Shown: positions 1 to 64,000 of the stretch, in pieces
Numbering within the stretch: position 1 is the first letter of the stretch
Layout of the letters: the number at the start of each line of letters is the position of its first letter
Assembly: GCF_000426045.1 (NCBI RefSeq)
Contig: NZ_AUEP01000003.1
Location: forward strand, 310,001-374,000
Length of the DNA: 64,000 nt
Direction of reading: 5' to 3'
Source of the DNA: Marmoricola sp. URHB0036
GTDB taxonomy: Bacteria > Actinomycetota > Actinomycetes > Propionibacteriales > Nocardioidaceae
Position numbers and translations under genes: made by a program
The notes under the pieces: generated by a model
Database searches by the model: none
What the model saw: the letters and a program-made list of their open reading frames with translations, nothing else
What the model was told of the DNA's origin: nothing

Positions 1-1
1 G

Positions 2-478
2 GGCGTCTCCCGCGGTGACATCCCCGACCTGGTCCACAAGAACACCCGCGGCTGGTACGACGTGCTGGCCGATCCCGACTTCGCCGTACGCCCTGCTCCG
101 CACGTGTGGTCACGGCTCGAGTACGCCTGCCACGTCCGTGACGTGCACGAGCTGTTCGCGCGCCGGGTGCGGCTCATGCTCGACCAGGACGACCCGACGT
201 TCGACAACTGGGACCAGGACGCGACCGCGGTCGAGCAGGCCTACGACCTCCAGGACCCGGCCGAGGTCGGTGTCGAGCTGGTGGAGCGTGCGGCCGAGGT
301 CGCAGCGGTCTACGCGGCAGTCGAGGACGACCAGTGGCAGCGCACCGGGCGCCGGAGCAACGGGTCGCTCTTCACCGTCGAGACGATGGGCGTCTACCAC
401 TTGCACGACGTCGTCCACCACCTGTGGGACGTCTCCAGGAGCGCGGAGCCGTCGGCCGTTCCGGCGGGGGACCTGTGA
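2..478 (+). CDS. DinB-superfamily protein, 5' end outside the window
   Basis: The frame is already open at base 2 and stops at TGA 476-478, so 158 residues are visible and the start is missing. ACHVRDVH and, further on, YHLHDVVHHLWDV supply the spaced histidines that bind a metal in DinB/YfiT-type four-helix bundles. In actinobacteria many relatives are mycothiol-dependent transferases or isomerases, but no substrate can be read here. The stop overlaps the GTG of the next gene (GTGA), which implies translational coupling. The family call is fairly firm; the reaction is unknown. Confidence 0.75.
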   Translation, partial: GVSRGDIPDLVHKNTRGWYDVLADPDFAVRPAPHVWSRLEYACHVRDVHELFARRVRLMLDQDDPTFDNWDQDATAVEQAYDLQDPAEVGVELVERAAEVAAVYAAVEDDQWQRTGRRSNGSLFTVETMGVYHLHDVVHHLWDVSRSAEPSAVPAGDL

Positions 479-669
479 GGCACACCGAGTTCTGGGCCCG
501 GATGGAGAACGCGCTCGGTCCGCCGTACGCCCGCTCCTGGGCCGAGCAGCACGTGCTCCGCGAGCTCGGCGGGCGCACCGTCCTCGAGGCCCTCGCCGCG
601 GGGGAGGACCCGAAGGTGGTCTGGCTAGCGGTGTGGGCCGAGCTCGGGCTCCCCGCGCGAGAGCGCTGA
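475..669 (+). CDS. DUF3046 small protein
   Basis: This 64-residue protein starts at GTG 475, whose last bases form the stop codon of the preceding gene. The sequence runs RHTEFWARMENALGP, then SWAEQHVLRELGG and DPKVVWLAVWAELGLP, the pattern of the actinobacterial DUF3046 family. Members are usually encoded just upstream of recA and recX, as here. The short acidic and tryptophan-rich sequence has no membrane segment or signal peptide. The function is not known. The start is set by the four-base overlap and by agreement with the family N-terminus. Confidence 0.85.
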   Translation: MRHTEFWARMENALGPPYARSWAEQHVLRELGGRTVLEALAAGEDPKVVWLAVWAELGLPARER

Positions 670-777
670 TTTCGCCTTCTCGTCACCCAACCGTGACGTC
701 CTGGGGGTGCCGTCTGCACGCACCGGCGTACTAGCCTGCCGGGGTTCGACTCGGAGAACGACACTCGGGAGCACCCC

Positions 778-2640
778 ATGCACACCACCCCTCGGCGCCT
801 CGTCGGCGTCCTGGCCGCCGGGGCCTGCGCCCTCGCCCCACTCGTGCTGCTGGCCGGCACCAGCCCGGCCGACGCGGTCAACCGCCACCGGCCGCACCAC
901 CCGAAGCCGCACCACCACCACAGCTCGCTGATGCCCATCCAGCTGCTGAGCTTCAACGACTTCCACGGCAACCTCGAGCCCCCGGCCGGGTCGTCGGGCC
1001 GCAACGTGGTCGACCACAAGATCGACCCCGCGACCGGCAAGCCGGTCGACGTGACCAACGACGCCGGAGGGGCGGCGTACCTCGCCACGCACCTCGCCCA
1101 GGCCCGCAAGGGGCACCGCAACTCCCTGACCGTGGCGGCCGGCGACATCATCGGCGCCTCGCCGCTGCTGTCCGCCGCCTTCCACGACGAGCCGACCATC
1201 GAGTCGATGAACAAGCTGGGCCTCGACGTCACCGCGGTCGGCAACCACGAGTTCGACGAGGGCTACAAGGAGCTCCAGCGGATGGCCCACGGCGGGTGCA
1301 TCGCCGACGGCCCGAACGGCGCCAACAACCAGAACTCCTGCCCCGACCACACCTTCAAGGGCGCGAAGTTCGACTACCTGGCAGCGAACGTGAAGTACGC
1401 CGGGACCGACCAGACCATCCTGCCGTCGTACTCCATCAAGAACGTGCACGGCGCGAAGATCGGCTTCATCGGGATGACCCTCAAGGACACCCCGAGCATC
1501 GTGACCGCCAGCGGTGTCGCCGGTCTGGAGTTCTCCGACGAGGTGCAGACCGCCAACATGCTGGTCCCCGTGCTCAAGCGCAGAGGCGTGAACGCGATCG
1601 TGGTGCTGATCCACCAGGGCGGCGTACCGGACAAGCAGAAGTGGACCGACCCCGCCACCGGCACGACGTACGACGTGAACCCGAACTTCGACTACACCTG
1701 TGGCAAGGGCGGCACCCTCGCCGCCTCCTCGCCGATCCTGCCGATCGCCGCCAACCTCGACCCGGCCATCGACATGGTGGTCAGCGGGCACACCCACCAG
1801 CCCTACGTCTGCCAGGTCAAGGACCCGGTCGGCCGTCCCCGGCTGCTGACCTCGGCCTCCTCGTTCGGTCGGCTGTTCACCGAGACCGACCTGCTCTACA
1901 ACCGCCGCACCCACGACATCGTGCGTGGCTCGGTCAAGGGCGCCAACGTCCAGGTCAGCCGCGACGTGACGCCGGACCCGGCGCAGACCTCGCTGATCGA
2001 CCTCTACAAGCAGCTGGTCACGCCGATCGCCAGCAAGGTCATCGGGCACATCACCACCGACGTCACGGCTGCCCAGAACGACGCGGGGGAGAGCGCCCTC
2101 GGCGACCTGATCGCCGACGCGCAGCTGGCCGACCCGTCGGTGGTGACCGGTGGCCAGAAGCCAGTGATCGCGTTCATGAACCCCGGCGGCATCCGGACCG
2201 ACCTGAGCGCGGCCAACTCCAAGTACGGCGAGCCGACCGGTGACGTCACCTACGAGGAGGCGTTCAACGTCCAGCCGTTCAACAACTACCTGGTCTCGAT
2301 GACGCTGACCGGCCAGCAGATCTACGACCTGCTCGCCCAGCAGGTGACCGGATCGAACGAGGCCGCCCGCAAGGTGCTGCAGGTGTCGAACGGGTTCAGC
2401 TATCAGCTCGGCGCGTCCGGTGCGGTCGCCGATTCGGTGAAGCTGAACGGCACCCCGATCGACAAGGCGGCGTCGTACCGGATCGTCACGAACAACTTCC
2501 TCTCCGACGGCGGCGACGGCTTCCCGGCCTTCACCGGCGGCACCGCGAAGTACTTCGGGGGTCTCGACATCGACGCCTTCGCGGCCTACCTGACCGCACA
2601 CTCGCCGTACACCCCGGGGCCGCTGACCCGCATCCAGTAG
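778..2640 (+). CDS. secreted bifunctional metallophosphatase / 5'-nucleotidase
   Basis: A 620-residue exported enzyme expected to hydrolyse nucleotides or nucleotide-sugar esters outside the membrane. The N-terminus has an Arg-Arg pair, a hydrophobic stretch and a likely cleavage after SPADA near residue 33, followed by a His-rich linker. The metallophosphatase domain shows SFNDFHGN, AAGDIIGAS, GNHEFDEG, LIHQGG and SGHTHQPY, the metal-binding series of the UshA/5'-nucleotidase family. The C-terminal substrate domain follows (about residues 420-600; GGIRTDL, NNFLSDGGDGFPAF). A GGGAG ribosome site precedes ATG 778. Length and domain order are normal for the family. It sits alone between DUF3046 and the recA promoter region. 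Confidence 0.88.
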   Translation: MHTTPRRLVGVLAAGACALAPLVLLAGTSPADAVNRHRPHHPKPHHHHSSLMPIQLLSFNDFHGNLEPPAGSSGRNVVDHKIDPATGKPVDVTNDAGGAAYLATHLAQARKGHRNSLTVAAGDIIGASPLLSAAFHDEPTIESMNKLGLDVTAVGNHEFDEGYKELQRMAHGGCIADGPNGANNQNSCPDHTFKGAKFDYLAANVKYAGTDQTILPSYSIKNVHGAKIGFIGMTLKDTPSIVTASGVAGLEFSDEVQTANMLVPVLKRRGVNAIVVLIHQGGVPDKQKWTDPATGTTYDVNPNFDYTCGKGGTLAASSPILPIAANLDPAIDMVVSGHTHQPYVCQVKDPVGRPRLLTSASSFGRLFTETDLLYNRRTHDIVRGSVKGANVQVSRDVTPDPAQTSLIDLYKQLVTPIASKVIGHITTDVTAAQNDAGESALGDLIADAQLADPSVVTGGQKPVIAFMNPGGIRTDLSAANSKYGEPTGDVTYEEAFNVQPFNNYLVSMTLTGQQIYDLLAQQVTGSNEAARKVLQVSNGFSYQLGASGAVADSVKLNGTPIDKAASYRIVTNNFLSDGGDGFPAFTGGTAKYFGGLDIDAFAAYLTAHSPYTPGPLTRIQ

Positions 2641-2653
2641 CAGGTGGCTCTTC

Positions 2654-2694
2654 GGTGGTTGAGGAGGTCGCGCAGCGACCGTCTCGAAACCACC
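2654..2694. repeat. dispersed palindromic repeat, copy 1
   Basis: Outer arms GGTGGTT and AACCACC are perfect complements and enclose a second GTCGC/GCGAC stem. It lies just after the nucleotidase stop, so its RNA could fold into a hairpin that ends that transcript. Its layout (GGTGGT, GAG, CGCAGCGA, GA, ACCACC) is shared with the copies at 4036 and 41549. Confidence 0.65.
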
Positions 2695-2715
2695 CGATTC
2701 ACCGGGCGTGTTGGA

Positions 2716-2744
2716 TTGGATCGAACACCTGTTCGTACTACCGT
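2716..2744 (+). promoter_or_regulatory. recA promoter 1 with embedded LexA (SOS) box
   Basis: TTGGAT (2716-2721) and TACCGT (2739-2744) are spaced by 17 bases. Between them lies TCGAACACCTGTTCGT (2721-2736), which differs from the actinobacterial SOS consensus TCGAAC-N4-GTTCGA only in the final base. LexA bound here would cover the spacer and block RNA polymerase. Direct sequence match; binding is inferred. Confidence 0.85.
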
Positions 2745-2804
2745 CGTGTCCACAGGCAGGGGTCGACACCGGCTTTTCCACAGCTCCGCAGCACGAGATC
2801 GCGG

Positions 2805-2827
2805 TTGTCGGTGGGGGCTCCTAACGT
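2805..2827 (+). promoter_or_regulatory. recA promoter 2, PafBC-type (RecA-NDp)
   Basis: TTGTCGGTG (2805-2813), eight bases, then TAACGT (2822-2827) reproduces the RecA-NDp consensus TTGTCRGTG-N8-TANNNT. In mycobacteria that motif marks the LexA- and RecA-independent DNA-damage promoters driven by PafBC. It is about 70 bases before the recA start. Confidence 0.85.
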
Positions 2828-2896
2828 CTGGCAGGACAGACGAGGTCAGACAACAGGCGCTCCGATCGCGGGACGCACGACACACGTGAGGGTGAC

Positions 2897-3985
2897 ATGG
2901 CTGGAGCCGAGAACAACCGGGACAAGGCGCTCGACGTAGCGCTCGCCAACATCGAGAAGCAGTTCGGCAAGGGCTCGGTCATGCGCCTCGGCGACGAGAC
3001 GCGGGCGCCCCTCGAGGTCATCCCCACCGGGGCGATCTCCCTCGACATCGCGCTCGGCCTCGGTGGCCTGCCGCGTGGCCGGGTGGTCGAGATCTACGGC
3101 CCGGAGTCCTCCGGCAAGACCACGGTCGCCCTGCACGCGGTGGCCAACGCGCAGGCGGCCGGCGGCATCGTGGCCTTCATCGACGCCGAGCACGCCCTCG
3201 ACCCGGAGTACGCCCAGCGTCTCGGCGTCGACACCGACGCCCTGCTCGTCTCCCAGCCCGACTCCGGTGAGCAGGCGCTCGAGATCGCCGACATGCTGAT
3301 CCGCTCCGGCGCGCTCGACCTGATCGTCATCGACTCGGTCGCGGCCCTGGTGCCGCGCGCGGAGATCGAGGGCGAGATGGGCGACAGCCACGTCGGCCTC
3401 CAGGCCCGTCTGATGAGCCAGGCGTTGCGCAAGATGACCGGTGCCCTCAACGGCGCCAACACGACCGCGATCTTCATCAACCAGCTGCGCGAGAAGATCG
3501 GCGTGATGTTCGGCTCGCCCGAGACCACCACCGGTGGTCGGGCGCTGAAGTTCTACTCCTCGGTCCGCCTCGACGTGCGTCGCATCGAGACGCTCAAGGA
3601 CGGCACCGAGATGGTCGGCAACCGCACCCGCGTCAAGGTCGTCAAGAACAAGGTCGCGCCGCCGTTCAAGCAGGCCGAGTTCGACATCATGTACGGCCAG
3701 GGCATCAGCCGCGAGGGTGGGCTGATCGATGTCGGCGTCGAGGCGGGCCTCGTCCGCAAGGCAGGCGCTTGGTACACCTACGAGGGCGACCAGCTCGGCC
3801 AGGGCAAGGAGAACGCCCGCACCTTCCTCCGCGACAACCCCGACCTGGCCAACGAGATCGAGAAGAAGATCCTCGAGAAGCTCGGCATCGGTCCCTCGGT
3901 CGACACCCCGGCCGCAGCCGGCGACGAGGGCAGCGGCTTCACCGCCGACGCCCCCGACATCGACCCCGACGGCATCGACTTCTGA
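2897..3985 (+). CDS. recA: recombinase RecA
   Basis: A 362-residue RecA, the ATP-dependent strand-exchange protein and co-protease that triggers LexA self-cleavage. The Walker A motif GPESSGKT lies at residues 68-75, followed by the MAW motif, the Walker B-type LIVIDSV and the L2-region segment [18 protein letters not shown]. The tail ends in the usual acidic stretch ([12 protein letters not shown]). No intein interrupts it, unlike some mycobacterial recA genes. ATG 2897 follows a GAGGGTG ribosome site. Two damage-responsive promoters lie upstream, one LexA-controlled and one PafBC-type. recX follows 127 bases downstream and is probably cotranscribed. Confidence 0.98.
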
Positions 3986-4035
3986 CCAGGGCTGGGCTCG
4001 ACCAACGGGGTGAGGTGCGCCAACGCGCTGAACCA

Positions 4036-4080
4036 GGTGGTCGAGCAGCGAGCGCCAGCGAGCGATCAGTCGAGACCACC
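4036..4080. repeat. dispersed palindromic repeat, copy 2
   Basis: Starts GGTGGTCGAGCAGCGAGCG and ends AGTCGAGACCACC; the ends pair and the middle carries direct AGCGAGCG repeats. It is close to base-for-base the same as the copy inside nrdJ (41549-41592). It sits between recA and recX. Confidence 0.8.
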
Positions 4081-4112
4081 CCGCACGCCAACCGCGACCG
4101 TAGGGAGGTGCC

Positions 4113-4655
4113 ATGCGCGGATCACGTGACCCCGACCCGACCCTCGATGCCGGCCCCGACGCCGATCCCGAGTCGGTGGCCCGCACGATCCTGCTCAACC
4201 AGCTCACCGGCCGGGCCCGCACGCGCTCCGAGCTGGCCACCAAGCTGAGCTCTCGAGACGTGCCCGACGAGATCGCCACCCGGCTCCTCGACCGGTTCGA
4301 GGAGGTCGGGCTGGTCGACGACGCGGCGTTCGCGCGCGAGTGGGTCGAGCAGCGCCAGTCCGGCAAGGGCCTGGCGAAGCGAGCCCTGGCACAGGAGCTC
4401 CGCCGCAAGGGGATCGACGACGAGACGGCTCGCGAAGCCCTCGACGAGATCGACGCCGACGACGAGGTCGAGGCGGCTCGCGCGCTGGTGCGGGCCAAGC
4501 TCCGCACGGCGCGGGGACTCGATCACGACAAGGCGGTCCGCCGCCTCGTCGGCATGCTCGCCCGCAAGGGCCACTCCGCCGGTGTCGCCTTCCGCGTGGT
4601 CAAGGAGGAGCTCGACCTGGACCAGGCGGACGATGACATCGAGTTCGGGGACTAG
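4113..4655 (+). CDS. recX: regulatory protein RecX
   Basis: A 180-residue RecX, which binds RecA filaments and limits recombinase activity. It consists of three tandem three-helix repeats, seen in NQLTGRARTRSELATKLSSR, FEEVGLVDDAAFAREWVEQR and the final LVGMLARKGHSAGVAFRVVKEEL. ATG 4113 has a strong GGGAGGTG ribosome site six bases upstream. Its position after recA is the standard actinobacterial arrangement, so it should share the two recA promoters. The acidic N-terminal extension (about 20 residues, rich in Asp and Pro) is typical of actinobacterial members. Confidence 0.93.
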   Translation: MRGSRDPDPTLDAGPDADPESVARTILLNQLTGRARTRSELATKLSSRDVPDEIATRLLDRFEEVGLVDDAAFAREWVEQRQSGKGLAKRALAQELRRKGIDDETAREALDEIDADDEVEAARALVRAKLRTARGLDHDKAVRRLVGMLARKGHSAGVAFRVVKEELDLDQADDDIEFGD

Positions 4656-4664
4656 CTTGCTAAA

Positions 4665-4714
4665 AGTGAAAGTCACTCCTAATATCAAGTCACGTGCTTT
4701 TAACACTGACTTGA
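4665..4714. promoter_or_regulatory. paired palindromes before the efflux gene, probable TetR operators
   Basis: Two inverted repeats lie in an AT-rich island: AGTGA-AAG-TCACT (4665-4677), and TCAAGTCA (4685-4692) pairing perfectly with TGACTTGA (4707-4714). The second ends ten bases before the ATG of the transporter. A TetR gene is encoded at the far end of the same unit, so autoregulation is the natural reading. Sites are seen; the regulator is inferred. Confidence 0.65.
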
Positions 4715-4723
4715 GGTTTGACC

Positions 4724-6307
4724 ATGACCAAGGACAACGCTCGCTGGTGGGCGATGGGTGCCACGGCGATGAGCCTGTTCGTCGTCGGGCTCGACATGAC
4801 GGTGCTCAACGTGGCGTTGCCCGACATCGCCGTCGACCTGCACGCCTCCACCGCCCAGCTGCAGTGGTTCGCTGACGCCTACCTGCTGGTGATGGCGGCC
4901 GTGCTGCTACCGGCGGGGATGCTGGGGGACCGCTTCGGCCGCAAGAACCTCACCCTCGCCGCACTCGCCGTCTTCGGGCTCGGCTCGCTGTGGTGTGCCG
5001 TCGCCGACAGCCCGGGAAGCCTGATCGCTGCCCGGGCCGTGCTCGGCCTGGGGGCCGCGGTGCTGATTCCGTTGGCGATGTCGGCGGTGGTGGTCCTGTT
5101 CGAGCCGGCCGAGCGCTCCCGCGCCATCCTGGTGCTGAGCCTGTCCACGATGATCGGCCTGCCGCTGGGGCCGATCGTGGGCGGGTTGCTGCTGCAGAAC
5201 TTCTGGTGGGGCTCGGTCTTCGCGATCAACGTGCCCGTCATCGCGCTCGCGATCCTCGCCGTCACGCGGTTCATGCCGCGCGACGAGGTCACCGGCCAGG
5301 GAGAGCGGATCGACGTCGTCGGGGCCGTGGCTGCGGGAGCCGGTCTGCTGGGACTCACCTACGGCGTGATCGAGGCGCCGGCGCGAGGGTGGAGCGACCC
5401 TGTCGTGCTGATCGGAACCATCGGCGGCCTGCTCGTGCTCGCGGCTTTCCTGGTCTGGGAACGCCGACTGCGCGGCGTCGTACCCGTCTTCGACTTCGCC
5501 GTCTGGGCCGATCGCGGCTTCCGCTACGGCGCGGTGGCGGCGGCGATCGCCAGCCTGGCCTTCTTCGGAGTGATGTTCACCCTGCCGCAGTACTACCGCG
5601 CCGTCCTGGGTGCCGACGCCCTCGGCACCGGTCTGCGCTCGCTGCCGCTCGTGGCCGGGATGCTCGTGGCAATGCGCCTGGCCAACGCTCTCGGGACCCG
5701 GTTCTCCATGAGGTCGCTGGCTGCCGCCGGGTTCGTGCTGATGGCGGCGGGCCTGGTGTGCGGAGCGACCACCGGGGTCTCCGACGGTTTCGGCCGCACG
5801 GGCATGTGGTCCACGGTGGTGGGCCTGGGGTTCGGGATGTCGTTGTTCGCTGCCCAGAACACCGCCTTGTTCACGCTGCCCCGGGCGCGGGCGGCCAGTG
5901 GTTCGGCACTGGTGCAGACCCTGCGCCAGGTCGGCAGCGTGCTCGGGATCGCGGTGCTCGGCGCCCTGCTCAACCACGAGTACCGGGCGGCGGTCGACAC
6001 CCAGGGTCTGCCCGTCCACACGGCCGGAGTCGTGCGCGAGTCGGCCCAGGCCGGGCTGGAGGTGGCGCACCAGAGCGGTTCCGGCGCGCTGGCGCACTCG
6101 GTCGCGAGCGCCTTCGTGCAGGGCATGGACGCCGCACTCTGGACCTCTGCCGGCATCGCGCTTGTCGGTGCGATCGTGGCGTGGCGACTGATGCCCGTCG
6201 TACGTCCGGTCGAGCCTGAGGCGGACCCGTCGCTCGATGGCGCAGAATCGGGACGTGCCGAAGAAGCCGTCGACCGAGCCGATGCCTCCACTGCCCGGCC
6301 TGCGTGA
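4724..6307 (+). CDS. DHA2-family (14-helix) MFS drug exporter
   Basis: A 527-residue integral membrane protein of the EmrB/QacA class, exporting drugs or other hydrophobic compounds by proton antiport. LDMTVLNVALPDI in helix 1, GMLGDRFGRKN (motif A) and GPIVGGLLL (motif C) are diagnostic, and about 14 hydrophobic segments fit the DHA2 subfamily. ATG 4724 is preferred over the in-frame TTG at 4718 because TGAGG lies seven bases before it. The TetR gene overlaps its 3' end, so pump and repressor form one operon controlled from the palindromes at 4665-4714. The exported substrate cannot be predicted. Confidence 0.9.
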   Translation: MTKDNARWWAMGATAMSLFVVGLDMTVLNVALPDIAVDLHASTAQLQWFADAYLLVMAAVLLPAGMLGDRFGRKNLTLAALAVFGLGSLWCAVADSPGSLIAARAVLGLGAAVLIPLAMSAVVVLFEPAERSRAILVLSLSTMIGLPLGPIVGGLLLQNFWWGSVFAINVPVIALAILAVTRFMPRDEVTGQGERIDVVGAVAAGAGLLGLTYGVIEAPARGWSDPVVLIGTIGGLLVLAAFLVWERRLRGVVPVFDFAVWADRGFRYGAVAAAIASLAFFGVMFTLPQYYRAVLGADALGTGLRSLPLVAGMLVAMRLANALGTRFSMRSLAAAGFVLMAAGLVCGATTGVSDGFGRTGMWSTVVGLGFGMSLFAAQNTALFTLPRARAASGSALVQTLRQVGSVLGIAVLGALLNHEYRAAVDTQGLPVHTAGVVRESAQAGLEVAHQSGSGALAHSVASAFVQGMDAALWTSAGIALVGAIVAWRLMPVVRPVEPEADPSLDGAESGRAEEAVDRADASTARPA

Positions 6308-6929
6308 GCGCAAGAAGGCGCGCACCAAGGCGACCATCCAGCGTGAGGCGTTGCGGCTGTTCAGCGAGCAGGGGTACGCCGAGACCTCGGTCGAACAGAT
6401 CGCTGCAGCGGCGGAGGTCTCGCCGAGCACCTTCTTCCGCTACTTCCCGACAAAGGAAGAAGTGGTGCTCTCCGAGTTCATCGACACCCGGACGATCGAG
6501 CTGTTCCGCGCCGCCCCCGCCGAGCTGGGTCCGATCGACGCCCTCCGCCACGCGATCGAGGCGCTGACCACCGAGGTCCCCGACGAGGACCTCGAGCTGG
6601 AGGGCCTTCGCAACGAGCTGATCCAGCAGGTCCCGGAGCTGCGGCGCGGGCTGATGGCCGAGCTGCTCCGCCCCATCGCGATGATGAGCGAGGTGATCGC
6701 CGAGCGACTCGGGCTTCCTCCCGACGACGAGGACGCCGCCACCTTCGCCGGAGCGCTGATCGGCGGGATGCTCTCCGGCGGGCTGATGTCCGGCAGCCTC
6801 GGCGAGGACGGGCCCAGCAATCAACATGGCCACCAGCCCAGGAACACCCAGGACCTCCGGGACTACGTGCTCGGCCGACTCGACCGCATCGAGCCGATGC
6901 TGACGTTCCCGCCGCCGCGCAAGGCCTAG
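6237..6929 (+). CDS. TetR-family transcriptional regulator
   Basis: A 230-residue repressor. The N-terminal helix-turn-helix reads ATIQREALRLFSEQGYAETSVEQIAAAAEVSPSTFFRYFPTKEEVV (split here by description only: residues about 32-77), the TetR_N signature; the C-terminal ligand domain is not assignable. The listed start gives a 71-base overlap with the exporter gene. An in-frame ATG at 6282 (PPLPGLRERKKARTK) would shorten the overlap to 26 bases and still keep the whole DNA-binding domain; no ribosome site decides between them. Probable local repressor of the exporter. The stop shares the palindrome CTAG (6926-6929) with the convergent gene. Confidence 0.9.
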   Translation: MAQNRDVPKKPSTEPMPPLPGLRERKKARTKATIQREALRLFSEQGYAETSVEQIAAAAEVSPSTFFRYFPTKEEVVLSEFIDTRTIELFRAAPAELGPIDALRHAIEALTTEVPDEDLELEGLRNELIQQVPELRRGLMAELLRPIAMMSEVIAERLGLPPDDEDAATFAGALIGGMLSGGLMSGSLGEDGPSNQHGHQPRNTQDLRDYVLGRLDRIEPMLTFPPPRKA

Positions 6930-7411
6930 CGGAACTGCGCCAGGAAGGCCTGCCCCTCCTCGCTCAGCCGACCGTGCCGGCGGGCCACCTCCGCCCACTC
7001 CGCCGACATGCGGGCGAACCGCATCGGGTTGTAGACGTCCTCCTCGCGCGACCAGAGCCCGGCGCCGCGGTAGGTGAGGATGGTCAGGTTGCTGGCCTCG
7101 TGCTGGGATCCGTCGCCCGGGTCGGGCATCAGGTTGCGGACCTCGCAGATGACCCGACTCGTCGGCTCGTCCACGACGTGCCAGGCGATCGGGAAGCTGG
7201 TCATGGTGTTTCCGGGGAACGACGTCATCGTCCTCACCACCCACGAGCGGATCGCCTCGCGTCCGGTGAAGCTGCCGAACGCGTGCTCCTCGTAGGTCGC
7301 GTCCTCGGTGAACAGGTCGGCGAAGCGCGGCCAGTCGCCGGTGTCCGCGATGCGCTGGACCGCTGCCTGGTAGTCGCGGAAGGCCTGCTCGATCTCTGCC
7401 GTGGTGTGCAC
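6926..7411 (-). CDS. SnoaL/NTF2-like protein
   Basis: About 161 residues with the SnoaL-like cone fold pattern: AFRDYQAAVQRIADTGDWPRFADLFTEDATYEEH, split over residues 9-42, then GSFTGREAIRSWV and a C-terminal strand with WSREEDVYNP. Relatives are small hydroxylases, cyclases or ligand-binding proteins; nothing here fixes a substrate. I chose GTG 7411 because the longer GTG (7432) would leave only eight bases to the divergent neighbour. Its stop overlaps the TetR stop in a shared CTAG. Function unknown. Confidence 0.75.
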   Translation of the reverse strand: MHTTAEIEQAFRDYQAAVQRIADTGDWPRFADLFTEDATYEEHAFGSFTGREAIRSWVVRTMTSFPGNTMTSFPIAWHVVDEPTSRVICEVRNLMPDPGDGSQHEASNLTILTYRGAGLWSREEDVYNPMRFARMSAEWAEVARRHGRLSEEGQAFLAQFR

Positions 7412-7440
7412 GCGAGCATCCAACCAGCACACTGGGCCCT

Positions 7441-8115
7441 GTGCTCATCGAGTTCACCCGCGCCGAGGTCCGTGAGGACGAGTCGTGGGCCCGTGCGGCC
7501 GACCGGCTGGCCGGCGGACGCGGACCGGTGCTGGCCGTGGACCTGTCCTCGGACCCGCTGCGCTTCCAGGTAGACGAGGAGCACACCTTCGCGCTGCGTC
7601 CGATGACCGAGGGTGACTTCGGCGCCCTCGAGCGATGGATCAACGCGCCGCACGTCGCCACCTGGTGGGACGAGAACCGTTCGGTCGCGCAGATCGCCGA
7701 CTACTACGGACCCGGCATCCGTGGGGAGGACCGGGTCCGCTACTGGGTCTGGGAGGTCAACGGCCGGTCGGTGGGGTTCTGCCAGGACTACCGGATCTCC
7801 GACCATCCGGAGTTCGCCCTGCTGTGCGGCCGGCCCGACGCGATCGGCTTCGACTACGTGATCGGCGAGGCGGCGCACGTCGATCGTGGTCTCGGCACCA
7901 GCCTGTTGTGGGTGTTCCTGCGTGACTTCGTCGTCCCGGCGTACGACGGCGCGACGGAGCTGTTCGCCGCCCCCGACCACCGCAACACCAGGTCGCTGCG
8001 CGTGCTCGCCAAGCTCGGCGCCACCGAGGGGATGTGGTTCGACGAGCCACAGGGCGACGGCCGCGTCGACACGGTCGTGGGGTGCAGCATCGACGTCCGT
8101 CGGGTACTGGCCTGA
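7441..8115 (+). CDS. GNAT acetyltransferase, AAC(6')-like
   Basis: 224 residues. From about residue 45 the protein follows the Acetyltransf_8/AAC(6') pattern: FALRPMTEGDFGALERWI, HVATWWDEN, then the acetyl-CoA loop region VDRGLGTSLLWVFL and the final NTRSLRVLAKLGATEGMWF. Relatives acetylate amines, including aminoglycosides and siderophore precursors; the acceptor here is unknown. The first 40 residues are not typical of the family, so the true start may be internal (for example GTG 7528). The stop lies one base before the start of the DUF72 gene, indicating an operon. Confidence 0.82.
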   Translation: MLIEFTRAEVREDESWARAADRLAGGRGPVLAVDLSSDPLRFQVDEEHTFALRPMTEGDFGALERWINAPHVATWWDENRSVAQIADYYGPGIRGEDRVRYWVWEVNGRSVGFCQDYRISDHPEFALLCGRPDAIGFDYVIGEAAHVDRGLGTSLLWVFLRDFVVPAYDGATELFAAPDHRNTRSLRVLAKLGATEGMWFDEPQGDGRVDTVVGCSIDVRRVLA

Positions 8116-8116
8116 G

Positions 8117-8938
8117 GTGACCCACCACATCGGCATCTCTGGATGGCGCTACCCGCCGTGGCGCGGTGACTTCTACCCCAAGGGCCTGCCCCAGCGGCGC
8201 GAGCTGGAGTACGCCGCCTCCCAGCTCTCCTCGATCGAGGTCAACGGCTCCTTCTACTCCCTGCAGCGACCGTCGAGCTGGGAGAAGTGGCGGGCCGAGG
8301 TGCCTGACGACTTCGTGTTCGCGGTCAAGGGCGGCCGCTTCATCACCCACATGAAGCGGCTCCAGGACGTCGAGCAGCCGCTGGCCAACTTCTTCGCCCA
8401 GGGTGTGCTCGCGCTGGGGGAGAAGCTCGGTCCGATCCTCTGGCAGCTGCCGGCGACCTTCGCCTACGACGAGGACGTGCTGACCCGGTTCTGCGAGCTG
8501 CTCCCGCGCACCACGACCGAGGCCGCCCAGCTGGCGACGCGCCACGACGACCGGCTCTCCGGGGACCGGCTGTGGTCCGGCGAGGTGGCGGAGCGGCCGA
8601 TCCACCACGCCCTGGAGCCCCGGCACCTGAGCTTCGCCTCCGACGAGGCTGTCCGGCATCTGGAGAAGTGCGACCTGGCGCTGGTGGTGGCCGACTCGGC
8701 TGGGAAGTGGCCGCGGTTCGAGCAGGCGGTCGGCCCGATCGTCTACGCGCGCCTGCACGGCGACCAGGAGCTCTACGCCAGTGGCTACACCGACGAGGCC
8801 CTCGACCGGTGGGCCGAGCAGTTGACCGGCTGGACCGCGGATGGACGGGACTCCTTCGTCTACTTCGACAACGACATGAAGGGCTACGCGCCGTACGACG
8901 CGATGCGGCTGATCGAGCGCCTGGACGGACGCGCGTGA
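8117..8938 (+). CDS. DUF72 family protein
   Basis: A 273-residue TIM-barrel protein. HIGISGWRYPPWRGDFYPKG at the very N-terminus, then SIEVNGSFYSLQ and the late FVYFDNDMKGYAPYDA, are the hallmarks of DUF72 (YecE-like). GTG 8117 begins one base after the stop of the GNAT gene; a longer frame upstream is only a shadow of that gene. The biochemical role of the family is unsettled. Tight spacing suggests cotranslation with the acetyltransferase. Confidence 0.9.
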   Translation: MTHHIGISGWRYPPWRGDFYPKGLPQRRELEYAASQLSSIEVNGSFYSLQRPSSWEKWRAEVPDDFVFAVKGGRFITHMKRLQDVEQPLANFFAQGVLALGEKLGPILWQLPATFAYDEDVLTRFCELLPRTTTEAAQLATRHDDRLSGDRLWSGEVAERPIHHALEPRHLSFASDEAVRHLEKCDLALVVADSAGKWPRFEQAVGPIVYARLHGDQELYASGYTDEALDRWAEQLTGWTADGRDSFVYFDNDMKGYAPYDAMRLIERLDGRA

Positions 8939-8977
8939 GGCTCCCCACACCCAGGATCGGGTGACCCTACTGACGAG

Positions 8978-8983
8978 TAATGT
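8978..8983 (+). promoter_or_regulatory. -10 hexamer TAATGT, leaderless-type
   Basis: TAATGT ends seven bases before ATG 8991 and no ribosome site is present, so transcription probably starts at or next to the start codon. Confidence 0.5.
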
Positions 8984-8990
8984 TCGGCCC

Positions 8991-9467
8991 ATGAGCCGAG
9001 TCGTCGATCTGTACCAGAAGACCCACGCCATCCCGCTGGTCGGGGACCGCCTGTTCTCCTTCGCGTTCTCCCAGGTGGCGCCGTACTTCTGGACCATCCG
9101 GCCCCGCTTCACGGTGATCGAGCCCAACCACGCCGAGGTCGTCATCCCGAAGCGACGCGGGGTGAAGAACCACATCGGCACCGTGCACGCGATCGCGTTG
9201 TGCAACGGGCTGGAGGCAGCCATGGGCGTGCTGGCCGAGGCGTCCATCCCGCGGGACAAGCGGTGGATCCCCAAGGGGATGGAGGTCAGCTACACCGCCA
9301 AGGCCACCAGCGACATCACCTGCATCGCCGAGACCGACCCTGAGCAGTGGGCCGGGGACGACCCCGACCTGCCGGTGCGCGTGCGGGGCGTCCGCGGCGA
9401 CGGCACCGTCGTGATCGAGGGGGTCATCCGGCTCTGGGTGACACCCAAGAAGGCAGCCACGTCCTGA
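8991..9467 (+). CDS. DUF4442 hotdog-fold protein (thioesterase-like)
   Basis: A 158-residue protein with the DUF4442 pattern: PYFWTIRPRFTVIEPNHAEVVIP, RGVKNHIGTVHAIALCNGLEAAMG and VRGVRGDGTVVIEGVIRLWV. The fold resembles PaaI-type acyl-CoA thioesterases, with the helix around NHIGTVHA in the position of the usual active site. Substrate unknown. ATG 8991 is preferred to upstream in-frame codons because it directly follows a TAATGT promoter element and matches the family start (SRVVDLYQK). Confidence 0.82.
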   Translation: MSRVVDLYQKTHAIPLVGDRLFSFAFSQVAPYFWTIRPRFTVIEPNHAEVVIPKRRGVKNHIGTVHAIALCNGLEAAMGVLAEASIPRDKRWIPKGMEVSYTAKATSDITCIAETDPEQWAGDDPDLPVRVRGVRGDGTVVIEGVIRLWVTPKKAATS

Positions 9468-9555
9468 GACCGTTCGCCGGGTGTCCACCGGTGTTTGCGA
9501 AGGTGGCGTCCGGGCACTGGAACCGTGTCCGCCACAGCCGAGGAAAGGATCGACG

Positions 9556-10131
9556 ATGAGCGTCCGGAAGACCGTGGGAACCGTAGGGACACTGGCCCAG
9601 GAAGCGGTCTCGACCGCAGTCTCGGTGGCCAAGCACCCCATCGGCAGCACCGCCCTGGCCGCCGGGCTCGTCAAGGGCGCCGCCGGTGCCGGCATCGGCC
9701 TCGTCCGGAGCACGATCACCGGCACCTCGCCGACCCCGCACTCCGAGACGCCGCCGGCGGCGGCACCCGCCGAGCCGCTCGAGCGGGACGTCGAGGTCCC
9801 CGAGACCGAGGTGCGGAAGGCCGAAGCCCCCGGGACAGAGGCCCCCGAGACAGAGGCACCGGAGACCGAGACGGCGGAGACCGTCGCCGACCCGCGCGAC
9901 AACATCCCCGGCCCCGATCTCGCCCACTTCGAGCCGCCGTCGCCGGAGGACCTGCCGGAGCCGATCGTGATCGAGGCCGACGACACTCCCGCCAACGGTG
10001 AGTCGGGCGAGCCGTTCCACAACGAGCCCAAGGCGACGACTCGCGACTCCGAGCACGGCGCGGGGCCGATCGACCCCGAGGAGCTCGACGACAGCATCGA
10101 GGACATCGCGGAGGGCGACCCGCGGCCGTAG
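9556..10131 (+). CDS. uncharacterised acidic low-complexity protein
   Basis: 191 residues that I cannot assign to a family. Residues 1-60 contain VSTAVSVAKHPIGSTALAAG and a glycine/alanine-rich amphipathic segment (KGAAGAGIGLVRSTI) that could lie on a membrane. The rest is disordered-looking: a tandem TEAPETEAPETE repeat near residues 95-110 coded by imperfect 12-15 base repeats, then many Pro, Glu and Asp. The AGGAAAGGA stretch before ATG 9556 is a good ribosome site. It lies just before miaB. Related acidic proteins occur at 11777, 19654 and 20033. Confidence 0.7.
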   Translation: MSVRKTVGTVGTLAQEAVSTAVSVAKHPIGSTALAAGLVKGAAGAGIGLVRSTITGTSPTPHSETPPAAAPAEPLERDVEVPETEVRKAEAPGTEAPETEAPETETAETVADPRDNIPGPDLAHFEPPSPEDLPEPIVIEADDTPANGESGEPFHNEPKATTRDSEHGAGPIDPEELDDSIEDIAEGDPRP

Positions 10132-10142
10132 CCGACCCCACG

Positions 10143-10148
10143 TAGGCT
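10143..10148 (+). promoter_or_regulatory. -10 hexamer TAGGCT before miaB
   Basis: TAGGCT ends nine bases before ATG 10158, with no ribosome site between; fits a leaderless or near-leaderless transcript. Confidence 0.5.
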
Positions 10149-10157
10149 GTTGCGGCC

Positions 10158-11651
10158 ATGACCGGATCTGCTTCAGGACGCACCTACGAGGTCCGCACCT
10201 ACGGGTGCCAGATGAACGTCCACGACTCCGAGCGCCTGACCGGGCTGCTCGAGGACGCGGGCTACGTCGCCGCGCCCGACGGCGATGACGCCGACGTGGT
10301 GGTGTTCAACACCTGCGCAGTCAGGGAGAACGCCGACAACAAGCTCTACGGCAACCTCGGCCACCTCGCGCCGATCAAGGCCAGCAAGCCGGGGATGCAG
10401 ATCGCCGTCGGCGGCTGCCTGGCCCAGAAGGACCGCTCCACGATCACCCAGAAGGCGCCGTGGGTCGACGTCGTCTTCGGCACGCACAACATCGGTTCAC
10501 TGCCGGTGCTGCTCGAGCGCGCCCGGGTGCAGGAGGAGGCGCAGGTCGAGATCCTCGAGTCGCTCGAGGTCTTTCCCTCCACGCTGCCCACCAAGCGCGA
10601 GTCGGCGTACGCCGCCTGGGTGTCGGTCTCGGTCGGCTGCAACAACACCTGCACGTTCTGCATCGTCCCGGCGCTGCGCGGCAAGGAGAAGGACCGCCGG
10701 CCGGGGGAGATCCTGGCCGAGATCGAGGCGCTGGTGGCCGAGGGCGTCAGCGAGGTGACCCTGCTCGGCCAGAACGTGAACGCCTACGGCGTCGAGTTCG
10801 GCGACCGGCAGGCGTTTTCCAAGCTGCTGCGCGCGTGCGGTGACGTCGAGGGCCTCGAGCGGGTGCGGTTCACCTCGCCCCACCCGGCCGAGTTCACTGA
10901 CGACGTCATCGAGGCGATGGCCGAGACCCCCAACGTGATGCCGTCGCTGCACATGCCGTTGCAGTCCGGCTCCGACCGGGTGCTGCGGGCCATGCGACGC
11001 TCCTACCGCCAGTCGAGGTACCTCGGCATCATCGACCGGGTCCGCGCCGCCATGCCCGAGGCCGCCATCACCACCGACATCATCGTCGGCTTCCCGGGCG
11101 AGACCGAGGAGGACTTCGCGGCCACCCTCGACGTGGTCCGTGCCGCGCGCTTCTCCGGTGCGTTCACCTTCCAGTACTCCAAGCGTCCCGGCACCCCTGC
11201 GGCCACGCTCGAGGAGCAGGTGCCGAAGGCCGTGATGCAGGAGCGCTACGAGCGCCTGGTCGAGGCCGTGAACCAGATCGCCTGGGAGGAGAACCGCGCG
11301 CTCGAAGGTCGCACCGTCGAGCTGCTGGTCGCCGAGGGCGAGGGTCGCAAGGACGCGGCCACCCACCGCCTCTCCGGTCGCGCCCGGGACAACCGGCTGG
11401 TGCACTTCACGCCGGTCACCGAGGACGGCTCGCCCGTCGACGTACGCCCGGGCGACGTGGTCGAGGTGGTCGTCTCGTACGGCGCACCGCACCACCTCGT
11501 CGCCGACGGACCCGTGCAGTCGGTCCGTCGTACCCGCTCCGGAGACGCCTGGGAGGCCCGCACGGCGCCTGCTCCGGTCGGTGTCACCCTCGGCCTGCCG
11601 ACCGTGGGCGTCCCCGCCCCGCTGCCCGCCCAGGACGGCTGCTCGCGCTAG
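10158..11651 (+). CDS. miaB: tRNA-2-methylthio-N6-dimethylallyladenosine synthase MiaB
   Basis: A 497-residue radical-SAM methylthiotransferase that adds a methylthio group to i6A37 of tRNAs reading UNN codons. It has two Fe-S clusters: one from C17 (TYGCQMN), C53 (NTCAVRE) and C87 (GGCLAQK), the other from the radical-SAM motif C161-x3-C165-x2-C168 (GCNNTCTFC). A TRAM domain follows (about residues 375-445). The last 40 residues are an actinobacterial extension. miaA, which makes the i6A substrate, is 0.9 kb downstream beyond two small opposite-strand genes, so the two are neighbours but not one operon. Confidence 0.96.
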
Positions 11652-11679
11652 CTCGACTCAGGGATCCGTCCCCGGCCCT

Positions 11680-11750
11680 CGAACATGCGAATGTGACTGG
11701 AGCGCTCCGAGGAGTGCTCTGCTGTCCCACTCGTGACATTCGCATGTTCG
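11680..11750. repeat. long inverted repeat between miaB and a minus-strand gene
   Basis: Arms CGAACATGCGAATGT (11680-11694) and ACATTCGCATGTTCG (11736-11750) are perfect 15-base complements around a 41-base loop. The loop holds a second palindrome, GGAGCGCTCC (11699-11708). It lies between two converging genes and may act as a two-way terminator, though no T tract follows. The element at 17053 has the same nested plan with a different sequence. Confidence 0.75.
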
Positions 11751-11776
11751 GGGAGTGGTGAGGTGGGCGGCCGACC

Positions 11777-12031
11777 TCAGGCCGGCGGTTCGTCGCCCGG
11801 CTCGAGATCCTTGTCGTCCTCGTCGAGGTCCTCGGCGTCCTCGATCTCGTCGGGCACGTGGTCGTCCTCGACCTGCGCCGAGCGCGGCTGGTCCGGGGTG
11901 GCCAGGCGGACGTCGTCCTCGTCCGGGTCGATCCAGTCCGCAGGACCACCGGGGCCCGGGTCGGGCGGCGCGTCCATCTGCGGTTCGGGCTTCTCGCCCG
12001 GGTTCTGGCTGCTGGTCGACTGGTCGCTCAC
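11777..12031 (-). CDS. small acidic disordered protein (MSD-type)
   Basis: 84 residues starting SDQSTSSQNPGEKPEPQ, rich in Pro, Asp and Glu, with no predicted fold or membrane segment. GTG 12031 overlaps the stop of the upstream MT0933-type gene by four bases (GTGA), so the two are probably translated together. No family recognised. It resembles in composition, though not clearly in sequence, the small acidic genes at 19654 and 20033. Confidence 0.6.
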   Translation of the reverse strand: MSDQSTSSQNPGEKPEPQMDAPPDPGPGGPADWIDPDEDDVRLATPDQPRSAQVEDDHVPDEIEDAEDLDEDDKDLEPGDEPPA

Positions 12032-12492
12032 GCCGGGGCTCCCGCGGCCGGCCTCGCGCCCGGACCAGCGTCCTCGGCCGGGTCGGCGCCGGGCTCGGGA
12101 GGCAGGGGCGAGGGATCGGTCGGCACCGGGTCCGGGTCGCCCTCGGACCCTCCACCCATCGGCCCGGTCGGGGCCGTCGGCTCGGTGGGCTCGGTCGGCT
12201 CAGTGGGGTCCGACGGTCCGGTGGGCCCGGTCGGGTGGGAGGGGTCGGTGTCGGGGTCCGGGTGTGGCGTGCTCGCGTCCGGTCGTGGTGCGGCGATGTC
12301 GTCCTTGCGGCCGTCGAGCCCGTCGAGCGCTTCCTTGGCCTTGCCGACTCCGGTGGAGATCTTGTCGCCGTACTTGCCGTCGGTCTTCTTGTCGATGAAG
12401 CTGCCGGCCTTGTCCAGGCCCTCGCCGATCTTGTCGCCGTGCTTGTCCACGGCGTCCTCGAGCTTCTTCTTCGCGTCGTCCAGGAATCCCAC
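12028..12492 (-). CDS. MT0933-like antitoxin-family protein with Pro/Thr-rich tail
   Basis: 154 residues. Residues 1-60 (GFLDDAKKKLEDAVDKHGDKI, then GEGLDKAGSFIDKKTDGKYGDKI) match the MT0933-type antitoxin pattern of repeated charged helices ending in Gly-Lys-Tyr. Residues 70-154 are a low-complexity tail with a TEPTEPTEPT repeat. In mycobacteria the family is annotated as antitoxin, but no toxin gene is adjacent here; the only partner is the overlapping small acidic gene. The role is therefore uncertain and may be structural or stress-related. Confidence 0.7.
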   Translation of the reverse strand: MGFLDDAKKKLEDAVDKHGDKIGEGLDKAGSFIDKKTDGKYGDKISTGVGKAKEALDGLDGRKDDIAAPRPDASTPHPDPDTDPSHPTGPTGPSDPTEPTEPTEPTAPTGPMGGGSEGDPDPVPTDPSPLPPEPGADPAEDAGPGARPAAGAPA

Positions 12493-12566
12493 GTCTGCCT
12501 CTCCTCGTCGTCGACCTACGTGCTCCGAGCGCCGTACCCGACGGCGTCTTTGCCAAACTAGCGACC

Positions 12567-13487
12567 GTGTCCAGCGCCTCGAGCCCCCTCCCCGTCGTAG
12601 CCGTGGTGGGCGCGACGGCCGCGGGGAAAAGCGACCTCGCGCTCGACCTCGCCGATCGGCTCGGCGGGGAGGTCGTGAATACCGACTCGATGCAGGTCTA
12701 CCGCGGCATGGACATCGGTACGGCGAAGCTGCCGGTCCACGAACGCCGAGGCATTCGCCATCACCTGCTCGACGTCCTCGAGGTGACCGAGCCGGCCACC
12801 GTCGCGGAGTTCCAGGGGTGGGCTCGGGAGATCATCGACGACTGTCGCAGCAGGGGAGTTTCCCCTGTGCTGGTGGGCGGTTCTGCGCTCTACACCCGTG
12901 CCGTGCTGGACGAGTTCGAGTTCCCCGGTACCGACCCCGAGGTCCGCGCCCGACTCGAGACGGAGCTCGCCGAGATCGGGTCCGCGGCGATGCACGCCCG
13001 ACTAAGCGAGCTCGACCCGGCGGCGGGGGCCCAGGTGCTGCCCAGCAACGGCCGCCGCGTCGTACGCGCCCTCGAGGTCATCGAGCTCACCGGCCGGCCG
13101 TTCAATGCATCCCTGCCCGAGCAGCGCTACCACTACGCCGGCGCGGTCCAGATCGGCGTCGACATCGACCGGGAGACGCTCGACCGCCGTATCGAGCAGC
13201 GGGTCGAGGCGATGTGGGCCGACGGCTTCGTGGAGGAGGTACGACGCCTCGCCGAGCACGGTCTGCGGGAGGGGCGTACGGCGAACCGGGCACTGGGCTA
13301 CCAGCAGGTGCTGGCCTTCCTCGACGGCAAGCTGACCGAGGAGGAGGCACGCGAGAAGACGGTCGCCGGGACTCGTCGCTTTGCCCGGCGTCAGGACAGC
13401 TGGTTCCGCAAGGACCTGCGCATCACCTGGGTGCGCCACGACGATCCGCAGCGCGTCGAGCGGGCCCTGGAGGCGGTCAGGCGCTGA
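12567..13487 (+). CDS. miaA: tRNA dimethylallyltransferase MiaA
   Basis: A 306-residue enzyme that transfers a dimethylallyl group to N6 of A37 in tRNA, the step before MiaB. The P-loop GATAAGKS lies at residues 15-22; NTDSMQVYRGMDIGTAK holds the catalytic and tRNA-recognition residues, and GIRHHLLDVLE, GGSALYTRAVLD and RNQ/RFARRQDSWFRKD-type basic segments follow. GTG 12567 is the only start that leaves the complete P-loop strand. The gene runs convergent to, and overlaps by 11 bases, the MFS gene. Confidence 0.96.
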   Translation: MSSASSPLPVVAVVGATAAGKSDLALDLADRLGGEVVNTDSMQVYRGMDIGTAKLPVHERRGIRHHLLDVLEVTEPATVAEFQGWAREIIDDCRSRGVSPVLVGGSALYTRAVLDEFEFPGTDPEVRARLETELAEIGSAAMHARLSELDPAAGAQVLPSNGRRVVRALEVIELTGRPFNASLPEQRYHYAGAVQIGVDIDRETLDRRIEQRVEAMWADGFVEEVRRLAEHGLREGRTANRALGYQQVLAFLDGKLTEEEAREKTVAGTRRFARRQDSWFRKDLRITWVRHDDPQRVERALEAVRR

Positions 13488-14799
13488 GCCGGTCGAGCTC
13501 CTTGGGGAGGTCACGCATGCGGATGAGTGGCGAGAACACCACGGGAATCGCGGAGATGGCCGCGCCGACCACGCCGATCCAGAACACGTTGCGAGCGCCC
13601 ACCGCCTCGCCGACCACACCGCCGATGAAGGCGCCGATCGGCATGGTGCCCCAGACGATGAACCGGATCGACGCGTTCATCCGGCCGAGAAGGGGCCTCG
13701 GGCACAGGCGCTGCCGGAAGCTCACCTGGGTCACGTTGTAGACCACGACGACGAAGGTGACCACGAAGCTGGACAACGTGAGGGCCACCATCGGCGGGAT
13801 CACGGTTCCGGCGAGCGGCATCAGCGCCTGGGCGGGGATCCAGCCGAGCGAGGCCAACGGGATGGTCCTGCCCTCACCGACGAGGTTGTTCACGCGCGGC
13901 GTGGTGAGTGCCCCGAGCAGGCCGCCTGCGGCGCCGATGCCCATGGCCAGGCCGAGGTGCCCGGGGTCCAGATGCAGGTTGTTCAGCGCGAAGATCACCA
14001 GCATCGCGCCGGTCATCGAGGAGAAGAAGTTCGCGGTGCCGGTGCACGCGGTGATGCGCCAGAGCAGCGGGTTCCTGAGCACGAACGAGAGGCCCTCGCG
14101 AATCTCGACGGCGAGCGGTCGCCGGTCCTCACGGCGAGGAGGGGTGTCGACGTGCTGGATCCGGCGTACCCAGAACGCCGACCAGACGAAGGTCAGGGCA
14201 TCGAGCCCCACCGTCAGGGGCGAGCCGATCAGCTTGATCAGGCCACCGCCGGCGGCCGGGCCGCCGATCATGGCGACCGACTGCACCGCCTGCAGCTTGG
14301 CGTTGCCCTCGCCGATGTCGTCCGGTTCCACGATGTCGGGGAGGTAGCTCTGGTAGGCGACGTCGAAGAAGACCGTGCAGCAGCCCACGACCAGGGCGAC
14401 CAGCAGCATCTGTCCGAAGGTGAGGGCGTCGAGGGCCCAGGCGAGGGGGAGGGTCGCGAGCGCGAGGCCGCGCACGAGGTCGTTGAACACCAGCACACGC
14501 TGCTTGCGCCACCGGTCGACCCAGGCGCCGGCGGGCAGCCCGATGACGAGGAACGCGAGGAACTCACACGTCCCGAGCAGTCCCATCTGGAATGGTGTGG
14601 CGTCCAATACCCTCACGGCCAGCACCGGCAGGGCGAGCATGGACAGCTGGGTGCCGAACTGGCTCAGCGAGTCGGCGAGGAACAGCTGGCGGAAGTCGTG
14701 GTGGCGCAGCAGGCCGCCACGAAGCCTGGTGGCCGGCTCCGGCTCAGCGGGCGGCGCCCCGGTGTCGGCGCCCGAGGCGGCCGGAGGTTCGACGGTCAT
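13477..14799 (-). CDS. MFS transporter, EntS/MFS_3-like
   Basis: A 440-residue, roughly 12-helix transporter. LRHHDFRQLFLADSLSQFGTQLSMLALPVLAV at the first helix, GLPAGAWVDRWRKQRVLVFNDL (motif A region) and QSYLPDIVEPDDIGEGNAKLQAVQSV are typical of MFS_3 exporters such as EntS and macrolide-efflux relatives. ATG 14799 is chosen because AGGA lies eight bases upstream; a GTG at 14817 is possible. It is divergent from an ArsR-type regulator across a 65-base region with a palindrome, so it is probably that regulator's target. Substrate unknown. Confidence 0.87.
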   Translation of the reverse strand: MTVEPPAASGADTGAPPAEPEPATRLRGGLLRHHDFRQLFLADSLSQFGTQLSMLALPVLAVRVLDATPFQMGLLGTCEFLAFLVIGLPAGAWVDRWRKQRVLVFNDLVRGLALATLPLAWALDALTFGQMLLVALVVGCCTVFFDVAYQSYLPDIVEPDDIGEGNAKLQAVQSVAMIGGPAAGGGLIKLIGSPLTVGLDALTFVWSAFWVRRIQHVDTPPRREDRRPLAVEIREGLSFVLRNPLLWRITACTGTANFFSSMTGAMLVIFALNNLHLDPGHLGLAMGIGAAGGLLGALTTPRVNNLVGEGRTIPLASLGWIPAQALMPLAGTVIPPMVALTLSSFVVTFVVVVYNVTQVSFRQRLCPRPLLGRMNASIRFIVWGTMPIGAFIGGVVGEAVGARNVFWIGVVGAAISAIPVVFSPLIRMRDLPKELDRLSA

Positions 14800-14818
14800 G
14801 CCAGCATCCTGACCCACT

Positions 14819-14836
14819 GATTGGGAATTATCAATC
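14819..14836. promoter_or_regulatory. palindrome GATTG-N8-CAATC, probable operator
   Basis: GATTG (14819-14823) and CAATC (14832-14836) flank GGAATTAT in the short divergent region between the MFS and ArsR-type genes. It is the only AT-rich palindrome there and would sit on both promoters. Confidence 0.6.
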
Positions 14837-14852
14837 GGTTAGCGAAAGCGGC

Positions 14853-14858
14853 TACCGT
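14853..14858 (+). promoter_or_regulatory. -10 hexamer TACCGT, leaderless-type
   Basis: TACCGT ends six bases before ATG 14865; no ribosome site is present. The same hexamer serves recA. Confidence 0.5.
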
Positions 14859-14864
14859 GTCGCT

Positions 14865-15488
14865 ATGGACAGCGCAGTCGCCCGCGATGAGGCCCCGCTG
14901 GAGGCAGCGCCGTACGGCCCGCTCCCGGTCGGTTCGACCCGCCAGGTGTGGGCTCGCCGCGACGCCGACGAGGCCGAGGCCAAGGCCCTCGCCTCCACCC
15001 TTCGGCTGAGGATCCTGCGGGCGACGCTGCACGAGCCACGGACCAACAAGGAGATCGCCGAGGTCCTGGGCCTCAACCCTGCCTCGGTGCTCCACCACGT
15101 CCGGACGCTGGTGGACACCGGCTTCCTGATCGAGCAACCGACCCGCCGTGGTGCTCGGGGCTCACGCGAACGGCCCTACCTGGCCTCGGGCAAGTCGTTC
15201 TACGTGTCCACCGGCCTCGACTGGCCCGAGGGTGGTCGCGACCTGCTGCTCGAGACGTTCCTCGAGGAGATCAAGGGACTCGGGCCCGGGCAGCTGGACA
15301 GTGCCCGGTTGGGTTTCCGGCTCACCGCCGAGGACCGCCGCCGGGTGCAGGACCGGCTGCAGACCGTGCTCGACGAGATCGCGACGATGCCGAGCGATCC
15401 GGAGGGCGAGCCGTGGAGCCTGTATCTCGGTCTGCATCCCGACCCGTCCGGCGTACCGTCGGCGCATGACGTGGACCGAGATCACTGA
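14865..15488 (+). CDS. ArsR-type winged-helix regulator
   Basis: 207 residues. A winged helix spans about residues 40-110: ALASTLRLRILRATLHEPRT, then NKEIAEVLGLNPASVLHHVRTLVDTGFL and the wing with RGSRERPYL. The C-terminal half is a helical domain probably used for dimerisation or ligand sensing. No metal-binding cysteine pair is visible, so a metal sensor is unlikely. ATG 14865 is fixed by the TACCGT element. It is divergent from the MFS exporter and overlaps the PPOX gene by 23 bases, which suggests one regulon of regulator, pump and flavoprotein. Confidence 0.85.
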   Translation: MDSAVARDEAPLEAAPYGPLPVGSTRQVWARRDADEAEAKALASTLRLRILRATLHEPRTNKEIAEVLGLNPASVLHHVRTLVDTGFLIEQPTRRGARGSRERPYLASGKSFYVSTGLDWPEGGRDLLLETFLEEIKGLGPGQLDSARLGFRLTAEDRRRVQDRLQTVLDEIATMPSDPEGEPWSLYLGLHPDPSGVPSAHDVDRDH

Positions 15489-16101
15489 CGTCGCTGCGCT
15501 GACCGACCTGCTCGGCGAGCCTGTCCCGCGGGTGCGCGACAAGGAGCGGCCGACCCTGACCGACCTCGACGTGGCCTGGCTGTCCTCGGCGCCGTTCTGC
15601 GTGCTGGCGACCTCCGCCGCCGACGGCAGCTGCGACGCCTCGCCGAAGGGCGACCCGGCCGGCCGGCTGGTGCACGTCATCGACGAGCACACCATCGCGA
15701 TCGCCGAGCGACCGGGCAACAGGCGGGCCGACGGCTACCGCAACATCCTGGAGAACCCTCACGTCGGCCTCATCTTCGTGATCCCGGGCCGCGGCGACAC
15801 CCTCCGGATCAACGGCCGCGCCCGGCTGGTCTCCGACGCCGACTTCTTCGACGCCCTGGAGGTCAAGGGCCACCGGCCGCAGATCGCGCTGGTGGTCTCG
15901 ATCGAAGCGGTGTTCCACCACTGCGCCAAGGCGTTCCTGCGCGCGCAGCTGTGGGAGCCGGAGACCTGGGACCCCGAGGCCGTCGTGGCACGGCGCGCGG
16001 TGCTGGCGCAGCGCCTGGAGCGCCCGGAGGCCACGATCGACGAGCTCGACGAGTACTACGGACCGTCGTACGCCGAGAAGCTGTACGCCCCGCCGGCGTG
16101 A
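15466..16101 (+). CDS. PPOX-type FMN flavoprotein (DR2398 family)
   Basis: A 211-residue split-barrel flavoprotein. WLSSAPFCVLATSAADGSCDASPKGDPAG and HTIAIAERPGNRRADGYRNILENPHVGLIFVIPG (each described in part) carry the FMN-phosphate contacts of the pyridoxamine-phosphate-oxidase fold. The C-terminal RAQLWEPETWD and DEYYGPSYAEKLY match the DR2398-type subgroup, whose substrate is unknown. ATG 15466 lies inside the end of the ArsR-type gene, so translation is coupled. Probably a reductase or oxidase for a compound handled by the adjoining exporter; that link is inferred from position only. Confidence 0.85.
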   Translation: MTWTEITDVAALTDLLGEPVPRVRDKERPTLTDLDVAWLSSAPFCVLATSAADGSCDASPKGDPAGRLVHVIDEHTIAIAERPGNRRADGYRNILENPHVGLIFVIPGRGDTLRINGRARLVSDADFFDALEVKGHRPQIALVVSIEAVFHHCAKAFLRAQLWEPETWDPEAVVARRAVLAQRLERPEATIDELDEYYGPSYAEKLYAPPA

Positions 16102-16167
16102 CGAAACGGACGGGGCTGGCGGGCAAAACTGGAGGCGATGGGCCGAAGTATCCGCCCGCCGGTGGCA

Positions 16168-16191
16168 GTTTCCCCGGGCGCCCGGGGAAAC
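16168..16191. other. perfect 24-bp palindrome upstream of dapF
   Basis: The sequence reads GTTTCCCCGGGC followed directly by its exact complement, with no spacer. It lies 24 bases before the dapF start and 66 after the PPOX stop. As RNA it would give a GC-rich hairpin that could end the upstream transcript or gate dapF; as DNA it is an ideal site for a dimeric protein. No T tract follows. Confidence 0.8.
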
Positions 16192-16215
16192 CATCCCCGT
16201 GACAGGATTCCCCGC

Positions 16216-17043
16216 GTGAGCGAGTACTCCTTCGTCAAGGGCCACGGCACCGAGAACGACTTCGTGCTGGTCCCGGACGCCAACGGCAAGCACGAGCTGA
16301 CGCCCGAGCAGGTGGCCCGGCTGTGCGACCGCCGGGCCGGGATCGGCGGCGACGGCGTGATCCGGGTGGTGCGTACCGACGCGACCGAGGACCCGGCGGC
16401 GGTGGCCGCGCGGGGTGAGGCGACCTGGTTCATGGACTACCGCAACAGCGACGGCTCGCTCAGCGAGATGTGCGGCAACGGCATCCGGGTGCTCGGCCAC
16501 TTCCTGGTCACCCACGCCGACGTGGATCCCCGCAACCCGTTGCCCATCGCCACCCGCGCCGGCGTCAAGACGCTCACCTTCGACGCCGACACCGTCACCG
16601 TCGACATGGGTACGCCTCAGGTGCTCGGCGACACGGTTGTGCGTGTCGGAGATCGCGAGCTCAGGGCCACCAACGTCAGCATGGGCAACCCGCACGCGGT
16701 CACGTTCGTCGACGACCTGGCCGAGGCCGGCGAGTTGCGTGAGGTGCCGGGTCACGACGAGGCGACCTATCCCGACGGCGTCAACGTCGAGTTCGTCGTA
16801 CGCCGCGGCGACCACCACGTCGCCATGCGGGTGCACGAGCGCGGCTCGGGCGAGACCCGGTCCTGCGGCACCGGTGCCTGCGCGGTGATGGTGGCGGCGG
16901 CGGTCGCCGACGATGCCGACCGCGGTACGCCGTACACCGTCGACCTGCCCGGCGGCACCCTGCAGATCGTCTGGACCGAGGACGACCGGATCCTGATGAC
17001 CGGCCCGGCTGTGCTGACCGCCGAAGGGGTCACCGCCCTCTAG
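16216..17043 (+). CDS. dapF: diaminopimelate epimerase DapF
   Basis: A 275-residue enzyme converting LL- to meso-diaminopimelate for lysine and peptidoglycan synthesis. The two catalytic cysteines are C86 in SEMCGNGIRV and C217 in SCGTGACAV, and FVKGHGTENDF at the N-terminus and NVSMGNPHAV are family signatures. GTG 16216 is chosen because AGGA (16204-16207) precedes it at eight bases and the family N-terminus begins there; an upstream ATG would add an atypical Pro/Arg stretch coded by the palindrome. Cytosolic and single-copy in most actinobacteria. Confidence 0.96.
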   Translation: MSEYSFVKGHGTENDFVLVPDANGKHELTPEQVARLCDRRAGIGGDGVIRVVRTDATEDPAAVAARGEATWFMDYRNSDGSLSEMCGNGIRVLGHFLVTHADVDPRNPLPIATRAGVKTLTFDADTVTVDMGTPQVLGDTVVRVGDRELRATNVSMGNPHAVTFVDDLAEAGELREVPGHDEATYPDGVNVEFVVRRGDHHVAMRVHERGSGETRSCGTGACAVMVAAAVADDADRGTPYTVDLPGGTLQIVWTEDDRILMTGPAVLTAEGVTAL

Positions 17044-17052
17044 TGAACCGAC

Positions 17053-17102
17053 CTTGCGTCATACGTTTCGTGGCCTCGAGGCCCCCATTCGTATGACGCA
17101 AG
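17053..17102. repeat. long inverted repeat between dapF and SDR genes
   Basis: CTTGCGTCATACG (17053-17065) pairs perfectly with CGTATGACGCAAG (17090-17102). The 24-base loop contains the palindrome GGCCTCGAGGCC (17072-17083). This repeats the nested plan of the element at 11680-11750. It lies nine bases after the dapF stop and just before the next promoter. Confidence 0.75.
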
Positions 17103-17110
17103 CAGGGTCG

Positions 17111-17116
17111 TAGGCT
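17111..17116 (+). promoter_or_regulatory. -10 hexamer TAGGCT, leaderless-type
   Basis: TAGGCT ends six bases before ATG 17123; no ribosome site. Confidence 0.55.
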
Positions 17117-17122
17117 CCCGGC

Positions 17123-17899
17123 ATGGACATCAACGGAGCCAGTGCAATCGTCACCGGCGGCGCCTCCGGCATCGGAGCAGCAGTCGCCCGTCAGCTCGCC
17201 GCCAAGGACGCGAAGGTGGTCGTCGCCGACCTGAACTCCGAGAAGGGCGAGGAGCTGGCCGGAGAGATCGGTGGCGTCTTCGCACCGGTCGACGTGACCA
17301 GGACCGAGCAGATCAAGGCCGCCATCGAGCAGGCGGAGGAGCTCGGTCCGATCCGCGCCCTGGTCAACTCCGCGGGCATCGGCTGGGCTCAGCGCACCGT
17401 CGGTCGGGATGGCTCCTACGACTCGGCCGCCGACCTCGAGGCCTTCTCCAAGGTGGTCGCGATCAACCTGATCGGCACCTTCGACTGCGTCCGCCTGGTG
17501 GGTACGGCGATGTCGCGCAACGAGCCGACCGAGTCCGGCGAGCGCGGTGCCATCGTCAACCTGGCCAGCGTGGCCGCCTTCGACGGGCAGATCGGCCAGG
17601 CGGCGTACTCCGCGTCGAAGGGTGGTGTGGTCGGCATGACCCTGCCGGTCGCCCGCGACCTCGCCGCGGTCGGCATCCGCCTCAACACCGTCGCCCCCGG
17701 CCTGATCGACACCCCGATCTACGGCGAGGGCGAGCAGTCCGAGCAGTTCAAGGCCAAGCTGGGCGAGAGCGTGCTGTTCCCCAAGCGGCTCGGCGTACCC
17801 GACGAGCTGGCCAGCATGGTCATCGAGTGCCTGACCAACTCCTACATGAACGCCGAGACCATCCGGGTCGACGGCGGGATCCGGATGCCTCCCAAGTAG
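17123..17899 (+). CDS. short-chain dehydrogenase, 3-hydroxyacyl-CoA dehydrogenase type 2-like
   Basis: A 258-residue NAD-dependent [11 protein letters not shown] at residues 11-18 binds the cofactor, [10 protein letters not shown] supplies the NAD-selecting Asp, NSAGIG is present, and the catalytic Ser and YSASK follow in [21 protein letters not shown]. The closest recognisable group is HSD17B10-like 3-hydroxyacyl-CoA dehydrogenase, which would place it in fatty or branched-chain acid oxidation. No beta-oxidation genes adjoin it, so the substrate remains open. It has its own leaderless-type promoter. Confidence 0.88.
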
Positions 17900-17919
17900 G
17901 AAGATGACGGCAAGCCGCT

Positions 17920-17950
17920 CACTATGTTGAGTGACTTACTAGAGTAATGT
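17920..17950 (+). promoter_or_regulatory. two small palindromes and -10 TAATGT before the Mo-oxidoreductase
   Basis: CACT-ATGTTG-AGTG (17920-17933) and TTACT-AG-AGTAA (17936-17947) are stacked immediately before TAATGT (17945-17950), six bases from ATG 17957. The second palindrome overlaps the -10 element, so a bound regulator would block initiation. The regulator is unknown. Confidence 0.55.
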
Positions 17951-17956
17951 GGCGGC

Positions 17957-19186
17957 ATGGGGACGAACTCGGCCACCGCACACACCGCTGACAACACTTC
18001 CTCCGCCGCGGCCCTGAGCCGCCGCACGGTCCTCGGACTGGCCGCGGTCGGCGCGGGTGCTGCGGCGACGCGCCCCGGCGCGGCATCGGCAGAGACTCCA
18101 CCCGACGGGCCCATCCTCAAACCGCTGCCGGAGAAGGACTTCGTCGTCTACGGCAGCAACGCGGAGATGCGCTGGGACTCGGTCGACCACGATCGCTTCC
18201 TGACCCCGCAGCCGCGGTTGTTCGTCCGCAACGACACCAGCACACCGCGCATCGACCCGCACAGCTACCGGCTCGAGGTCTTCGGTGACGGCCTGAGGCA
18301 GGAGCGTTCCCGGGACGAGGCGGTCAGCCTGAGCCTGGCCGGCCTCAAGCGTCTGCCGCACACGAGGATCACCACCGTGCACGAGTGCACCGGCAACGGC
18401 CGCAGCTTCTACGGCACCCAGCAGGGGACGCCCGCCGCAGGCACGCAGTGGAAGCTCGGTGCCGTCGGCACGGTCACCTGGGAAGGAGTCCGGCTGCGGG
18501 AGGTGCTGCGTCGACTCGGCATCGCACCGGACGCCGTGGACGTGATGGCGACCGGCCTCGACCCGTCGTACGTCGACAAGGGCACCGACTACGGACCGGT
18601 GCGCCGGCCCATCCCGGTGGGGAAGGCACTCGACGACGTCCTGCTGGCGTGGGCGGCCAACGGACGCCGGTTGCTGCCCGACCACGGCTTCCCGCTGCGT
18701 CTCGTCGTGCCGGGCTGGGTCGGTATCGCCAGCATCAAGTGGCTGGGCTCGCTCGAGGTCTCACGCAGTCCGTTGACCTCGCCGTGGAACACCAAGTGGT
18801 ACCGGATGACCGGCGGCGACTGGCCCGCCGACAGTCCGCCGCTGACCACGAACCCGGTCCGGAGCGCCTGGGAGCTGGTCGAGGGCGAGAGCCTGTCCAG
18901 GCGCGGCGGGCGCGTGCTCCACGGTCGTTCCTGGAGTGGCGCGGGCCGGATCAAGCACGTGGAGGTGAGCGTCGACGGCGACACCTGGCACCGCGTGCGC
19001 CTCGAGGACCACCGCGACGGATGGGCTCGGTGGTCCTACCGCTGGCCGGGGGCCACGGCTGGCGATCACGCCCTGCTCGCCCGCGCCACCGACGTCCGCG
19101 GCCGCACCCAACCGGACGTGGCGCGGTTCAACGACGGTGGCTACTTCTTCGACGCCGTCGTGCGCCACCCGGTCGTCATCGTCTGA
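17957..19186 (+). CDS. exported sulfite-oxidase-type molybdopterin oxidoreductase
   Basis: 409 residues. SRRTVLGLAAVGAGAAA at residues 21-37 is a Tat-type signal, so the folded Mo enzyme is expected outside the membrane. HECTGNGRSFYG places the Mo-ligating cysteine at C144; PDHGFPLRLVVPGWVGIASIKWL is the cofactor-domain signature, and residues about 300-400 form the Ig-like dimerisation domain. No heme-binding or membrane partner is adjacent, so the electron acceptor is unknown. Relatives oxidise sulfite or reduce sulfoxides. ATG 17957 follows TAATGT directly. Confidence 0.88.
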   Translation: MGTNSATAHTADNTSSAAALSRRTVLGLAAVGAGAAATRPGAASAETPPDGPILKPLPEKDFVVYGSNAEMRWDSVDHDRFLTPQPRLFVRNDTSTPRIDPHSYRLEVFGDGLRQERSRDEAVSLSLAGLKRLPHTRITTVHECTGNGRSFYGTQQGTPAAGTQWKLGAVGTVTWEGVRLREVLRRLGIAPDAVDVMATGLDPSYVDKGTDYGPVRRPIPVGKALDDVLLAWAANGRRLLPDHGFPLRLVVPGWVGIASIKWLGSLEVSRSPLTSPWNTKWYRMTGGDWPADSPPLTTNPVRSAWELVEGESLSRRGGRVLHGRSWSGAGRIKHVEVSVDGDTWHRVRLEDHRDGWARWSYRWPGATAGDHALLARATDVRGRTQPDVARFNDGGYFFDAVVRHPVVIV

Positions 19187-19591
19187 GGCTGCTCTGCCGT
19201 CGCTGCCGGGCATCCGTCCCGCGCTGAGCGGAGTGGAGTGGCGGCGCCAGACCCGCCACCCGTCGTCGACCGGGATCCAGAGGTCGGAGACGACGAAGGG
19301 CCCGCTGCGGTCTTCGCCGAGCACGGTGGCTTCCATCCGGATCCGCTGCAGCACGACGCCGAGGTCGTCGCGGACCTCGAGCTTCTGCTCCTCGACCTCC
19401 CACGCGTGCACCACGTAGTCCGGCAGCATCTCGATCCAGGCGGAGCGGGGCACGACGGCCGGCGCCGGGTGGACCAGCACGAGTGCGAAGTGCTCGGCCA
19501 GGACGTCGACGGCCAGTGCGGCGTCGCGCGACAGCACGACCTGGTCGAAGTCGTCGGAGCGTACGGCGAGGTCGTCCGCGGAGAGAGGCAT
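18761..19591 (-). CDS. SnoaL/NTF2-like protein with long antisense tail (true C-terminus uncertain)
   Basis: Residues 1-125 (19591 to about 19217) look like a DUF4440/SnoaL-type domain: DQVVLSRDAALAVDVLAEHFALVLVHP-type start, then AWIEMLPDYVVHAWEVEE, SGPFVVSDLWIPVDDGWRVWRRHSTPL. Such proteins normally end there, but the frame has no stop and continues 150 residues antisense to the Mo-oxidoreductase gene. That tail looks like a shadow of the opposite gene. Either a stop was lost or a frameshift removed it (the next frame stops at 19176). Only the first 125 residues are well supported. Confidence 0.55.
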   Translation of the reverse strand: MPLSADDLAVRSDDFDQVVLSRDAALAVDVLAEHFALVLVHPAPAVVPRSAWIEMLPDYVVHAWEVEEQKLEVRDDLGVVLQRIRMEATVLGEDRSGPFVVSDLWIPVDDGWRVWRRHSTPLSAGRMPGSDGRAASDDDDRVAHDGVEEVATVVEPRHVRLGAAADVGGAGEQGVIASRGPRPAVGPPSPSVAVVLEAHAVPGVAVDAHLHVLDPARATPGTTVEHAPAAPGQALALDQLPGAPDRVRGQRRTVGGPVAAGHPVPLGVPRRGQRTA

Positions 19592-19653
19592 GCTCGCAGC
19601 CTGCGCCTCGGACTCCGTTCGCGCAAAGGCCGGGGAGGACGCGGTCAGCCGCC

Positions 19654-20001
19654 CTAGTGACCCGGGTTGCCCTCCGGGTTGCGCGGATGGGCCGGTAGGT
19701 CGTTGTCGGGATGCACCTCGGGCTCCCCGTCGTACGCCGACTGCTCGGGTGGGGGATCGCCCACCTTCTCGTCGGGGGGATGCGTCGGCGCCGTCCCGTA
19801 GGTGACCTCCTCGTCGACTCCGCGCACGGGCCCGGGACGCTCGCTGCTCACGCCCATCCCGCCGGCCAACCCGTCGGCGCTGTCGGCGTTGGGGTCCGAC
19901 TCCTCGATCTCGGTCGGAGGAGTCTGCCCCGAGTCACGGGTCGTGTCCGCCCCCGCGTGGTCAGGGGTCACGGTGCCGGTCTCGTCGGCCGGGTCGCTCA
20001 T
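19654..20001 (-). CDS. small acidic disordered protein (MSD-type)
   Basis: 115 residues beginning SDPADETGTVTPDHAGADTT, dominated by Asp, Glu, Pro, Gly and Thr; no fold, signal or membrane segment is visible. ATG 20001 has an AAGGAC ribosome site, and the longer open frame upstream is basic and unlike it, so it is excluded. It lies 31 bases downstream of the next small acidic gene on the same strand, forming a two-gene unit. Function unknown. Confidence 0.65.
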   Translation of the reverse strand: MSDPADETGTVTPDHAGADTTRDSGQTPPTEIEESDPNADSADGLAGGMGVSSERPGPVRGVDEEVTYGTAPTHPPDEKVGDPPPEQSAYDGEPEVHPDNDLPAHPRNPEGNPGH

Positions 20002-20032
20002 GTCGTGTCCTTCCGCTCGTTGGCGCCGAGGC

Positions 20033-20260
20033 TCATTGGGACGGCTGGTCCTCCGAGGTCCCGGCGTTCTCCTCCTGGAGGTCGTGGCCCTCGCCCGGCT
20101 CCGCACCCGGATCGGGCTGCTCCTCGTCGATCGGGATGGTGTGCCCGCCGCTCGCGGGGTGGGCCGAGGCGTCGTCGTCGTGGCCTCCGGGACGGTCACC
20201 GCTGGGCTGGTCGTCCCGCATCGGGCTTCCGGGCGGGGTCGGCTTCTCGGCGTCGCTCAT
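20033..20260 (-). CDS. small acidic disordered protein (MSD-type)
   Basis: 75 residues beginning SDAEKPTPPGSPMRDDQPSGD; rich in Asp, Glu, Pro, His and Gly with no fold that I recognise. ATG 20260 is preceded by GCAGGAC at ribosome-site distance. First gene of a two-gene minus-strand unit with 19654-20001, divergent from the gamma-glutamyltransferase. Both proteins start Met-Ser-Asp, as does the gene at 11777. Confidence 0.65.
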   Translation of the reverse strand: MSDAEKPTPPGSPMRDDQPSGDRPGGHDDDASAHPASGGHTIPIDEEQPDPGAEPGEGHDLQEENAGTSEDQPSQ

Positions 20261-20367
20261 GTCCTGCGGCGTACCCGACGCGGGCCGCCGACAAACACCT
20301 CGCGTTTGCGTGCGGGACCGCTGCGTGTCTTGAATGTTGGCAAGGTCAACGTCTCGGGAGGCCACTC

Positions 20368-22215
20368 ATGTCGCACGTCCGTCGCCGGTTCATCGCCACC
20401 GGAGCTGCTCTGCTCACCGGCTTCGCTGGGCTCGCCGCCACCACGTCACCGGCCCAGGGGAGCAGCGCCTCCCCGGCGCCGGCGCCGTACGACCTCAAGA
20501 CACCCACCAGCAAGGGGTACGGCGGTGCGGTGAGCTCGGTCGACCCGGAGGCCTCCAGGATCGGTCTCCAGGTGCTCGAGCGCGGTGGCAACGCCGTCGA
20601 CGCGGCCGTCGCGACCGCGGCTGCACTCGGCGTCACCGAGCCCTACAGCTCCGGGATCGGGGGCGGCGGCTACTTCGTGCACTACGACGCCCGCACCGGC
20701 AAGGTCGGCACCATCGACGGCCGCGAGACGGCCCCGAGGACGATGCCGCACGACGCCTTCATCGACCCCAAGACCGGCAAGCCCTACAACTTCACTCCCG
20801 AGCTGGTCACCAGCGGCGTCTCCGTCGGTACGCCGGGATCGCTGGCGACCTGGAACACGGCACTGAAGCGCTGGGGCACCACCAGCATCGGCCAGGCGCT
20901 GCGGCCGGCGACCCGGCTGGCCGACCGGGGCTTCGAGGTCGACAAGACGTTCAACCTCCAGACGAGCGAGAACCAGCGCCGGTTCGCGAACTTCCCGGCG
21001 ACCAGCAAGCTGTACCTGCCCGGTGGCAAGCCACCCGCCGTCGGGTCGATCCTGCGCAACCCCGACCTGGCGGCCACCTACCGCCTGATCGCCAAGCGCG
21101 GCATCCGGGCCTTCTACGACGGTCCGCTCGCCAGGCAGATCGCGCGCACCGCACAGCACCCGCCGAAGCGGGCCCACCCCGACCTGCCGATCCCGCCCGG
21201 ATACCTGCACGCCCGGGACCTCGCGCGCTACCGGGTCAAGCAGCAAGCCCCCACCCATGTCGGCTACCGCGGCCTCGACGTCTACGGGATGGCGCCGTCG
21301 TCCTCCGGCGGCACGACGGTCGGCGAGGCACTGAACATCCTCGAGCGCTTCCGCCTGCGCGGCATGTCCGACACCGACGCGCTGCACCACTACCTCGAGG
21401 CGAGCGCCCTGGCCTTCGCCGACCGCGGCGCGTACGTCGGTGACCCGGCGTACGTCCACGTCCCGCAGCAGGCCCTGCTCTCCGACAGGTACGCCGCCGA
21501 ACGCGCCTGCCAGATCAACCCGACGAAGGCGCTCACCAAGCCGGTGGACCCCGGAAACGTCCACCACTACGACGGGAAGTGCGGTGGAGCGACGGCTCGC
21601 CCCAACGCCAAGCCCGACACCGAGAACGTCAACACGACCAACCTGACCGTGGCCGACAAGTGGGGCAACATCGTCGAGTACACGCTCACCATCGAGCAGA
21701 CCGGTGGCTCGGGGATCGTGGTGCCCGGCCGCGGCTTCCTGCTCAACAACGAGCTGACCGACTTCACTGCGGTCTACGACAAGGCCGACCCCAACCGGAT
21801 CGACCCCGGCAAGCGGCCGCGCTCGTCGATCTCGCCGACCATCGTGCTGCGCAACGGCAAGCCGGTGCTGGCCCTCGGGTCGCCCGGGGGCTCGACGATC
21901 ATCACGACCGTGCTGCAGATGCTGTTCAACCGCTACGACCGCAACATGAGCATCGAGCAGGCCATCGCGGCACCGCGTGCCTCGCAGCGCAACACCGCCG
22001 ACGTCACCGCAGAACAGGCGTTCATCGACGAGTACGGCGACCAGCTGAAGGCCTACGGACACACCTTCGTGCCAGCCGGTGATCCGGGCACGACGGCGGC
22101 CGAGATCGGTGCGGCGACGGCGATCGAGCTCGGTCCGCGCGGCTACCTGACGGCGGTCGCGGAGCCGACCCGCCGCGGCGGCGGCTCGGCGCTGGTGGTG
22201 TCGCCGGGGCGCTGA
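20368..22215 (+). CDS. ggt: gamma-glutamyltransferase, secreted
   Basis: A 615-residue Ntn-hydrolase precursor that cleaves gamma-glutamyl bonds outside the membrane. A signal peptide covers about residues 1-33 (RRRFIATGAALLTGFAGLAA). The self-processing site is at T423-T424 in NVNTTNLTVAD; the new N-terminal threonine is the nucleophile. Downstream TGGSGIVVPGRGFLLNNELTDF and KRPRSSISPTIV provide substrate and oxyanion contacts. GGGAGG precedes ATG 20368. Mycothiol-using actinobacteria may use such enzymes on amino-acid conjugates; the physiological substrate is inferred only. The 3' end overlaps the histidine-kinase gene by 73 bases, convergently. Confidence 0.93.
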   Translation: MSHVRRRFIATGAALLTGFAGLAATTSPAQGSSASPAPAPYDLKTPTSKGYGGAVSSVDPEASRIGLQVLERGGNAVDAAVATAAALGVTEPYSSGIGGGGYFVHYDARTGKVGTIDGRETAPRTMPHDAFIDPKTGKPYNFTPELVTSGVSVGTPGSLATWNTALKRWGTTSIGQALRPATRLADRGFEVDKTFNLQTSENQRRFANFPATSKLYLPGGKPPAVGSILRNPDLAATYRLIAKRGIRAFYDGPLARQIARTAQHPPKRAHPDLPIPPGYLHARDLARYRVKQQAPTHVGYRGLDVYGMAPSSSGGTTVGEALNILERFRLRGMSDTDALHHYLEASALAFADRGAYVGDPAYVHVPQQALLSDRYAAERACQINPTKALTKPVDPGNVHHYDGKCGGATARPNAKPDTENVNTTNLTVADKWGNIVEYTLTIEQTGGSGIVVPGRGFLLNNELTDFTAVYDKADPNRIDPGKRPRSSISPTIVLRNGKPVLALGSPGGSTIITTVLQMLFNRYDRNMSIEQAIAAPRASQRNTADVTAEQAFIDEYGDQLKAYGHTFVPAGDPGTTAAEIGAATAIELGPRGYLTAVAEPTRRGGGSALVVSPGR

Positions 22216-24248
22216 TCTTCAGGCTCGGGCCTGGGGTCGGCCGGCAGCGTGAACACCAGGGTGGTGCCGCGTCCGTCGAGCCCCTCGCGCGCAGAGATGC
22301 GGCCTCCGTGCCGCTCGACGGCGCGGGCGCAGATGGCCAGGCCGAGGCCGGTGCCGGGGTAGCCGCCCGAGCTCGAGGCACGGTAGAAGCTGTCGAAGAT
22401 GCGGCCGCGCTCGCCACGTGGGATGCCGATGCCGTCGTCGGCCACCCGGACCTCCAGCATGTCGCCCACCAGCTCACTACCGATGAGCACGTGCGGCGTC
22501 GTACCCGGAGCGACGTACTTCACCGCGTTGCCGATGACGTTCGAGAGCAGCTGCCCGAGCAGCGTGCGGTCGGCGATCACCTGGCCCAGCGGCCCGTGCT
22601 CGATGACCGGCCGCACGTCGGCGTACACCTCTCGTTGCTCGCGGGCGACCTGCTCGACCATGCCGGTGAGGGACAGCGAGACCGGGGAGAGGGTCGCGCT
22701 CTGGGCCTGCGAGTAGGCCAGCAGATCGGCGATCAGCTGCTCCATGCGGGCGGCCGCGGTCTCGATGCGACGCAGGCTCGATCGCGGAGCCGTCACATTG
22801 ACCCCGAGCTCGTCGAGCTGGTCAGCGAGGATCTCCGCCCAGCTGCCGACCCCGGTCAGCGGGGCCTTGAGGTCGTGGGCGACCGTGCCGGCGAAGGCCT
22901 GCAGCTCGCGGCGGTGCGTGCGCTCCTGGGTGACGTCGTGGATGACGACGACCGCCATGGTCCCGCCGTCCGCCTGTGGACGAGGCAACGGCAGGGCGCC
23001 GACGGAGAGGACCGCCTGCTGGCCGGTACTCGGGTCGATGCGCAGGATGTCCTCCGCGGCAACCAGCTCACCGGCCAGGGCACGGGTGTGGGGGAGGTCG
23101 TCGCGCTCGATCGAGGTGCCGTCGAGGTGGAAGATCCCGTAGTCGTCCGGTGCGTCCTGGCCCGTCGTACGACGCGGCCCCATCATCGCCTCGGCCGCGG
23201 GGTTCCGCATCATCACCTCGCCGGACCCCTCGAGGACGATGAGGCCGTCGGTCATCACGTTCATCACCGCGTCGAGCAGCTCCGCGCGGGACGTGGCCCG
23301 AGCCTCGGACGCCGTCGCTCGGGCGTAGAGCGCTGCACGCTCGGCTCCGCCCAGCGACAGCAGCATCACCACCACCGAGGTGACGAAGGCGTAGACCTGC
23401 ACGGTGATCGCCCGCGCAGTCAGGTCCTCGATCGCGCCGAACGGTCCCAACCCGACCTGGGTGTAGAGCACCGCGATGGTCGCGAAGACCGAGGTGTAGA
23501 CACCGCCGACGACGGGGGAGAACCGGTAGCCCAGCCAGATCGAGGCCACGATCATCGCGTAGGCGATCGGCAACGCATCCGCGTTGCGGAACATCACCAC
23601 AGCCGCGCCGATCGAGAGCACGCTGACCGTGACCAGCTCGAGGCCCCAGTAGCGCCGGAGCTTGGGGGTCAGGATCGCCGCCCAGCCGTTGCGGGCGTGG
23701 GCGCGGAACACCGTGGTGAGCACCCCCAGCACGGAGGTGACGACGATGAAGGTGCTGGCTGCGTTGCGCACCACCCAGGCCACGAGGTCCTCGCCTGACA
23801 CCGAGCCGTTGTTGACGAGTGCGGCCGCCATGCCGGGTACGGCGCTGACCGCGCCCGCGACGGCGCACGCGATGCCGACGTCGATGAGGTCGCGCGTCTT
23901 GGCCAGCCGTCGCGGCAGCCTGCCCCAGAACGACGTCCCCTCGGTGAGCGCGCTGAAGGCCCGCACGGTGAGTCCGACGGTGAGGTTCGCGATGCCGTAC
24001 AGGACCGCTGCGAGCGGGTCCACGCCCAGCGCGACGTCGAGCACCGTGGTCCCGACCACCAGCAGCGCCGAGCTGAACCACACCTGCTCCCGGCTGCGGG
24101 CGTCCATCAGCCAGAGCGCGGCAAGTCCGGCCGCGGGCCAGAAGAAGAAGACACCGTCGGCCTGCGAGCCCACCAGCCGCCCGAGGTCCACCGCGACCAG
24201 GTACAGCGCTAGGTGGGCCAGGGTTGCTCCTGGGCGAAGGGACGCCAT
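22143..24248 (-). CDS. MASE1-type membrane sensor histidine kinase with PAS domain
   Basis: About 701 residues. The first 300 contain eight or so membrane helices and FFFWPAAGLAALWL, as in MASE1 sensors. A PAS-like segment follows (ELLDAVMNVMTDGLIVLEGSGEVMMRNPAAEAMMG in outline), then the HisKA box AGTVAHDLKAPL, the N box NVIGNAVKY, DDGIGIP and GTGLGL. No response-regulator gene is adjacent, so it is an orphan kinase. The start is uncertain: ATG 24248 has purine-rich GGGGAG before it; ATG 24287 is also in frame. Signal unknown. Confidence 0.88.
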   Translation of the reverse strand: MASLRPGATLAHLALYLVAVDLGRLVGSQADGVFFFWPAAGLAALWLMDARSREQVWFSSALLVVGTTVLDVALGVDPLAAVLYGIANLTVGLTVRAFSALTEGTSFWGRLPRRLAKTRDLIDVGIACAVAGAVSAVPGMAAALVNNGSVSGEDLVAWVVRNAASTFIVVTSVLGVLTTVFRAHARNGWAAILTPKLRRYWGLELVTVSVLSIGAAVVMFRNADALPIAYAMIVASIWLGYRFSPVVGGVYTSVFATIAVLYTQVGLGPFGAIEDLTARAITVQVYAFVTSVVVMLLSLGGAERAALYARATASEARATSRAELLDAVMNVMTDGLIVLEGSGEVMMRNPAAEAMMGPRRTTGQDAPDDYGIFHLDGTSIERDDLPHTRALAGELVAAEDILRIDPSTGQQAVLSVGALPLPRPQADGGTMAVVVIHDVTQERTHRRELQAFAGTVAHDLKAPLTGVGSWAEILADQLDELGVNVTAPRSSLRRIETAAARMEQLIADLLAYSQAQSATLSPVSLSLTGMVEQVAREQREVYADVRPVIEHGPLGQVIADRTLLGQLLSNVIGNAVKYVAPGTTPHVLIGSELVGDMLEVRVADDGIGIPRGERGRIFDSFYRASSSGGYPGTGLGLAICARAVERHGGRISAREGLDGRGTTLVFTLPADPRPEPEDQRPGDTTSAEPPPRRVGSATAVR

Positions 24249-24313
24249 CTCCCCAGTCTCTCCAGCAAACTGCACAAATACACCCATATCGGGAATTGGG
24301 TTGCGCACGCGCC

Positions 24314-24319
24314 TAGTCT
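24314..24319 (+). promoter_or_regulatory. -10 hexamer TAGTCT before hflX
   Basis: GCGCCTAGTCTG occurs here and again, identically, before the EEP gene (25818-25829). TAGTCT ends nine bases before ATG 24329. Confidence 0.55.
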
Positions 24320-24328
24320 GGAGCCCGT

Positions 24329-25807
24329 ATGACGAACGCACCCGAACCCTTCGACCTCGCCCAGGAGCTGGCGCAGACCGCCGACTGGGACGACACCGCC
24401 GACCAGCGCGCAGACGCGGCCCGCGACGAGCTTCCCGAGGACACCACCGGCGAGCGCGACCTAGCCGAGCGCTACGCCCTGCGTCGCGTCGCCGGACTCT
24501 CCACCGAGCTCGAGGACATCAGCGAGGTCGAGTACCGCCAGCTGCGCCTCGAGCGCGTCATCCTCGTCGGCGTCTGGACCGAAGGGTCGGTCGAGGACGC
24601 CGAGAACAGCATGGCCGAGCTCGCCCTGCTGGCCGAGACCGCCGGTTCCGAGGTGCTCGACGCGCTCTACCAGCGCCGGGACAGCCCCGACCCGGCCACC
24701 TACATCGGGCGCGGCAAGGTCGAGGGGCTCGCGGAGATCGTGCGCGCCACCGGCGCCGACACGGTGATCCTCGACGGTGAGCTCGCGCCCAGCCAGTTGC
24801 GCAACCTCGAGGACAAGGTCAAGGTCAAGGTCGTCGACCGCACCGCACTGATCCTCGACATCTTCGCCCAGCACGCGAAGAGCAAGGAGGGCCAGGCCCA
24901 GGTCGAGCTGGCCCAGCTGAACTACATGAAGCAGCGCCTGCGCGGCTGGGGCGGCAACCTGTCGCGCCAGGCCGGTGGTCGGGTCGGTTCGCAGGGCGGC
25001 GGCATCGGTGGCCGCGGTCCCGGTGAGACCAAGATCGAGACCGACCGTCGCCGCATCAACACCAAGATCGCCAAGCTGCGCCGCGAGCTCGCGCACATGA
25101 AGACCACCCGCGACACCAAGCGTTCCGGTCGGCGCCGCAACGAGATCCCGAGCGTGGCGATCGCCGGCTACACCAACGCCGGCAAGTCCTCGCTGCTGAA
25201 CCGGCTCACCGATGCCGGCGTACTCGTCGAGGACGCGCTGTTCGCGACCCTGGACCCCACGACCCGTCGTACGCAGACCGAGGACGGCCGGATCTACACG
25301 ATGAGCGACACCGTCGGCTTCGTCCGGCACCTGCCCCACCAGCTGATCGAGGCCTTCCGCTCGACGCTGGAGGAGGTCGCCGACTCCGACCTGATCCTGC
25401 ACGTGGTCGACGGCTCCCACCCCGACCCCGAGGGCCAGATCACCGCCGTGCGTGAGGTGCTGGCCGAGATCGGCGCCTCCGACGTCCGTGAGCTGGTGGT
25501 GATCAACAAGGCCGACGCTGCCGAAGGTCTGGTGCTCGCCCGGCTCCGCCAGCGCGAGCCGCACTCGGTGGTCGTCTCGGCCAAGACCGGTGAGGGCATC
25601 CCCGAGGCACTGGCCGCCATCGAGGCCGACCTGCCCCGGCCGGCGGTCGAGATCGCGGTCCTGCTGCCCTACGACCGGGGCGACCTGCTCAGCCGGGTGC
25701 ACGACAACGGCGAGGTGATCTCGATCGAGCACACGGCCGACGGCACCCTGCTCAAGGCTCGGGTCAACGAGTCGCTGGCCGGCGAGCTCGCGGCCTACCC
25801 CGCCTGA
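24329..25807 (+). CDS. hflX: GTPase HflX
   Basis: A 492-residue ribosome-associated GTPase that splits stalled or hibernating 70S ribosomes under stress. The N-terminal nucleotide-binding domain includes TYIGRGKVEGLAEIVRATGADTVI in outline and the glycine-rich GGIGGRGPGETKIETDRR linker. The G domain has G1 GYTNAGKSS (residues 280-288), G3 DTVGFVRHLPHQL and G4 NKAD. A short acidic N-terminal extension is typical of actinobacteria, where hflX commonly sits in the miaA-dapF neighbourhood, as here. It starts at ATG 24329 behind a leaderless-type promoter. Confidence 0.95.
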   Translation: MTNAPEPFDLAQELAQTADWDDTADQRADAARDELPEDTTGERDLAERYALRRVAGLSTELEDISEVEYRQLRLERVILVGVWTEGSVEDAENSMAELALLAETAGSEVLDALYQRRDSPDPATYIGRGKVEGLAEIVRATGADTVILDGELAPSQLRNLEDKVKVKVVDRTALILDIFAQHAKSKEGQAQVELAQLNYMKQRLRGWGGNLSRQAGGRVGSQGGGIGGRGPGETKIETDRRRINTKIAKLRRELAHMKTTRDTKRSGRRRNEIPSVAIAGYTNAGKSSLLNRLTDAGVLVEDALFATLDPTTRRTQTEDGRIYTMSDTVGFVRHLPHQLIEAFRSTLEEVADSDLILHVVDGSHPDPEGQITAVREVLAEIGASDVRELVVINKADAAEGLVLARLRQREPHSVVVSAKTGEGIPEALAAIEADLPRPAVEIAVLLPYDRGDLLSRVHDNGEVISIEHTADGTLLKARVNESLAGELAAYPA

Positions 25808-25821
25808 CGCTCGGCCGCGCC

Positions 25822-25827
25822 TAGTCT
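25822..25827 (+). promoter_or_regulatory. -10 hexamer TAGTCT, leaderless-type
   Basis: TAGTCT ends six bases before ATG 25834, within a 12-base string identical to that before hflX. Confidence 0.55.
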
Positions 25828-25833
25828 GCGGGG

Positions 25834-26808
25834 ATGCGCAGACTCGTCCGGATCGCCCTCGCGACCGTGCTCGCGCTGGCCATCATGGGTCTGGTCGGCC
25901 TGACGGCGATGCGCTTCGTGGTCACCAGCCGGTCGTGGCCCATCATGGCGGCTGCCTTCGCGTCGTACGCCGTGCTGGGGTTCGTGGTCACGCTGGCGGT
26001 GAGCCTGCTGCTCCTGCGTGGCACCAGGCACCGGAGCTGGGTGCTGGCGGCGGTCGTCGCCTCGGCCGTCGGCGTTGCGGCGCACCTCTACTGGTCGGGC
26101 CCGCTGTACGTCGGAGGCGGTGGTCGCCCCGACCTCGTGGTGATGAGCGCCAACCTCGAGTTCGGGCACGGTGATGCCGCAACGGTGGTGCGCACGGCTG
26201 CCTCCCGTGATGTCGACGTACTCGTCCTTCAAGAGGTCACGCCGCAGGTGAACAGCGCGCTGGAGAGGGCCGGCCTCTCGCGGCTGTTTCCGCACCACGT
26301 CGGGCAACCGGCACACGGGGCGAGCGGAACGATGGTGTTCTCCCACTTCCAGGTCGCGGAGATCCTGCCGCTGACCCTCGGCAACGGCGGGCTCGACGTG
26401 CGGGTGGCGACGATCGTGCCCTTCCGGCTGCTGGCGGTGCACACCGCACAACCGGTCAAGGGCCCAGTCGCCTGGCGCCGCGACCTGGGGGTGCTGCGGG
26501 AGCGTGCCCGTGCCGCAGTGCACGAAGGGCCGACCCTCGCGATCGGCGACTTCAACGCCACCCAGGACCATGCCTTGTTCCGGCGGGTGCTCGGTGAGGG
26601 GATGCGCGACGCCGCCGAGGAGGCCGGGTCCGGCTGGCAGCCGACCTGGCCCTCGAAGTGGCGAGGAACCTCGCCTCGACCACTGGTGGCGCTCGACCAC
26701 GTGCTGACCAGCAACGGCTTCACTGCCGTCCGGACGAGCACGATCGAGGTGCCGCACACCGATCACCTGGCGCTCGTTGTGGAGGTGCGCACCGGAAGCG
26801 ACGATTGA
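25834..26808 (+). CDS. membrane-anchored endonuclease/exonuclease/phosphatase-family protein
   Basis: 324 residues. Three hydrophobic helices occupy residues 1-90. The rest is an EEP-fold domain: VVMSANLEFG, LVLQEVT (metal-binding Glu), IGDFNAT (Asp and Asn of the active site), DHVLTS and HTDHLALVVEV (terminal Asp-His pair). The domain is predicted outside the membrane. Relatives cleave phosphodiesters in nucleic acids, lipids or inositol phosphates, and which applies here cannot be told. Own leaderless-type promoter. Confidence 0.87.
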   Translation: MRRLVRIALATVLALAIMGLVGLTAMRFVVTSRSWPIMAAAFASYAVLGFVVTLAVSLLLLRGTRHRSWVLAAVVASAVGVAAHLYWSGPLYVGGGGRPDLVVMSANLEFGHGDAATVVRTAASRDVDVLVLQEVTPQVNSALERAGLSRLFPHHVGQPAHGASGTMVFSHFQVAEILPLTLGNGGLDVRVATIVPFRLLAVHTAQPVKGPVAWRRDLGVLRERARAAVHEGPTLAIGDFNATQDHALFRRVLGEGMRDAAEEAGSGWQPTWPSKWRGTSPRPLVALDHVLTSNGFTAVRTSTIEVPHTDHLALVVEVRTGSDD

Positions 26809-26832
26809 GACCCGGTGACCGCCGCCGATCAG

Positions 26833-26838
26833 TAGGGT
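26833..26838 (+). promoter_or_regulatory. -10 hexamer TAGGGT, leaderless-type
   Basis: TAGGGT ends six bases before ATG 26845; no ribosome site. Confidence 0.55.
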
Positions 26839-26844
26839 GCGGAC

Positions 26845-28572
26845 ATGACGCGGTGGGTGGGGCGGGGGATCGCGCTGCTCCTGCTCGCCGGGCTGGTGCT
26901 CTTCCCGGCCATCCGTTGGCCCTCGCTCGGCGGGGTCGAGCGCGACACCGCGACCATCACCAGCTACGTCGCCGACTCGACCGTGTCCAAGGACGGTCGG
27001 ATCACGGTGACCGAGACGCTGCGGGTCAGCTTTCCTGACTTCAAGCACGGGATCTTCCGGTTCTTCGACGTCCAGGACCCCGGCGACTCCCACGTCCGGC
27101 TCGTGCCGCACCACATCGCGGTCAGCCGTGACGGCCGGGCGGAGCCGTTCGAGGTGTTGTCCGAGAGCAAGGGTCGCTATCGCAACGTGAAGATCGGCTC
27201 GGCCGACACCACCATGACCGGCGAGCACGTCTACGTGATCAGGTACGACATCGACAGCGCGCTCGGGTCCACCTCGAAGGGACGGGCCGACTTCTACTGG
27301 AACCTGATCGGCGCCGGCTGGCGGATGCCGATCCAGGCCTCCCGGCTCACCGTGCACCTGCCCGTGAAGTTCGGCGACGTGAAGTGCGCCATCGGCCAGG
27401 GGTCGGCGAGCGGCTGCACCGCCCAGCCCAGCGGGGACGGTTTCGTGGTGCGGACGGGCGCCCTCGACGTGAACACCCCGGTCACCGTGCGTACGACGCT
27501 CGCGATGGCCGCCCCCGAGCGCGATCGACTGCCCTGGCCGCAGCGCTTCGACCCGGTCCTCGGCAGCAGCGAGATCGTGCTGATCCTGCTGCTGGCCATC
27601 GCGGCCTTCGCCGGACTGATGGGCGAGCTGACCGCACGGGGGACGCGCGAGCCCAAGCCGGCGTACCCGCTGATGTATGCGCCGCCCGACGGCATCGGAC
27701 CCGCGGAGGCGAAGTACCTGTTCACCGAGAGCATCGGCAAGGAGGCCTTCGTCGCCTCGATCATGCAGACGGCGGAGAAGGGGGCGACCACCCTCGACCA
27801 CTCCGACGGCTGGACGATCACGGACACCGGGCAGGCGGCTGCCTGGCAGCAGCTCGACCCCGTCTCGGCGTACGCCGCCCAGGTGCTCGGTGTGCCGGGT
27901 GGCTCCTTCACCGCAAACACCAGCGTCTCGGCCGGCAAGAAGCTGAAGAGCGCGCTGTCGAAGTTCGACGACTCCGTGCGCGGCTGGGCCCGCCAGAACG
28001 GGCTGATGACCGCGGCCGGGCTCGGCAGCTTCGGCGGCATCCTGGTCATCCTCGCCATCCTGCTCACGCTGTTCCTCGGGTTCGTGAACCCGCTGGGCCT
28101 CTCGGTCATCGCCTTGATCCCCGGCCTGTTCGCGGTGTTCGCGATCGAGCTCCTGCGTCCTGGCGCCGGCACCAAGCGCACCGCGGCCGGGCGCGAGCTG
28201 TGGTCCCGGATCGGCGGCTTCCGCCGCGTGCTCGCGACGCCGTCGAGCGAGGACCGCTTCGACTTCTCGGGTCGCAAGGAGCTCTACACCGCCTACATCC
28301 CGTGGGCGGTGGCCTTCGGGGTCGCCGACCAGTGGGCCGAGAAGTACCGCATCGAGACCGGTGAGGAGCCACCGACGCCGGTCTACTTCGGGTCCGGCTA
28401 CAGCTACACCGGAGGCAGCTTCGCCTCCTCGATGGCCGCCGACTTCTCCTCCACCGTCAGCTCGGCCATCTCGGCCTACCAGGCCACCCAGTCCTCGTCG
28501 TCGAGTGGCGGAGGAGGCGGCGGCTTCTCCGGCGGCGGCGGTGGCGGCGGCGGAGGGGGTGGCTCCTGGTGA
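26845..28572 (+). CDS. DUF2207 membrane protein with glycine-rich tail
   Basis: 575 residues. An N-terminal helix is followed by a long extracytoplasmic DUF2207 domain (SYVADSTVSKDGRITVTETLRVSF, in outline), one membrane helix near residue 250, a cytoplasmic region, two more helices around 390-435, and a C-terminal Ser/Gly tract ending in an almost pure glycine run and SW. This arrangement, and a lemA gene 61 bases downstream, are the usual DUF2207-LemA pairing. The role is unknown; co-occurrence suggests a membrane complex. Confidence 0.9.
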   Translation: MTRWVGRGIALLLLAGLVLFPAIRWPSLGGVERDTATITSYVADSTVSKDGRITVTETLRVSFPDFKHGIFRFFDVQDPGDSHVRLVPHHIAVSRDGRAEPFEVLSESKGRYRNVKIGSADTTMTGEHVYVIRYDIDSALGSTSKGRADFYWNLIGAGWRMPIQASRLTVHLPVKFGDVKCAIGQGSASGCTAQPSGDGFVVRTGALDVNTPVTVRTTLAMAAPERDRLPWPQRFDPVLGSSEIVLILLLAIAAFAGLMGELTARGTREPKPAYPLMYAPPDGIGPAEAKYLFTESIGKEAFVASIMQTAEKGATTLDHSDGWTITDTGQAAAWQQLDPVSAYAAQVLGVPGGSFTANTSVSAGKKLKSALSKFDDSVRGWARQNGLMTAAGLGSFGGILVILAILLTLFLGFVNPLGLSVIALIPGLFAVFAIELLRPGAGTKRTAAGRELWSRIGGFRRVLATPSSEDRFDFSGRKELYTAYIPWAVAFGVADQWAEKYRIETGEEPPTPVYFGSGYSYTGGSFASSMAADFSSTVSSAISAYQATQSSSSSGGGGGGFSGGGGGGGGGGGSW

Positions 28573-28597
28573 GCCGGTGCCCCACAATCAATCCCAC

Positions 28598-28622
28598 TCG
28601 ACGGTCGAGCCCGTCGAAACCA
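28598..28622. repeat. short palindromic repeat between DUF2207 and lemA
   Basis: TCGACGG (28598-28604) pairs with CCGTCGA (28611-28617), followed by AACCA. The core GGTCGAGCCCGTCGAAACC echoes the GGTGGT-GAG-CGA-ACC framework of the 44-bp repeat family but is shorter. It lies directly before the lemA ribosome site and could affect its translation. Confidence 0.5.
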
Positions 28623-28633
28623 AGGAGATCAGC

Positions 28634-29191
28634 ATGACCTGGATCATCGTCATCGTCGTCCTCGTGGTCGTCATCGGGTTCGTCGTCATCGGCTTCAACA
28701 AGCTGCGCAGCACCGACGTCGGCGCGCAGGAGGCGTTGGGCGGCATCGACGTCCAACTGACCCGCCGCGCCGACCTGATCCCCAACCTCGTCGAGACGGT
28801 GAAGGGGTACGCCGCCCACGAGAAGGGTGTCCTCGAGGAGGTCACCAACGCCCGTGCTCGTGTGCAGGAGGCCGCCAAGAGCGACGACGTGCCGGCCAAG
28901 GCGGCTGCCGACGCGCAGCTGACCGGGGCCCTGGCCAACATCAACGCGGTGGCCGAGAACTATCCCGACCTCAAGGCCAACCAGAACTTCCTGGACCTGC
29001 AGAAGCAGCTGGCCGACACCGAGAACCAGATCTCCTTCGCGCGGCAGTACTACAACGACGCCGTGGCCACCCTGAACAAGCTGACCCGGACGATCCCGTG
29101 GATGTTCTTCACCGGCATCGCGGGCGTGCACTCGCGCGACTTCTACCAGGCCCCCGAGGGGCAGGAGCAGGCACCGCAGGTCCACTTCTGA
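28634..29191 (+). CDS. lemA: LemA family protein
   Basis: A 185-residue protein with one N-terminal membrane helix (IIVIVVLVVVIGFVVIGFN) and a helical LemA domain: RRADLIPNLVETVKGYAAHE, LQKQLADTENQISFARQYYNDAV and the end segment PWMFFTGIAG. ATG 28634 is preceded by AAGGAG. It follows DUF2207, its usual genomic partner. The function is not established; the domain is thought to be external or peripheral to the membrane. Confidence 0.93.
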   Translation: MTWIIVIVVLVVVIGFVVIGFNKLRSTDVGAQEALGGIDVQLTRRADLIPNLVETVKGYAAHEKGVLEEVTNARARVQEAAKSDDVPAKAAADAQLTGALANINAVAENYPDLKANQNFLDLQKQLADTENQISFARQYYNDAVATLNKLTRTIPWMFFTGIAGVHSRDFYQAPEGQEQAPQVHF

Positions 29192-29199
29192 TCTCGGCC

Positions 29200-29219
29200 C
29201 GGCCCGCCTGTGTGGGCCG
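29200..29219 (+). terminator. hairpin after lemA, possible terminator
   Basis: CGGCCC (29200-29205) pairs with GGGCCG (29214-29219) around eight bases, starting nine bases after the lemA stop. No T run follows, so termination is uncertain. Confidence 0.35.
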
Positions 29220-29244
29220 TGCCGCGCTCGTCGGTGCGTCCGCA

Positions 29245-29250
29245 TAGGGT
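29245..29250 (+). promoter_or_regulatory. -10 hexamer TAGGGT, leaderless-type
   Basis: TAGGGT ends six bases before GTG 29257. Confidence 0.55.
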
Positions 29251-29256
29251 TCCTGC

Positions 29257-31176
29257 GTGGTCGACGTGCGCGAGGTGCTGGCCGCTGCGGTCGAGCAGCT
29301 CGGTGGTGAGGAGCGTCCCGGCCAGGTCGCGATGGCCGAGGCGGTGGCCGCTGCCATGGAGGACAAGCGCCACCTGCTCGTGCAGGCCGGCACCGGCACC
29401 GGCAAGTCGCTGGGCTACCTCGTCCCGGCCCTGCTCCATCGTGATCGGGTCGTGGTGGCCACGGCGACGCTCGCCCTCCAGCACCAGCTGGTCGAGCGCG
29501 ACATCCCGGCCCTGCTCGAGGCAGCCGGCGACCAGCTCGAGGGCGGCGGCACCTTCGCCGTACTCAAGGGGCGGTCCAACTACGCCTGCCTGCACCGTGT
29601 GCGCGAAGGCGTGCCCGACGACCAGGGGGCGCTGGTCGAGCTGCCCGAGGGGTCCCTGGGCGCCGAGGTGGTGGCGCTGCGGGAGTGGATCGAGGAGGAG
29701 GCCCAGGACAACGGCACCGGCGAGCGCGACCACGCGCCGCGGCACACCGACCGGGTCTGGCGGCAGGTCAGCGTCAGCCACCGCGAGTGCCTGGGCGCCA
29801 GCAAGTGCCCCTACGGCGCCGAGTGCTTCGCCGAGCGGGCCAAGGAGCGCGCCTACCGCTCCCAACTGATCGTCACCAACCACTCGCTGCTCGCCATCGA
29901 CGCCATCGAGGGCGTCCCGATGATCCCGGAGTACGACGTGGCGGTGATCGACGAGGCCCACGAGCTCGTCTCACGAGTGACCCAGGCCGCCACCGACGAG
30001 CTGTCCGCTCCCGAGATCGACCGCGCCGCCCGCCGCTCCCAGCGACACATCGAGGGCAACGAGGCCGACGACCTCGCCGACGCCGGCGAGGTGCTGCGCG
30101 ACGCCATCGACGACTGCCGGCCCGGGCGCATCGACGTCATGCCGCAGCAGCTGGGCGACGCGCTCGCGGTGGTGCGCGACGCCGCCCGGGCGCTGGTCTC
30201 GGCCTTCCCGCGCGACACCGGCGACGACGCCGGCACCACCCAGGCCAAGGGCTGGGCCCAGGAGCTGTTCACGATCGCCGGGCGGATGGCGGCCGGCTCC
30301 GACAAGGACGTGCTCTGGATGAACGAGCGCGAGCGCAACCGCGGCGGCAACCAGCTGTGCGTCGCTCCGCTCGAGGTCGCCGGTCCGATGCGCGAGCGCC
30401 TGCTCGCCGACAAGACGGCGGTCTTCACCTCGGCCACCCTCAAGCTCGGCGGCGACTTCGACGCTGTGGCGACCTCGCTCGGCCTCGCTCCGGCCGACCG
30501 CGGCGAGAAGTGGGAGGGCCTCGACGTCGGCTCGCCCTTCGACTACGGCCAGCAGGCGATCCTCTACGTCGCACGGCACCTGCCGGCCCCCGGTCGCGAC
30601 GGGCTGACCCAGGCCCACCTCGACGAGATCACCGAGCTGGTCGACGCTGCCGACGGCCGCACCCTCGGACTGTTCTCCAGCCGGCGAGCCGCCGAGGCCG
30701 CCGCCGAGCACGTGCGCGAGGCGCTGCCCCACCTGACCACGCTCGCGCAGGGCGACGCCCAGCTGCCGGAGCTGGCCCGCCAGTTCGTCGGTGACCCGCA
30801 CACCAACCTGTTCGGCACGCTGAGCCTGTGGCAGGGGCTCGACGTGCCCGGCGAGACCTGCCAGCTGGTGATCATCGACCGGATCCCGTTCCCGCGCCCC
30901 GACGACCCGCTGATGTCGGCGCGTCAGCGCGCGGCAGACCAGGCCGGTGGCAACGGGTTCATGCAGGTTGCCGCCACCCATGCGGCGCTGCTGCTGGCGC
31001 AGGGTTCCGGCCGGCTGATCCGCACGATGACCGACCGGGGCGTGGTCGCCATACTCGATCCCCGGCTGGTGACCGCGCGCTACGGCAGCTTCCTGCGGGC
31101 CAGCCTGCCGCCGATGTGGCAGACCGACGACCCGGCCGTCGTACGCAAGGCGCTGGCGCGGCTGGCCGGCGGCTGA
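29257..31176 (+). CDS. DinG/XPD-family ATP-dependent DNA helicase
   Basis: A 639-residue superfamily 2 helicase expected to unwind 5'-to-3'. Walker A AGTGTGKS at residues 44-51 and the DEAH box VIDEAHEL mark the motor. Four cysteines (C112, C179, C185, C191) fit the Fe-S cluster of DinG/XPD. Motif IV-VI segments include FTSATLKLGG, LFGTLSLWQGLDVPGE, and LLLAQGSGRLIRTMTDRGVVAI-type residues. Such helicases resolve R-loops, G-quadruplexes and replication conflicts. GTG 29257 follows TAGGGT. Convergent with the protease gene, six bases apart. The DinG/YoaA subtype is not resolved here. Confidence 0.9.
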   Translation: MVDVREVLAAAVEQLGGEERPGQVAMAEAVAAAMEDKRHLLVQAGTGTGKSLGYLVPALLHRDRVVVATATLALQHQLVERDIPALLEAAGDQLEGGGTFAVLKGRSNYACLHRVREGVPDDQGALVELPEGSLGAEVVALREWIEEEAQDNGTGERDHAPRHTDRVWRQVSVSHRECLGASKCPYGAECFAERAKERAYRSQLIVTNHSLLAIDAIEGVPMIPEYDVAVIDEAHELVSRVTQAATDELSAPEIDRAARRSQRHIEGNEADDLADAGEVLRDAIDDCRPGRIDVMPQQLGDALAVVRDAARALVSAFPRDTGDDAGTTQAKGWAQELFTIAGRMAAGSDKDVLWMNERERNRGGNQLCVAPLEVAGPMRERLLADKTAVFTSATLKLGGDFDAVATSLGLAPADRGEKWEGLDVGSPFDYGQQAILYVARHLPAPGRDGLTQAHLDEITELVDAADGRTLGLFSSRRAAEAAAEHVREALPHLTTLAQGDAQLPELARQFVGDPHTNLFGTLSLWQGLDVPGETCQLVIIDRIPFPRPDDPLMSARQRAADQAGGNGFMQVAATHAALLLAQGSGRLIRTMTDRGVVAILDPRLVTARYGSFLRASLPPMWQTDDPAVVRKALARLAGG

Positions 31177-31182
31177 CCGGCC

Positions 31183-33054
31183 TCAGCGGGCTCGCACGAT
31201 GTTGGAGGCCCGCGACAACGGTGAGGCGCCGACCCGGTTGTAGGCCACCACGACGAACTTGTAGCGCGCCTTGGGCAGCTTCATGTTCAGGCTCCGCGCG
31301 GCCGGCTTGAGGTAGGCCGATCCGTAGGAACGGACCACGCGGCCCTGGTCGTTGAGGCGACGGGCGAGCACGCGGTACTTCGTGACGGCCGCGCCCCCGT
31401 TGCTGGTCGGGGCCAGCCAGCGCACCAGCGCTGTGGACGTGCCGCCCTTGGCTCCCGGTGCGGCCTTGCCGATCCGCGGCGCGGCGGGTCGTGTCACCTG
31501 GACGTCGTTGGCCGCGAGCGACGGCGAGGTCGCTGTGGCACAGCCCTTGGCGGTCAGGCGGTACTGGCCGAGGCTGCCGTAGTCCGACCAGCCGGTCTTC
31601 TTCGGGTCGCCGTTTCCGACACCGTCGACACGCAGGTAGTAGGTCCCGATCGCTCCCGGCACCGTGACCGAGGCGTTCATGCCGGTCGACAGGGGTGGGC
31701 TGGCGGTGGTGTAGCCCGACACCGGGCTGGAGCTCTTGACGGTGACCCCCGAGCCATTGAGAACATCCAGTCGCAGGTCGAGTGCTGATTGCCGACCGAT
31801 TCCGGTTGCGGCCACCGTCAGGTTGGTGGAGCAGCGCAGCGCGATCGAGAAGAAGTCGACGTCGCTGCGCGTCCTGATGATCCCGTTCACGGCGTACGAC
31901 GCCTGGGTGCCGAGCGCGTCGGCAGTCTGACGGGTGCTGCCGTGATCGTCGGTCCGGAGGGGAAGGCCGTTGGCCTGGATCACGGCGAGATCGTCCTCGG
32001 TCTGGTTGGCGCCGGCGTACTCGCCCTTGCTGAACTCGGTGACCGCCCGCGGCATGGCCGAGCCCATCACCGGACCCCACGCCTTGGTGCCGGGGTAGTA
32101 GGACTGCGAGGTGGTGCCGTCGTGGTGCAGCCCGAGGGTGTGGCCCGCCTCGTGTGCGGCGCCCTGGGCGGCAACCGTGGCCGACATGGTGGTCTTCGTG
32201 AACACCAGTGCTGCAGGTTGGTAGAAGCCGACCGGGTCGACGTCGCTGAAGGTGCCCACCCAGGCCAGGCCGAGGCAGGCGGAGTTACAGAGCTGAGCGA
32301 CCGCTTGCGCTGAGTTGGTGAACAACACCTGGGTGCCGAAGTGCGTGTCCAGGCTGGTGGTCCGCTCGCGTGAGTCGGGCCCACCGTCCTCGGTGGTCAC
32401 GTCGACGTCGAAGGGGGCGTAGGTCTCCGCGACCTGACGCCACACCTCCTGGATCCAGGCGTCCTCGGCCGTGCTGAAGGTGCCGGGGTGGCCGTCGCTG
32501 TCGTAGCCCGTGTAGACCCCGACGCCGAGCGGGTTGGACCGGGTGTTCCAGCCGGTGCCCTTGATCTCGGCACCGTTGAAGTCGAGGAAGATCAGCTTGC
32601 TCGCGCCCGGGCGACTGTGCAGCTTGAAGGTCTGGGCGACGGGGTACGCCGGTGTCGTCGTACTCCCGCTGCCGGAGCCGGTGTCCGGCTGGACCACTCC
32701 AGGACCGACGTCGGCGGAGGGGGGCTCGACGGGGGCGCTGGGCGGTTCCTCCTGGTAGAACATCTGCCCGTCCTCGGAGAGCCAGGCCGTGTCGTCGGAG
32801 GTGAGGATCTTGGTCAGCCGTGCGGCGGAGAGGTCGTTCTGCGCCGCGACCGCGTCCAGGTGGGTGCCCAGTGCCTTGACCGCGGCCAGGCCGTGCATGT
32901 CACGCGGAAGAGTCGCCGCGTGCGGGTTGCCGCGGTCCTGGACAGGCAGGGAGGCATTGCCCGCGGTGTCGCCGGCATCGGCCAGCGCGGGAGCCGCACC
33001 GAGCGTCAGGAACAGCGCCGTGGCGACAGCGATGCGGGGTGCGGGGAAGGTCAC
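31183..33054 (-). CDS. secreted metzincin-type zinc protease with fibronectin-type C-terminus
   Basis: 623 residues. A signal peptide ends near residue 25 (AAPALA). HEAGHTLGLHHD at 301-312 is the HExxHxxGxxH zinc motif of metzincins, giving H301, E302, H305 and H311. The preceding FNGAEIKGTGWN and DVDVTTEDGG segments resemble reprolysin- or matrixin-like folds. Residues about 380-510 form a beta-rich domain, and about 520-623 a fibronectin type III domain (RWLAPTSNGGAAVTKYRVLARR, in part). Substrate unknown. Encoded downstream of lexA on the same strand, but a separate palindrome region precedes it. Confidence 0.87.
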   Translation of the reverse strand: MTFPAPRIAVATALFLTLGAAPALADAGDTAGNASLPVQDRGNPHAATLPRDMHGLAAVKALGTHLDAVAAQNDLSAARLTKILTSDDTAWLSEDGQMFYQEEPPSAPVEPPSADVGPGVVQPDTGSGSGSTTTPAYPVAQTFKLHSRPGASKLIFLDFNGAEIKGTGWNTRSNPLGVGVYTGYDSDGHPGTFSTAEDAWIQEVWRQVAETYAPFDVDVTTEDGGPDSRERTTSLDTHFGTQVLFTNSAQAVAQLCNSACLGLAWVGTFSDVDPVGFYQPAALVFTKTTMSATVAAQGAAHEAGHTLGLHHDGTTSQSYYPGTKAWGPVMGSAMPRAVTEFSKGEYAGANQTEDDLAVIQANGLPLRTDDHGSTRQTADALGTQASYAVNGIIRTRSDVDFFSIALRCSTNLTVAATGIGRQSALDLRLDVLNGSGVTVKSSSPVSGYTTASPPLSTGMNASVTVPGAIGTYYLRVDGVGNGDPKKTGWSDYGSLGQYRLTAKGCATATSPSLAANDVQVTRPAAPRIGKAAPGAKGGTSTALVRWLAPTSNGGAAVTKYRVLARRLNDQGRVVRSYGSAYLKPAARSLNMKLPKARYKFVVVAYNRVGASPLSRASNIVRAR

Positions 33055-33083
33055 GAGCCGAATTTTGCCCCGGTTTATACGTC

Positions 33084-33104
33084 AATAACCCTTAATGTGT
33101 TATT
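33084..33104. promoter_or_regulatory. AT-rich inverted repeat before the protease gene
   Basis: AATAAC (33084-33089) pairs with GTTATT (33099-33104) in an unusually AT-rich patch between lexA and the protease start. It could be an operator for the protease or an end signal for lexA; no further evidence. Confidence 0.4.
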
Positions 33105-33144
33105 TGACCACGGAGTGGATGCCGCACTGCCCACGGAATGGTCG

Positions 33145-33888
33145 TCACATCCGCCGCAGGACCGCGGTGACCTTGCCCAGGATGACCGCGTCGGTGCCGT
33201 CGATCGGGTCGTAGGCGTCGTTGTGGGGGAGCAGCCAGACCTGGCCGTCCTTGCGCTGGAAGGTCTTGACCGTCGCCTCGCCGTCGAGCATCGCCGCCAC
33301 GACCTCGCCGTTCTCGGCGGTCTGCTCGCGGCGTACGACGACGTAGTCGCCGTTGCAGATCGCCGCGTCGACCATGGAGTCACCGGAGACCTCCAGCAGG
33401 AACAGCTCACCCTCGCCGACCAGCGTCTTGGGCAGCGGGAAGATCTCCTCGACGTGCTGCTCGGCCAGGATCGGACCACCGGCGGCGATGCGGCCGACGA
33501 GCGGAACCATGGTGGCGGTGGGCACGGCGTCGCCGATGCCGGTCGGGTCGTAGCCGGCGTCGTCGGCACTCGCGATCGCCCGTCGCGCAGCCATCAGCTC
33601 GGGGATGAACACCTCGAGGGCTCGCGGCCGGTTGGGGTCGCGCTTGATGAAGCCCTTCTGCTCGAGCACCCGCAGCTGGTGGGCGACGCTGGAGGAGCTG
33701 GTGAGCCCGACGAGCTCGCCGATCTCGCGGATGCTCGGCGGGTAGCCGCGCTTCTCGATCGACTCGCGCAGCACGTTGAGGATGCGCTGCTGGCGCGGGG
33801 TCAGACCCGTCACGTCGGGCGCCGCGTCGGGCAGCTCCGAGACGGTGCCGCGGGCGGGGGAGCTGTGGTGCTGATCACGAGTCGCCAT
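33145..33888 (-). CDS. lexA: SOS repressor LexA
   Basis: 247 residues (253 if GTG 33906 is used). The winged helix [40 protein letters not shown] spans about residues 29-68 and reads SOS boxes. The self-cleavage site is A136-G137 in RIAAGGP; the catalytic pair is S171 (GDSMVD) and K208 (ATVKTF). RecA filaments trigger the cleavage. Neither start has a clear ribosome site; ATG 33888 fits common family starts. A LexA box at 33921-33936 lies 33 bases upstream, so the gene is autoregulated. The LysM gene is divergent and shares the operator region. Confidence 0.96.
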
Positions 33889-33920
33889 AGGGGGAAGGTA
33901 GTCCACCCGAGGGGGTCACT

Positions 33921-33936
33921 TCAAACACATGTTCGA
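33921..33936. promoter_or_regulatory. LexA box A (lexA side)
   Basis: TCAAACACATGTTCGA, one mismatch to TCGAAC-N4-GTTCGA. Nearest of the five boxes to lexA. Confidence 0.85.
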
Positions 33937-33968
33937 ACCGCGTGTCGCGCTCGGAGCCCCGAATTCGT

Positions 33969-33984
33969 TCGAACATATGTTCTT
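33969..33984. promoter_or_regulatory. LexA box B
   Basis: TCGAACATATGTTCTT, two mismatches at the right end. It overlaps the -35 element of the LysM gene promoter. Confidence 0.75.
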
Positions 33985-34011
33985 GCGCTGTTCGAACATG
34001 TGCTCTACCGT
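33983..34011 (+). promoter_or_regulatory. probable promoter of the LysM gene
   Basis: TTGCGC (33983-33988) and TACCGT (34006-34011) are 17 bases apart. The same TACCGT -10 occurs in the LexA-controlled recA promoter. LexA boxes B, C and D cover the -35, the spacer and the start point. Confidence 0.6.
33992..34007. promoter_or_regulatory. LexA box C
   Basis: TCGAACATGTGCTCTA: left half perfect, right half GCTCTA with two mismatches. Lies between -35 and -10 of the LysM promoter. Confidence 0.65.
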
Positions 34012-34026
34012 CGTACATGTGTTCGA
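34011..34026. promoter_or_regulatory. LexA box D
   Basis: TCGTACATGTGTTCGA, one mismatch. Immediately after the -10, over the expected start point. Confidence 0.8.
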
Positions 34027-34042
34027 ACGAACGTCTGTTCGG
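34027..34042. promoter_or_regulatory. LexA box E
   Basis: ACGAACGTCTGTTCGG, with only the outermost bases off consensus. It abuts box D with no gap. Confidence 0.7.
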
Positions 34043-34155
34043 AGTTTCGGCGAAAACTGTCGGTCCTCGGCGATAGACATCGATCAGCACAACGCAGGGG
34101 TCGCTTCCCCGTCCGGCCAACCAGGGCCGGGCACTTCCCCGAAAGAGGTAGACCG

Positions 34156-34662
34156 ATGAGCACACTGAGCATCCCGTCCGAGTCGGACGTCGACACCCGC
34201 TTCGACGCGCTCGTTCGCCACGTCGTCCCGGCGCAGCGTGCGCCGCAGACCGGCGTGGACTTCGAGACGGTCTTCGATCTCGACTACGGCCAGCCGGTCG
34301 ACGCGCCGGCCGCCCCCGTGGTGCAGCTGCGTCGTCAGACGAAGGTGGCGCCGCGCAAGCCGGCGCCCCGGACCGTGCGCCTGACCCGGCGCGGCCGCAT
34401 CGTCCTGGTCCTCGGCTTCCTGACCCTCGCGCTCGCCCTGATGGTCCCGTTCGGCGGCTGGGCGACCGCCACCCTGACCGGCGGCACTCCCGAGCCGGTC
34501 CGCATCGTCGAGGTCCAGCCCGGCGACACGCTCTACGGCATCGCCGGAGACCTCGCCAAGCCGGGTCACATCCGCGACATGGTGCACCGCATCCAGGAGC
34601 TCAACTCCCTGCCCGGTGGCCAGATCGAGGAGGGTCAGAAGCTCGCCGTCCCCCGCGGCTGA
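34156..34662 (+). CDS. LysM-domain membrane protein, probable SOS cell-division inhibitor (DivS/Rv2719c/YneA-like)
   Basis: 168 residues: a cytoplasmic N-terminal region of about 75 residues, a basic segment (RTVRLTRRGR), one membrane helix (IVLVLGFLTLALALMVPFGG) and an external LysM domain (IVEVQPGDTLYGIAGDLAKPG to KLAVPRG) that should bind peptidoglycan. Divergent placement from lexA with LysM architecture is the layout of Rv2719c in Mycobacterium, DivS in Corynebacterium and YneA in Bacillus, which halt division after DNA damage. Several LexA boxes cover its promoter, in agreement. AGAGG precedes ATG 34156. The division role is inferred by analogy. Confidence 0.85.
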   Translation: MSTLSIPSESDVDTRFDALVRHVVPAQRAPQTGVDFETVFDLDYGQPVDAPAAPVVQLRRQTKVAPRKPAPRTVRLTRRGRIVLVLGFLTLALALMVPFGGWATATLTGGTPEPVRIVEVQPGDTLYGIAGDLAKPGHIRDMVHRIQELNSLPGGQIEEGQKLAVPRG

Positions 34663-34743
34663 GTCGTCCGCCGTGCGGGAAGGCACGGGCGGGACAGACG
34701 TGATGACGACTCATTCGACCCGGGTCGTCGTCACGGGGGAAGA

Positions 34744-34778
34744 AGTGGGGTGGGACCGCACGCCGGTCCCACCCCACT
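34744..34778. terminator. bidirectional terminator hairpin
   Basis: AGTGGGGTGGGACCG (34744-34758) and CGGTCCCACCCCACT (34764-34778) form a perfect 15-bp stem with a five-base loop between the convergent LysM and lysoplasmalogenase genes. No T tract, but the stem is very stable. Confidence 0.8.
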
Positions 34779-34790
34779 CGCACGTCCGGT

Positions 34791-35477
34791 TCAGGCGCGA
34801 GCAGCACCCTCGCTGAGCAGGAACTGGGCAGCGGTGTACGTCGCCATCACCGCGGTCTCGAGTTGGGGCGGCGGGTTGGTCATCGCGAACTTGCGGAAGC
34901 CGAGCAGTGAGTCGGAGACCATGAACAGTCCGGCACCGGCAGCGGTCAGCCGGCGCGCCGAGGGCGGTAGGTCGGTGTCCAGGAAGTTGGCGGCTGCCGC
35001 CATCGCAGCGAGCATCGTGGCGTAGCCGAACACCGGCCCGCCGAGATCGCGGTTGCGACGTCCCGCCATGAAGGCCATCACCGGCGCCGTGAGCGCCCAC
35101 GAACCGGCGACGGCGCGGGGTCCGACGGCTTGCCGGGGGTCGGAGTGCCCGTGCTGGCGCAGGAAGCCGGTCAGGTAGGCGACGTGTCCCAGTCCGAACG
35201 AGCCCACACCGACGAGGAACGGCTTGGTGCCCTCGCCGAGAAGCGCGACGTCGCCGCCCCAGCCGCCGACCTGGGCGGCGACGGTGCTGGTCCGTAGCGG
35301 GGAGTCCGACGCCTTCGGGTTTGTGATCAGCGAGGCCGACAGGGTCGGCATCAGCAACGGCTTGGTCACGAACCGCGCGCGGTGCGCCGCCTTGCCAGGG
35401 ACGCTGGACAGCCAGGTGTCCACCGCCGCCAGACCGATGTAGGCGAGCTTGAGCTTGGTCGAGGTCTGCAGGCGCAC
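34791..35477 (-). CDS. lysoplasmalogenase, YhhN/TMEM86 family
   Basis: A 228-residue membrane protein with seven or eight helices. KPLLMPTLSASLI near residue 40, SFGLGHVAYLTGFL, and the late FMVSDSLLGFRKF carry the conserved polar residues (Lys-Pro, Gly-His, Asp-Ser) of the YhhN family, which includes lysoplasmalogenases that cleave vinyl-ether lipids. Whether bacterial members act on plasmalogens is not certain. GTG 35477 lies seven bases after a minus-strand TAGGTT element. It is convergent with the LysM gene across a strong hairpin. Confidence 0.85.
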   Translation of the reverse strand: MRLQTSTKLKLAYIGLAAVDTWLSSVPGKAAHRARFVTKPLLMPTLSASLITNPKASDSPLRTSTVAAQVGGWGGDVALLGEGTKPFLVGVGSFGLGHVAYLTGFLRQHGHSDPRQAVGPRAVAGSWALTAPVMAFMAGRRNRDLGGPVFGYATMLAAMAAAANFLDTDLPPSARRLTAAGAGLFMVSDSLLGFRKFAMTNPPPQLETAVMATYTAAQFLLSEGAARA

Positions 35478-35484
35478 GCTGGCG

Positions 35485-35490
35485 AACCTA
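35485..35490 (-). promoter_or_regulatory. -10 hexamer TAGGTT (minus strand), leaderless-type
   Basis: On the minus strand TAGGTT ends seven bases before GTG 35477. Confidence 0.5.
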
Positions 35491-35494
35491 GCGC

Positions 35495-36325
35495 CTAGTG
35501 CCCGCTCCCCGACAGGGCCGGACTAGCCTCCGCGATCCGCAGCGGTGTCGCCGGTCCGGTGGTCGTCACCGTCCCGTTGACCGGGCGCAACGGACCACCG
35601 TTCAGCGACCACTCCGCGCTCCAGGTCACCACCACCCGGTGCGCGACCGTGCGGTGTGCGTCCTGGTAGCGGTAGACGACGTCCTTGGCCGGGTACGGCG
35701 CCCCCGGCGTCGACGTGGTGTCCTCGGTCCCGTCCCCGTGCACCCACTCGAACTTCGACGGCTTGATCTCGAGCCGGACCCGCTGCCCCAACAACGTCAC
35801 CGTCCGCGTCAATGGCTGGGCGTCGGTGAAGAAGATCGTGTCGAAGTTGATCAGCGTCTTGTTCGCCGGCTGGGAGTGCGACCGCAACGAGGGCAGCGGT
35901 ATCCGCCGGAACGCCTGCAGCACCATCCCCTCGGTCACCTGCGGCGGAGCAGCTGCCACGGGTGGAGGCCCGTTGCCCGAGCACACGAGTCCCATGGGGG
36001 CGGCGGGAGGGGGCTCGGTCTGCCACAGGCGGTACACCTGCTCGCCCGGTGGGCAGGGATTCGAGGCGCACGTGCTTTCACCGTCTAGGCCTGCACCGCA
36101 GGCGCTGCGGTATTCGTAGCGCGGCGTAGAGCCGTTGTGGGTGACGGTCGACGTGGTGGACCCGCCGCTGGACCCAGGCCCTGTCGAGCATTGCCCTTGG
36201 GCGGCGAACGCACTCCCGACGGACTCAACAGAGCCTCCGCAACCCTTTGCATTGGCCTCAAGCGGCCACAGAAGGATGCAGAACAGCGCGGCTGCGGCCA
36301 ACGCGATTAGGCGCCTCGCGTCCAC
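35495..36325 (-). CDS. secreted protein of unknown function
   Basis: About 276 residues with a signal peptide (RRLIALAAAALFCILLWPLEANA) and then a Cys-rich region with six or more cysteines (GCGGS, QCST, SACGAG, STCASNPCPPG, LVCSG) suggesting disulfides. The second half (FDTIFFTDAQPLTRTVTLLGQRV, in outline) resembles immunoglobulin-like beta domains common in actinobacterial exported proteins. GTG 36325 has GGAGGG seven bases upstream; longer in-frame starts exist. The gene overlaps the end of the upstream lipoprotein gene by 19 bases, so they form an operon. No family identified. Confidence 0.7.
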   Translation of the reverse strand: MDARRLIALAAAALFCILLWPLEANAKGCGGSVESVGSAFAAQGQCSTGPGSSGGSTTSTVTHNGSTPRYEYRSACGAGLDGESTCASNPCPPGEQVYRLWQTEPPPAAPMGLVCSGNGPPPVAAAPPQVTEGMVLQAFRRIPLPSLRSHSQPANKTLINFDTIFFTDAQPLTRTVTLLGQRVRLEIKPSKFEWVHGDGTEDTTSTPGAPYPAKDVVYRYQDAHRTVAHRVVVTWSAEWSLNGGPLRPVNGTVTTTGPATPLRIAEASPALSGSGH

Positions 36326-36858
36326 TCGAGGACCCTCCACCCGTCTTGCCGCCAAGCCACCTGCACGTTGAGAGGAAGGCGTCCGCCATTGGGGTGTTCG
36401 TCTTCCTTGGGACTTGGGTGGTCGACCACCTGTGGACCGAAGTCAACTCCTAGTTCGACGAGCCATCCTTTAGTCGCTGGGTTCTTCACGGTCGAGATGC
36501 CCTTGATCTTGAAGGCGCCGCCACGGATCGAGCCGCCCGACTGGTAGAGGTGGTCTATATACGAGTCAGCCTTTTCGCATGACTGGCAACCGGCGTCCTC
36601 GACCGCCCTCAGCTCTTCGAGTTGCCCAGTGGCCTGCGCGAAGTTGATCAAGTCGACGTAGTGACGAGCGAAAGCGATGGCACCGGCCTTCGATTGATCC
36701 TTCGCAGCAGACGGCATCACCGGGGGAGTAGCCGAGGGCGACGGAGACAGACTCGCCGTCGGCCGCGGCAACGGCTGCGGCTCGGCAGAACCCCCGCACC
36801 CAGCGAGCAGCAGACACAGCGCGCCGATGACGACGGCCAGCGTGTGACGCCCGCGCAT
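36307..36858 (-). CDS. DUF6318-type lipoprotein
   Basis: 183 residues. A lipoprotein signal ends in LLLAGCGG, so Cys 21 would be lipidated and the protein held on the outer face of the membrane. A Pro/Ser-rich linker (about residues 25-50) leads to an NTF2-like domain: AGAIAFARHYVDLINFAQATGQ, EDAGCQSCEKADSYIDHLYQSGG and a closing QVAWRQDGWRVLEW. The Cys-x2-Cys pair CQSC is a characteristic of this family. Role unknown. First gene of a two-gene unit with the secreted protein. Confidence 0.75.
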   Translation of the reverse strand: MRGRHTLAVVIGALCLLLAGCGGSAEPQPLPRPTASLSPSPSATPPVMPSAAKDQSKAGAIAFARHYVDLINFAQATGQLEELRAVEDAGCQSCEKADSYIDHLYQSGGSIRGGAFKIKGISTVKNPATKGWLVELGVDFGPQVVDHPSPKEDEHPNGGRLPLNVQVAWRQDGWRVLEWTRGA

Positions 36859-36965
36859 GAGTCACCCCTTGAGCTACGAACCCGAGTCGATGGGGAGTTA
36901 ACTACCCCGAGGGCGTGCTGGCTACACCGATCGGTTCGCCTGTGGACAACGGGACTGGAGGGGTC

Positions 36966-37355
36966 ATGGCTGCGGGCTACTCAGGCACACCGCTCGAGCG
37001 CAAGCTCGGCGTGAAGCCGGACCACGTCGTACTCCTCGACAACGCCCCGGACACCTTCGACCTCGATGCCCCGACGGCTCGGCGGCTGCCCAAGCGGCTC
37101 GACATCAGCCTGACCTTCCACACCAGCGCCGCGAAGCTCGAGAAGCGGTTGCCGCAGCTGTTCGAGCGCACCGAGCAGGCCGGGATGGTCTGGGTCTGCT
37201 GGCCCAAGAAGGCATCGAAGGTGCCGACCGACCTCGACGACAACGCCGTACGCGAGATCGGCCTCGCCGCCGGCTACGTGGACGTCAAGGTGTGCGCGAT
37301 CGACGAGACCTGGTCAGGCCTCAAGTTCGTACGACGCCTGGCGGATCGCGTCTGA
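36966..37355 (+). CDS. DUF3052 family protein
   Basis: A 129-residue cytosolic protein. YSGTPLERKLGVKPDHVVLLDNAP, LTFHTSAAKLEKRLPQLFERTEQAGMVWVCWPKKASKVPTDL (in outline) and GYVDVKVCAIDETWSGLKFVRR are the DUF3052 pattern, widespread in actinobacteria and of unknown function. ATG 36966 has GGAGG five bases before it. An upstream in-frame ATG at 36915 would add an atypical stretch and is not used. Confidence 0.88.
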   Translation: MAAGYSGTPLERKLGVKPDHVVLLDNAPDTFDLDAPTARRLPKRLDISLTFHTSAAKLEKRLPQLFERTEQAGMVWVCWPKKASKVPTDLDDNAVREIGLAAGYVDVKVCAIDETWSGLKFVRRLADRV

Positions 37356-37359
37356 GCGA

Positions 37360-37611
37360 TCAGCTGTAGCGGTGGCTCTTCTCGGAGTGACCCGGCTCCC
37401 GCGTGCACGCCCGACCGTTCATCGACTTGTGCCCGCAGGTGTCAGTCGACGCCGCAGCAGCCTTCGGCGCGGCCGGGGTAGCCGGGCGGGGGGCGACCGG
37501 CGCAGGAGTCGCGTTGACCCGCGGTGATCCTGCATTTCGATCCCGGGCGCGCTGCTCGTTGGCTTCGTACCTCGCCAGTTTCATGGCCCTCTGGGCGTCC
37601 AGCTTGCTCAC
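37360..37611 (-). CDS. small basic protein with a Cys/His C-terminal motif
   Basis: 83 residues: a basic helix (SKLDAQRAMKLARYEANEQRARDRN), an Ala/Pro linker, and a C-terminal CGHKSMNGRACTREPGHSEKSH with Cys-x-His and Cys-x5-His spacing that could hold a metal. The ending with RACTR-x-GH-x3-H resembles short zinc-type tails found in other small proteins of actinobacteria. No family name can be given. Convergent with the DUF3052 gene, five bases apart. Confidence 0.6.
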   Translation of the reverse strand: MSKLDAQRAMKLARYEANEQRARDRNAGSPRVNATPAPVAPRPATPAAPKAAAASTDTCGHKSMNGRACTREPGHSEKSHRYS

Positions 37612-37620
37612 AGGTGGAGC

Positions 37621-37980
37621 CTACGTTCGACGACCGACAGAAGTGGTACGCCGAGCCGCGCGTCGCCCGCCGGGAAGCCGAGTCGGGGGAGGAGTCGCCG
37701 TACGCGCTCGCACCACCCCGACCAGCTTGGCGCCGAGGATCATCGTCACGAACAGACAGGCGGCCGCGCCGACCGAGGCCAGCCCCAAGAAGGTCCAGGC
37801 CGTCGAGTCTCCCGAGCGGGCGTCGCGGCCGAAGTCGATGGCTGCCAGGACCAGTACTCCCCACGCCACCAGCGTGATCGTGACGAACAGCGAGAGCGCC
37901 ACGATCTGCCGCTTCGGCGGGCGCGGCGTCGTTTCAGCGGCCCGAACCCGCTCCCCGGTGTGCCTACCCACGCCGGTCAT
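37621..37980 (-). CDS. small two-helix membrane protein
   Basis: 119 residues starting TGVGRHTGERVRAAETTP. Two membrane helices (IVALSLFVTITLVAWGVLVLAA and FLGLASVGAAACLFVTMILGA) are joined by a short polar loop (DFGRDARSGDSTAW) and followed by a strongly basic tail. No family recognised. The frame stays open to 38142, but the extra N-terminal residues are unlike a protein start. It is transcribed toward the Cys/His gene and may share a unit with it. The 309 bases between this start and nrdR hold only the NrdR-type boxes; I see nothing else there. Confidence 0.6.
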   Translation of the reverse strand: MTGVGRHTGERVRAAETTPRPPKRQIVALSLFVTITLVAWGVLVLAAIDFGRDARSGDSTAWTFLGLASVGAAACLFVTMILGAKLVGVVRARTATPPPTRLPGGRRAARRTTSVGRRT

Positions 37981-38140
37981 TGTCACCCAGCCCCCGCCAA
38001 GAGGGGCTCCGCAGTGCACAAGCCGTGTCCGACACGCCCGTTTTCCAGGTCGAAGAGGGCGCTGACCTGCACGGATGCCGCCATACCGGAAGTACGTGGA
38101 AGTCGCTGTTGCGCACTCGGATGCGCAGGCGTACGGTTCC

Positions 38141-38186
38141 ACTACATCTAGTAGTTACACCGATGTAGTTATCCACATCTAGTTCC
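38141..38186. promoter_or_regulatory. tandem NrdR-type boxes before nrdR-nrdJ
   Basis: ACATCTAGT occurs at 38144-38152 (in ACTACATCTAGT) and at 38175-38183 (in CCACATCTAGTT), exactly 31 bases apart, which is three helical turns. NrdR binds pairs of such imperfect palindromes on one face of DNA upstream of ribonucleotide reductase genes. The repeat and its spacing are seen directly; assignment to NrdR rests on the adjacent nrdR gene. Confidence 0.75.
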
Positions 38187-38289
38187 ACAGAACTGATCGA
38201 GTTAGCCACATCACACCGAGGTTTTCCACCGGCAAACGCCGGAATCCACAGTTCCAGACACAGGTTGTACCCCTGAGAGGAGGCCCGCG

Positions 38290-38763
38290 ATGCACTGTCC
38301 CTTCTGCCGCAGCACCGACACCCGGGTCCTCGACTCCAGGGTCGCGGATGACGGCTCGGCGATCCGCCGGCGCCGGTCGTGCCCGGCGTGCGAGAAGCGG
38401 TTCACCACGGTCGAGCAGATGCAGCTCACGGTCGTGAAGCGCAGCGGCGCGTGCGAGCCGTTCACCCGCGAGAAGGCCATCTCCGGCGTACGCAAGGCCT
38501 GCAAGGGCCGGCCCGTCGACGAGGACGACCTGGCTCGCCTCGGACAGACCGTCGAGGACTCCCTGCGCGGCGAGGGCTGGGCAGAGGTGCCGGCGCACGA
38601 GATCGGGCTGGCCATCCTCGGTCCGCTGCGGGCCCTCGATGAAGTTGCGTACCTCAGGTTCGCCTCTGTGTACCGGGCCTTCGAGTCCGCCGAGGACTTC
38701 GAGACCGAGATCGCCGTACTCCGGATGGAGCGATCAGCACCAACACCTCAGCCAACGGGCTGA
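38290..38763 (+). CDS. nrdR: ribonucleotide reductase repressor NrdR
   Basis: 157 residues. The zinc ribbon uses C3, C6, C31 and C34 (CPFC and SCPACEKRF) and the ATP-cone follows ([23 protein letters not shown] and onward), sensing ATP/dATP so that the protein represses reductase genes when dATP is high. GAGAGGAGG, eight bases before ATG 38290, is a strong ribosome site. It is placed directly upstream of nrdJ, which it should regulate with itself through the boxes at 38141-38186. Confidence 0.96.
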
Positions 38764-38885
38764 CCAAGATCCGCCCCGTGCGTAGTGGGGAAGCTGCGCG
38801 CGGGGCACCAGCAGCGGCGGGACCGAAAGTGTCACCGCCACCAGTGAAGATGAAGTAGCCGACAACACAGGGAGCGGGACCAAAG

Positions 38886-41831
38886 ATGACCGAAACGGTG
38901 AGCGGGACCGGCGCACGCACGCGCAAGAAGGGCCTCAAGATCGAGCGCGTCTTCTCGACCGCTGGCGTGCACCCCTACGACGAGCTCACCTGGGAGCGCC
39001 GCGACGTCGTCCAGCAGAACTGGAAGACCGGCGCCGTCGTCTTCGAGCAGCGCGGCGTGGAGTTCCCCGACTTCTGGAGTGTCAACGCCTCCACGATCGT
39101 GACGACCAAGTACTTCCGTGGCGCAGTCGGCACCGACGCCCGCGAGTGGAGCCTCAAGCAGCTCATCGACCGCGTCGTGAAGACCTACCGCAAGGGCGGC
39201 GAGGACAACGGCTACTTCGCCTCACCTGCCGACGCCGAGCTGTTCGAGCACGAGCTGACCTGGCTCCTCGTGCACCAGTACTTCTCCTTCAACTCCCCGG
39301 TCTGGTTCAACGTCGGCACCCCGAGCCCCCAGCAGGTCTCCGCGTGCTTCATCCTCTCGGTCGACGACTCGATGGACTCGATCCTGAACTGGTACAAGGA
39401 AGAGGGCTTCATCTTCAAGGGCGGCTCCGGCGCCGGCCTCAACCTCTCCCGCATCCGCTCCTCCAAGGAGCTGCTGTCCTCCGGCGGTACGGCGAGCGGC
39501 CCGGTCTCCTTCATGCGCGGCGCCGACGCCTCCGCGGGCACCATCAAGTCCGGTGGCGCCACCCGTCGCGCGGCCAAGATGGTCGTCCTCGACGTCGACC
39601 ACCCCGACATCGTCGAGTTCGTCGAGACCAAGATGAAGGAAGAGGACAAGATCCGCGCGCTGCGTGACGCCGGGTTCGACATGGACCTCGGTGGCGCCGA
39701 CATCACGAGCGTGCAGTACCAGAACGCCAACAACTCGGTCCGGGTCAGCGACGAGTTCATGCGTGCGGTCGAGGACGGCACCGAGTTCGGCCTGCGGGCC
39801 CGCGGCACGGGCGAGGTCATCGAGACCGTCGACGCTCGTGAGCTGTTCACCAAGATCAGCCAGGCTGCGTGGGAGTGTGCCGACCCGGGCCTGCAGTACG
39901 ACGACACCATCAACGACTGGCACACCAACCCGGAGACCGGCCGCATCACTGCGTCCAACCCGTGCTCGGAATACATGTCGCTCGACAACTCCTCGTGCAA
40001 CCTCGCGTCGCTCAACCTGCTGAAGTTCCTCAAGGACGACGACACCTTCGACGCGCCGCTGTTCGCGAAGGCGGTCGAGTTCATCATCACCGCCATGGAC
40101 ATCTCGATCTGCTTCGCCGACTTCCCGACGGAGTCGATCGGTCAGACCACCCGTGACTACCGCCAGCTCGGCATCGGCTACGCCAACCTCGGCGCGCTGC
40201 TGATGGCGATGGGTCTCGGCTACGACTCCGAGGGCGGTCGTGCGATGGCGGCCACCATCACCTCGCTGATGACCGGCCAGTCCTACAAGCGCTCGGCCGA
40301 GCTCGCCGGCGTGGTCGGTCCCTACGCCGGTTACGCCCGCAACGCCGACGCGCACAAGCGCGTCATGCGCAAGCACCAGGCGGCCAACGACGTGGTCCGC
40401 ACTCTCGGCGCCCACGACTCCGCCGTACACAAGCTCGCCACGCAGGTCTGGGCCGACGTACAGAAGGTGGGGGAGAAGAACGGCTTCCGCAACGCGCAGG
40501 CCTCCGTGCTCGCGCCCACCGGCACCATCGGCTTCATGATGGACTGCGACACCACCGGCATCGAGCCGGACTTCTCGCTGGTCAAGTTCAAGAAGCTCGT
40601 CGGTGGCGGCTCGATGCAGATCGTCAACCAGACGATCCCGCGGGCGCTGCGCAAGATGGGCTACCAGGACGAGCAGGTCGAGGCGATCGTGGAATACATC
40701 GCCGACAAGGGCCACGTCATCGACGCCCCCGGCCTCAAGCAGGAGCACTACGAGGTCTTCGACACCGCCATGGGTGCTCGTGCCCTCAAGCCGATGGGCC
40801 ACGTGCGGATGATGGCGGCCACCCAGCCGTTCCTCTCCGGTGCGATCTCCAAGACGGTCAACCTGCCCGAGACCGCGACCGTCGAGGAGATCGAGGACAT
40901 CTACCTGCAGTCCTGGAAGCTCGGCCTCAAGGCGACAGCCGTCTACCGCGACAACTGCAAGGTCGGCCAGCCTCTCTCCGACGGCAAGTCCGACTCCTCG
41001 AAGAAGGACCAGGCCATGTCCACGTCCGGTGGCGCGGCCGAGGTCGTCGAGAAGGTCGTGGAGGTGCACAAGCCCTTCCGCAAGCGTCTCCCGAAGTCGC
41101 GTGCCTCGAAGACCACCTCGTTCACCGTCGGTGGTGCCGAGGGCTACATGACCTCCGGCGCCCACGAGGACGGCGAGCTCGGCGAGATCTTCCTCAAGCT
41201 CGGCAAGCAGGGCTCCACCCTGGCCGGCGTGATGGACGCCTTCTCGATCGCGGTGTCCATCGGCCTGCAGTACGGCGTCCCGCTGGAGACCTACGTCTCG
41301 AAGTTCAGCAACCTCCGCTTCGAGCCCGCCGGCATGACCGACGACCCCGACGTCCGGATGGCGCAGTCGATCATGGACTACATCTTCCGCCGCCTCGCCC
41401 TGGACTACCTGTCCTTCGAGGACCGCAGCATGCTCGGCATCTACTCCGCCGACGAGCGCCAGCGCCACCTCGAGACGGGCAGCTACGAGCCCATCGAGGA
41501 GACCGGCGGCGCCTCGGAGCTGATGGCCGAGGTGGTCGACGACGAAAAGGTGGTCGAGCAGCGAGCGAAGCGAGCGGATAGTCGAGACCACTCCGGTGAC
41601 CACGACGACCGCGCCGACGACCTCGAGACCAAGGACACCCACGGCAACGAGGACCGCGAGGTCCCCGCCAAGGTCCACGTTGGCGAGGCCCACACGAGCG
41701 CCGAGCTCCTGGAGAAGATCACCGGCACGGCAGTCGACTCCCCCCTCTGCATGACCTGCGGTACGAAGATGCGGCCAGCCGGTAGCTGCTATGTGTGTGA
41801 AGGCTGCGGCTCGACCTCTGGCTGCAGCTGA
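38886..41831 (+). CDS. nrdJ: adenosylcobalamin-dependent (class II) ribonucleotide reductase NrdJ
   Basis: A 981-residue enzyme making deoxyribonucleotides with a cobalamin-derived radical. FNVGTPSPQQVSACFILSVDDSMDSI and NPCSEYMSLDNSSCNLASLNL are the class II active-site segments with the redox cysteines, and the C-terminal CMTCGTKMRPAGSCYVCEGCGSTSGCS-type zinc or redox tail is split here as described (residues about 955-981). Residues about 888-905 (KVVEQRAKRADSRDHS) are coded by a copy of the dispersed 44-bp repeat, in a linker. Promoter context is shared with nrdR; a perfect terminator lies just downstream. GGGAGC precedes ATG 38886. Confidence 0.95.
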   Translation: MTETVSGTGARTRKKGLKIERVFSTAGVHPYDELTWERRDVVQQNWKTGAVVFEQRGVEFPDFWSVNASTIVTTKYFRGAVGTDAREWSLKQLIDRVVKTYRKGGEDNGYFASPADAELFEHELTWLLVHQYFSFNSPVWFNVGTPSPQQVSACFILSVDDSMDSILNWYKEEGFIFKGGSGAGLNLSRIRSSKELLSSGGTASGPVSFMRGADASAGTIKSGGATRRAAKMVVLDVDHPDIVEFVETKMKEEDKIRALRDAGFDMDLGGADITSVQYQNANNSVRVSDEFMRAVEDGTEFGLRARGTGEVIETVDARELFTKISQAAWECADPGLQYDDTINDWHTNPETGRITASNPCSEYMSLDNSSCNLASLNLLKFLKDDDTFDAPLFAKAVEFIITAMDISICFADFPTESIGQTTRDYRQLGIGYANLGALLMAMGLGYDSEGGRAMAATITSLMTGQSYKRSAELAGVVGPYAGYARNADAHKRVMRKHQAANDVVRTLGAHDSAVHKLATQVWADVQKVGEKNGFRNAQASVLAPTGTIGFMMDCDTTGIEPDFSLVKFKKLVGGGSMQIVNQTIPRALRKMGYQDEQVEAIVEYIADKGHVIDAPGLKQEHYEVFDTAMGARALKPMGHVRMMAATQPFLSGAISKTVNLPETATVEEIEDIYLQSWKLGLKATAVYRDNCKVGQPLSDGKSDSSKKDQAMSTSGGAAEVVEKVVEVHKPFRKRLPKSRASKTTSFTVGGAEGYMTSGAHEDGELGEIFLKLGKQGSTLAGVMDAFSIAVSIGLQYGVPLETYVSKFSNLRFEPAGMTDDPDVRMAQSIMDYIFRRLALDYLSFEDRSMLGIYSADERQRHLETGSYEPIEETGGASELMAEVVDDEKVVEQRAKRADSRDHSGDHDDRADDLETKDTHGNEDREVPAKVHVGEAHTSAELLEKITGTAVDSPLCMTCGTKMRPAGSCYVCEGCGSTSGCS
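41549..41592. repeat. dispersed palindromic repeat, copy 3, inside nrdJ
   Basis: Starts GGTGGTCGAGCAGCGAGCG and ends GTCGAGACCACT. It matches copy 2 (4036-4080) nearly base for base but lies inside an open reading frame, coding KVVEQRAKRADSRDHS in the linker before the NrdJ zinc tail. Confidence 0.85.
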
Positions 41832-41840
41832 TCGACGGCG

Positions 41841-41874
41841 AGCTGGTCGTGTCCCAGGCGGGACACGACCAGCT
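41841..41874 (+). terminator. rho-independent terminator after nrdJ
   Basis: AGCTGGTCGTGTCCC (41841-41855) pairs perfectly with GGGACACGACCAGCT (41860-41874) over a four-base loop and runs into TTTT. It closes the core region and marks the left edge of the defence island. Confidence 0.92.
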
Positions 41875-41922
41875 TTTCCACAACACGGCAAACCATTCCC
41901 GCTTCCCCTCGAGTGAGAGCAG

Positions 41923-41928
41923 TAGTCT
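41923..41928 (+). promoter_or_regulatory. -10 hexamer TAGTCT before the methyltransferase
   Basis: TAGTCT ends six bases before ATG 41935; leaderless-type. The palindrome at 41929-41944 begins at the next base. Confidence 0.55.
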
Positions 41929-41944
41929 TCGAACATGAGCTCGA
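41929..41944. promoter_or_regulatory. SOS-box-like palindrome over the methyltransferase start
   Basis: TCGAACATGAGCTCGA differs from TCGAAC-N4-GTTCGA in one base and covers the ATG. With the -10 directly upstream, it would sit on the transcription start. LexA or a self-acting methyltransferase could use it; unproven. Confidence 0.5.
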
Positions 41945-43362
41945 ACGCTGCAGGGTTCACCTTCTCTGATCTGTTTGCCGGGATCGGCGGCTTTCACGCT
42001 GCGCTGCACGCCGCAGGTGGTAGGTGGGTGTTCGCTAGTGAGATCGACAAGGACGCCAAGGCCGTCTACGACTACAACTGGCTCCGCCCGCTCCGCGAGT
42101 CTGGCGCTAAGCTCCCCGAGGGAGTGAAGTTTGAGGTCAGCGGCGACATCGTCGAACTGACGGAGTCGGAGGTCAGGGTCCCGCGCGCTGACGTCCTTGC
42201 TGCCGGTTTCCCCTGTCAGCCGTTCTCCAAGAGCGGTTTCCAGCGCGGGATGGACGAGACCCGCGGAACCCTGTTCTGGAACATTGCCAAGATTCTGGCT
42301 GACCCCGAAAAGCGGCCGTCTGTCGTCCTTCTGGAGAACGTCCGCAACCTGGCCGGCCCTCGCCATCGCGACACCACTTTCAAGACGATCGTGATGACGC
42401 TTCGTCAACTTGGCTATCGCACGGCAAGTAAGCCGGCCATCTTCTCACCACACCTCTTGCCACCCTCCCTGGGTGGGCGGCCCCAAGTCCGGGACAGGGT
42501 GTTCATCCTGGCGCACTATGTTGGGAGGGATCGCGCCGAGTCGAAGGAGTGCTTCGACGATCCGATTACCGCTGGGCTCGACCTCAAGTGGCGAAAGACA
42601 GACTGGAACCTGAGACGCGATCTTCCGCTCCTGCCACAACAGCGTGTCGAGCGTAAGTACGAACTCGAGTCAGCGGAGTTAAAGATCATCGATGCCTGGG
42701 ACCGGCTCCTGGCGGAAGTGGCCCAGCGGCTGGAGCCGGGGGAGCGACTTCCCGGTTTCCCAATCTGGTACGACGATTTCCGCTCGCCCGCCGAGGCCGA
42801 GGACATGATCGACGCAGCCGAGCTGCGTGGAGAGCCCTATCCCAGATGGAAGCGCGACTTCCTCCGGAAGAACGCCTTCTTCTACTGGCGCCATCGCGCG
42901 GTCATCGACCGGTTCCGTCCAGAGCTCGACTCCTTCCCTCCATCACGCCGCAAGTTCGAGTGGCAGGCCGGAGACGCCAAGCCTCTCTCCGAGACGATCA
43001 TGCACTTCCGGCCCTCTGGAATTCGAGTCAAGCGTCCCGACTACGTCCCGGCGCTGGTCGCCATCACGCAGACCTCGATTCTTGGCGATGAACGTCGTCG
43101 TCTGACCCCCAGAGAGACCGCTCGGCTTCAGGGGCTCCCGGACTCTTTCGAGTTCATGCAGACCACCGATCGAGGTCCGATCAAGCAGCGCGACGCTGCG
43201 TCCTACAAGCAGATGGGCAACGGCGTGAACGTGGGCGCCGCGTACTACGTGTTCCGCGAATACGTGCTCGCTCACAGCAATGAGATCTCGCGGGTCTCGC
43301 CGCAGGTGGTTGAGTCCGTCAAGTCGTGCCCCGCGAACCCTGACGAGCGGTTCCAACCTTGA
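41935..43362 (+). CDS. DNA (cytosine-5) methyltransferase
   Basis: A 475-residue m5C methyltransferase. FAGIGGFH (residues 14-21) binds SAM, PCQPFS (93-98) contains catalytic C96-region cysteine within the loop (the Cys is residue 94), ENVRN (134-138) holds the catalytic Glu, QVRDRVF is motif VIII, and QMGNGV (426-431) is motif X. The variable region between VIII and IX reads the target site. It faces a probable restriction enzyme gene, and a Vsr gene is nearby, the usual companions of a Type II system. Base composition looks lower in GC than the core. No sequence specificity can be read. Confidence 0.93.
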   Translation: MSSNAAGFTFSDLFAGIGGFHAALHAAGGRWVFASEIDKDAKAVYDYNWLRPLRESGAKLPEGVKFEVSGDIVELTESEVRVPRADVLAAGFPCQPFSKSGFQRGMDETRGTLFWNIAKILADPEKRPSVVLLENVRNLAGPRHRDTTFKTIVMTLRQLGYRTASKPAIFSPHLLPPSLGGRPQVRDRVFILAHYVGRDRAESKECFDDPITAGLDLKWRKTDWNLRRDLPLLPQQRVERKYELESAELKIIDAWDRLLAEVAQRLEPGERLPGFPIWYDDFRSPAEAEDMIDAAELRGEPYPRWKRDFLRKNAFFYWRHRAVIDRFRPELDSFPPSRRKFEWQAGDAKPLSETIMHFRPSGIRVKRPDYVPALVAITQTSILGDERRRLTPRETARLQGLPDSFEFMQTTDRGPIKQRDAASYKQMGNGVNVGAAYYVFREYVLAHSNEISRVSPQVVESVKSCPANPDERFQP

Positions 43363-43393
43363 AACAGGGACTACCTCCCTCAGAGCACCCCAG

Positions 43394-43410
43394 AAGGCTT
43401 CTTCGGCCTT
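43394..43410. terminator. weak hairpin between convergent R-M genes
   Basis: AAGGC and GCCTT flank a seven-base loop, in the 89-base gap between the methyltransferase and restriction-enzyme stops. It is short and only a possible two-way terminator. Confidence 0.3.
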
Positions 43411-43451
43411 ATCTTGTGATCCATACGGTGGTGAAAATCCTCCGTTGAACT

Positions 43452-44756
43452 TCACGCGGGCCGGGTCTTGCCCACTCGCGGGATGCGATACGGGGGGTCG
43501 GGCACAAGAATCGAAAAGTCGGCGGGGAGGTTCGGCGAGACGTGCACCCTGCCCTCGCTCAGGTCGGGATTCAGTTCGGTGCACCGCGCGAACTTTCCCC
43601 GAGCGGTGAGCCGCTCGACGTAGCGAGCCGGGTGGAGCAGAGCAATACCGGCATGGCCAACGGCCCACCCGTTGGTCGTGAGGTACTCCAGGCGGCAGAG
43701 GGTGGGTCCATTCTTGGTACCTATCGGTGCCACGTGGTCCAGCGTGACGCTGGTGAGCAGGAGGGACTCTCGGGCAGTCGAGAAATTCAACTTGTACTTG
43801 GGTTTCCGCTTCTCACCAGACGACTGTCGTCCCTGCTTGTACTGCTTGAGCGCACGCGTCTGGAGGGCATGGTTGAAGGCGTTCTCGTCGCCGATGTGGA
43901 AGATCTCGATTCGAGTCGGAACGAAAGTTGGGGAGGACGGGGCTTGCCGTGGCTCTGTGGTCTCGTCACCGGCAGCTCGCCGTCTTGGCTTGGGCTTCTT
44001 CCCAGCCGCCAGCCGTTGTCGTCGCTGCCACGCACGAAACTCGCCACCATCGTCGACGCGTCGGCCGCTGAGGACGATGAATCCGAGTCCGCCCTCGTCG
44101 ATCGCTCGCCTGACCGCTTCCTGGTCGTTCAATATCGCTTCCGCTGCGCCCCCGCTCTCGCTGTGCGCCTTGAGGTCCCACGTGGAGCGAAGCACGTAGT
44201 CGAACGTCGTGTTGACAACCTTTCGGGGGCCCCCACCGAGGCGGTTGATGAGTTCCGGGAGCGCGATGAACTCGAAGTACCAGCCGGCCCACTTGTCCTG
44301 TGCCCAGTGCGTGAATTCAGCCTCCCGCATCTGGTTGACGCAGGTTCGGCCATCCCATTCGCCTCGCACCAACGGCACCAAGACGTTCATCAAGGCCTCG
44401 GCTTCAGCCCGCGGGCTGGAATACGTCGCGTGAGAGCTTACCCCCACTGCTGCGATGGACCCGTGACGCTCTGCCGCCTCCAAGAGGCGATCGAGCCCGA
44501 CGAGTGTGATGGTCGACCCAGCAGACCAGCAGGACCGATCCCAGGTCGCCCCGATTTCTCGCGCGATTGCCTCGCCGAGCTCAGGCTTGCTCAGCGACTC
44601 GTCAACAGCCAGGGATAGGCCCCGAGACAGGTTGACGAGGACTGACTTCCGCTCTTTGCTCCCTGGACCTAGCGTCTCTGGCCCGCTCCGGGTCAGGTTG
44701 CTGATTCGGGCGACGGCCTCCAATTTGCTCGCGGAGGGGATGAATCGTTGCGACAT
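43452..44756 (-). CDS. probable Type II restriction endonuclease, PD-(D/E)XK-like
   Basis: 434 residues; I do not recognise a named family. TTFDYVLRSTWDLKAHS places an Asp at 186 and DLK at 194-196, a PD-(D/E)XK-like metal centre, preceded by WAGWYFEFIALPEL. The downstream Lys-rich segment KPKPRRRAAGDETT and the later RARGKFARC region are disordered or DNA-binding in character. Position opposite a cytosine methyltransferase with Vsr in the same operon makes a matching restriction enzyme the best hypothesis. ATG 44756 has AGGAAG at normal spacing. Third gene of the Vsr unit; the call is partly from context. Confidence 0.6.
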   Translation of the reverse strand: MSQRFIPSASKLEAVARISNLTRSGPETLGPGSKERKSVLVNLSRGLSLAVDESLSKPELGEAIAREIGATWDRSCWSAGSTITLVGLDRLLEAAERHGSIAAVGVSSHATYSSPRAEAEALMNVLVPLVRGEWDGRTCVNQMREAEFTHWAQDKWAGWYFEFIALPELINRLGGGPRKVVNTTFDYVLRSTWDLKAHSESGGAAEAILNDQEAVRRAIDEGGLGFIVLSGRRVDDGGEFRAWQRRQRLAAGKKPKPRRRAAGDETTEPRQAPSSPTFVPTRIEIFHIGDENAFNHALQTRALKQYKQGRQSSGEKRKPKYKLNFSTARESLLLTSVTLDHVAPIGTKNGPTLCRLEYLTTNGWAVGHAGIALLHPARYVERLTARGKFARCTELNPDLSEGRVHVSPNLPADFSILVPDPPYRIPRVGKTRPA

Positions 44757-44766
44757 AGCTATCTTC

Positions 44767-45825
44767 CTAGTCCTGTGGTTGGGGCCTCTGCGCGCCCAAC
44801 GTCCCGGCGCTGTTGACATCGGTCCCCAGAGACGGAGCGTGGGAAAGTTCGGGCAAGACGACCCTGAGGTCGCCAGGCGTGGTCCAACAGAACTGGCGTC
44901 CACCGGTGACAGCCAGCGATGCGACCTCGTGATGGTTCGCTGACTTCGGCCAACCAGGAGGTGGTTCTTGGCCAGTGAGCCAGGCACCCTCGTGCGCGTC
45001 GTACGAGCGCGGCAGGGAGACGGTTCGCCACCCGTAGATCTCGGTGATGGCACTGCAAAGTGCTTGCAGAGTGTCAGGCACCTCGTTCAGGGGCACGTTG
45101 AACTCGGGTCCTGTGCGCGATCCGTGGGTGAGGGTGAACTGGTGGTTTCGCCAGCCGCGGTCGACCCCACTGAGGCGACGAAGTTCGCGCTCCGCCGCAA
45201 CGACGGCCGCACGCGCCAGGCTGGGGTCCGTGCCGGCCAGCGGCGCAAGTATGCTGCCAGGCATGTGCTGGGTAGCCCAGAGAACACAGTTCTCGCGCCA
45301 CACCCCCTCGACGCTCTGGAACCCACCGTCAGGCATCCACGCGAGGCCAGTCATGACCGCGTCGTCAACGGCCGGAGCGGCGGGCAGAGCGCCGGGCCCG
45401 ATGAGCCACCAAGCCCACTGGAACGTCCCGAATGGATACTTCTCCCTGTAGTGCGCTCTTCGTGCGTGCCCCCGAAGCAGGCTTGGGTTCACTGTCTCGG
45501 CGTACGCCGAGACAACTGAGGCGTCAGCGGGGGAGTCCAGGACGACGTGCTGACTGAGGCTGCGCGCGCCCGGCCAGCACATGTCGATGTCGACCCAGAT
45601 GACCTCGGGCATGGTCAGCGGAAGTGGATGCGCGGGGTCGATGAGCAGGCGCTGCGTGTCGTAGAACCCGATGATCGGCCAACCCTTGAGCTGGTGGAGC
45701 AGGCAGGCCGTCAGCAACCCGTCGATGTCCGGGTTCACCACCTGGAACCGGATGTCGCGTCGCCAGCCCCACCTCGCCTCGCGCACTTGCACGCCCGTGC
45801 CCCAGTAGTAGTCGGGGCGGTACAT
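44767..45825 (-). CDS. uncharacterised protein with DHH-phosphoesterase-like N-terminus
   Basis: 352 residues, no named family. FQVVNPDIDGLLTACLLHQLKGW (residues 28-49, cited in part) has the Asp-x-Asp-Gly of DHH motif I; VIWVDIDMCWPG supplies a second Asp pair (79, 81), and SLSQHVVLDSP could stand in for the DHH box with Gln-His. Such enzymes cleave phosphodiesters in RNA, cyclic dinucleotides or pAp. The C-terminal half is unassigned, with GWRNHQFTLTHGSRTGPEFNVPL conserved-looking. It lies 21 bases after the Vsr gene and 10 before the restriction-enzyme gene, so belongs to that unit. GGAG precedes ATG 45825. Confidence 0.55.
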   Translation of the reverse strand: MYRPDYYWGTGVQVREARWGWRRDIRFQVVNPDIDGLLTACLLHQLKGWPIIGFYDTQRLLIDPAHPLPLTMPEVIWVDIDMCWPGARSLSQHVVLDSPADASVVSAYAETVNPSLLRGHARRAHYREKYPFGTFQWAWWLIGPGALPAAPAVDDAVMTGLAWMPDGGFQSVEGVWRENCVLWATQHMPGSILAPLAGTDPSLARAAVVAAERELRRLSGVDRGWRNHQFTLTHGSRTGPEFNVPLNEVPDTLQALCSAITEIYGWRTVSLPRSYDAHEGAWLTGQEPPPGWPKSANHHEVASLAVTGGRQFCWTTPGDLRVVLPELSHAPSLGTDVNSAGTLGAQRPQPQD

Positions 45826-45846
45826 GTGAGCTCCGGATCGGGTCAG

Positions 45847-46287
45847 TCAGGTCAGATGGGCGGAGCGATCACGGTAGACCCGCTCTACGATGTACGCAGC
45901 CTGTTCTGGAAGCTCGTGCTCCCATACGCGGTGCACGGCCCATCCACTCACGAGCAAAGCCTGATCTGTGTCGCGATCGCGTGCCTGGTTCCGCGCGATC
46001 TTCCACTCCCACCACTCCGAGTTCGCTCGTGGCCGGACGTGGTGCTCAGGGCAGCCGTGCCAGAAGCAACCATCTACGTACACCGCCAGCCTCACACGTG
46101 TGAACGCGATGTCAATGGTCCGCCGGTTGTTCCCGGGGACCTTCATCTGCACGCGGAACCGCATGCCGCGGCGGTGCATGGCTTGGCGAAGGGCGACCTC
46201 TGGCGCGGTGTCTCGGCGCGCGAGGCGCGACATCTTGATGGACAACGGACCGCCTGGAGGGATGCGTTGAGGCTCCTGCTCGTTCAC
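45847..46287 (-). CDS. very short patch repair endonuclease Vsr
   Basis: A 146-residue mismatch endonuclease that nicks beside T:G mismatches made by deamination of 5-methylcytosine. TIDIAF carries the catalytic Asp (about residue 59), VYVDGCFWHGCPEHHVRP the zinc-site Cys and His and the catalytic His (about 77), then NSEWWEWKIARNQARDRDT and GWAVHRVWEHEL follow as in the family. Its presence implies that the neighbouring methyltransferase makes 5-methylcytosine. GTG 46287 is the listed start; others in frame are possible. It heads the three-gene minus-strand unit. Confidence 0.92.
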   Translation of the reverse strand: MNEQEPQRIPPGGPLSIKMSRLARRDTAPEVALRQAMHRRGMRFRVQMKVPGNNRRTIDIAFTRVRLAVYVDGCFWHGCPEHHVRPRANSEWWEWKIARNQARDRDTDQALLVSGWAVHRVWEHELPEQAAYIVERVYRDRSAHLT

Positions 46288-46318
46288 CGGGTCAGTGCAG
46301 CACGGGTGCGCACGCGCC

Positions 46319-47476
46319 TCAATTCGGCTCGGTCGGGTCAGCGTCGTCAGCGGGGTCTGTGCGGACGTCGGGCGGATCCAGCCCTAACAGGGCGCGAACG
46401 TTCTTCATGGCCCTGGACTCGATCTGCCGGATCCGCTCCCGCGTCACGCCGTAGACCTTGCCGATGTCATCCAGCGTCGCCTTGTCGTCGTAGGGATACA
46501 GGCCATGGCGTCGTCGGAGCACGTCCGCCTCGCGCTCGACCAGGTCGCCCAGCAGCGCTTGCAGGTCATCTCCGTCGAGTCCCCTGACGTCCACGGGGTC
46601 GGGCCTGGAAGGTCGGTCCACGAGGTCGCCCAAGGTGACGCCGTCGTTGCCGACAGGCTTGTCCAGAGAAACGACCGCCGGAGCGAGGAGCAAGAGCTCC
46701 TCGACCTTCTCTACCGACATGTGGCACTCACGAGCGATCTCCGACCAATGTGGCTTCTTGCCATCGATAGTCAGTCGTTCTTGTGCGGCCTTGACCTTCC
46801 GGATCGACTCAATGACGTGGACTGGGAGCCTGACCAGCCGACCCTCGTTGTCGATGGCCCGCGAGATGCTCTGGCGGACCCAGTGCATTGCGTAGGTGGA
46901 GAATTTCAGGCCCCGGTTGGGATCGAACTTCTCGATGGCGCGCACCAAACCTGGGACACCACTGGCGACCAGGTCGTCGTACTCGAGGCCCTGCCCCGAA
47001 AGGCGCTGGGCTACTGAGTGGATCAGGCCCATGTTGTGCAACAACATCGAGTCAGCAGCCGCCTTGGACTCGCCGGTGAGCAGCGCGAAGCCGCCCGCTT
47101 CAAGTGGTTGCCCATCAGGGCGCGCGAGGAGCGTCAGTCCTACCTCTTCCTCCGCAGTCAGGAGTACCTTCGCCAGACGCTTCGGAGCACGGCCACGGTC
47201 GAGCTCAAGCCGCCGACGCGCAACTTCGACGGGGTCGACGTCCCGAGCCGTTGTCTGCGTGGTCGTCGCATCGTCGTCGGTCGCCAAGTGCCCCGGAACG
47301 TCCTCGACCACGTTGATGCGAGCCTCGGACAGAGAGCGCTCGACCTGTGCACGAAGCTCCTGACCGCCGCCGGCAGCTCGCAGAGCCTCCTCGACGTCTG
47401 AGCGCTTGATGGATTCACCGTCCAGTCGGGCTGCCAGACGATCGAGTAGTCGCTGCTGATGGATGTCCCTGTTCAT
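46319..47476 (-). CDS. sigma-70-family RNA polymerase sigma factor in the defence island
   Basis: 385 residues. Region 2 (about 145-215) reads NMGLIHSVAQRLSGQGLEYDDLV, then GLVRAIEKFDPNRGLKFSTYAMHWVRQSISRAI; region 3 spans 215-275; region 4 (305-365) holds the helix-turn-helix DIGKVYGVTRERIRQIESRAMKNVR. These match primary-type sigma factors, yet the N-terminal 140 residues are unlike SigA/HrdB. ATG 47476 is chosen over an upstream start because GGAGGGG precedes it correctly. It lies 31 bases downstream of... the Vsr start on the same strand, and is divergent from the large helicase operon, which it may transcribe. Inference only. Confidence 0.85.
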   Translation of the reverse strand: MNRDIHQQRLLDRLAARLDGESIKRSDVEEALRAAGGGQELRAQVERSLSEARINVVEDVPGHLATDDDATTTQTTARDVDPVEVARRRLELDRGRAPKRLAKVLLTAEEEVGLTLLARPDGQPLEAGGFALLTGESKAAADSMLLHNMGLIHSVAQRLSGQGLEYDDLVASGVPGLVRAIEKFDPNRGLKFSTYAMHWVRQSISRAIDNEGRLVRLPVHVIESIRKVKAAQERLTIDGKKPHWSEIARECHMSVEKVEELLLLAPAVVSLDKPVGNDGVTLGDLVDRPSRPDPVDVRGLDGDDLQALLGDLVEREADVLRRRHGLYPYDDKATLDDIGKVYGVTRERIRQIESRAMKNVRALLGLDPPDVRTDPADDADPTEPN

Positions 47477-47641
47477 GTCGTCCCCTCCGTGGTCGCACAC
47501 GCTAGATCGCCCCACCGACACAAGTCATGGCTTTGGTGAGGCTTCCGACTTTCGACGGATGGCGCCCGCTCGTCCGCAGATCTTGATAGGACTAGTGGGG
47601 GCACCACACGGCGCCCATCGACATGAACAGAAGGGCTCGGG
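47477..47641. promoter_or_regulatory. divergent intergenic region, sigma factor and helicase operon
   Basis: 165 bases must hold both promoters. On the minus strand TAGCGT (near 47504-47509) lies about 27 bases before the sigma start, with a GGAGGGG ribosome site. On the plus strand AGAAGGG lies about ten bases before GTG 47642. I see no LexA, PafBC or NrdR site and no clear palindrome here. Confidence 0.45.
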
Positions 47642-50600
47642 GTGCTGGACGAGGACGCGCTGTGGCGACGGTGCGAGCTGGCGTGGGGCTCTTGGCTGGA
47701 GGACCGTGGGTACGCCGTCACGCCGCTCGGTGAGGCCGTCGGCAACACGGAGCGCTCCCGTGCCCCGCTCACCAAGGTGGGTGGCGAGCACCTGCGCAGC
47801 CCAGACTTCTCGGCCATCAAGGGCGGGGCCACGGCGTTCTGGGAGGTCAAGAGTCGGTCGCGCGCATCCGTGGATCCGCTCACCGGCGAGAGCCAGCACT
47901 GGATCGACAAGGCCGCGTTCACCGACTACCTCAAGATCAGCGCCAAGACCGGGACGCCGGTGTGGGTCGTCCTCTACGAGGCCCCTACGGCGACCGCGCC
48001 GGGACGTTGGTTGCAGACCGACGTCGAGCACCTGCGCGAGGTCGGCAGTTACGACGTTCGCCGTGGAGCGAGCGGGGGGTTCGTGCCCGCCTGGGTGTGG
48101 CCCGTCTCGGAGATGCACGAGGTGCCGGGACCCGTGGTCGACGTCGCGGTGGGCGAGGAGCCCATCCTCCCGGACGAGGGGGAGGGCGACGCCGTCGAGG
48201 CTGCGGACCTGTTCCCCGTCGAGCGCACGCTTCGCCGCAGGCGGAGCGTCGTAGCGGTGGTGGATGCTCCGGAGGCGAAGCGTGCGAAAGATGTCGTCGC
48301 CGAAGGACCGCTCCCGCACGAGTGGCTCGAGCAGGACCCCGCGCTCGCCCTCGACGTCCTGCGGCGCTCCCTCGGAGTGCCCCACTTCCCGCGGTACTCA
48401 GTCCTGCGGATCGGGCTCGAGGGCATCGACCTCGATGACCTCCTCGGCCTCGTGGAGTACGGCGTCCGCGTGTTCATCGTGTCGACGACCACCCGTGCTC
48501 ACCTGCTGGCACACGAGCGGTTCAAGGCGTACGAGGACGCGCGACTCCTCGAGTGGGCAGTCGTCGCCGACGTGGACCTGACCGACACCTGGATCGTGGA
48601 CGGGGAGGGACTCGACGCCCTCCCCAACAGCGTCAAGGCCGCGCTCATGGCCGCCGACGCGGCCGGCGGCCTCAACCTCGCTCAGTACCGCGTCGTGCAC
48701 GCGCCGGCTGACTCTGACGTCGTCGTCAGCGCGGGGGCCGGGACGGGCAAGACCGAAACCATGTCGGAGCGCATCGTCTACCTGCTAGCGACTGGTTCAG
48801 GTCGATCAACTGGCAAGGGGGAGGAGCCCCAAGACCTGAGAGCCGACGAGATCGCGCTGATCACCTTCACCCGCGAGTCTGCCTCGGAGATGCGTCACCG
48901 GATCGCCAGGACGCTGCTGCTCCGTCAGCGGCTGTGCGGGTCTTGCGCGCTCCCGGTCCTGGCCTGGATGCTCCAGCTGGCGCGAGCCGACATCACGACG
49001 ATCCACTCGTTCGCCAAGAGAGTCATCGCCTCGGGCGGTGGAGCCATCGGCCTCGGGCCCGACGCACGGGTGGCGCGACGGACTCTCGAGGTGCAGGACG
49101 CGGTGCAGCAGGCGCTGTCCAGCCGACTGGTGCAGCTTATTGACCAACACCACGAAAAGGTCCCCGCGGCGTACGAGTGGCAGAGGCACGTGCTGGCCGT
49201 CTGGGAGGCGCTGGAGAACAACGGGGTCGACCTGCTGGGTGTCGCCAGACCATCCGGCGTCGATGACGTCGACTGGGGAAGCTCGCCTGACGGACACCTC
49301 GGCCAGCAGGTGGTCGCCCTGACGAAGGCAGTCGTCGAGGATGCTGCGGCCACCCTCTCAGCCACCTACCTGCGCGACCAGACGCTGCCGACGAACGCAC
49401 TCGTGCCGGCTGCCACAGCCGTCCTCCGCACCAAGGGGGAACCGCAGGTCCGGCCCTACCGGCACCTCTTCGTCGACGAGTTCCAGGACACCGACGCCGG
49501 GCAGATGGACCTCGTCCTCGACGTGCGAGAGCGGCTCGGGGCGAGGCTCTTCGTGGTGGGTGACGTCAAACAGGGCATCTACCGCTTCCGCGGAGCCGAG
49601 GGCAACGCGTTCCACGAGCTAGACGAGCGATTCGGCGCGCGGGAACTGCCGGCGCCGCGCACGTACAACCTGACCCGGAACTTCCGTTCGGGCGAGAAGC
49701 TTCTCGACTCCATGCACCCGTGGTTTGCCGCGTGGGGCTCGGAAGATCTCCTGCCGTACTCCCCCCAAGACCGGCTGCGACCTCAGATTCGCCAGACGGA
49801 CCCCAGTTGCCCCGCATCGATCGAGCGGATCAGCGTCAAGGACTTCGCCGTCGAGGCAGCGGCGATCGTCGAGCGGTGGCAGACCCCCGAGTCGGGCGAC
49901 CAGATCGGCATCCTGTGCCGCGAGAACTGGCAGGCCATCGCCGTGCAGAGGGCGGTTCGCGAGCGCAAGCTACCGTGCGAGCTGCGTGTGGGTGGCAGCT
50001 TCTGGTCGTCCCCGGCGGTGCGCGACCTACGGGTGCTCCTGGAGGCGGTCGCCGACCACGACGACGCGGCGGCGCTGCTCGAGCTCTGTGAGACCCGGTG
50101 GGCAGCCGGGATCCTGGGCGGCCAGGCACCGACCGGCGTCGAGGCGATGTCCTGGGGAGGCGATGTGGGCGTACCCGTCGCCTGGCAGACCCGGTTCGTC
50201 CACGTCGTGGAGGACGGCAGCTTCCGTCGTGACGACCTGGCGCCCTTGCGGGACCGGATGGGGCTCCTCGCCGGGTTGCTCTCCACTGCGCCGCTGCTGG
50301 AGTGGGTCGTCGAGTGCACCCGCGTGTTCGCCCCGGAGGCGTGCTCGTTGCCGGGCGAGGACGACGAGACGGAGCGTCGGCGCTACGGCCGCTGCCTGGA
50401 CCACCTCCTGACCCTCCTCGACGCCCAGTTCCAGGACGGGCCGCTCAGCCTCGAGCGGCTCCTCTCCTGGCTGCGGCTCCAGATCGCGACCAACCGCACC
50501 GAGGACGAGCCCGACCCGGAGACCGGCGGCCGGATCGTCGCGTTGACGGTCCACAAGGCGAAGGGGCTCGAGTACGACCGGGTCGTCGTGCCGTCCACGA

Positions 50601-50929
50601 ACCGGCAGTTCGGGCCGCCCCGCTCCGTGACGACCCGCACGGCCGTCCTGCGCCCGCCCGACGAGCAGGTGCGGCTGCTGTGGAGGTGGCACCTCAACAA
50701 GGGCCAGTGGAACGAGACGGACTACACCAACGTGCCGGTCACCCGCCAACTCGACGACTGGGGCACCGACGACACCGATACAGCGCGCGAAGAGGCACGC
50801 CTGCTGTACGTCGCGATGACGCGCGCCAAGGAGGAGCTGGTGCTGATGGTGGACCACCGAGCCAGGGTGAGCACGACCAGCCCCACCTGCTGGGCCGACC
50901 TGCTGATGATGGGAGACCCTCGTGGGTGA
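47642..50929 (+). CDS. UvrD/AddA-like helicase with N-terminal PD-(D/E)XK nuclease domain
   Basis: 1095 residues. Residues 1-140 look like a nuclease: PDFSAIKGG at 54-62 and FWEVKSRSR with Glu-Val-Lys at 68-70 form the PD-(D/E)XK centre. The SF1 helicase starts at about 345: Walker A AGAGTGKT 364-371, ITFTRESASEMRHR, DEFQD 612-616, VVGDVKQGIYRFRGAE, ALTVHKAKGLEYDRV and LLYVAMTRAKEEL. Real AddA/RecB carries its nuclease at the C-terminus, so this is a rearranged relative. First gene of the operon; overlaps the next by eight bases. Expected to unwind and cut DNA ends; GTG 47642 start. Confidence 0.85.
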   Translation: MLDEDALWRRCELAWGSWLEDRGYAVTPLGEAVGNTERSRAPLTKVGGEHLRSPDFSAIKGGATAFWEVKSRSRASVDPLTGESQHWIDKAAFTDYLKISAKTGTPVWVVLYEAPTATAPGRWLQTDVEHLREVGSYDVRRGASGGFVPAWVWPVSEMHEVPGPVVDVAVGEEPILPDEGEGDAVEAADLFPVERTLRRRRSVVAVVDAPEAKRAKDVVAEGPLPHEWLEQDPALALDVLRRSLGVPHFPRYSVLRIGLEGIDLDDLLGLVEYGVRVFIVSTTTRAHLLAHERFKAYEDARLLEWAVVADVDLTDTWIVDGEGLDALPNSVKAALMAADAAGGLNLAQYRVVHAPADSDVVVSAGAGTGKTETMSERIVYLLATGSGRSTGKGEEPQDLRADEIALITFTRESASEMRHRIARTLLLRQRLCGSCALPVLAWMLQLARADITTIHSFAKRVIASGGGAIGLGPDARVARRTLEVQDAVQQALSSRLVQLIDQHHEKVPAAYEWQRHVLAVWEALENNGVDLLGVARPSGVDDVDWGSSPDGHLGQQVVALTKAVVEDAAATLSATYLRDQTLPTNALVPAATAVLRTKGEPQVRPYRHLFVDEFQDTDAGQMDLVLDVRERLGARLFVVGDVKQGIYRFRGAEGNAFHELDERFGARELPAPRTYNLTRNFRSGEKLLDSMHPWFAAWGSEDLLPYSPQDRLRPQIRQTDPSCPASIERISVKDFAVEAAAIVERWQTPESGDQIGILCRENWQAIAVQRAVRERKLPCELRVGGSFWSSPAVRDLRVLLEAVADHDDAAALLELCETRWAAGILGGQAPTGVEAMSWGGDVGVPVAWQTRFVHVVEDGSFRRDDLAPLRDRMGLLAGLLSTAPLLEWVVECTRVFAPEACSLPGEDDETERRRYGRCLDHLLTLLDAQFQDGPLSLERLLSWLRLQIATNRTEDEPDPETGGRIVALTVHKAKGLEYDRVVVPSTNRQFGPPRSVTTRTAVLRPPDEQVRLLWRWHLNKGQWNETDYTNVPVTRQLDDWGTDDTDTAREEARLLYVAMTRAKEELVLMVDHRARVSTTSPTCWADLLMMGDPRG

Positions 50930-53675
50930 CATGCGCGCGCTGGCGCTGCCGAGGGTGTCCCGCGACGCGATCGCCGAGGCACTCCAGCAGCAGACAGGTC
51001 TGGGCTGGGTCGACGTGGCACACGTGACCGCCACCACCACCCTGGCGCGTGCGGTCCGGGACGAGGGATCGCTCGCCTTTCCCGTGGCGACGTTGATCGA
51101 CCTCGTCACGCTCCCCGGACTGCCGGGGGAGATGAGCCTGTCACTGGACGGCTTCCCCGTCCCAGATCTCTTCGCGGCGAGACCCAAGGTGCACGGTGCA
51201 CGGGTGAGCGACTGGCAGGACGAGGCCTCCGGCCGACGGCTCCGCACGGGCATCCAGGTCGACGACTCGTTGCGTCGTTTCGTGCGGGAGCACGCCCAGG
51301 GCAGAGTCGGACGTGCGCTGCTGTCCTCGCGGCGTCAGTACGCCACCACCGTCCACGCGCTCGTCGCTGCCGGCGTGCGTCCCGACTCGCTCGTCGCCAA
51401 GGACCCGGCCGCTCGGCTCGCTGCCAAGGCGTGGGCCCAGGCCGAGGTCGACGTCCCGTCGCTCGGGGCGCCACGTGACCTGCTCTGGGTCGACCTAGAC
51501 GAGCTCGAGGGCCAGTCGACCCCGCAGGCACAGGGCCTGAGGGAGCGGATCGTCGCAGCACTTGACCGGGCATTCGGTCGCGCCGAGCGGCGCACGATCG
51601 TGCACCACGGCTTCTACTTCTACAACCCCGTCCAGTGGGCGTTCTTCCAGGCGTTGGCCCGCGTGCCGGGCGTGGACCAGGTGTTCATCGTCCACGACGA
51701 CGGCGACAACCCCGCCTTCTCCACCTGGCGCTACTTCTTCCGCACCGAGTGGCAGATGCCCGTCCCGTTCCCGGTGTATGTCGACCACGACGTCTCATCT
51801 GGGGCACGGGCCTTCCGTGGCGTGCTGACAGGTGCCGAACCCGGGTCGCCCGCGGCAGTGCGAGTGGTCGAGTGCCGCAGTCCCGCCGAGCTGGTGCGGC
51901 TCTGGCGCGCCGAGACCGCGGACGGCCAGGTTGCGCCGGCTCGATTCGCCGCTGCGGCCGAGCAGGTCGAGCGGTACGTCGGCAGGCTCGGGCGACAGGA
52001 CGCAAGGGACTCTGACGCCTTCGACCAACCTGCGGCGCCGAGCCTGTCCCAGCTGCCCGTGGGGAGCTTCCTGCTCGCCCTCCACGGGTGCATCACTCAG
52101 GACGACAACGGTGCTGTCTCCTTCGTGGTGAGCCCGGACGCCATGCTCGACATGGTCGCGAGCGGCTACCTCGAGGTAGGAGCACCCATGGACACAGCCG
52201 GTGCCCCGTTACTCCGGCGGGTGCTGCCCTACTTCACCGGCTGCCAGTTCGCGGACGACTGGACCCGACGGGCCGACCAGCTGGTGGAGTCCGTTGAGGG
52301 GCGGGTGGCCCCCCGCGGAGCCCGGGACGAGACGGACAACGACGCCAGACGCATCGAGCTCGCCGTCGCGAACCTCACGCGCCGGGTGCCGTGGGCGGAC
52401 ATCTCGACGACCGACGCCGCCCGGGTTCGCGACACGGTCCACGCTGTCGTACGACTGCTCGAGGAGACCACCGCCAGGGAGCGGGTGGTCTTGGGTGAAC
52501 ACCTCCGGACGGTCCGTCAACGCCTGGACCGCGCGCTCCGTCAGCTCCCTCCCGACCAGGCGCGGGCCGTCGAGGCCAAGCTGCGTGGCCTTGGTGTCCT
52601 CACCGACGAGGAGATCGACGTCGCCGGCCTGGTCGACGTCGTCGCGATGATCCTCGGGCGCAGCCTCGACCTCGAGGACAAGGAGAGCGAGGACCCGGCG
52701 CGCACCAGGGTGACCAAGCTCAGGGGCCTTGACGCACTCGGACTGGCCCGAGTGGAGAAGGACCTGCACCTCGCCAACATGGCGGAGGACGCCTTCCCGA
52801 CAGCGGCGCAGGCGGTGGGGTGGCCCTTCACTTTGGACGACCTGCGCGCGTCCACCGACGACGCCGTCGAGCCGGTCACGGCAGGCCTGCTGGAGACACG
52901 GGCGCAGACCGCGGGTCTGAGCGACCTCTACCTCTTCTGGCTCGCGCTCGACGGCGTCGGCCCGGAGGGGACGGTCACCGTCAGCTGGGTCTCCGACTCC
53001 GCCGGCGAGCGGCGGCGGCTGTCACCGATCGTCTCGTTGCTTACGGTGCCCGCGTCGACGGAGGCTGTGCGAGACGTCGTCGGCGGAGTTGAGGTTGAGG
53101 CAGGTCCCAGTCCGGCGCAGCAAGACGCCGACCGTGTACGGCCCGAGCCCGCGGAGGCGGACGAGGGCGAGGATGATCTCGAGGGAGCAGTCGACTCCGT
53201 AGACGCCCGGGCAGGCGCGGCCTCGCGAGCCTGCCCCCGGCGATTTGCCCTCCAGTGGGCCATGGGTCCGACCGCTTCCTTCGGGCCAAGCCACCTCCAG
53301 TCGATGCTGTACGGCAACCTCGTCGGAGCGCTTGAGGTCGAGGGCGAGTCGTCGCTCGTCGCACGGGCGACGGGCAACGTCCTCTGGCCGCACCTGACGG
53401 AGGGTCAGCGGCGGAGCAGCTACGACAAGCGCGTGGTCAAGCACCACGGGGCCAAGCCGGAGTGGTTGCTGACCCTCAAGGGCACGCAGAGCGGCTCCAG
53501 CGACCTGGACGCTGCCTACCAGCTTGCGAAGGACGGAGACTACGTCGACGACCTCACCATTGCTCCACCAAGTGCGCAGCTTCTGCCCCCCCGCGCCGAG
53601 AGCGCTGAGGTCTGTGCGTCCTGCCCCGTGCAAGCCCGCTGTTCGCAGTGGCGCGACCCGAGGGACGAGAAGTGA
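50922..53675 (+). CDS. AddB/RexB-like protein with Fe-S cysteines, nuclease centre apparently lost
   Basis: 917 residues. Cysteines C771 (SRACPRRFALQW), C898, C901 and C907 (VCASCPVQARC) have the C-xn-CxxCx5C spacing of the iron-sulfur staple in AddB and Cas4-type nucleases. The 126 residues between them are shorter than usual and I find no D-x-ExK motif. The N-terminal region resembles an inactive helicase (no intact Walker A). So it is a probable scaffold partner of the preceding AddA-like helicase. GTG 50922 has GGGAG upstream; ATG 50931 also possible. The overlap with the preceding gene supports a complex. Confidence 0.7.
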   Translation: MGDMRALALPRVSRDAIAEALQQQTGLGWVDVAHVTATTTLARAVRDEGSLAFPVATLIDLVTLPGLPGEMSLSLDGFPVPDLFAARPKVHGARVSDWQDEASGRRLRTGIQVDDSLRRFVREHAQGRVGRALLSSRRQYATTVHALVAAGVRPDSLVAKDPAARLAAKAWAQAEVDVPSLGAPRDLLWVDLDELEGQSTPQAQGLRERIVAALDRAFGRAERRTIVHHGFYFYNPVQWAFFQALARVPGVDQVFIVHDDGDNPAFSTWRYFFRTEWQMPVPFPVYVDHDVSSGARAFRGVLTGAEPGSPAAVRVVECRSPAELVRLWRAETADGQVAPARFAAAAEQVERYVGRLGRQDARDSDAFDQPAAPSLSQLPVGSFLLALHGCITQDDNGAVSFVVSPDAMLDMVASGYLEVGAPMDTAGAPLLRRVLPYFTGCQFADDWTRRADQLVESVEGRVAPRGARDETDNDARRIELAVANLTRRVPWADISTTDAARVRDTVHAVVRLLEETTARERVVLGEHLRTVRQRLDRALRQLPPDQARAVEAKLRGLGVLTDEEIDVAGLVDVVAMILGRSLDLEDKESEDPARTRVTKLRGLDALGLARVEKDLHLANMAEDAFPTAAQAVGWPFTLDDLRASTDDAVEPVTAGLLETRAQTAGLSDLYLFWLALDGVGPEGTVTVSWVSDSAGERRRLSPIVSLLTVPASTEAVRDVVGGVEVEAGPSPAQQDADRVRPEPAEADEGEDDLEGAVDSVDARAGAASRACPRRFALQWAMGPTASFGPSHLQSMLYGNLVGALEVEGESSLVARATGNVLWPHLTEGQRRSSYDKRVVKHHGAKPEWLLTLKGTQSGSSDLDAAYQLAKDGDYVDDLTIAPPSAQLLPPRAESAEVCASCPVQARCSQWRDPRDEK

Positions 53676-53691
53676 CGGTGCAGGTCGCAGC

Positions 53692-53697
53692 TAGGTT
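53692..53697 (+). promoter_or_regulatory. -10 hexamer TAGGTT, possible internal promoter
   Basis: TAGGTT ends six bases before GTG 53704, the spacing seen at leaderless genes elsewhere in the window. It would let the DrmD-like gene and those after it be expressed separately from the AddAB-like pair. Confidence 0.45.
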
Positions 53698-53703
53698 GTG
53701 CGG

Positions 53704-56565
53704 GTGACTGACGTGGCGCAGGGCGAGCGCGTTGCGCCAGCACCGGGATCGGTGCTGGTCGTGCGCGACGAGGAGTGGCTGGTCACCCGCACCGAACGAT
53801 CGGCCGACGGCGAGTGGTTCATCGACGTCCAGGGCCTCTCCGAGCTCGTGCGGGACACCTCTGCGACGTTCTCGACCGGGCTCGACGCCATCGAGGTGCT
53901 TGACCCCTCGCAGGCGCAGGTCGTCGCCGACGGAACCCCTGGTTACCGTCGCTCCCGGCTGTGGTTGGAAGCGACCTCCCGCAAGACAGCCGTCCCGGTG
54001 ACCGACCCGACCCTCACGGTCGCCACCCAGGGCCTGGCCGACGCCCTGCCCTACCAGCTCGAAGCCGTCCGCAAGGCGCTGGACCCGCAGAACCTGCGGC
54101 CGCGCATCCTGCTCGCCGACGCTGTCGGCCTGGGCAAGACCATCGAGATCGGCATGATCCTCTCCGAGCTCATACGCCGCGGCCGTGGTGAGCGGATCCT
54201 CGTCGTCACCCCCCGCCACGTGCTGGAGCAGATGCAGCACGAGATGTGGACCCGCTTCGCGCTGCCCTTCGTCCGGCTTGACTCGGTCGGCATCCAGCGC
54301 ATCCGCCAGAAGGTGCCGGGCAACCGCAACCCGTTTGCCTACTACAAGCGCGTCGTCATCTCGATCGACACCCTGAAGAGCGACCGCTACCTCAGCCATC
54401 TGCGCAAGCAGCACTGGGACGCTGTCGTGATCGACGAGTCCCACAACGTCACGGGTGCCTCGCAGAACAACCGCCTGGCACGGCTGCTGGCCTCAAGGAC
54501 CGATGCGCTCATACTCGCCTCCGCGACGCCGCACAACGGGCGCAAGGAGTCCTTCGCCGAGCTGGTGCGGATGCTCGAGCCGAGCGCCGTCACCCCCCAT
54601 GGCGAGCTGGTCACGGAGGAGGTCAAGCGACTCGTCATCCGACGACACCGGCACAGCCCCGAGGTGGCCAGCCACGTCGGCGGTGACTGGGCCGAGCGTC
54701 TTCCTCCGGACAACCAAGTGGTGAAAGCCTCACCGGTCGAGGACGAGATCGCGCGCGAGCTCGACGAGGTCTGGCTGCACCCCCGGTCCGGCCGCAGCCC
54801 GTACTCCGGCCCGAACGCGTCGCTCTTCCCGTGGACGTTGATGAAGGCGTTCCTGTCCTCGCCTGCTGCGCTGATCACGAGCGTCCGCGAGCGACGTCGC
54901 AAGGTCGACCCCGACCTTGGTGCCGACGAGCGCGCGGAGGACGACGCCCTCGCGCGGCTGCTCTCGATGGCCGAGCGTGCCCACATCGAGCCGAGCGGCA
55001 AGTACGACGCCCTGCGCGCCCACCTCGACGACATCGGGGTCGCCAAGCAGAGCCCGACCCGCGTCGTGGTCTTCGCCGAACGGGTCGCCACGCTGGAGTG
55101 GCTCCAGGCCAGGCTCTGCCACGACCTCAGGATGACGACGGACCAGGTCGTGGTGCTGCACGGCGGCCTCACCGACGTCGACCAGCAGGACGTGGTCGAG
55201 TCGTTCAAGCTGGAGTCGTCGCCGACCCGGGTGCTCGTGACCGGCGACGTTGCCTCCGAAGGGGTGAACCTGCACCTCCAGTGCCACCACCTCGTCCACT
55301 ACGACATCCCGTGGAGCCTGATCCGGATCCAGCAGCGCAACGGCCGCATCGACCGCTACGGCCAGCGGCACCGTCCCCGCATCACGACCCTGCTGCTCGA
55401 CCCGCAGGCGGAGGGGTCGCTCGGCGACCTGCGCGTGCTGACCCGCCTGATGGAGCGCGAGCACGAGGCCCACTTGGCGCTCGGCGACTCCGCCTCGTTG
55501 ATGGGTCAGCACGACGTCGCCCGCGAGGAGGACAAGATCCGTCGCGTCCTCGCCGAGCAGCAGTCGTTCGACGAGGTCGTCCGCGCGGTGGAGGACGTCG
55601 GGACGGGCGACGATTTCGACGACTTGTTCGCCGCGATCGTGGCCGCGCCCGACGACGAGCCCGCCGTTTCCGTCGACCACGAGCCGTCGGGCGTCTACCC
55701 GAGTGACCTTGACTTCCTGCGCGACACCCTGGACGAGGTCTTGTTGACCCCGGGTCGGCCGTGGCCGGACGGCGTCTCGTGGCAGGAGGACCGGGCCTAC
55801 CAGGTCGCCGACCTGGAGCCCTCACCAGACCTGCGGCGCCGGCTCGAGGTGCTGCCGCAGACCTACCTGCGGGAACGCCGCGTCACCGAGCGGCTCCGTC
55901 TCGCCACGACTACGCGGCGTGGCGAGGAGGCGATGGAGGCGGCACGAGCCGAGGACGGGATCACCTGGCCCGAGGCGCACTTCCTGGCCCCCCTGCACCC
56001 CGTGCTGGACTGGGCGGCGGACCGGGCGCTCGCCCAGCTGGGTCGCAACCAGGTCTTCGCGGTCCGAGGCCCGGTCGACGAGGTGGCCGTGCTCATGCAC
56101 GGCATGCTCACCAATCGGCGAGGCCAGGCCGTGGCCTCGTCGTTCCTGTCGCTGCGGTTCGTCGGCGGCGGAGCGACAGGCCTCGTGCTGCCCGAGCCGC
56201 ACCCCTCGCTCAGGCGTGCGCTGGCGTCGGTCGGCCTCGACGGGGCGCCGGTCAACATGGGTGCACTGGTCGACCTGGAGGACCTGCAGGCGTACGTCGC
56301 ACCAGGGGTCGATCAGGGACACGCCTTCCTCTCGTCGCTGGTCGAGACGTCCGCCGCGGATGTTCGCTCGCGCGTCGACGCCTGGTTCGAGCGCGTCAGC
56401 CAGTGGGAGGTGGACGCCGCCCGCGAGGCCCAGCGCCTCGAGCTGCGCGACCGGGCCGCGCTGGTGTCCCGTGAGCGTGAGGTGGCGGAGTCGCTGCTGC
56501 CCGACCAGCGCCTCGTCCGTCCGCTCCTCGTCGTAGTCCCGTCCTCCCGTGGAGGTCAGCCGTGA
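53704..56565 (+). CDS. SNF2/HepA-type helicase, DrmD-like (DISARM class 1)
   Basis: 953 residues. Walker A-type AVGLGKT at 140-146, DESH at 244-247, SATPHNGRKESF (motif III), FAERVATLEWL, GDVASEGVNLHLQCHHLVHYD and QQRNGRIDRYGQ at 543-554 are the SNF2/RapA series. The long C-terminal region (about 620-953) has no named domain. Size and position, directly before a large N6-methyltransferase gene and a DEAD-type helicase gene, match DrmD of class 1 DISARM; HepA-like helicases also occur in BREX. GTG 53704 is preferred to GTG 53698 because of the TAGGTT spacing. Its stop overlaps the methyltransferase start (GTGA). Confidence 0.82.
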   Translation: MTDVAQGERVAPAPGSVLVVRDEEWLVTRTERSADGEWFIDVQGLSELVRDTSATFSTGLDAIEVLDPSQAQVVADGTPGYRRSRLWLEATSRKTAVPVTDPTLTVATQGLADALPYQLEAVRKALDPQNLRPRILLADAVGLGKTIEIGMILSELIRRGRGERILVVTPRHVLEQMQHEMWTRFALPFVRLDSVGIQRIRQKVPGNRNPFAYYKRVVISIDTLKSDRYLSHLRKQHWDAVVIDESHNVTGASQNNRLARLLASRTDALILASATPHNGRKESFAELVRMLEPSAVTPHGELVTEEVKRLVIRRHRHSPEVASHVGGDWAERLPPDNQVVKASPVEDEIARELDEVWLHPRSGRSPYSGPNASLFPWTLMKAFLSSPAALITSVRERRRKVDPDLGADERAEDDALARLLSMAERAHIEPSGKYDALRAHLDDIGVAKQSPTRVVVFAERVATLEWLQARLCHDLRMTTDQVVVLHGGLTDVDQQDVVESFKLESSPTRVLVTGDVASEGVNLHLQCHHLVHYDIPWSLIRIQQRNGRIDRYGQRHRPRITTLLLDPQAEGSLGDLRVLTRLMEREHEAHLALGDSASLMGQHDVAREEDKIRRVLAEQQSFDEVVRAVEDVGTGDDFDDLFAAIVAAPDDEPAVSVDHEPSGVYPSDLDFLRDTLDEVLLTPGRPWPDGVSWQEDRAYQVADLEPSPDLRRRLEVLPQTYLRERRVTERLRLATTTRRGEEAMEAARAEDGITWPEAHFLAPLHPVLDWAADRALAQLGRNQVFAVRGPVDEVAVLMHGMLTNRRGQAVASSFLSLRFVGGGATGLVLPEPHPSLRRALASVGLDGAPVNMGALVDLEDLQAYVAPGVDQGHAFLSSLVETSAADVRSRVDAWFERVSQWEVDAAREAQRLELRDRAALVSREREVAESLLPDQRLVRPLLVVVPSSRGGQP

Positions 56566-59500
56566 GCGCCAGCGACGCGATCGTGGTCGGAGGCGACTGG
56601 ATCAGCGAGCACTACCTGACCACCGACGCCACCAAGGAGTCCTTCAAGGCCCGGGCGCTCGCTCGGCGCAAGGCTTGGGACGACGCCGAGACAGAGACCG
56701 CGCGCAGCAGGTTCACCGCCGGCCGAGCCGACCTGCTGGCCCGGCTGGCTCGCCTGGCGGAGGACCCCGGCCTCAACACGGAGTTGCGGACCGACCTCGT
56801 CTCCGTCCTCGGCTTCGATGCCATCGGGCTGCGGCACGAGACCTCCGGCCCGCTCACCCTGGTGATCCAGGCCAGCCTGCCCGACGTGTCCGGCGTGGCG
56901 CTGGTCGCCGGCGTGCCGGTCGAGTCGGTCGAGGACCTGCTGGCCAAGGACGCGCCCACCCTCGCCGAGCCCTTCAGGGACGACGAGACCGGCGACGTCG
57001 TCATCTCCGCCTCCCGGATGTTGTCCAGCCTGTTCGTGCAGGAGCACGGCCCGGCGTTCGCCCTCGTCCTCGCCGGACGGGTGCTGCTGGTGGCCGAGAA
57101 GGAGCGGTGGGCGGAGGGCCGCTACCTGTCGCTCGACGTCCAGTTGCTCTGCGAACGCAACGACCTGACGAAGGGCGGCGAGGTCGACCAGGCACTGTCG
57201 TGCCTGTCCGCGGAGTCCCTCGCGCCGGACGCGGAGGGGACAGTCTGGTGGCACGACGTGCTGGAGGAGTCCGTCAAGCACACTGTCGGTGTCTCGCAAG
57301 ACCTGCGTGAGGGCGTGCGGCTCTCTATCGAGCTGATCGCCAACGAGGTGGTCACCCGTCGTCGCGAGCAGGGCCTGGAAGCGCTGCCCCCGGCAGAGGC
57401 ACAGCCCCTGGCGAAGCAGGCGCTGCGCTACCTCTACCGCATCCTGTTCCTGCTGTACGCCGAGGCGTCTCCGGAGCTCGGCGTGCTGCCGGTCGGCGCG
57501 CCCGAGTACGACGCCGGCTACAGCCTCGACCGGCTCCGCGAGCTCGTGCAGGTGCCTCTGACCGACCCACGGGCCGAGCGCGGAACCCACCTCTACGACT
57601 CGCTCGGGGTGCTCTTCCGGCTCGTCGACCAGGGCTACCAGCCCGAGGTGAGCAAGGACGAGGAGGGGCTGCTCGAGCCCCTGCAGTTCCGGTCCCTGCG
57701 AGCAGACCTCTTCCACCCCGACGCGGTTGCGCACGTCGCTGAAGTCGGTCTTGGCAACGCCCGGCTGCAGGAAGTGCTGCAGCACCTGCTGCTGTCGAAG
57801 GAGACGCGTGGTCGCGACCGCGGCTTCATCTCCTACGCCGAGCTCGGCATCAACCAGCTCGGAGCCGTGTACGAGGGCCTGATGTCCTACACCGGACGTT
57901 TCGCCGAGACCGACCTCTATGAGGTGGCCAAGGGCGGCGACTCGTCCAAGGGGTCGTGGCTCGTGCCCGTTGAACGGTCGGGCGGCATCGACGAGGAGGA
58001 CTTCGTTCGCGCCGAGGACAAGGTCACCGGCGAGCTGAAGCCGGTGCTCCACCAGCGCGGCGCGTTCGTCTTCCGGCTGGCGGGCCGCGAGCGCCAGCAG
58101 TCGGCGTCCTACTACACCCCCGAGGTGCTGACAAGGTTCACCGTCGGCCAAGCGCTCGAGGAGCTGCTCGATCAGGACGGCGAGCGCACCACCGCCGAGG
58201 AAATCCTGGCGCTCACGGTCTGCGAGCCGGCCCTGGGCTCGGGGGCGTTCGCGATCGAGGCCGTGCGGCAGTTGGCGGCGGAGTACCTCACCCGTCGGCA
58301 GGAGGAGCTCGGGGAGCGGATCGACCCCGAGGCGTACCCGCGCGAGCTGCAGAAGGTGAAGGCCTATCTGGCGCTCCACAATGTCCACGGCGTCGACCTC
58401 AACGCGACCGCCGTCGAGCTCGCCGAGGTCTCGCTGTGGCTCGACACCATGGTGGAGGGGCTGCAGGCCCCGTGGTTCGGCCTCCACCTCAAGAGGGGCA
58501 ACTCCCTCATCGGAGCCCGGCGCGCCGGCTTCACACGGTGGGACCTGCAGTCCAAGTCGTGGCTCACGACGGTCCCGACGGACATTGGCGATCGATCAGA
58601 TCTTGTCCACCACTTCCTCGTCCCGGCCGAGGGCTGGGGTGCCGCGGCGGATGTCGGCAAGGAGGTCAAGGAGCTCGTCTCCGAGGCAGTTGCCGACCTC
58701 AAGACCTGGCGCCGCTCGACCAGGTCCAAGCCGAGCAAGAAGCACCTCGACCTCCTGACTGAGCTCGCTCAGCGCGTCGAGACCCTGTGGGTGATCGCCT
58801 CTCGTCGCCTCGAGATCGCTGATCAGCAGGCTCGCCGCGAGATCCCGCTCTGGGGTCGTGAGCAAAAGACAACGGCAGCGGCTTACGTTACTCGCGAGCA
58901 GATCGAGGAGTCGCTCGCCGACCCAGACGGCGCCTACCAGCGACTCAAGCTCGTCCTGGACGCTTGGTGTGGGCTCTGGTTCTGGCCGCTGACTGAGGAC
59001 CTTAAGAGCGACGGCACCACCCCTCCCACCCTCGAACAGTGGTACGACGCACTTGCCAAGATTCTCGGGGGGACGGGTTCCGCCAGGGCCAACCAACATG
59101 GCGATGCAACGCTGGCCGACGTGGTCACCTGGGACGACCTCGCCGTCGCGGAAGCGCTCGACCGCGATTTTGCAGGTGCGATGCGTGTCGAGCGGGTCAT
59201 CGTGGATCACCCATGGCTCGACGTTTGCCGTCGGGTCGCGGCTCAGCAGGGGTTCTTCCACTGGGAGTTGGACTTCGCAGTGGTGTTCGAGCGCGGCGGC
59301 TTCGACCTGCAGGTGGGGAACCCACCGTGGGTGCGTCCCACCGCTGACGTCCCAGCCCTGCTGGCCGAGGGGGATCCCTGGTGGCAGCTCGCCCTTCGAC
59401 CTTTACAAGCTGAGATCATCCGGCGTCAGGCACAAACCTTGAAGCTCCCGGGGATCCGGAGCTTGGTGATCGACGGAACCGTGGACGTGAACGTCACCTC

Positions 59501-61175
59501 GGCGTTCGTGGGTGCGCCGCAGCTCTACCCCCATCTCAAGGGGCTCCAGCCAGACCTCTACCGCTGCTTCATGGAGCAGACCTGGAGCCACCAGTCTCAG
59601 AGCGGCAGCGTCGCGCTGATCCACCCGGAGTCGCACTTCACGGACGAAAGGGCGGGAGCTTTGAGAGCGGCAACCTATCGCCGCCTTCGGCGGCACTGGC
59701 AGTTCCACAACGAGTTGGCTCTGTTCGAGATTGATAACCACGTCACTTTTGGCGTGCATGTGTACGCAGCGACGAGGGAGGAAACCGGTTTCCTCACGGC
59801 CAGTTCCCTTTACCACCCGGACACCATCGTCCGGTCGTTCGACCATCGGGGGGGTGGGGCAGAGCCGGGTCTGAAAGACGCAGAGGGCAGGTGGGACCTG
59901 CGTCCTCATCGGGACCGGATTCTTAAGGTGTCGGAGGCGACGCTCACGACTTGGCACGCCCTGCTGGAGAGCTCGGCCGTCCCGGTGTCGCAGACCCGCA
60001 TGGTGTACACGGTGAACATGGCTAGTGCGGCCGTCTTGGAGAAGCTATCTAGCCAGGAGCGACTGGGCTCGTTGCCCCTGGAGTTCTCGGCCGGCTGGCA
60101 CGAGAAGAACGATCGGACCCGGGGGTACTTCGAGAGCCAGTGGGGCCCTGCGAATTCTTGGAGCGACGTCATCCTTCAGGGGCCGAACTTCCATGTGAGC
60201 GTGCCGTTCTACAAAGTCCCGAACCCAACGATGAAGAGCAACAAAGACTGGTCCACGGTCGACCTGGAAACGCTTGCATGCGACGCGGTTCCGGTGACGT
60301 ATTACAAGCCCGGCGATGACCGCGCGAAGTATGACCGGGACTACACACATTGGGGCGAGGACAAAGAACTTGCGGCCCGCGACTACTACCGGGTTGCTTG
60401 GCGAGTAATGGCCGCAACGACGGGTGAGCGCACGTTGATTCCCGCGCTCATCCCCCCAGGATCCGCTCACGTAGACGCAGTGCAATCGCTTGCGATTCCT
60501 GACGAGCCACGCTCACTCGTGCTGACCTTGGCAGTTCTTAGTGCACTCACTAGTGACTTCAGCGTTCGGTGCGTCCCGAAGGGCCACATCCGTGCTGCGA
60601 CCGTGCAACGCCTTGCCTGGATCCCGGAGCATCCGTTGGCAGACAATCTCCTGGCTCGCACACTGCGACTGAATTGCATCACGAGCGCATACGCGGGACT
60701 TTGGGAGAAGGCTGTCTCCGCGGTGACGAAGTCGGATGAGTGGGCCGGAGGGATTGAGTATCAGGGCCGCCCCGCAATGGCCGCGGTTGTTGGAAGTTGG
60801 AACAGCGACGCGCCGCTCCGCCGGGCGTCTGACCGCCGTCAGGCGTTGGTCGAGATCGATGCCATCGTGGCTCTGTGTCTCGGCCTGACAGCCGACGAGC
60901 TGTGTACGATCTACCGCACCCAGTTCGCGGTTCTCGCCGGCTACGACCGCAACACCTACTTCTACGACGCGAACGGCCGCCGCGTGCCGAACTCAGTGCT
61001 GAACGTCTGGCGCAAGAAGGGCGGCGACATTGGCCCGGAGGAGCGCACCGCGACCAATGCCTCGGGCAACACCTACACCTACGAGCTGCCGTTCGTGACG
61101 CTGGACCGCGAGGCCGACATGCGGCAGGCGTACGCCCACTTCGAGAAGGTGCTCGCGGAGCGGGGCGGCGCGTGA
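56562..61175 (+). CDS. large N6-adenine DNA methyltransferase, DrmMI/PglX-like
   Basis: 1537 residues. The SAM motif CEPALGSGAFAIEA is at 554-567 and the catalytic NPPW at 920-923, an adenine-N6 (gamma-class, Eco57I/PglX-like) arrangement with about 350 residues between the motifs. Residues 1-550 are a helical N-terminal region and those after 925 contain the probable target-recognition part. No nuclease motif is visible, so this is a modification enzyme that should mark self DNA. The stretch near 59,400-60,950 is richer in A and T than its flanks, as expected for an exchanged recognition domain. Overlaps both neighbours by four bases. Confidence 0.85.
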   Translation: MSASDAIVVGGDWISEHYLTTDATKESFKARALARRKAWDDAETETARSRFTAGRADLLARLARLAEDPGLNTELRTDLVSVLGFDAIGLRHETSGPLTLVIQASLPDVSGVALVAGVPVESVEDLLAKDAPTLAEPFRDDETGDVVISASRMLSSLFVQEHGPAFALVLAGRVLLVAEKERWAEGRYLSLDVQLLCERNDLTKGGEVDQALSCLSAESLAPDAEGTVWWHDVLEESVKHTVGVSQDLREGVRLSIELIANEVVTRRREQGLEALPPAEAQPLAKQALRYLYRILFLLYAEASPELGVLPVGAPEYDAGYSLDRLRELVQVPLTDPRAERGTHLYDSLGVLFRLVDQGYQPEVSKDEEGLLEPLQFRSLRADLFHPDAVAHVAEVGLGNARLQEVLQHLLLSKETRGRDRGFISYAELGINQLGAVYEGLMSYTGRFAETDLYEVAKGGDSSKGSWLVPVERSGGIDEEDFVRAEDKVTGELKPVLHQRGAFVFRLAGRERQQSASYYTPEVLTRFTVGQALEELLDQDGERTTAEEILALTVCEPALGSGAFAIEAVRQLAAEYLTRRQEELGERIDPEAYPRELQKVKAYLALHNVHGVDLNATAVELAEVSLWLDTMVEGLQAPWFGLHLKRGNSLIGARRAGFTRWDLQSKSWLTTVPTDIGDRSDLVHHFLVPAEGWGAAADVGKEVKELVSEAVADLKTWRRSTRSKPSKKHLDLLTELAQRVETLWVIASRRLEIADQQARREIPLWGREQKTTAAAYVTREQIEESLADPDGAYQRLKLVLDAWCGLWFWPLTEDLKSDGTTPPTLEQWYDALAKILGGTGSARANQHGDATLADVVTWDDLAVAEALDRDFAGAMRVERVIVDHPWLDVCRRVAAQQGFFHWELDFAVVFERGGFDLQVGNPPWVRPTADVPALLAEGDPWWQLALRPLQAEIIRRQAQTLKLPGIRSLVIDGTVDVNVTSAFVGAPQLYPHLKGLQPDLYRCFMEQTWSHQSQSGSVALIHPESHFTDERAGALRAATYRRLRRHWQFHNELALFEIDNHVTFGVHVYAATREETGFLTASSLYHPDTIVRSFDHRGGGAEPGLKDAEGRWDLRPHRDRILKVSEATLTTWHALLESSAVPVSQTRMVYTVNMASAAVLEKLSSQERLGSLPLEFSAGWHEKNDRTRGYFESQWGPANSWSDVILQGPNFHVSVPFYKVPNPTMKSNKDWSTVDLETLACDAVPVTYYKPGDDRAKYDRDYTHWGEDKELAARDYYRVAWRVMAATTGERTLIPALIPPGSAHVDAVQSLAIPDEPRSLVLTLAVLSALTSDFSVRCVPKGHIRAATVQRLAWIPEHPLADNLLARTLRLNCITSAYAGLWEKAVSAVTKSDEWAGGIEYQGRPAMAAVVGSWNSDAPLRRASDRRQALVEIDAIVALCLGLTADELCTIYRTQFAVLAGYDRNTYFYDANGRRVPNSVLNVWRKKGGDIGPEERTATNASGNTYTYELPFVTLDREADMRQAYAHFEKVLAERGGA

Positions 61176-64000
61176 GCGAGCTGCTGCCCACGACCCAGGC
61201 GCCGCGGGTCCAGCAGAGCATCCTCGACTACCTGGCCACCACGTTCTCCCTGGCCGACGAGGAGGCGAGGGCAGCGCTCGTGGACCTGCTGCAGGACCGG
61301 GAGAACGGGATCTTCAAGGGGCCGTACCTCCGGGTGCGCCTCCCGTTCCGGCCGGCCGAGGAGGGGTGGCGCGAATCGCTGGGGTGGCACGAGGGCTACC
61401 CGCCGTACGGTCACCAGGCCGCCGCCTTCCAGCGCCTGAGCAGCCTCGACCTCGGCCCGGACAAGACGCGGCCGCTGCCCACCCTGGTCACGACCGGCAC
61501 CGGGTCCGGGAAGACCGAGGCGTTCCTGCACCCGATCCTCGACCACGTCGTGCGGGCGAAGCAGCGGGGCGTCACAGGCACGAAGGCCGTCGTGGTCTAC
61601 CCGATGAACGCCTTGGCCAACGACCAGGCTGGCCGACTGGCCGGGATGATCACCCAGCACCAGCAGCTCTCGGGGATCACCGCGGCGCTGTACACCGGCC
61701 AACAGGGAGCTACCCGGTCCCGAGTCAGCAGGGACGGACTGATCACCGACCGCTACGTCATCCGGCGGCAGGCACCCGACATCCTGCTCACCAACTACAA
61801 GATGCTCGACCAGCTGCTGCTGCGCGAGGCCGACCAGCAGATCTGGACGCAGAGCGCCACCAGCCTGCAGTACCTCGTGCTCGACGAGTTCCACACCTAC
61901 GACGGCGCACAGGGCACCGACGTCGCCATGCTGTTGCGTCGACTCGGGATGGCCCTGAAGAGCCACTGGCCTGAGGACGCCTTCACCGCCGCCGACCGGG
62001 CTCGTCCGCTCGGGATCGTGACGCCGGTCGCCACGTCGGCGACCCTGGGCGACAAGGGCGACCCGGCCGCCATGCTGGACTTCGCGCGCACCGTCTTCGG
62101 TGAGGACTTCGAACCCGACTCCGTCGTCACCGAGACGCGCCTGGGGCTCGACGAGTGGCTCGGCGAGCCCGCCACCTCGCTGGTGCCGCGCACAGACCGG
62201 TCGGCGCTCGAGCTGGCCGTGGAGACGGGGAGCCAGCAGGTCACGGGCCGGCTGATCGCCGAGCGCGTGCTGTCCTCACTCTTCGCCGACGCGGACGGCG
62301 CGGCGCCGATGCTCGCTGGGGCCAGCGCGATCGAGATGCTGGACCTGGTCAAGGCGCACCCCTTGACGAGGTCGCTGGTCGAGGCCGCCGAGCAGGCTGT
62401 TTCCCTCGCCGAGCTGGTTGACCGGGTGCTGCTTTCGTACGCCGCCGACGAGGCCTCGCGCGCCACGGCCGAGCAGGTCCTGCTGCTGTGGAGCGCGGTG
62501 CTGAGCCACGTCCGCAAGGAGGTCGGCCTCGACGCGCTGTCGGTCGACCTGCACCTGTGGGTGCGCGAGCTCAGCCGGATCGACCGACGGGCGAGCGGCA
62601 CGCCCGACTACCTGTGGTCCGACGATCGGCACCTCACTCACGGCGAGGAGGGCGCGGGCGGGGTGCAGGCCTTCCCGGCGGTCTACTGCCGCCACTGCGG
62701 TCGCTCCGGCTGGGCGGTGCTCCGTGCTCCCATCGGTGGGTTCGACCTCACGGGGGCAGACCCCGACGACGTGCGCCGTGCCCGCATCCTCGACGACCGT
62801 GAGTTCCGGGCGCTGATCCACGCCCCGGTCGAGGCCGAGCAGGGCAACGCCGATCCGGCTCACGATCCCGACGAGCCGCGGCTGATGTGGCTGCACGCCG
62901 AGCAGCGGCAGGTGCTCCCGACCCTCCCCGCGGACGACGCCGAGCTCGCCGAGGGACGCGCGCTCCCGGTTCTTGCGCACGCCGGTCCGAGGGCAGGTGA
63001 CCTGTCCCGTGACGACACCTGCCCCTCTTGCCTGCAGAAGGACGGCATCCGGTTCCTCGGCTCGGCCGTGGCCACCCTGCTCTCGGTCTCCCTGTCGACG
63101 ATCTTCGGCGGCGATGACCTCGACCAGGCGGAGAAGAAGTCCCTGGTGTTCACCGACTCGGTGCAGGATGCCGCCCACCGAGCGGGTTTCGTGCAGAGCC
63201 GGTCCCACAGGCTCACCCTGCGCGCCGTGGTGCGGGCGGCGGTGGGTGACGACCCGGTGTCGCTCGACCAGGCCGTCGAGCGAGTGCTGACGCAGGCGGG
63301 TGACGACAAGCACCGGCGGTACCGAATCCTCCCGCCCGAGCACGCCGACCGCGACGAGTTCGCGCCCTTCTGGAAGCAGGAGCGTCAGCGCCGGGTGCCG
63401 CCCGCGGTCATGCGTCGCGTGCGCAAGCGCCTGCTCCTCGACCTCGTCCTGGAGGTCGGCCTCCAGTCGCGGCTGGGTCGGACCCTCGAGCTGACTGGCA
63501 GCCTCGCGGCACAGGTCGAGGCGTCGCGCGCCACCCTGCTCCGCGCCGTCTCGGAGGTCGAGAAGGTGCTCGGGGAGGAGCATGTGCAGGGGCTGGGCGT
63601 CACCGACGAGGACCGCGTCCGGTGGGTTCGTGGCGTCCTCGAGCGCATGCGCACCGACGGCGCCGTGCAGCACGAGTGGTTCCGCCGGTTCCAGGCCGAG
63701 GACGGCCGCCGCTACTCCATCTGGGGCGGTCGACCCGCGACCGACGGGATGCCCGCCTTCCCGCGCGGCCGCCCCGCCCCGGCCTACCCACGCGTCGGCG
63801 GAGGAGGCAGTTCCCGGGACACCGACCTGGTGCCCGCCGCCTCCGCGAGGAGCTGGTACGCCGTGTGGACGGCCCGGGCGCTCGGCTGCGCGCCGGTCGA
63901 GGGTGCCTCACTGGTCGTGCAGCTGCTCAAGCAGCTCGCGGCACTCGACGTCGTGCAGGTGGTCAACACCCAGTCGGGCGCCCAGGTCTACGAGGTCCTC
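61172..64000 (+). CDS. DEAD-type helicase with zinc cysteines, DrmA-like, 3' end outside the window
   Basis: The frame opens at GTG 61172 (overlapping the previous stop) and is still open at base 64000, so at least 943 residues are present. TTGTGSGKT at 107-115, YPMNALANDQ, LTNYKMLDQLLLREAD, DEFH at 238-241 and ATSATLGD mark an SF2 motor. YCRHCG near 505 and CPSC near 617 suggest a zinc ribbon, and SLVFTDSVQDAAHRAGF is a typical motif IV-type segment of YprA/DUF1998-linked helicases. Order after the methyltransferase fits DrmA of DISARM. drmB and drmC, if present, lie beyond the window. Confidence 0.8.
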   Translation, partial: MSELLPTTQAPRVQQSILDYLATTFSLADEEARAALVDLLQDRENGIFKGPYLRVRLPFRPAEEGWRESLGWHEGYPPYGHQAAAFQRLSSLDLGPDKTRPLPTLVTTGTGSGKTEAFLHPILDHVVRAKQRGVTGTKAVVVYPMNALANDQAGRLAGMITQHQQLSGITAALYTGQQGATRSRVSRDGLITDRYVIRRQAPDILLTNYKMLDQLLLREADQQIWTQSATSLQYLVLDEFHTYDGAQGTDVAMLLRRLGMALKSHWPEDAFTAADRARPLGIVTPVATSATLGDKGDPAAMLDFARTVFGEDFEPDSVVTETRLGLDEWLGEPATSLVPRTDRSALELAVETGSQQVTGRLIAERVLSSLFADADGAAPMLAGASAIEMLDLVKAHPLTRSLVEAAEQAVSLAELVDRVLLSYAADEASRATAEQVLLLWSAVLSHVRKEVGLDALSVDLHLWVRELSRIDRRASGTPDYLWSDDRHLTHGEEGAGGVQAFPAVYCRHCGRSGWAVLRAPIGGFDLTGADPDDVRRARILDDREFRALIHAPVEAEQGNADPAHDPDEPRLMWLHAEQRQVLPTLPADDAELAEGRALPVLAHAGPRAGDLSRDDTCPSCLQKDGIRFLGSAVATLLSVSLSTIFGGDDLDQAEKKSLVFTDSVQDAAHRAGFVQSRSHRLTLRAVVRAAVGDDPVSLDQAVERVLTQAGDDKHRRYRILPPEHADRDEFAPFWKQERQRRVPPAVMRRVRKRLLLDLVLEVGLQSRLGRTLELTGSLAAQVEASRATLLRAVSEVEKVLGEEHVQGLGVTDEDRVRWVRGVLERMRTDGAVQHEWFRRFQAEDGRRYSIWGGRPATDGMPAFPRGRPAPAYPRVGGGGSSRDTDLVPAASARSWYAVWTARALGCAPVEGASLVVQLLKQLAALDVVQVVNTQSGAQVYEVL

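Follow-up and report, generated by a model that had tools for sequence, protein, structure and literature searches.

Does a run of tightly packed antiphage-type genes form one defence system, or have two systems come to share an operon? The question is raised by a window of 64,000 bases from Marmoricola sp. URHB0036 (genome G000; contig positions 310001-374000), the whole stretch of DNA analysed here, in which an AddAB-like helicase-nuclease pair stands directly before a SNF2 helicase, a methyltransferase and a further helicase. The simplest reading of this layout, from which we infer function, is that of two defence modules in one operon, namely a restriction-linked AddAB-like end-processing system with an ARMADA type II system nested inside it, and we consider this reading probable.

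An eight-gene operon with an ARMADA type II core

The plus-strand directon is 26,287 bases long and comprises eight genes (AddA-like, AddB-like, ArmA, ArmB, ArmC, ArmD, NOV_C and SNF2b), whose junctions measure, in that order, -8, +22, -4, -4, -1, -1 and +9 bases (Table 1). The five large reading frames that an earlier note on this DNA had described as overlapping or almost touching are present, joined by the first four of these junctions. For ArmC the GTG at 61172 was chosen as start, overlapping the previous stop by 4 bases (earliest possible start 60875). The NOV_C protein matches PF13020 and PDC-S36 (315.3 bits) and shows the motifs GYDV and IEVK. A 1030-aa frame over the ArmD/NOV_C region was rejected as a single protein: its N-terminus is out of frame, the 736-aa UvrD gene lies in another frame, and its last 279 aa are NOV_C. 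On the opposite strand after SNF2b lie an HSP70-like gene, a gene of no assigned family and GmrSD. The identical eight-gene order was found in another genus, in Nocardioides G522, with protein identities of 73-90% and dN/dS of 0.09-0.21. Because the order of all eight genes is kept there with low dN/dS, the arrangement is beyond chance.

Table 1. Features of the locus in window numbering; coordinates above 64000 carry this numbering on along the same contig.
Feature	Position	Strand	Remarks
C-5 cytosine DNA methyltransferase, 475 aa	41935..43362	+	PF00145 197.6 bits; PADLOC DruM2 PDLC00034 550.9 bits over 2-472
533-aa protein, candidate R-M endonuclease (guess from position)	43452..45053	-	no Pfam or PADLOC match
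352-aa ORF	44767..45825	-	no Pfam or PADLOC match; overlaps end of 533-aa ORF
Vsr-type nuclease	~45877..46242	-	PF03852 match 46054-46242; tblastn 45877-46221
Divergent sigma-70-like gene, 400 aa	46319..47521	-	Pfam sigma70 r2, r3, r4; directly upstream of AddA
AddA-like	47642..50929	+	1095 aa; predicted N-terminal Hjc-type PD-(D/E)XK domain and UvrD/SF1 motor
AddB-like	50922..53675	+	917 aa; AddB fold (predicted); four conserved Fe-S-type cysteines
ArmA	53698..56565	+	955 aa; SNF2/RapA-type helicase, ARMADA type II
ArmB	56562..61175	+	1537 aa; PglX-like N6-adenine DNA methyltransferase, ARMADA type II
ArmC	61172..67516	+	2114 aa, first 943 inside window; YprA/DruE-like helicase, MZB(DUF1998), candidate C-terminal Vsr-like region
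ArmD	67516..69726 (outside window)	+	736 aa; UvrD/GajB-like, putative RelE-like N-terminus
NOV_C (DUF3883) protein, NOV-type nuclease gene	69726..70565 (outside window)	+	279 aa; PF13020
SNF2b, second DrmD-like SNF2 helicase	70575..73928 (outside window)	+	DrmD PDLC02623 428.2 bits over 131-994

Judged from order, alignment and conserved residues, ArmA-ArmB-ArmC-ArmD appears to fit a complete ARMADA type II core. ARMADA type II is a relative of DISARM described in E. coli strain NCTC 12900; in the preprint that describes it (Bell et al. 2025, PMC12458937), it is defined by a YprA-like helicase, a BrxHII/RapA-like SNF2 protein and a PglX-like methyltransferase, the SNF2-methyltransferase pair preceding the YprA gene. 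In Marmoricola this order is found in ArmA-ArmB-ArmC across 53698-67516. We filed genes three to six under ARMADA type II because they align with the E. coli proteins and 8/8 of the residues mutated in the E. coli study are conserved in the alignment. Identity to the proteins of an E. coli plasmid (L006) is 35.2% for ArmA, 34.7% for ArmB, 32.0% for ArmC and 33.9% for ArmD, whose alignment spans the length including the N-terminal part. The residues mutated according to PMC12458937 correspond as follows (E. coli residues in brackets): ArmA K147 and D246 (K136, D236), ArmB G559 and N920 of the NPPW motif (G605, N971), ArmC K114 and D238 (K110, D234), and ArmD K283 and D486 (K266, D454). The plasmid is from a strain other than NCTC 12900, with the same letters at the published residue numbers.

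ArmB matches the PADLOC type IIG model PDLC03611 over its full length (1479.6 bits; DrmMI 181.5), and DruE is the nearest PADLOC family to ArmC (DruE3 258.6 bits, DrmA 57.8). A zinc domain, MZB(DUF1998), is fused inside ArmC at 1574-1663, and the ArmC C-terminus, with PDF and VFCDGW motifs, gives an MTES_1575 match at 1757-1827 that lies under the Pfam cut-off (E 0.00062). ArmD falls into a 16-member ArmD clade (support 0.996). A plasmid tblastn search with ArmB led to an E. coli locus adjoining a Zorya II gene, with the same SNF2-methyltransferase-DEAD-UvrD order; viral contigs scanned with ArmB, AddB and SNF2b contained no relative. With ARMADA type II of PMC12458937 the Marmoricola core shares the gene order and the mutated residues, and perhaps a Vsr-like ArmC C-terminus and a RelE-like ArmD N-terminus, the last stated there for E. 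coli; the difference is that it lies inside a longer operon with AddA-like, AddB-like, NOV_C and second SNF2 genes. The words AddAB and AddB are absent from the main text of that preprint. The locus resembles Druantia in the closeness of ArmC to DruE models and in the nearby C5 methyltransferase, which matches DruM2 at 550.9 bits, whereas no DruH, DruF or DruG is among the matches listed for the proteins scanned, and the SNF2-methyltransferase-UvrD set is that of ARMADA.

The AddAB-like pair and ARMADA as separate units

The AddA-like protein has a predicted Hjc-type PD-(D/E)XK domain at about residues 6-163 (PD 54-55, EVK 68-70), and the nine AddA-like proteins group in a single clade (support 1.0). 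Neither Pfam, PADLOC nor NCBIfam returned a match for the AddB-like protein; its structure model matches AddB best in the VIA fold search, which covers Foldseek candidates only, so that a family absent there proves nothing. The AddB likeness came from this fold search; when PDB sequences were searched with the AddB profile, no hit reached significance (best E 0.19). The PDDEXK_1 model at E 0.001 matched neither protein, the AddB C-terminus being of low confidence in the structure model. In common with AddAB, RecBCD and AdnAB, the pair has an SF1 motor and an AddB-fold partner with four Fe-S-type cysteines. Unlike in those enzymes, a RecB-type nuclease (PDDEXK_1) was recognised in neither protein, the motor subunit instead carries an N-terminal domain predicted to be of Hjc type, and the pair is an extra copy in the Marmoricola genome, where two long, AdnAB-like UvrD-type frames bearing PF12705 lie elsewhere (contig C6).

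The pair is rare. AddB was found in 1/396 genomes of the phylum sample (Marmoricola itself), in 4/391 of the order sample (Marmoricola, G522, G784 and a weak match of 18 bits over 108 aa in G746, left out of the locus count) and, by profile search, in 3/341 family genomes. Genome contigs were scanned with the AddB alignment, a search whose reach is limited to what two peptide patterns pick up, and 11 loci were found: two in Nocardioides (contigs of G784 and G522), one in Isoptericola and eight in Bacillota. Adding the window and two plasmids, one from Geobacillus and one from Exiguobacterium, brings the number of pair loci to 14. The AddB of the Exiguobacterium plasmid (L087) gave no tblastn hit with the window AddB at E 1e-4; we counted it for its place behind an AddA relative and for its alignment at 19%, in which the cysteines are conserved. 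Among the 14 loci the ARMADA core is intact in two (G000, G522) and present as an ArmC remnant in one (G784); the other 11 showed no ArmA or ArmB match within the 13-30 kb examined, several of these stretches ending at contig ends. One of them, L091, carries two helicases of YprA type (882 and 889 aa). SNF2b was seen solely in three Nocardioidaceae genomes (G000, G522, G784).

A third, UvrD-like gene follows the pair in 8/10 Bacillota loci. Its identity with ArmD was considered and rejected: in a tree that included tandem copies and excluded the cut gene of L092, nine such genes form their own clade (0.905) apart from ArmD. A UvrD node common to the pair and ARMADA is thus not supported.

Among the loci read, ARMADA is found without the pair more often than with it. 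ArmB relatives occurred in 51/391 order genomes at E 1e-20, many of them as partial or domain matches. Both flanks were taken for 20 ArmB loci; 29 of the 49 genomes besides Marmoricola and G522 were left out, many holding fragments or single-domain matches, as were a broken ArmB on a Mycobacterium riyadhense plasmid (L009) and other plasmid ArmB matches of unread surroundings. ArmA and ArmB are present in all 20 flanked loci (5 kb apart in G647), followed by ArmC and ArmD within the stretch in 18. At these 20 loci and on plasmids L005, L006 and L008, none of AddA, AddB, NOV and SNF2b was the best match at any place with a score of at least 60 bits, a few stretches ending early at contig ends. 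The pair is therefore no regular part of ARMADA, having been found at 0/23 other ARMADA loci read and at 2/25 once the window and G522 are included. Co-occurrence thus speaks against the proposal of the earlier note that the pair and the core act as a joint system, since 11/14 pair loci lack an ArmA or ArmB match within the stretch examined and a twelfth keeps no more of the core than a piece of ArmC. Among ten proteins scanned from three loci, inserted SIR2, Schlafen, HipA and transposase genes were seen in other ARMADA operons. Since such operons also carry inserted genes, packing alone is no ground for assuming a functional link.

A natural deletion in Nocardioides G784 separates the two gene sets. 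Its cluster occupies the same chromosomal slot as in G000 and G522, with a class II RNR and C5 methyltransferase upstream and the HSP70-like gene downstream. ArmA, ArmB and ArmC residues 1-1932 are missing, and a 175-aa ArmC tail is left as an open frame. All dN/dS values given here are pairwise, at dS near 1 and without a significance test, and the deletion is known from one genome, with its assembly as deposited. Between G000 and G522 they are 0.173 for AddA, 0.176 for AddB, 0.142 for NOV and 0.131 for SNF2b, and 0.089, 0.209, 0.157 and 0.153 for ArmA, ArmB, ArmC and ArmD (0.290 for the last 200 codons of ArmC). For G784 against G000/G522 we obtained 0.150/0.184 (AddA), 0.174/0.178 (AddB), 0.123/0.199 (NOV) and 0.105/0.131 (SNF2b). 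Because these values are near those of the intact pair, though NOV is higher in one of its two comparisons, the outer four genes look to be under selection in G784 in the absence of the ARMADA core. The ARMADA leftovers look relaxed, with 0.273/0.237 for ArmD and 0.437/0.455 for the ArmC tail. In the tree (support 0.592) the G784 ArmD branches outside the ArmD proteins of G000, G522 and G562, and its higher ratio may reflect another ancestry.

Restriction genes beside the pair

Upstream of the pair lie a cytosine-5 (C5) methyltransferase, the sole PF00145 match of the Marmoricola genome at E 1e-10, and a Vsr gene, as in a type II cytosine restriction-modification system with Vsr. Relatives of the 533-aa protein were found beside the pair in G522, G784 and Isoptericola L090 (31-37%), and a 72% relative of the 352-aa ORF occurs, among the loci searched, in G522 only. 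The sigma-70-like gene has a relative at the same divergent position in G522, G784 and Isoptericola L090 (47%). Relatives of at least 71% identity were found only in AddAB carriers among the 341 family genomes; identity alone separates this special gene, as the search at E 1e-45 also drew housekeeping sigma factors (314/341 genomes).

This neighbourhood recurs. A PF00145 gene lies at most 11 kb from AddB in 11/14 pair loci and at most 11 kb from ArmB in 1/23 ARMADA controls (Fisher p 4.6e-6), a limit picked after the data were seen and a comparison in which the controls are mostly Actinobacteria and 10/14 AddB loci Bacillota. With the three Nocardioidaceae genomes, the two Geobacillus and the two Exiguobacterium loci each collapsed to one lineage, the count is 8/10 lineages against 1/14 genera (p 4.9e-4). 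At a 15 kb limit it is 12/14 against 3/23, the p of 1.1e-4 having been computed with 11/14. Vsr lies within 11 kb in 7/14 pair loci and 1/23 controls (p 0.002). For these counts, the full genome or record to which each of the 37 loci belongs was searched with the Pfam families, and distances were taken by hand from the listed coordinates. Eight AddB-bearing genomes have a single PF00145 match, which lies at most 11 kb from AddB in seven. No C5 gene is nearby at L093 (contig end) and L095, that of L087 lies at 14.8 kb, and seven loci have no nearby Vsr. At L096, L097 and L098 the pair has genes nearby with matches to REase_II models. Within the 17 kb examined, Isoptericola unites sigma, AddA, AddB, a NOV_C gene, Vsr, HNH and C5 methyltransferase without ArmA or ArmB; the orthology of its NOV_C protein is uncertain (54 aa aligned by blastp, E 0.001). 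The earlier suggestion of a pair that attacks DNA ends next to a methylation system survives in altered form, the recurrent partner being a cytosine-5 methyltransferase, often with Vsr, and not the adenine methyltransferase.

The UvrD-Cas4 fusions of PMC5704561 are a precedent for an SF1 helicase-nuclease adjoining dcm and vsr. They share with Marmoricola an SF1 helicase and PD-(D/E)XK nuclease in a cytosine methyltransferase/Vsr neighbourhood; those are one-gene proteins with a Cas4-like domain, whereas here the helicase belongs to a two-gene AddA/AddB pair and the predicted domain is of Hjc type.

Two modules in one operon

The earlier note had taken the last three window genes for drmD-drmMI-drmA of class 1 DISARM with an AddAB-like addition, and had proposed a look past 64 kb for drmB and drmC. 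Class 1 DISARM and the locus have in common a SNF2 helicase, an N6-methyltransferase and a YprA-family helicase, and the DrmD model reaches 314 bits on ArmA. Against this reading, which we consider hardly credible, the three genes are ArmA-ArmB-ArmC of ARMADA type II, the NCBIfam DISARM models stay under their cut-offs (DrmD 314 bits on ArmA and 308.5 on SNF2b against 610; DrmAL 24.8 against 999), and the YprA protein is of Druantia type, nearer to DruE than to DrmA. Neither a separate drmB nor drmC was found: MZB/DUF1998 sits fused in ArmC, and the following genes scanned gave no phospholipase D match. What holds is that an AddAB-like pair precedes a SNF2-methyltransferase-helicase defence core with DISARM kinship; the class 1 identity gives way to ARMADA type II. 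A housekeeping AddAB/AdnAB repair enzyme, duplicated and with no role in defence, is likewise a very improbable account of the pair. The AddB fold would agree with such an origin, as would the best NCBIfam match of the AddA-like protein, addA (TIGR02785), although its 128.8 bits lie far under the cut-off of 707.65. The predicted nuclease is of a different type and position, and C5/Vsr genes are neighbours; we rejected the idea on the rarity of the pair in the family (3/341), the separate PF12705 enzymes kept in the genome and the AddA-like clade of its own.

Two further readings concern the link between pair and core. All eight genes might form one integrated system in which the pair is a dedicated RecBCD-type DNA-processing hub, making single-strand/duplex intermediates for the DruE-like ArmC, such that ARMADA would no longer need the host AdnAB-type enzyme. 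According to PMC13192584, Druantia III-Zorya II synergy needs intact RecBCD, termed a shared DNA-processing hub, and the intermediates that DruE engages contain ssDNA; this precedent, with DruE models as the nearest PADLOC family to ArmC, the tight co-directional packing and the order conserved in G000 and G522, favours a hub. Given that the pair was found at 0/23 other ARMADA loci read, that at 11/14 pair loci neither ArmA nor ArmB was matched within the stretch examined, and that dN/dS of the outer genes stays low in G784 with the core lost, we regard it as unlikely. Slightly less doubtful, and still no better than possible, is a wider proposal, that the pair belongs to an undescribed AddAB-type family (with a Hjc-type motor nuclease in Actinobacteria, and often beside C5/Vsr genes in Actinobacteria and Bacillota) which in Nocardioidaceae is wrapped around ARMADA II as a RecBCD-like hub feeding ArmC. 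The words AddB, AddAB, RecB and UvrD are absent from the main text of a study of BREX diversity (PMC12839542). Conversely, the ARMADA core may have landed in a pre-existing operon at a defence hot spot, with shared transcription, no functional link and incidental restriction-modification neighbours. The presence of the cluster next to the class II RNR gene in each of three genomes, together with the unrelated insertions in other ARMADA operons, would suit mere co-residence, yet the link between pair and C5 methyltransferase recurs in 8/10 lineages and the G000-G522 dN/dS is low for all eight genes, which makes it distinctly unlikely.

We therefore return to two defence modules in one operon as the preferred reading. 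It draws on the genes present and their motifs, on two predicted folds, on the neighbourhood counts and on the low outer-gene dN/dS after core loss in one genome; against it, the tight junctions suggest one transcript and possibly joint function, and the order is kept in two genera. The inner module is a complete ARMADA type II (ArmA-B-C-D). The putative outer module would consist of the AddA-like SF1 motor with its N-terminal Hjc-type nuclease, the AddB-like partner, the NOV-type nuclease and the second SNF2 translocase, flanked by the divergent sigma-70-like gene and the cytosine-5 methyltransferase/Vsr module. We infer all biochemical steps, phage resistance by the outer genes and protection by a methyl mark: restriction cuts or phage DNA ends would offer an entry site, from which the AddAB-like machine would unwind and cleave, and in parallel ARMADA would act on phage DNA without its methyl mark.

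Should the pair indeed supply ARMADA, the dependence on RecBCD that has been reported for a DruE system would become testable with operon-borne genes, and with a hub of its own ARMADA could work when a phage disables the host's end-processing enzyme. The locus points to a rare family of AddAB-like genes near which restriction genes recur, and it shows that a complete ARMADA type II can sit within another DNA-processing operon, from which the natural deletion in Nocardioides separates it.

AddAB-like loci and the divergent sigma-70-like gene

In Rossellomorea, two AddA-AddB-UvrD triplets lie in tandem; within Bacillota, the three genes together appear to form an independent module. A protein matching the PADLOC candidate PDC-M33A was found at two further AddB loci, L096 and L097 (738 and 748 bits, respectively).

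The sigma-70-like gene upstream of AddA matches PADLOC MzaA (121.6 bits) in the C-terminal part of its protein. Its divergent arrangement with AddA is common to three genomes of the family and Isoptericola. More distant sigma-70-like relatives (44-46%) are present in genomes G455, G725 and G713, and an AddB match is absent from all three.

Features at and around AddAB-like and ARMADA II loci (window, the 64,000-nt stretch; L002, own contig beyond the window)
Feature	Location	Strand	Remark
C5 methyltransferase	window 41935-43362	+	Druantia DruM2 model, full length, 550.9 bits
Sigma-70-like gene	window 46319-47521	-	divergent from AddA
HSP70-like protein, unassigned 665-aa protein, GmrSD-RAMA protein	L002:13942-19978	-	after operon, other strand
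Hypothetical protein, UvrD helicase, helicase-related protein, DUF1998 protein	L005:2998-11155		Tsukamurella plasmid, ahead of ARMADA II core
Two AddA-AddB-UvrD triplets	L094:2497-16786		Rossellomorea
PDC-M33A protein	L096:2530-4455		AddB locus
PDC-M33A protein	L097:19751-21694		AddB locus

Additions at other ARMADA II loci

Inserted stretches separate the ARMADA II genes in five genomes of the order, which are G647, G609, G564, G513 and G462 (loci L059-L060, L069-L070, L073-L076 and L079-L080). SIR2, Schlafen/AlbA, HipA and transposase matches occur among the scanned proteins of G647, G609 and G597. The Tsukamurella plasmid carries a different type of addition ahead of ARMADA.

Genes flanking the operon

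Among the proteins scanned, no Druantia type II genes were found other than the DruM2-like C5 methyltransferase. On the downstream side, the HSP70-like, 665-aa and GmrSD-RAMA genes follow, and the defence island thus seems to extend past the operon.
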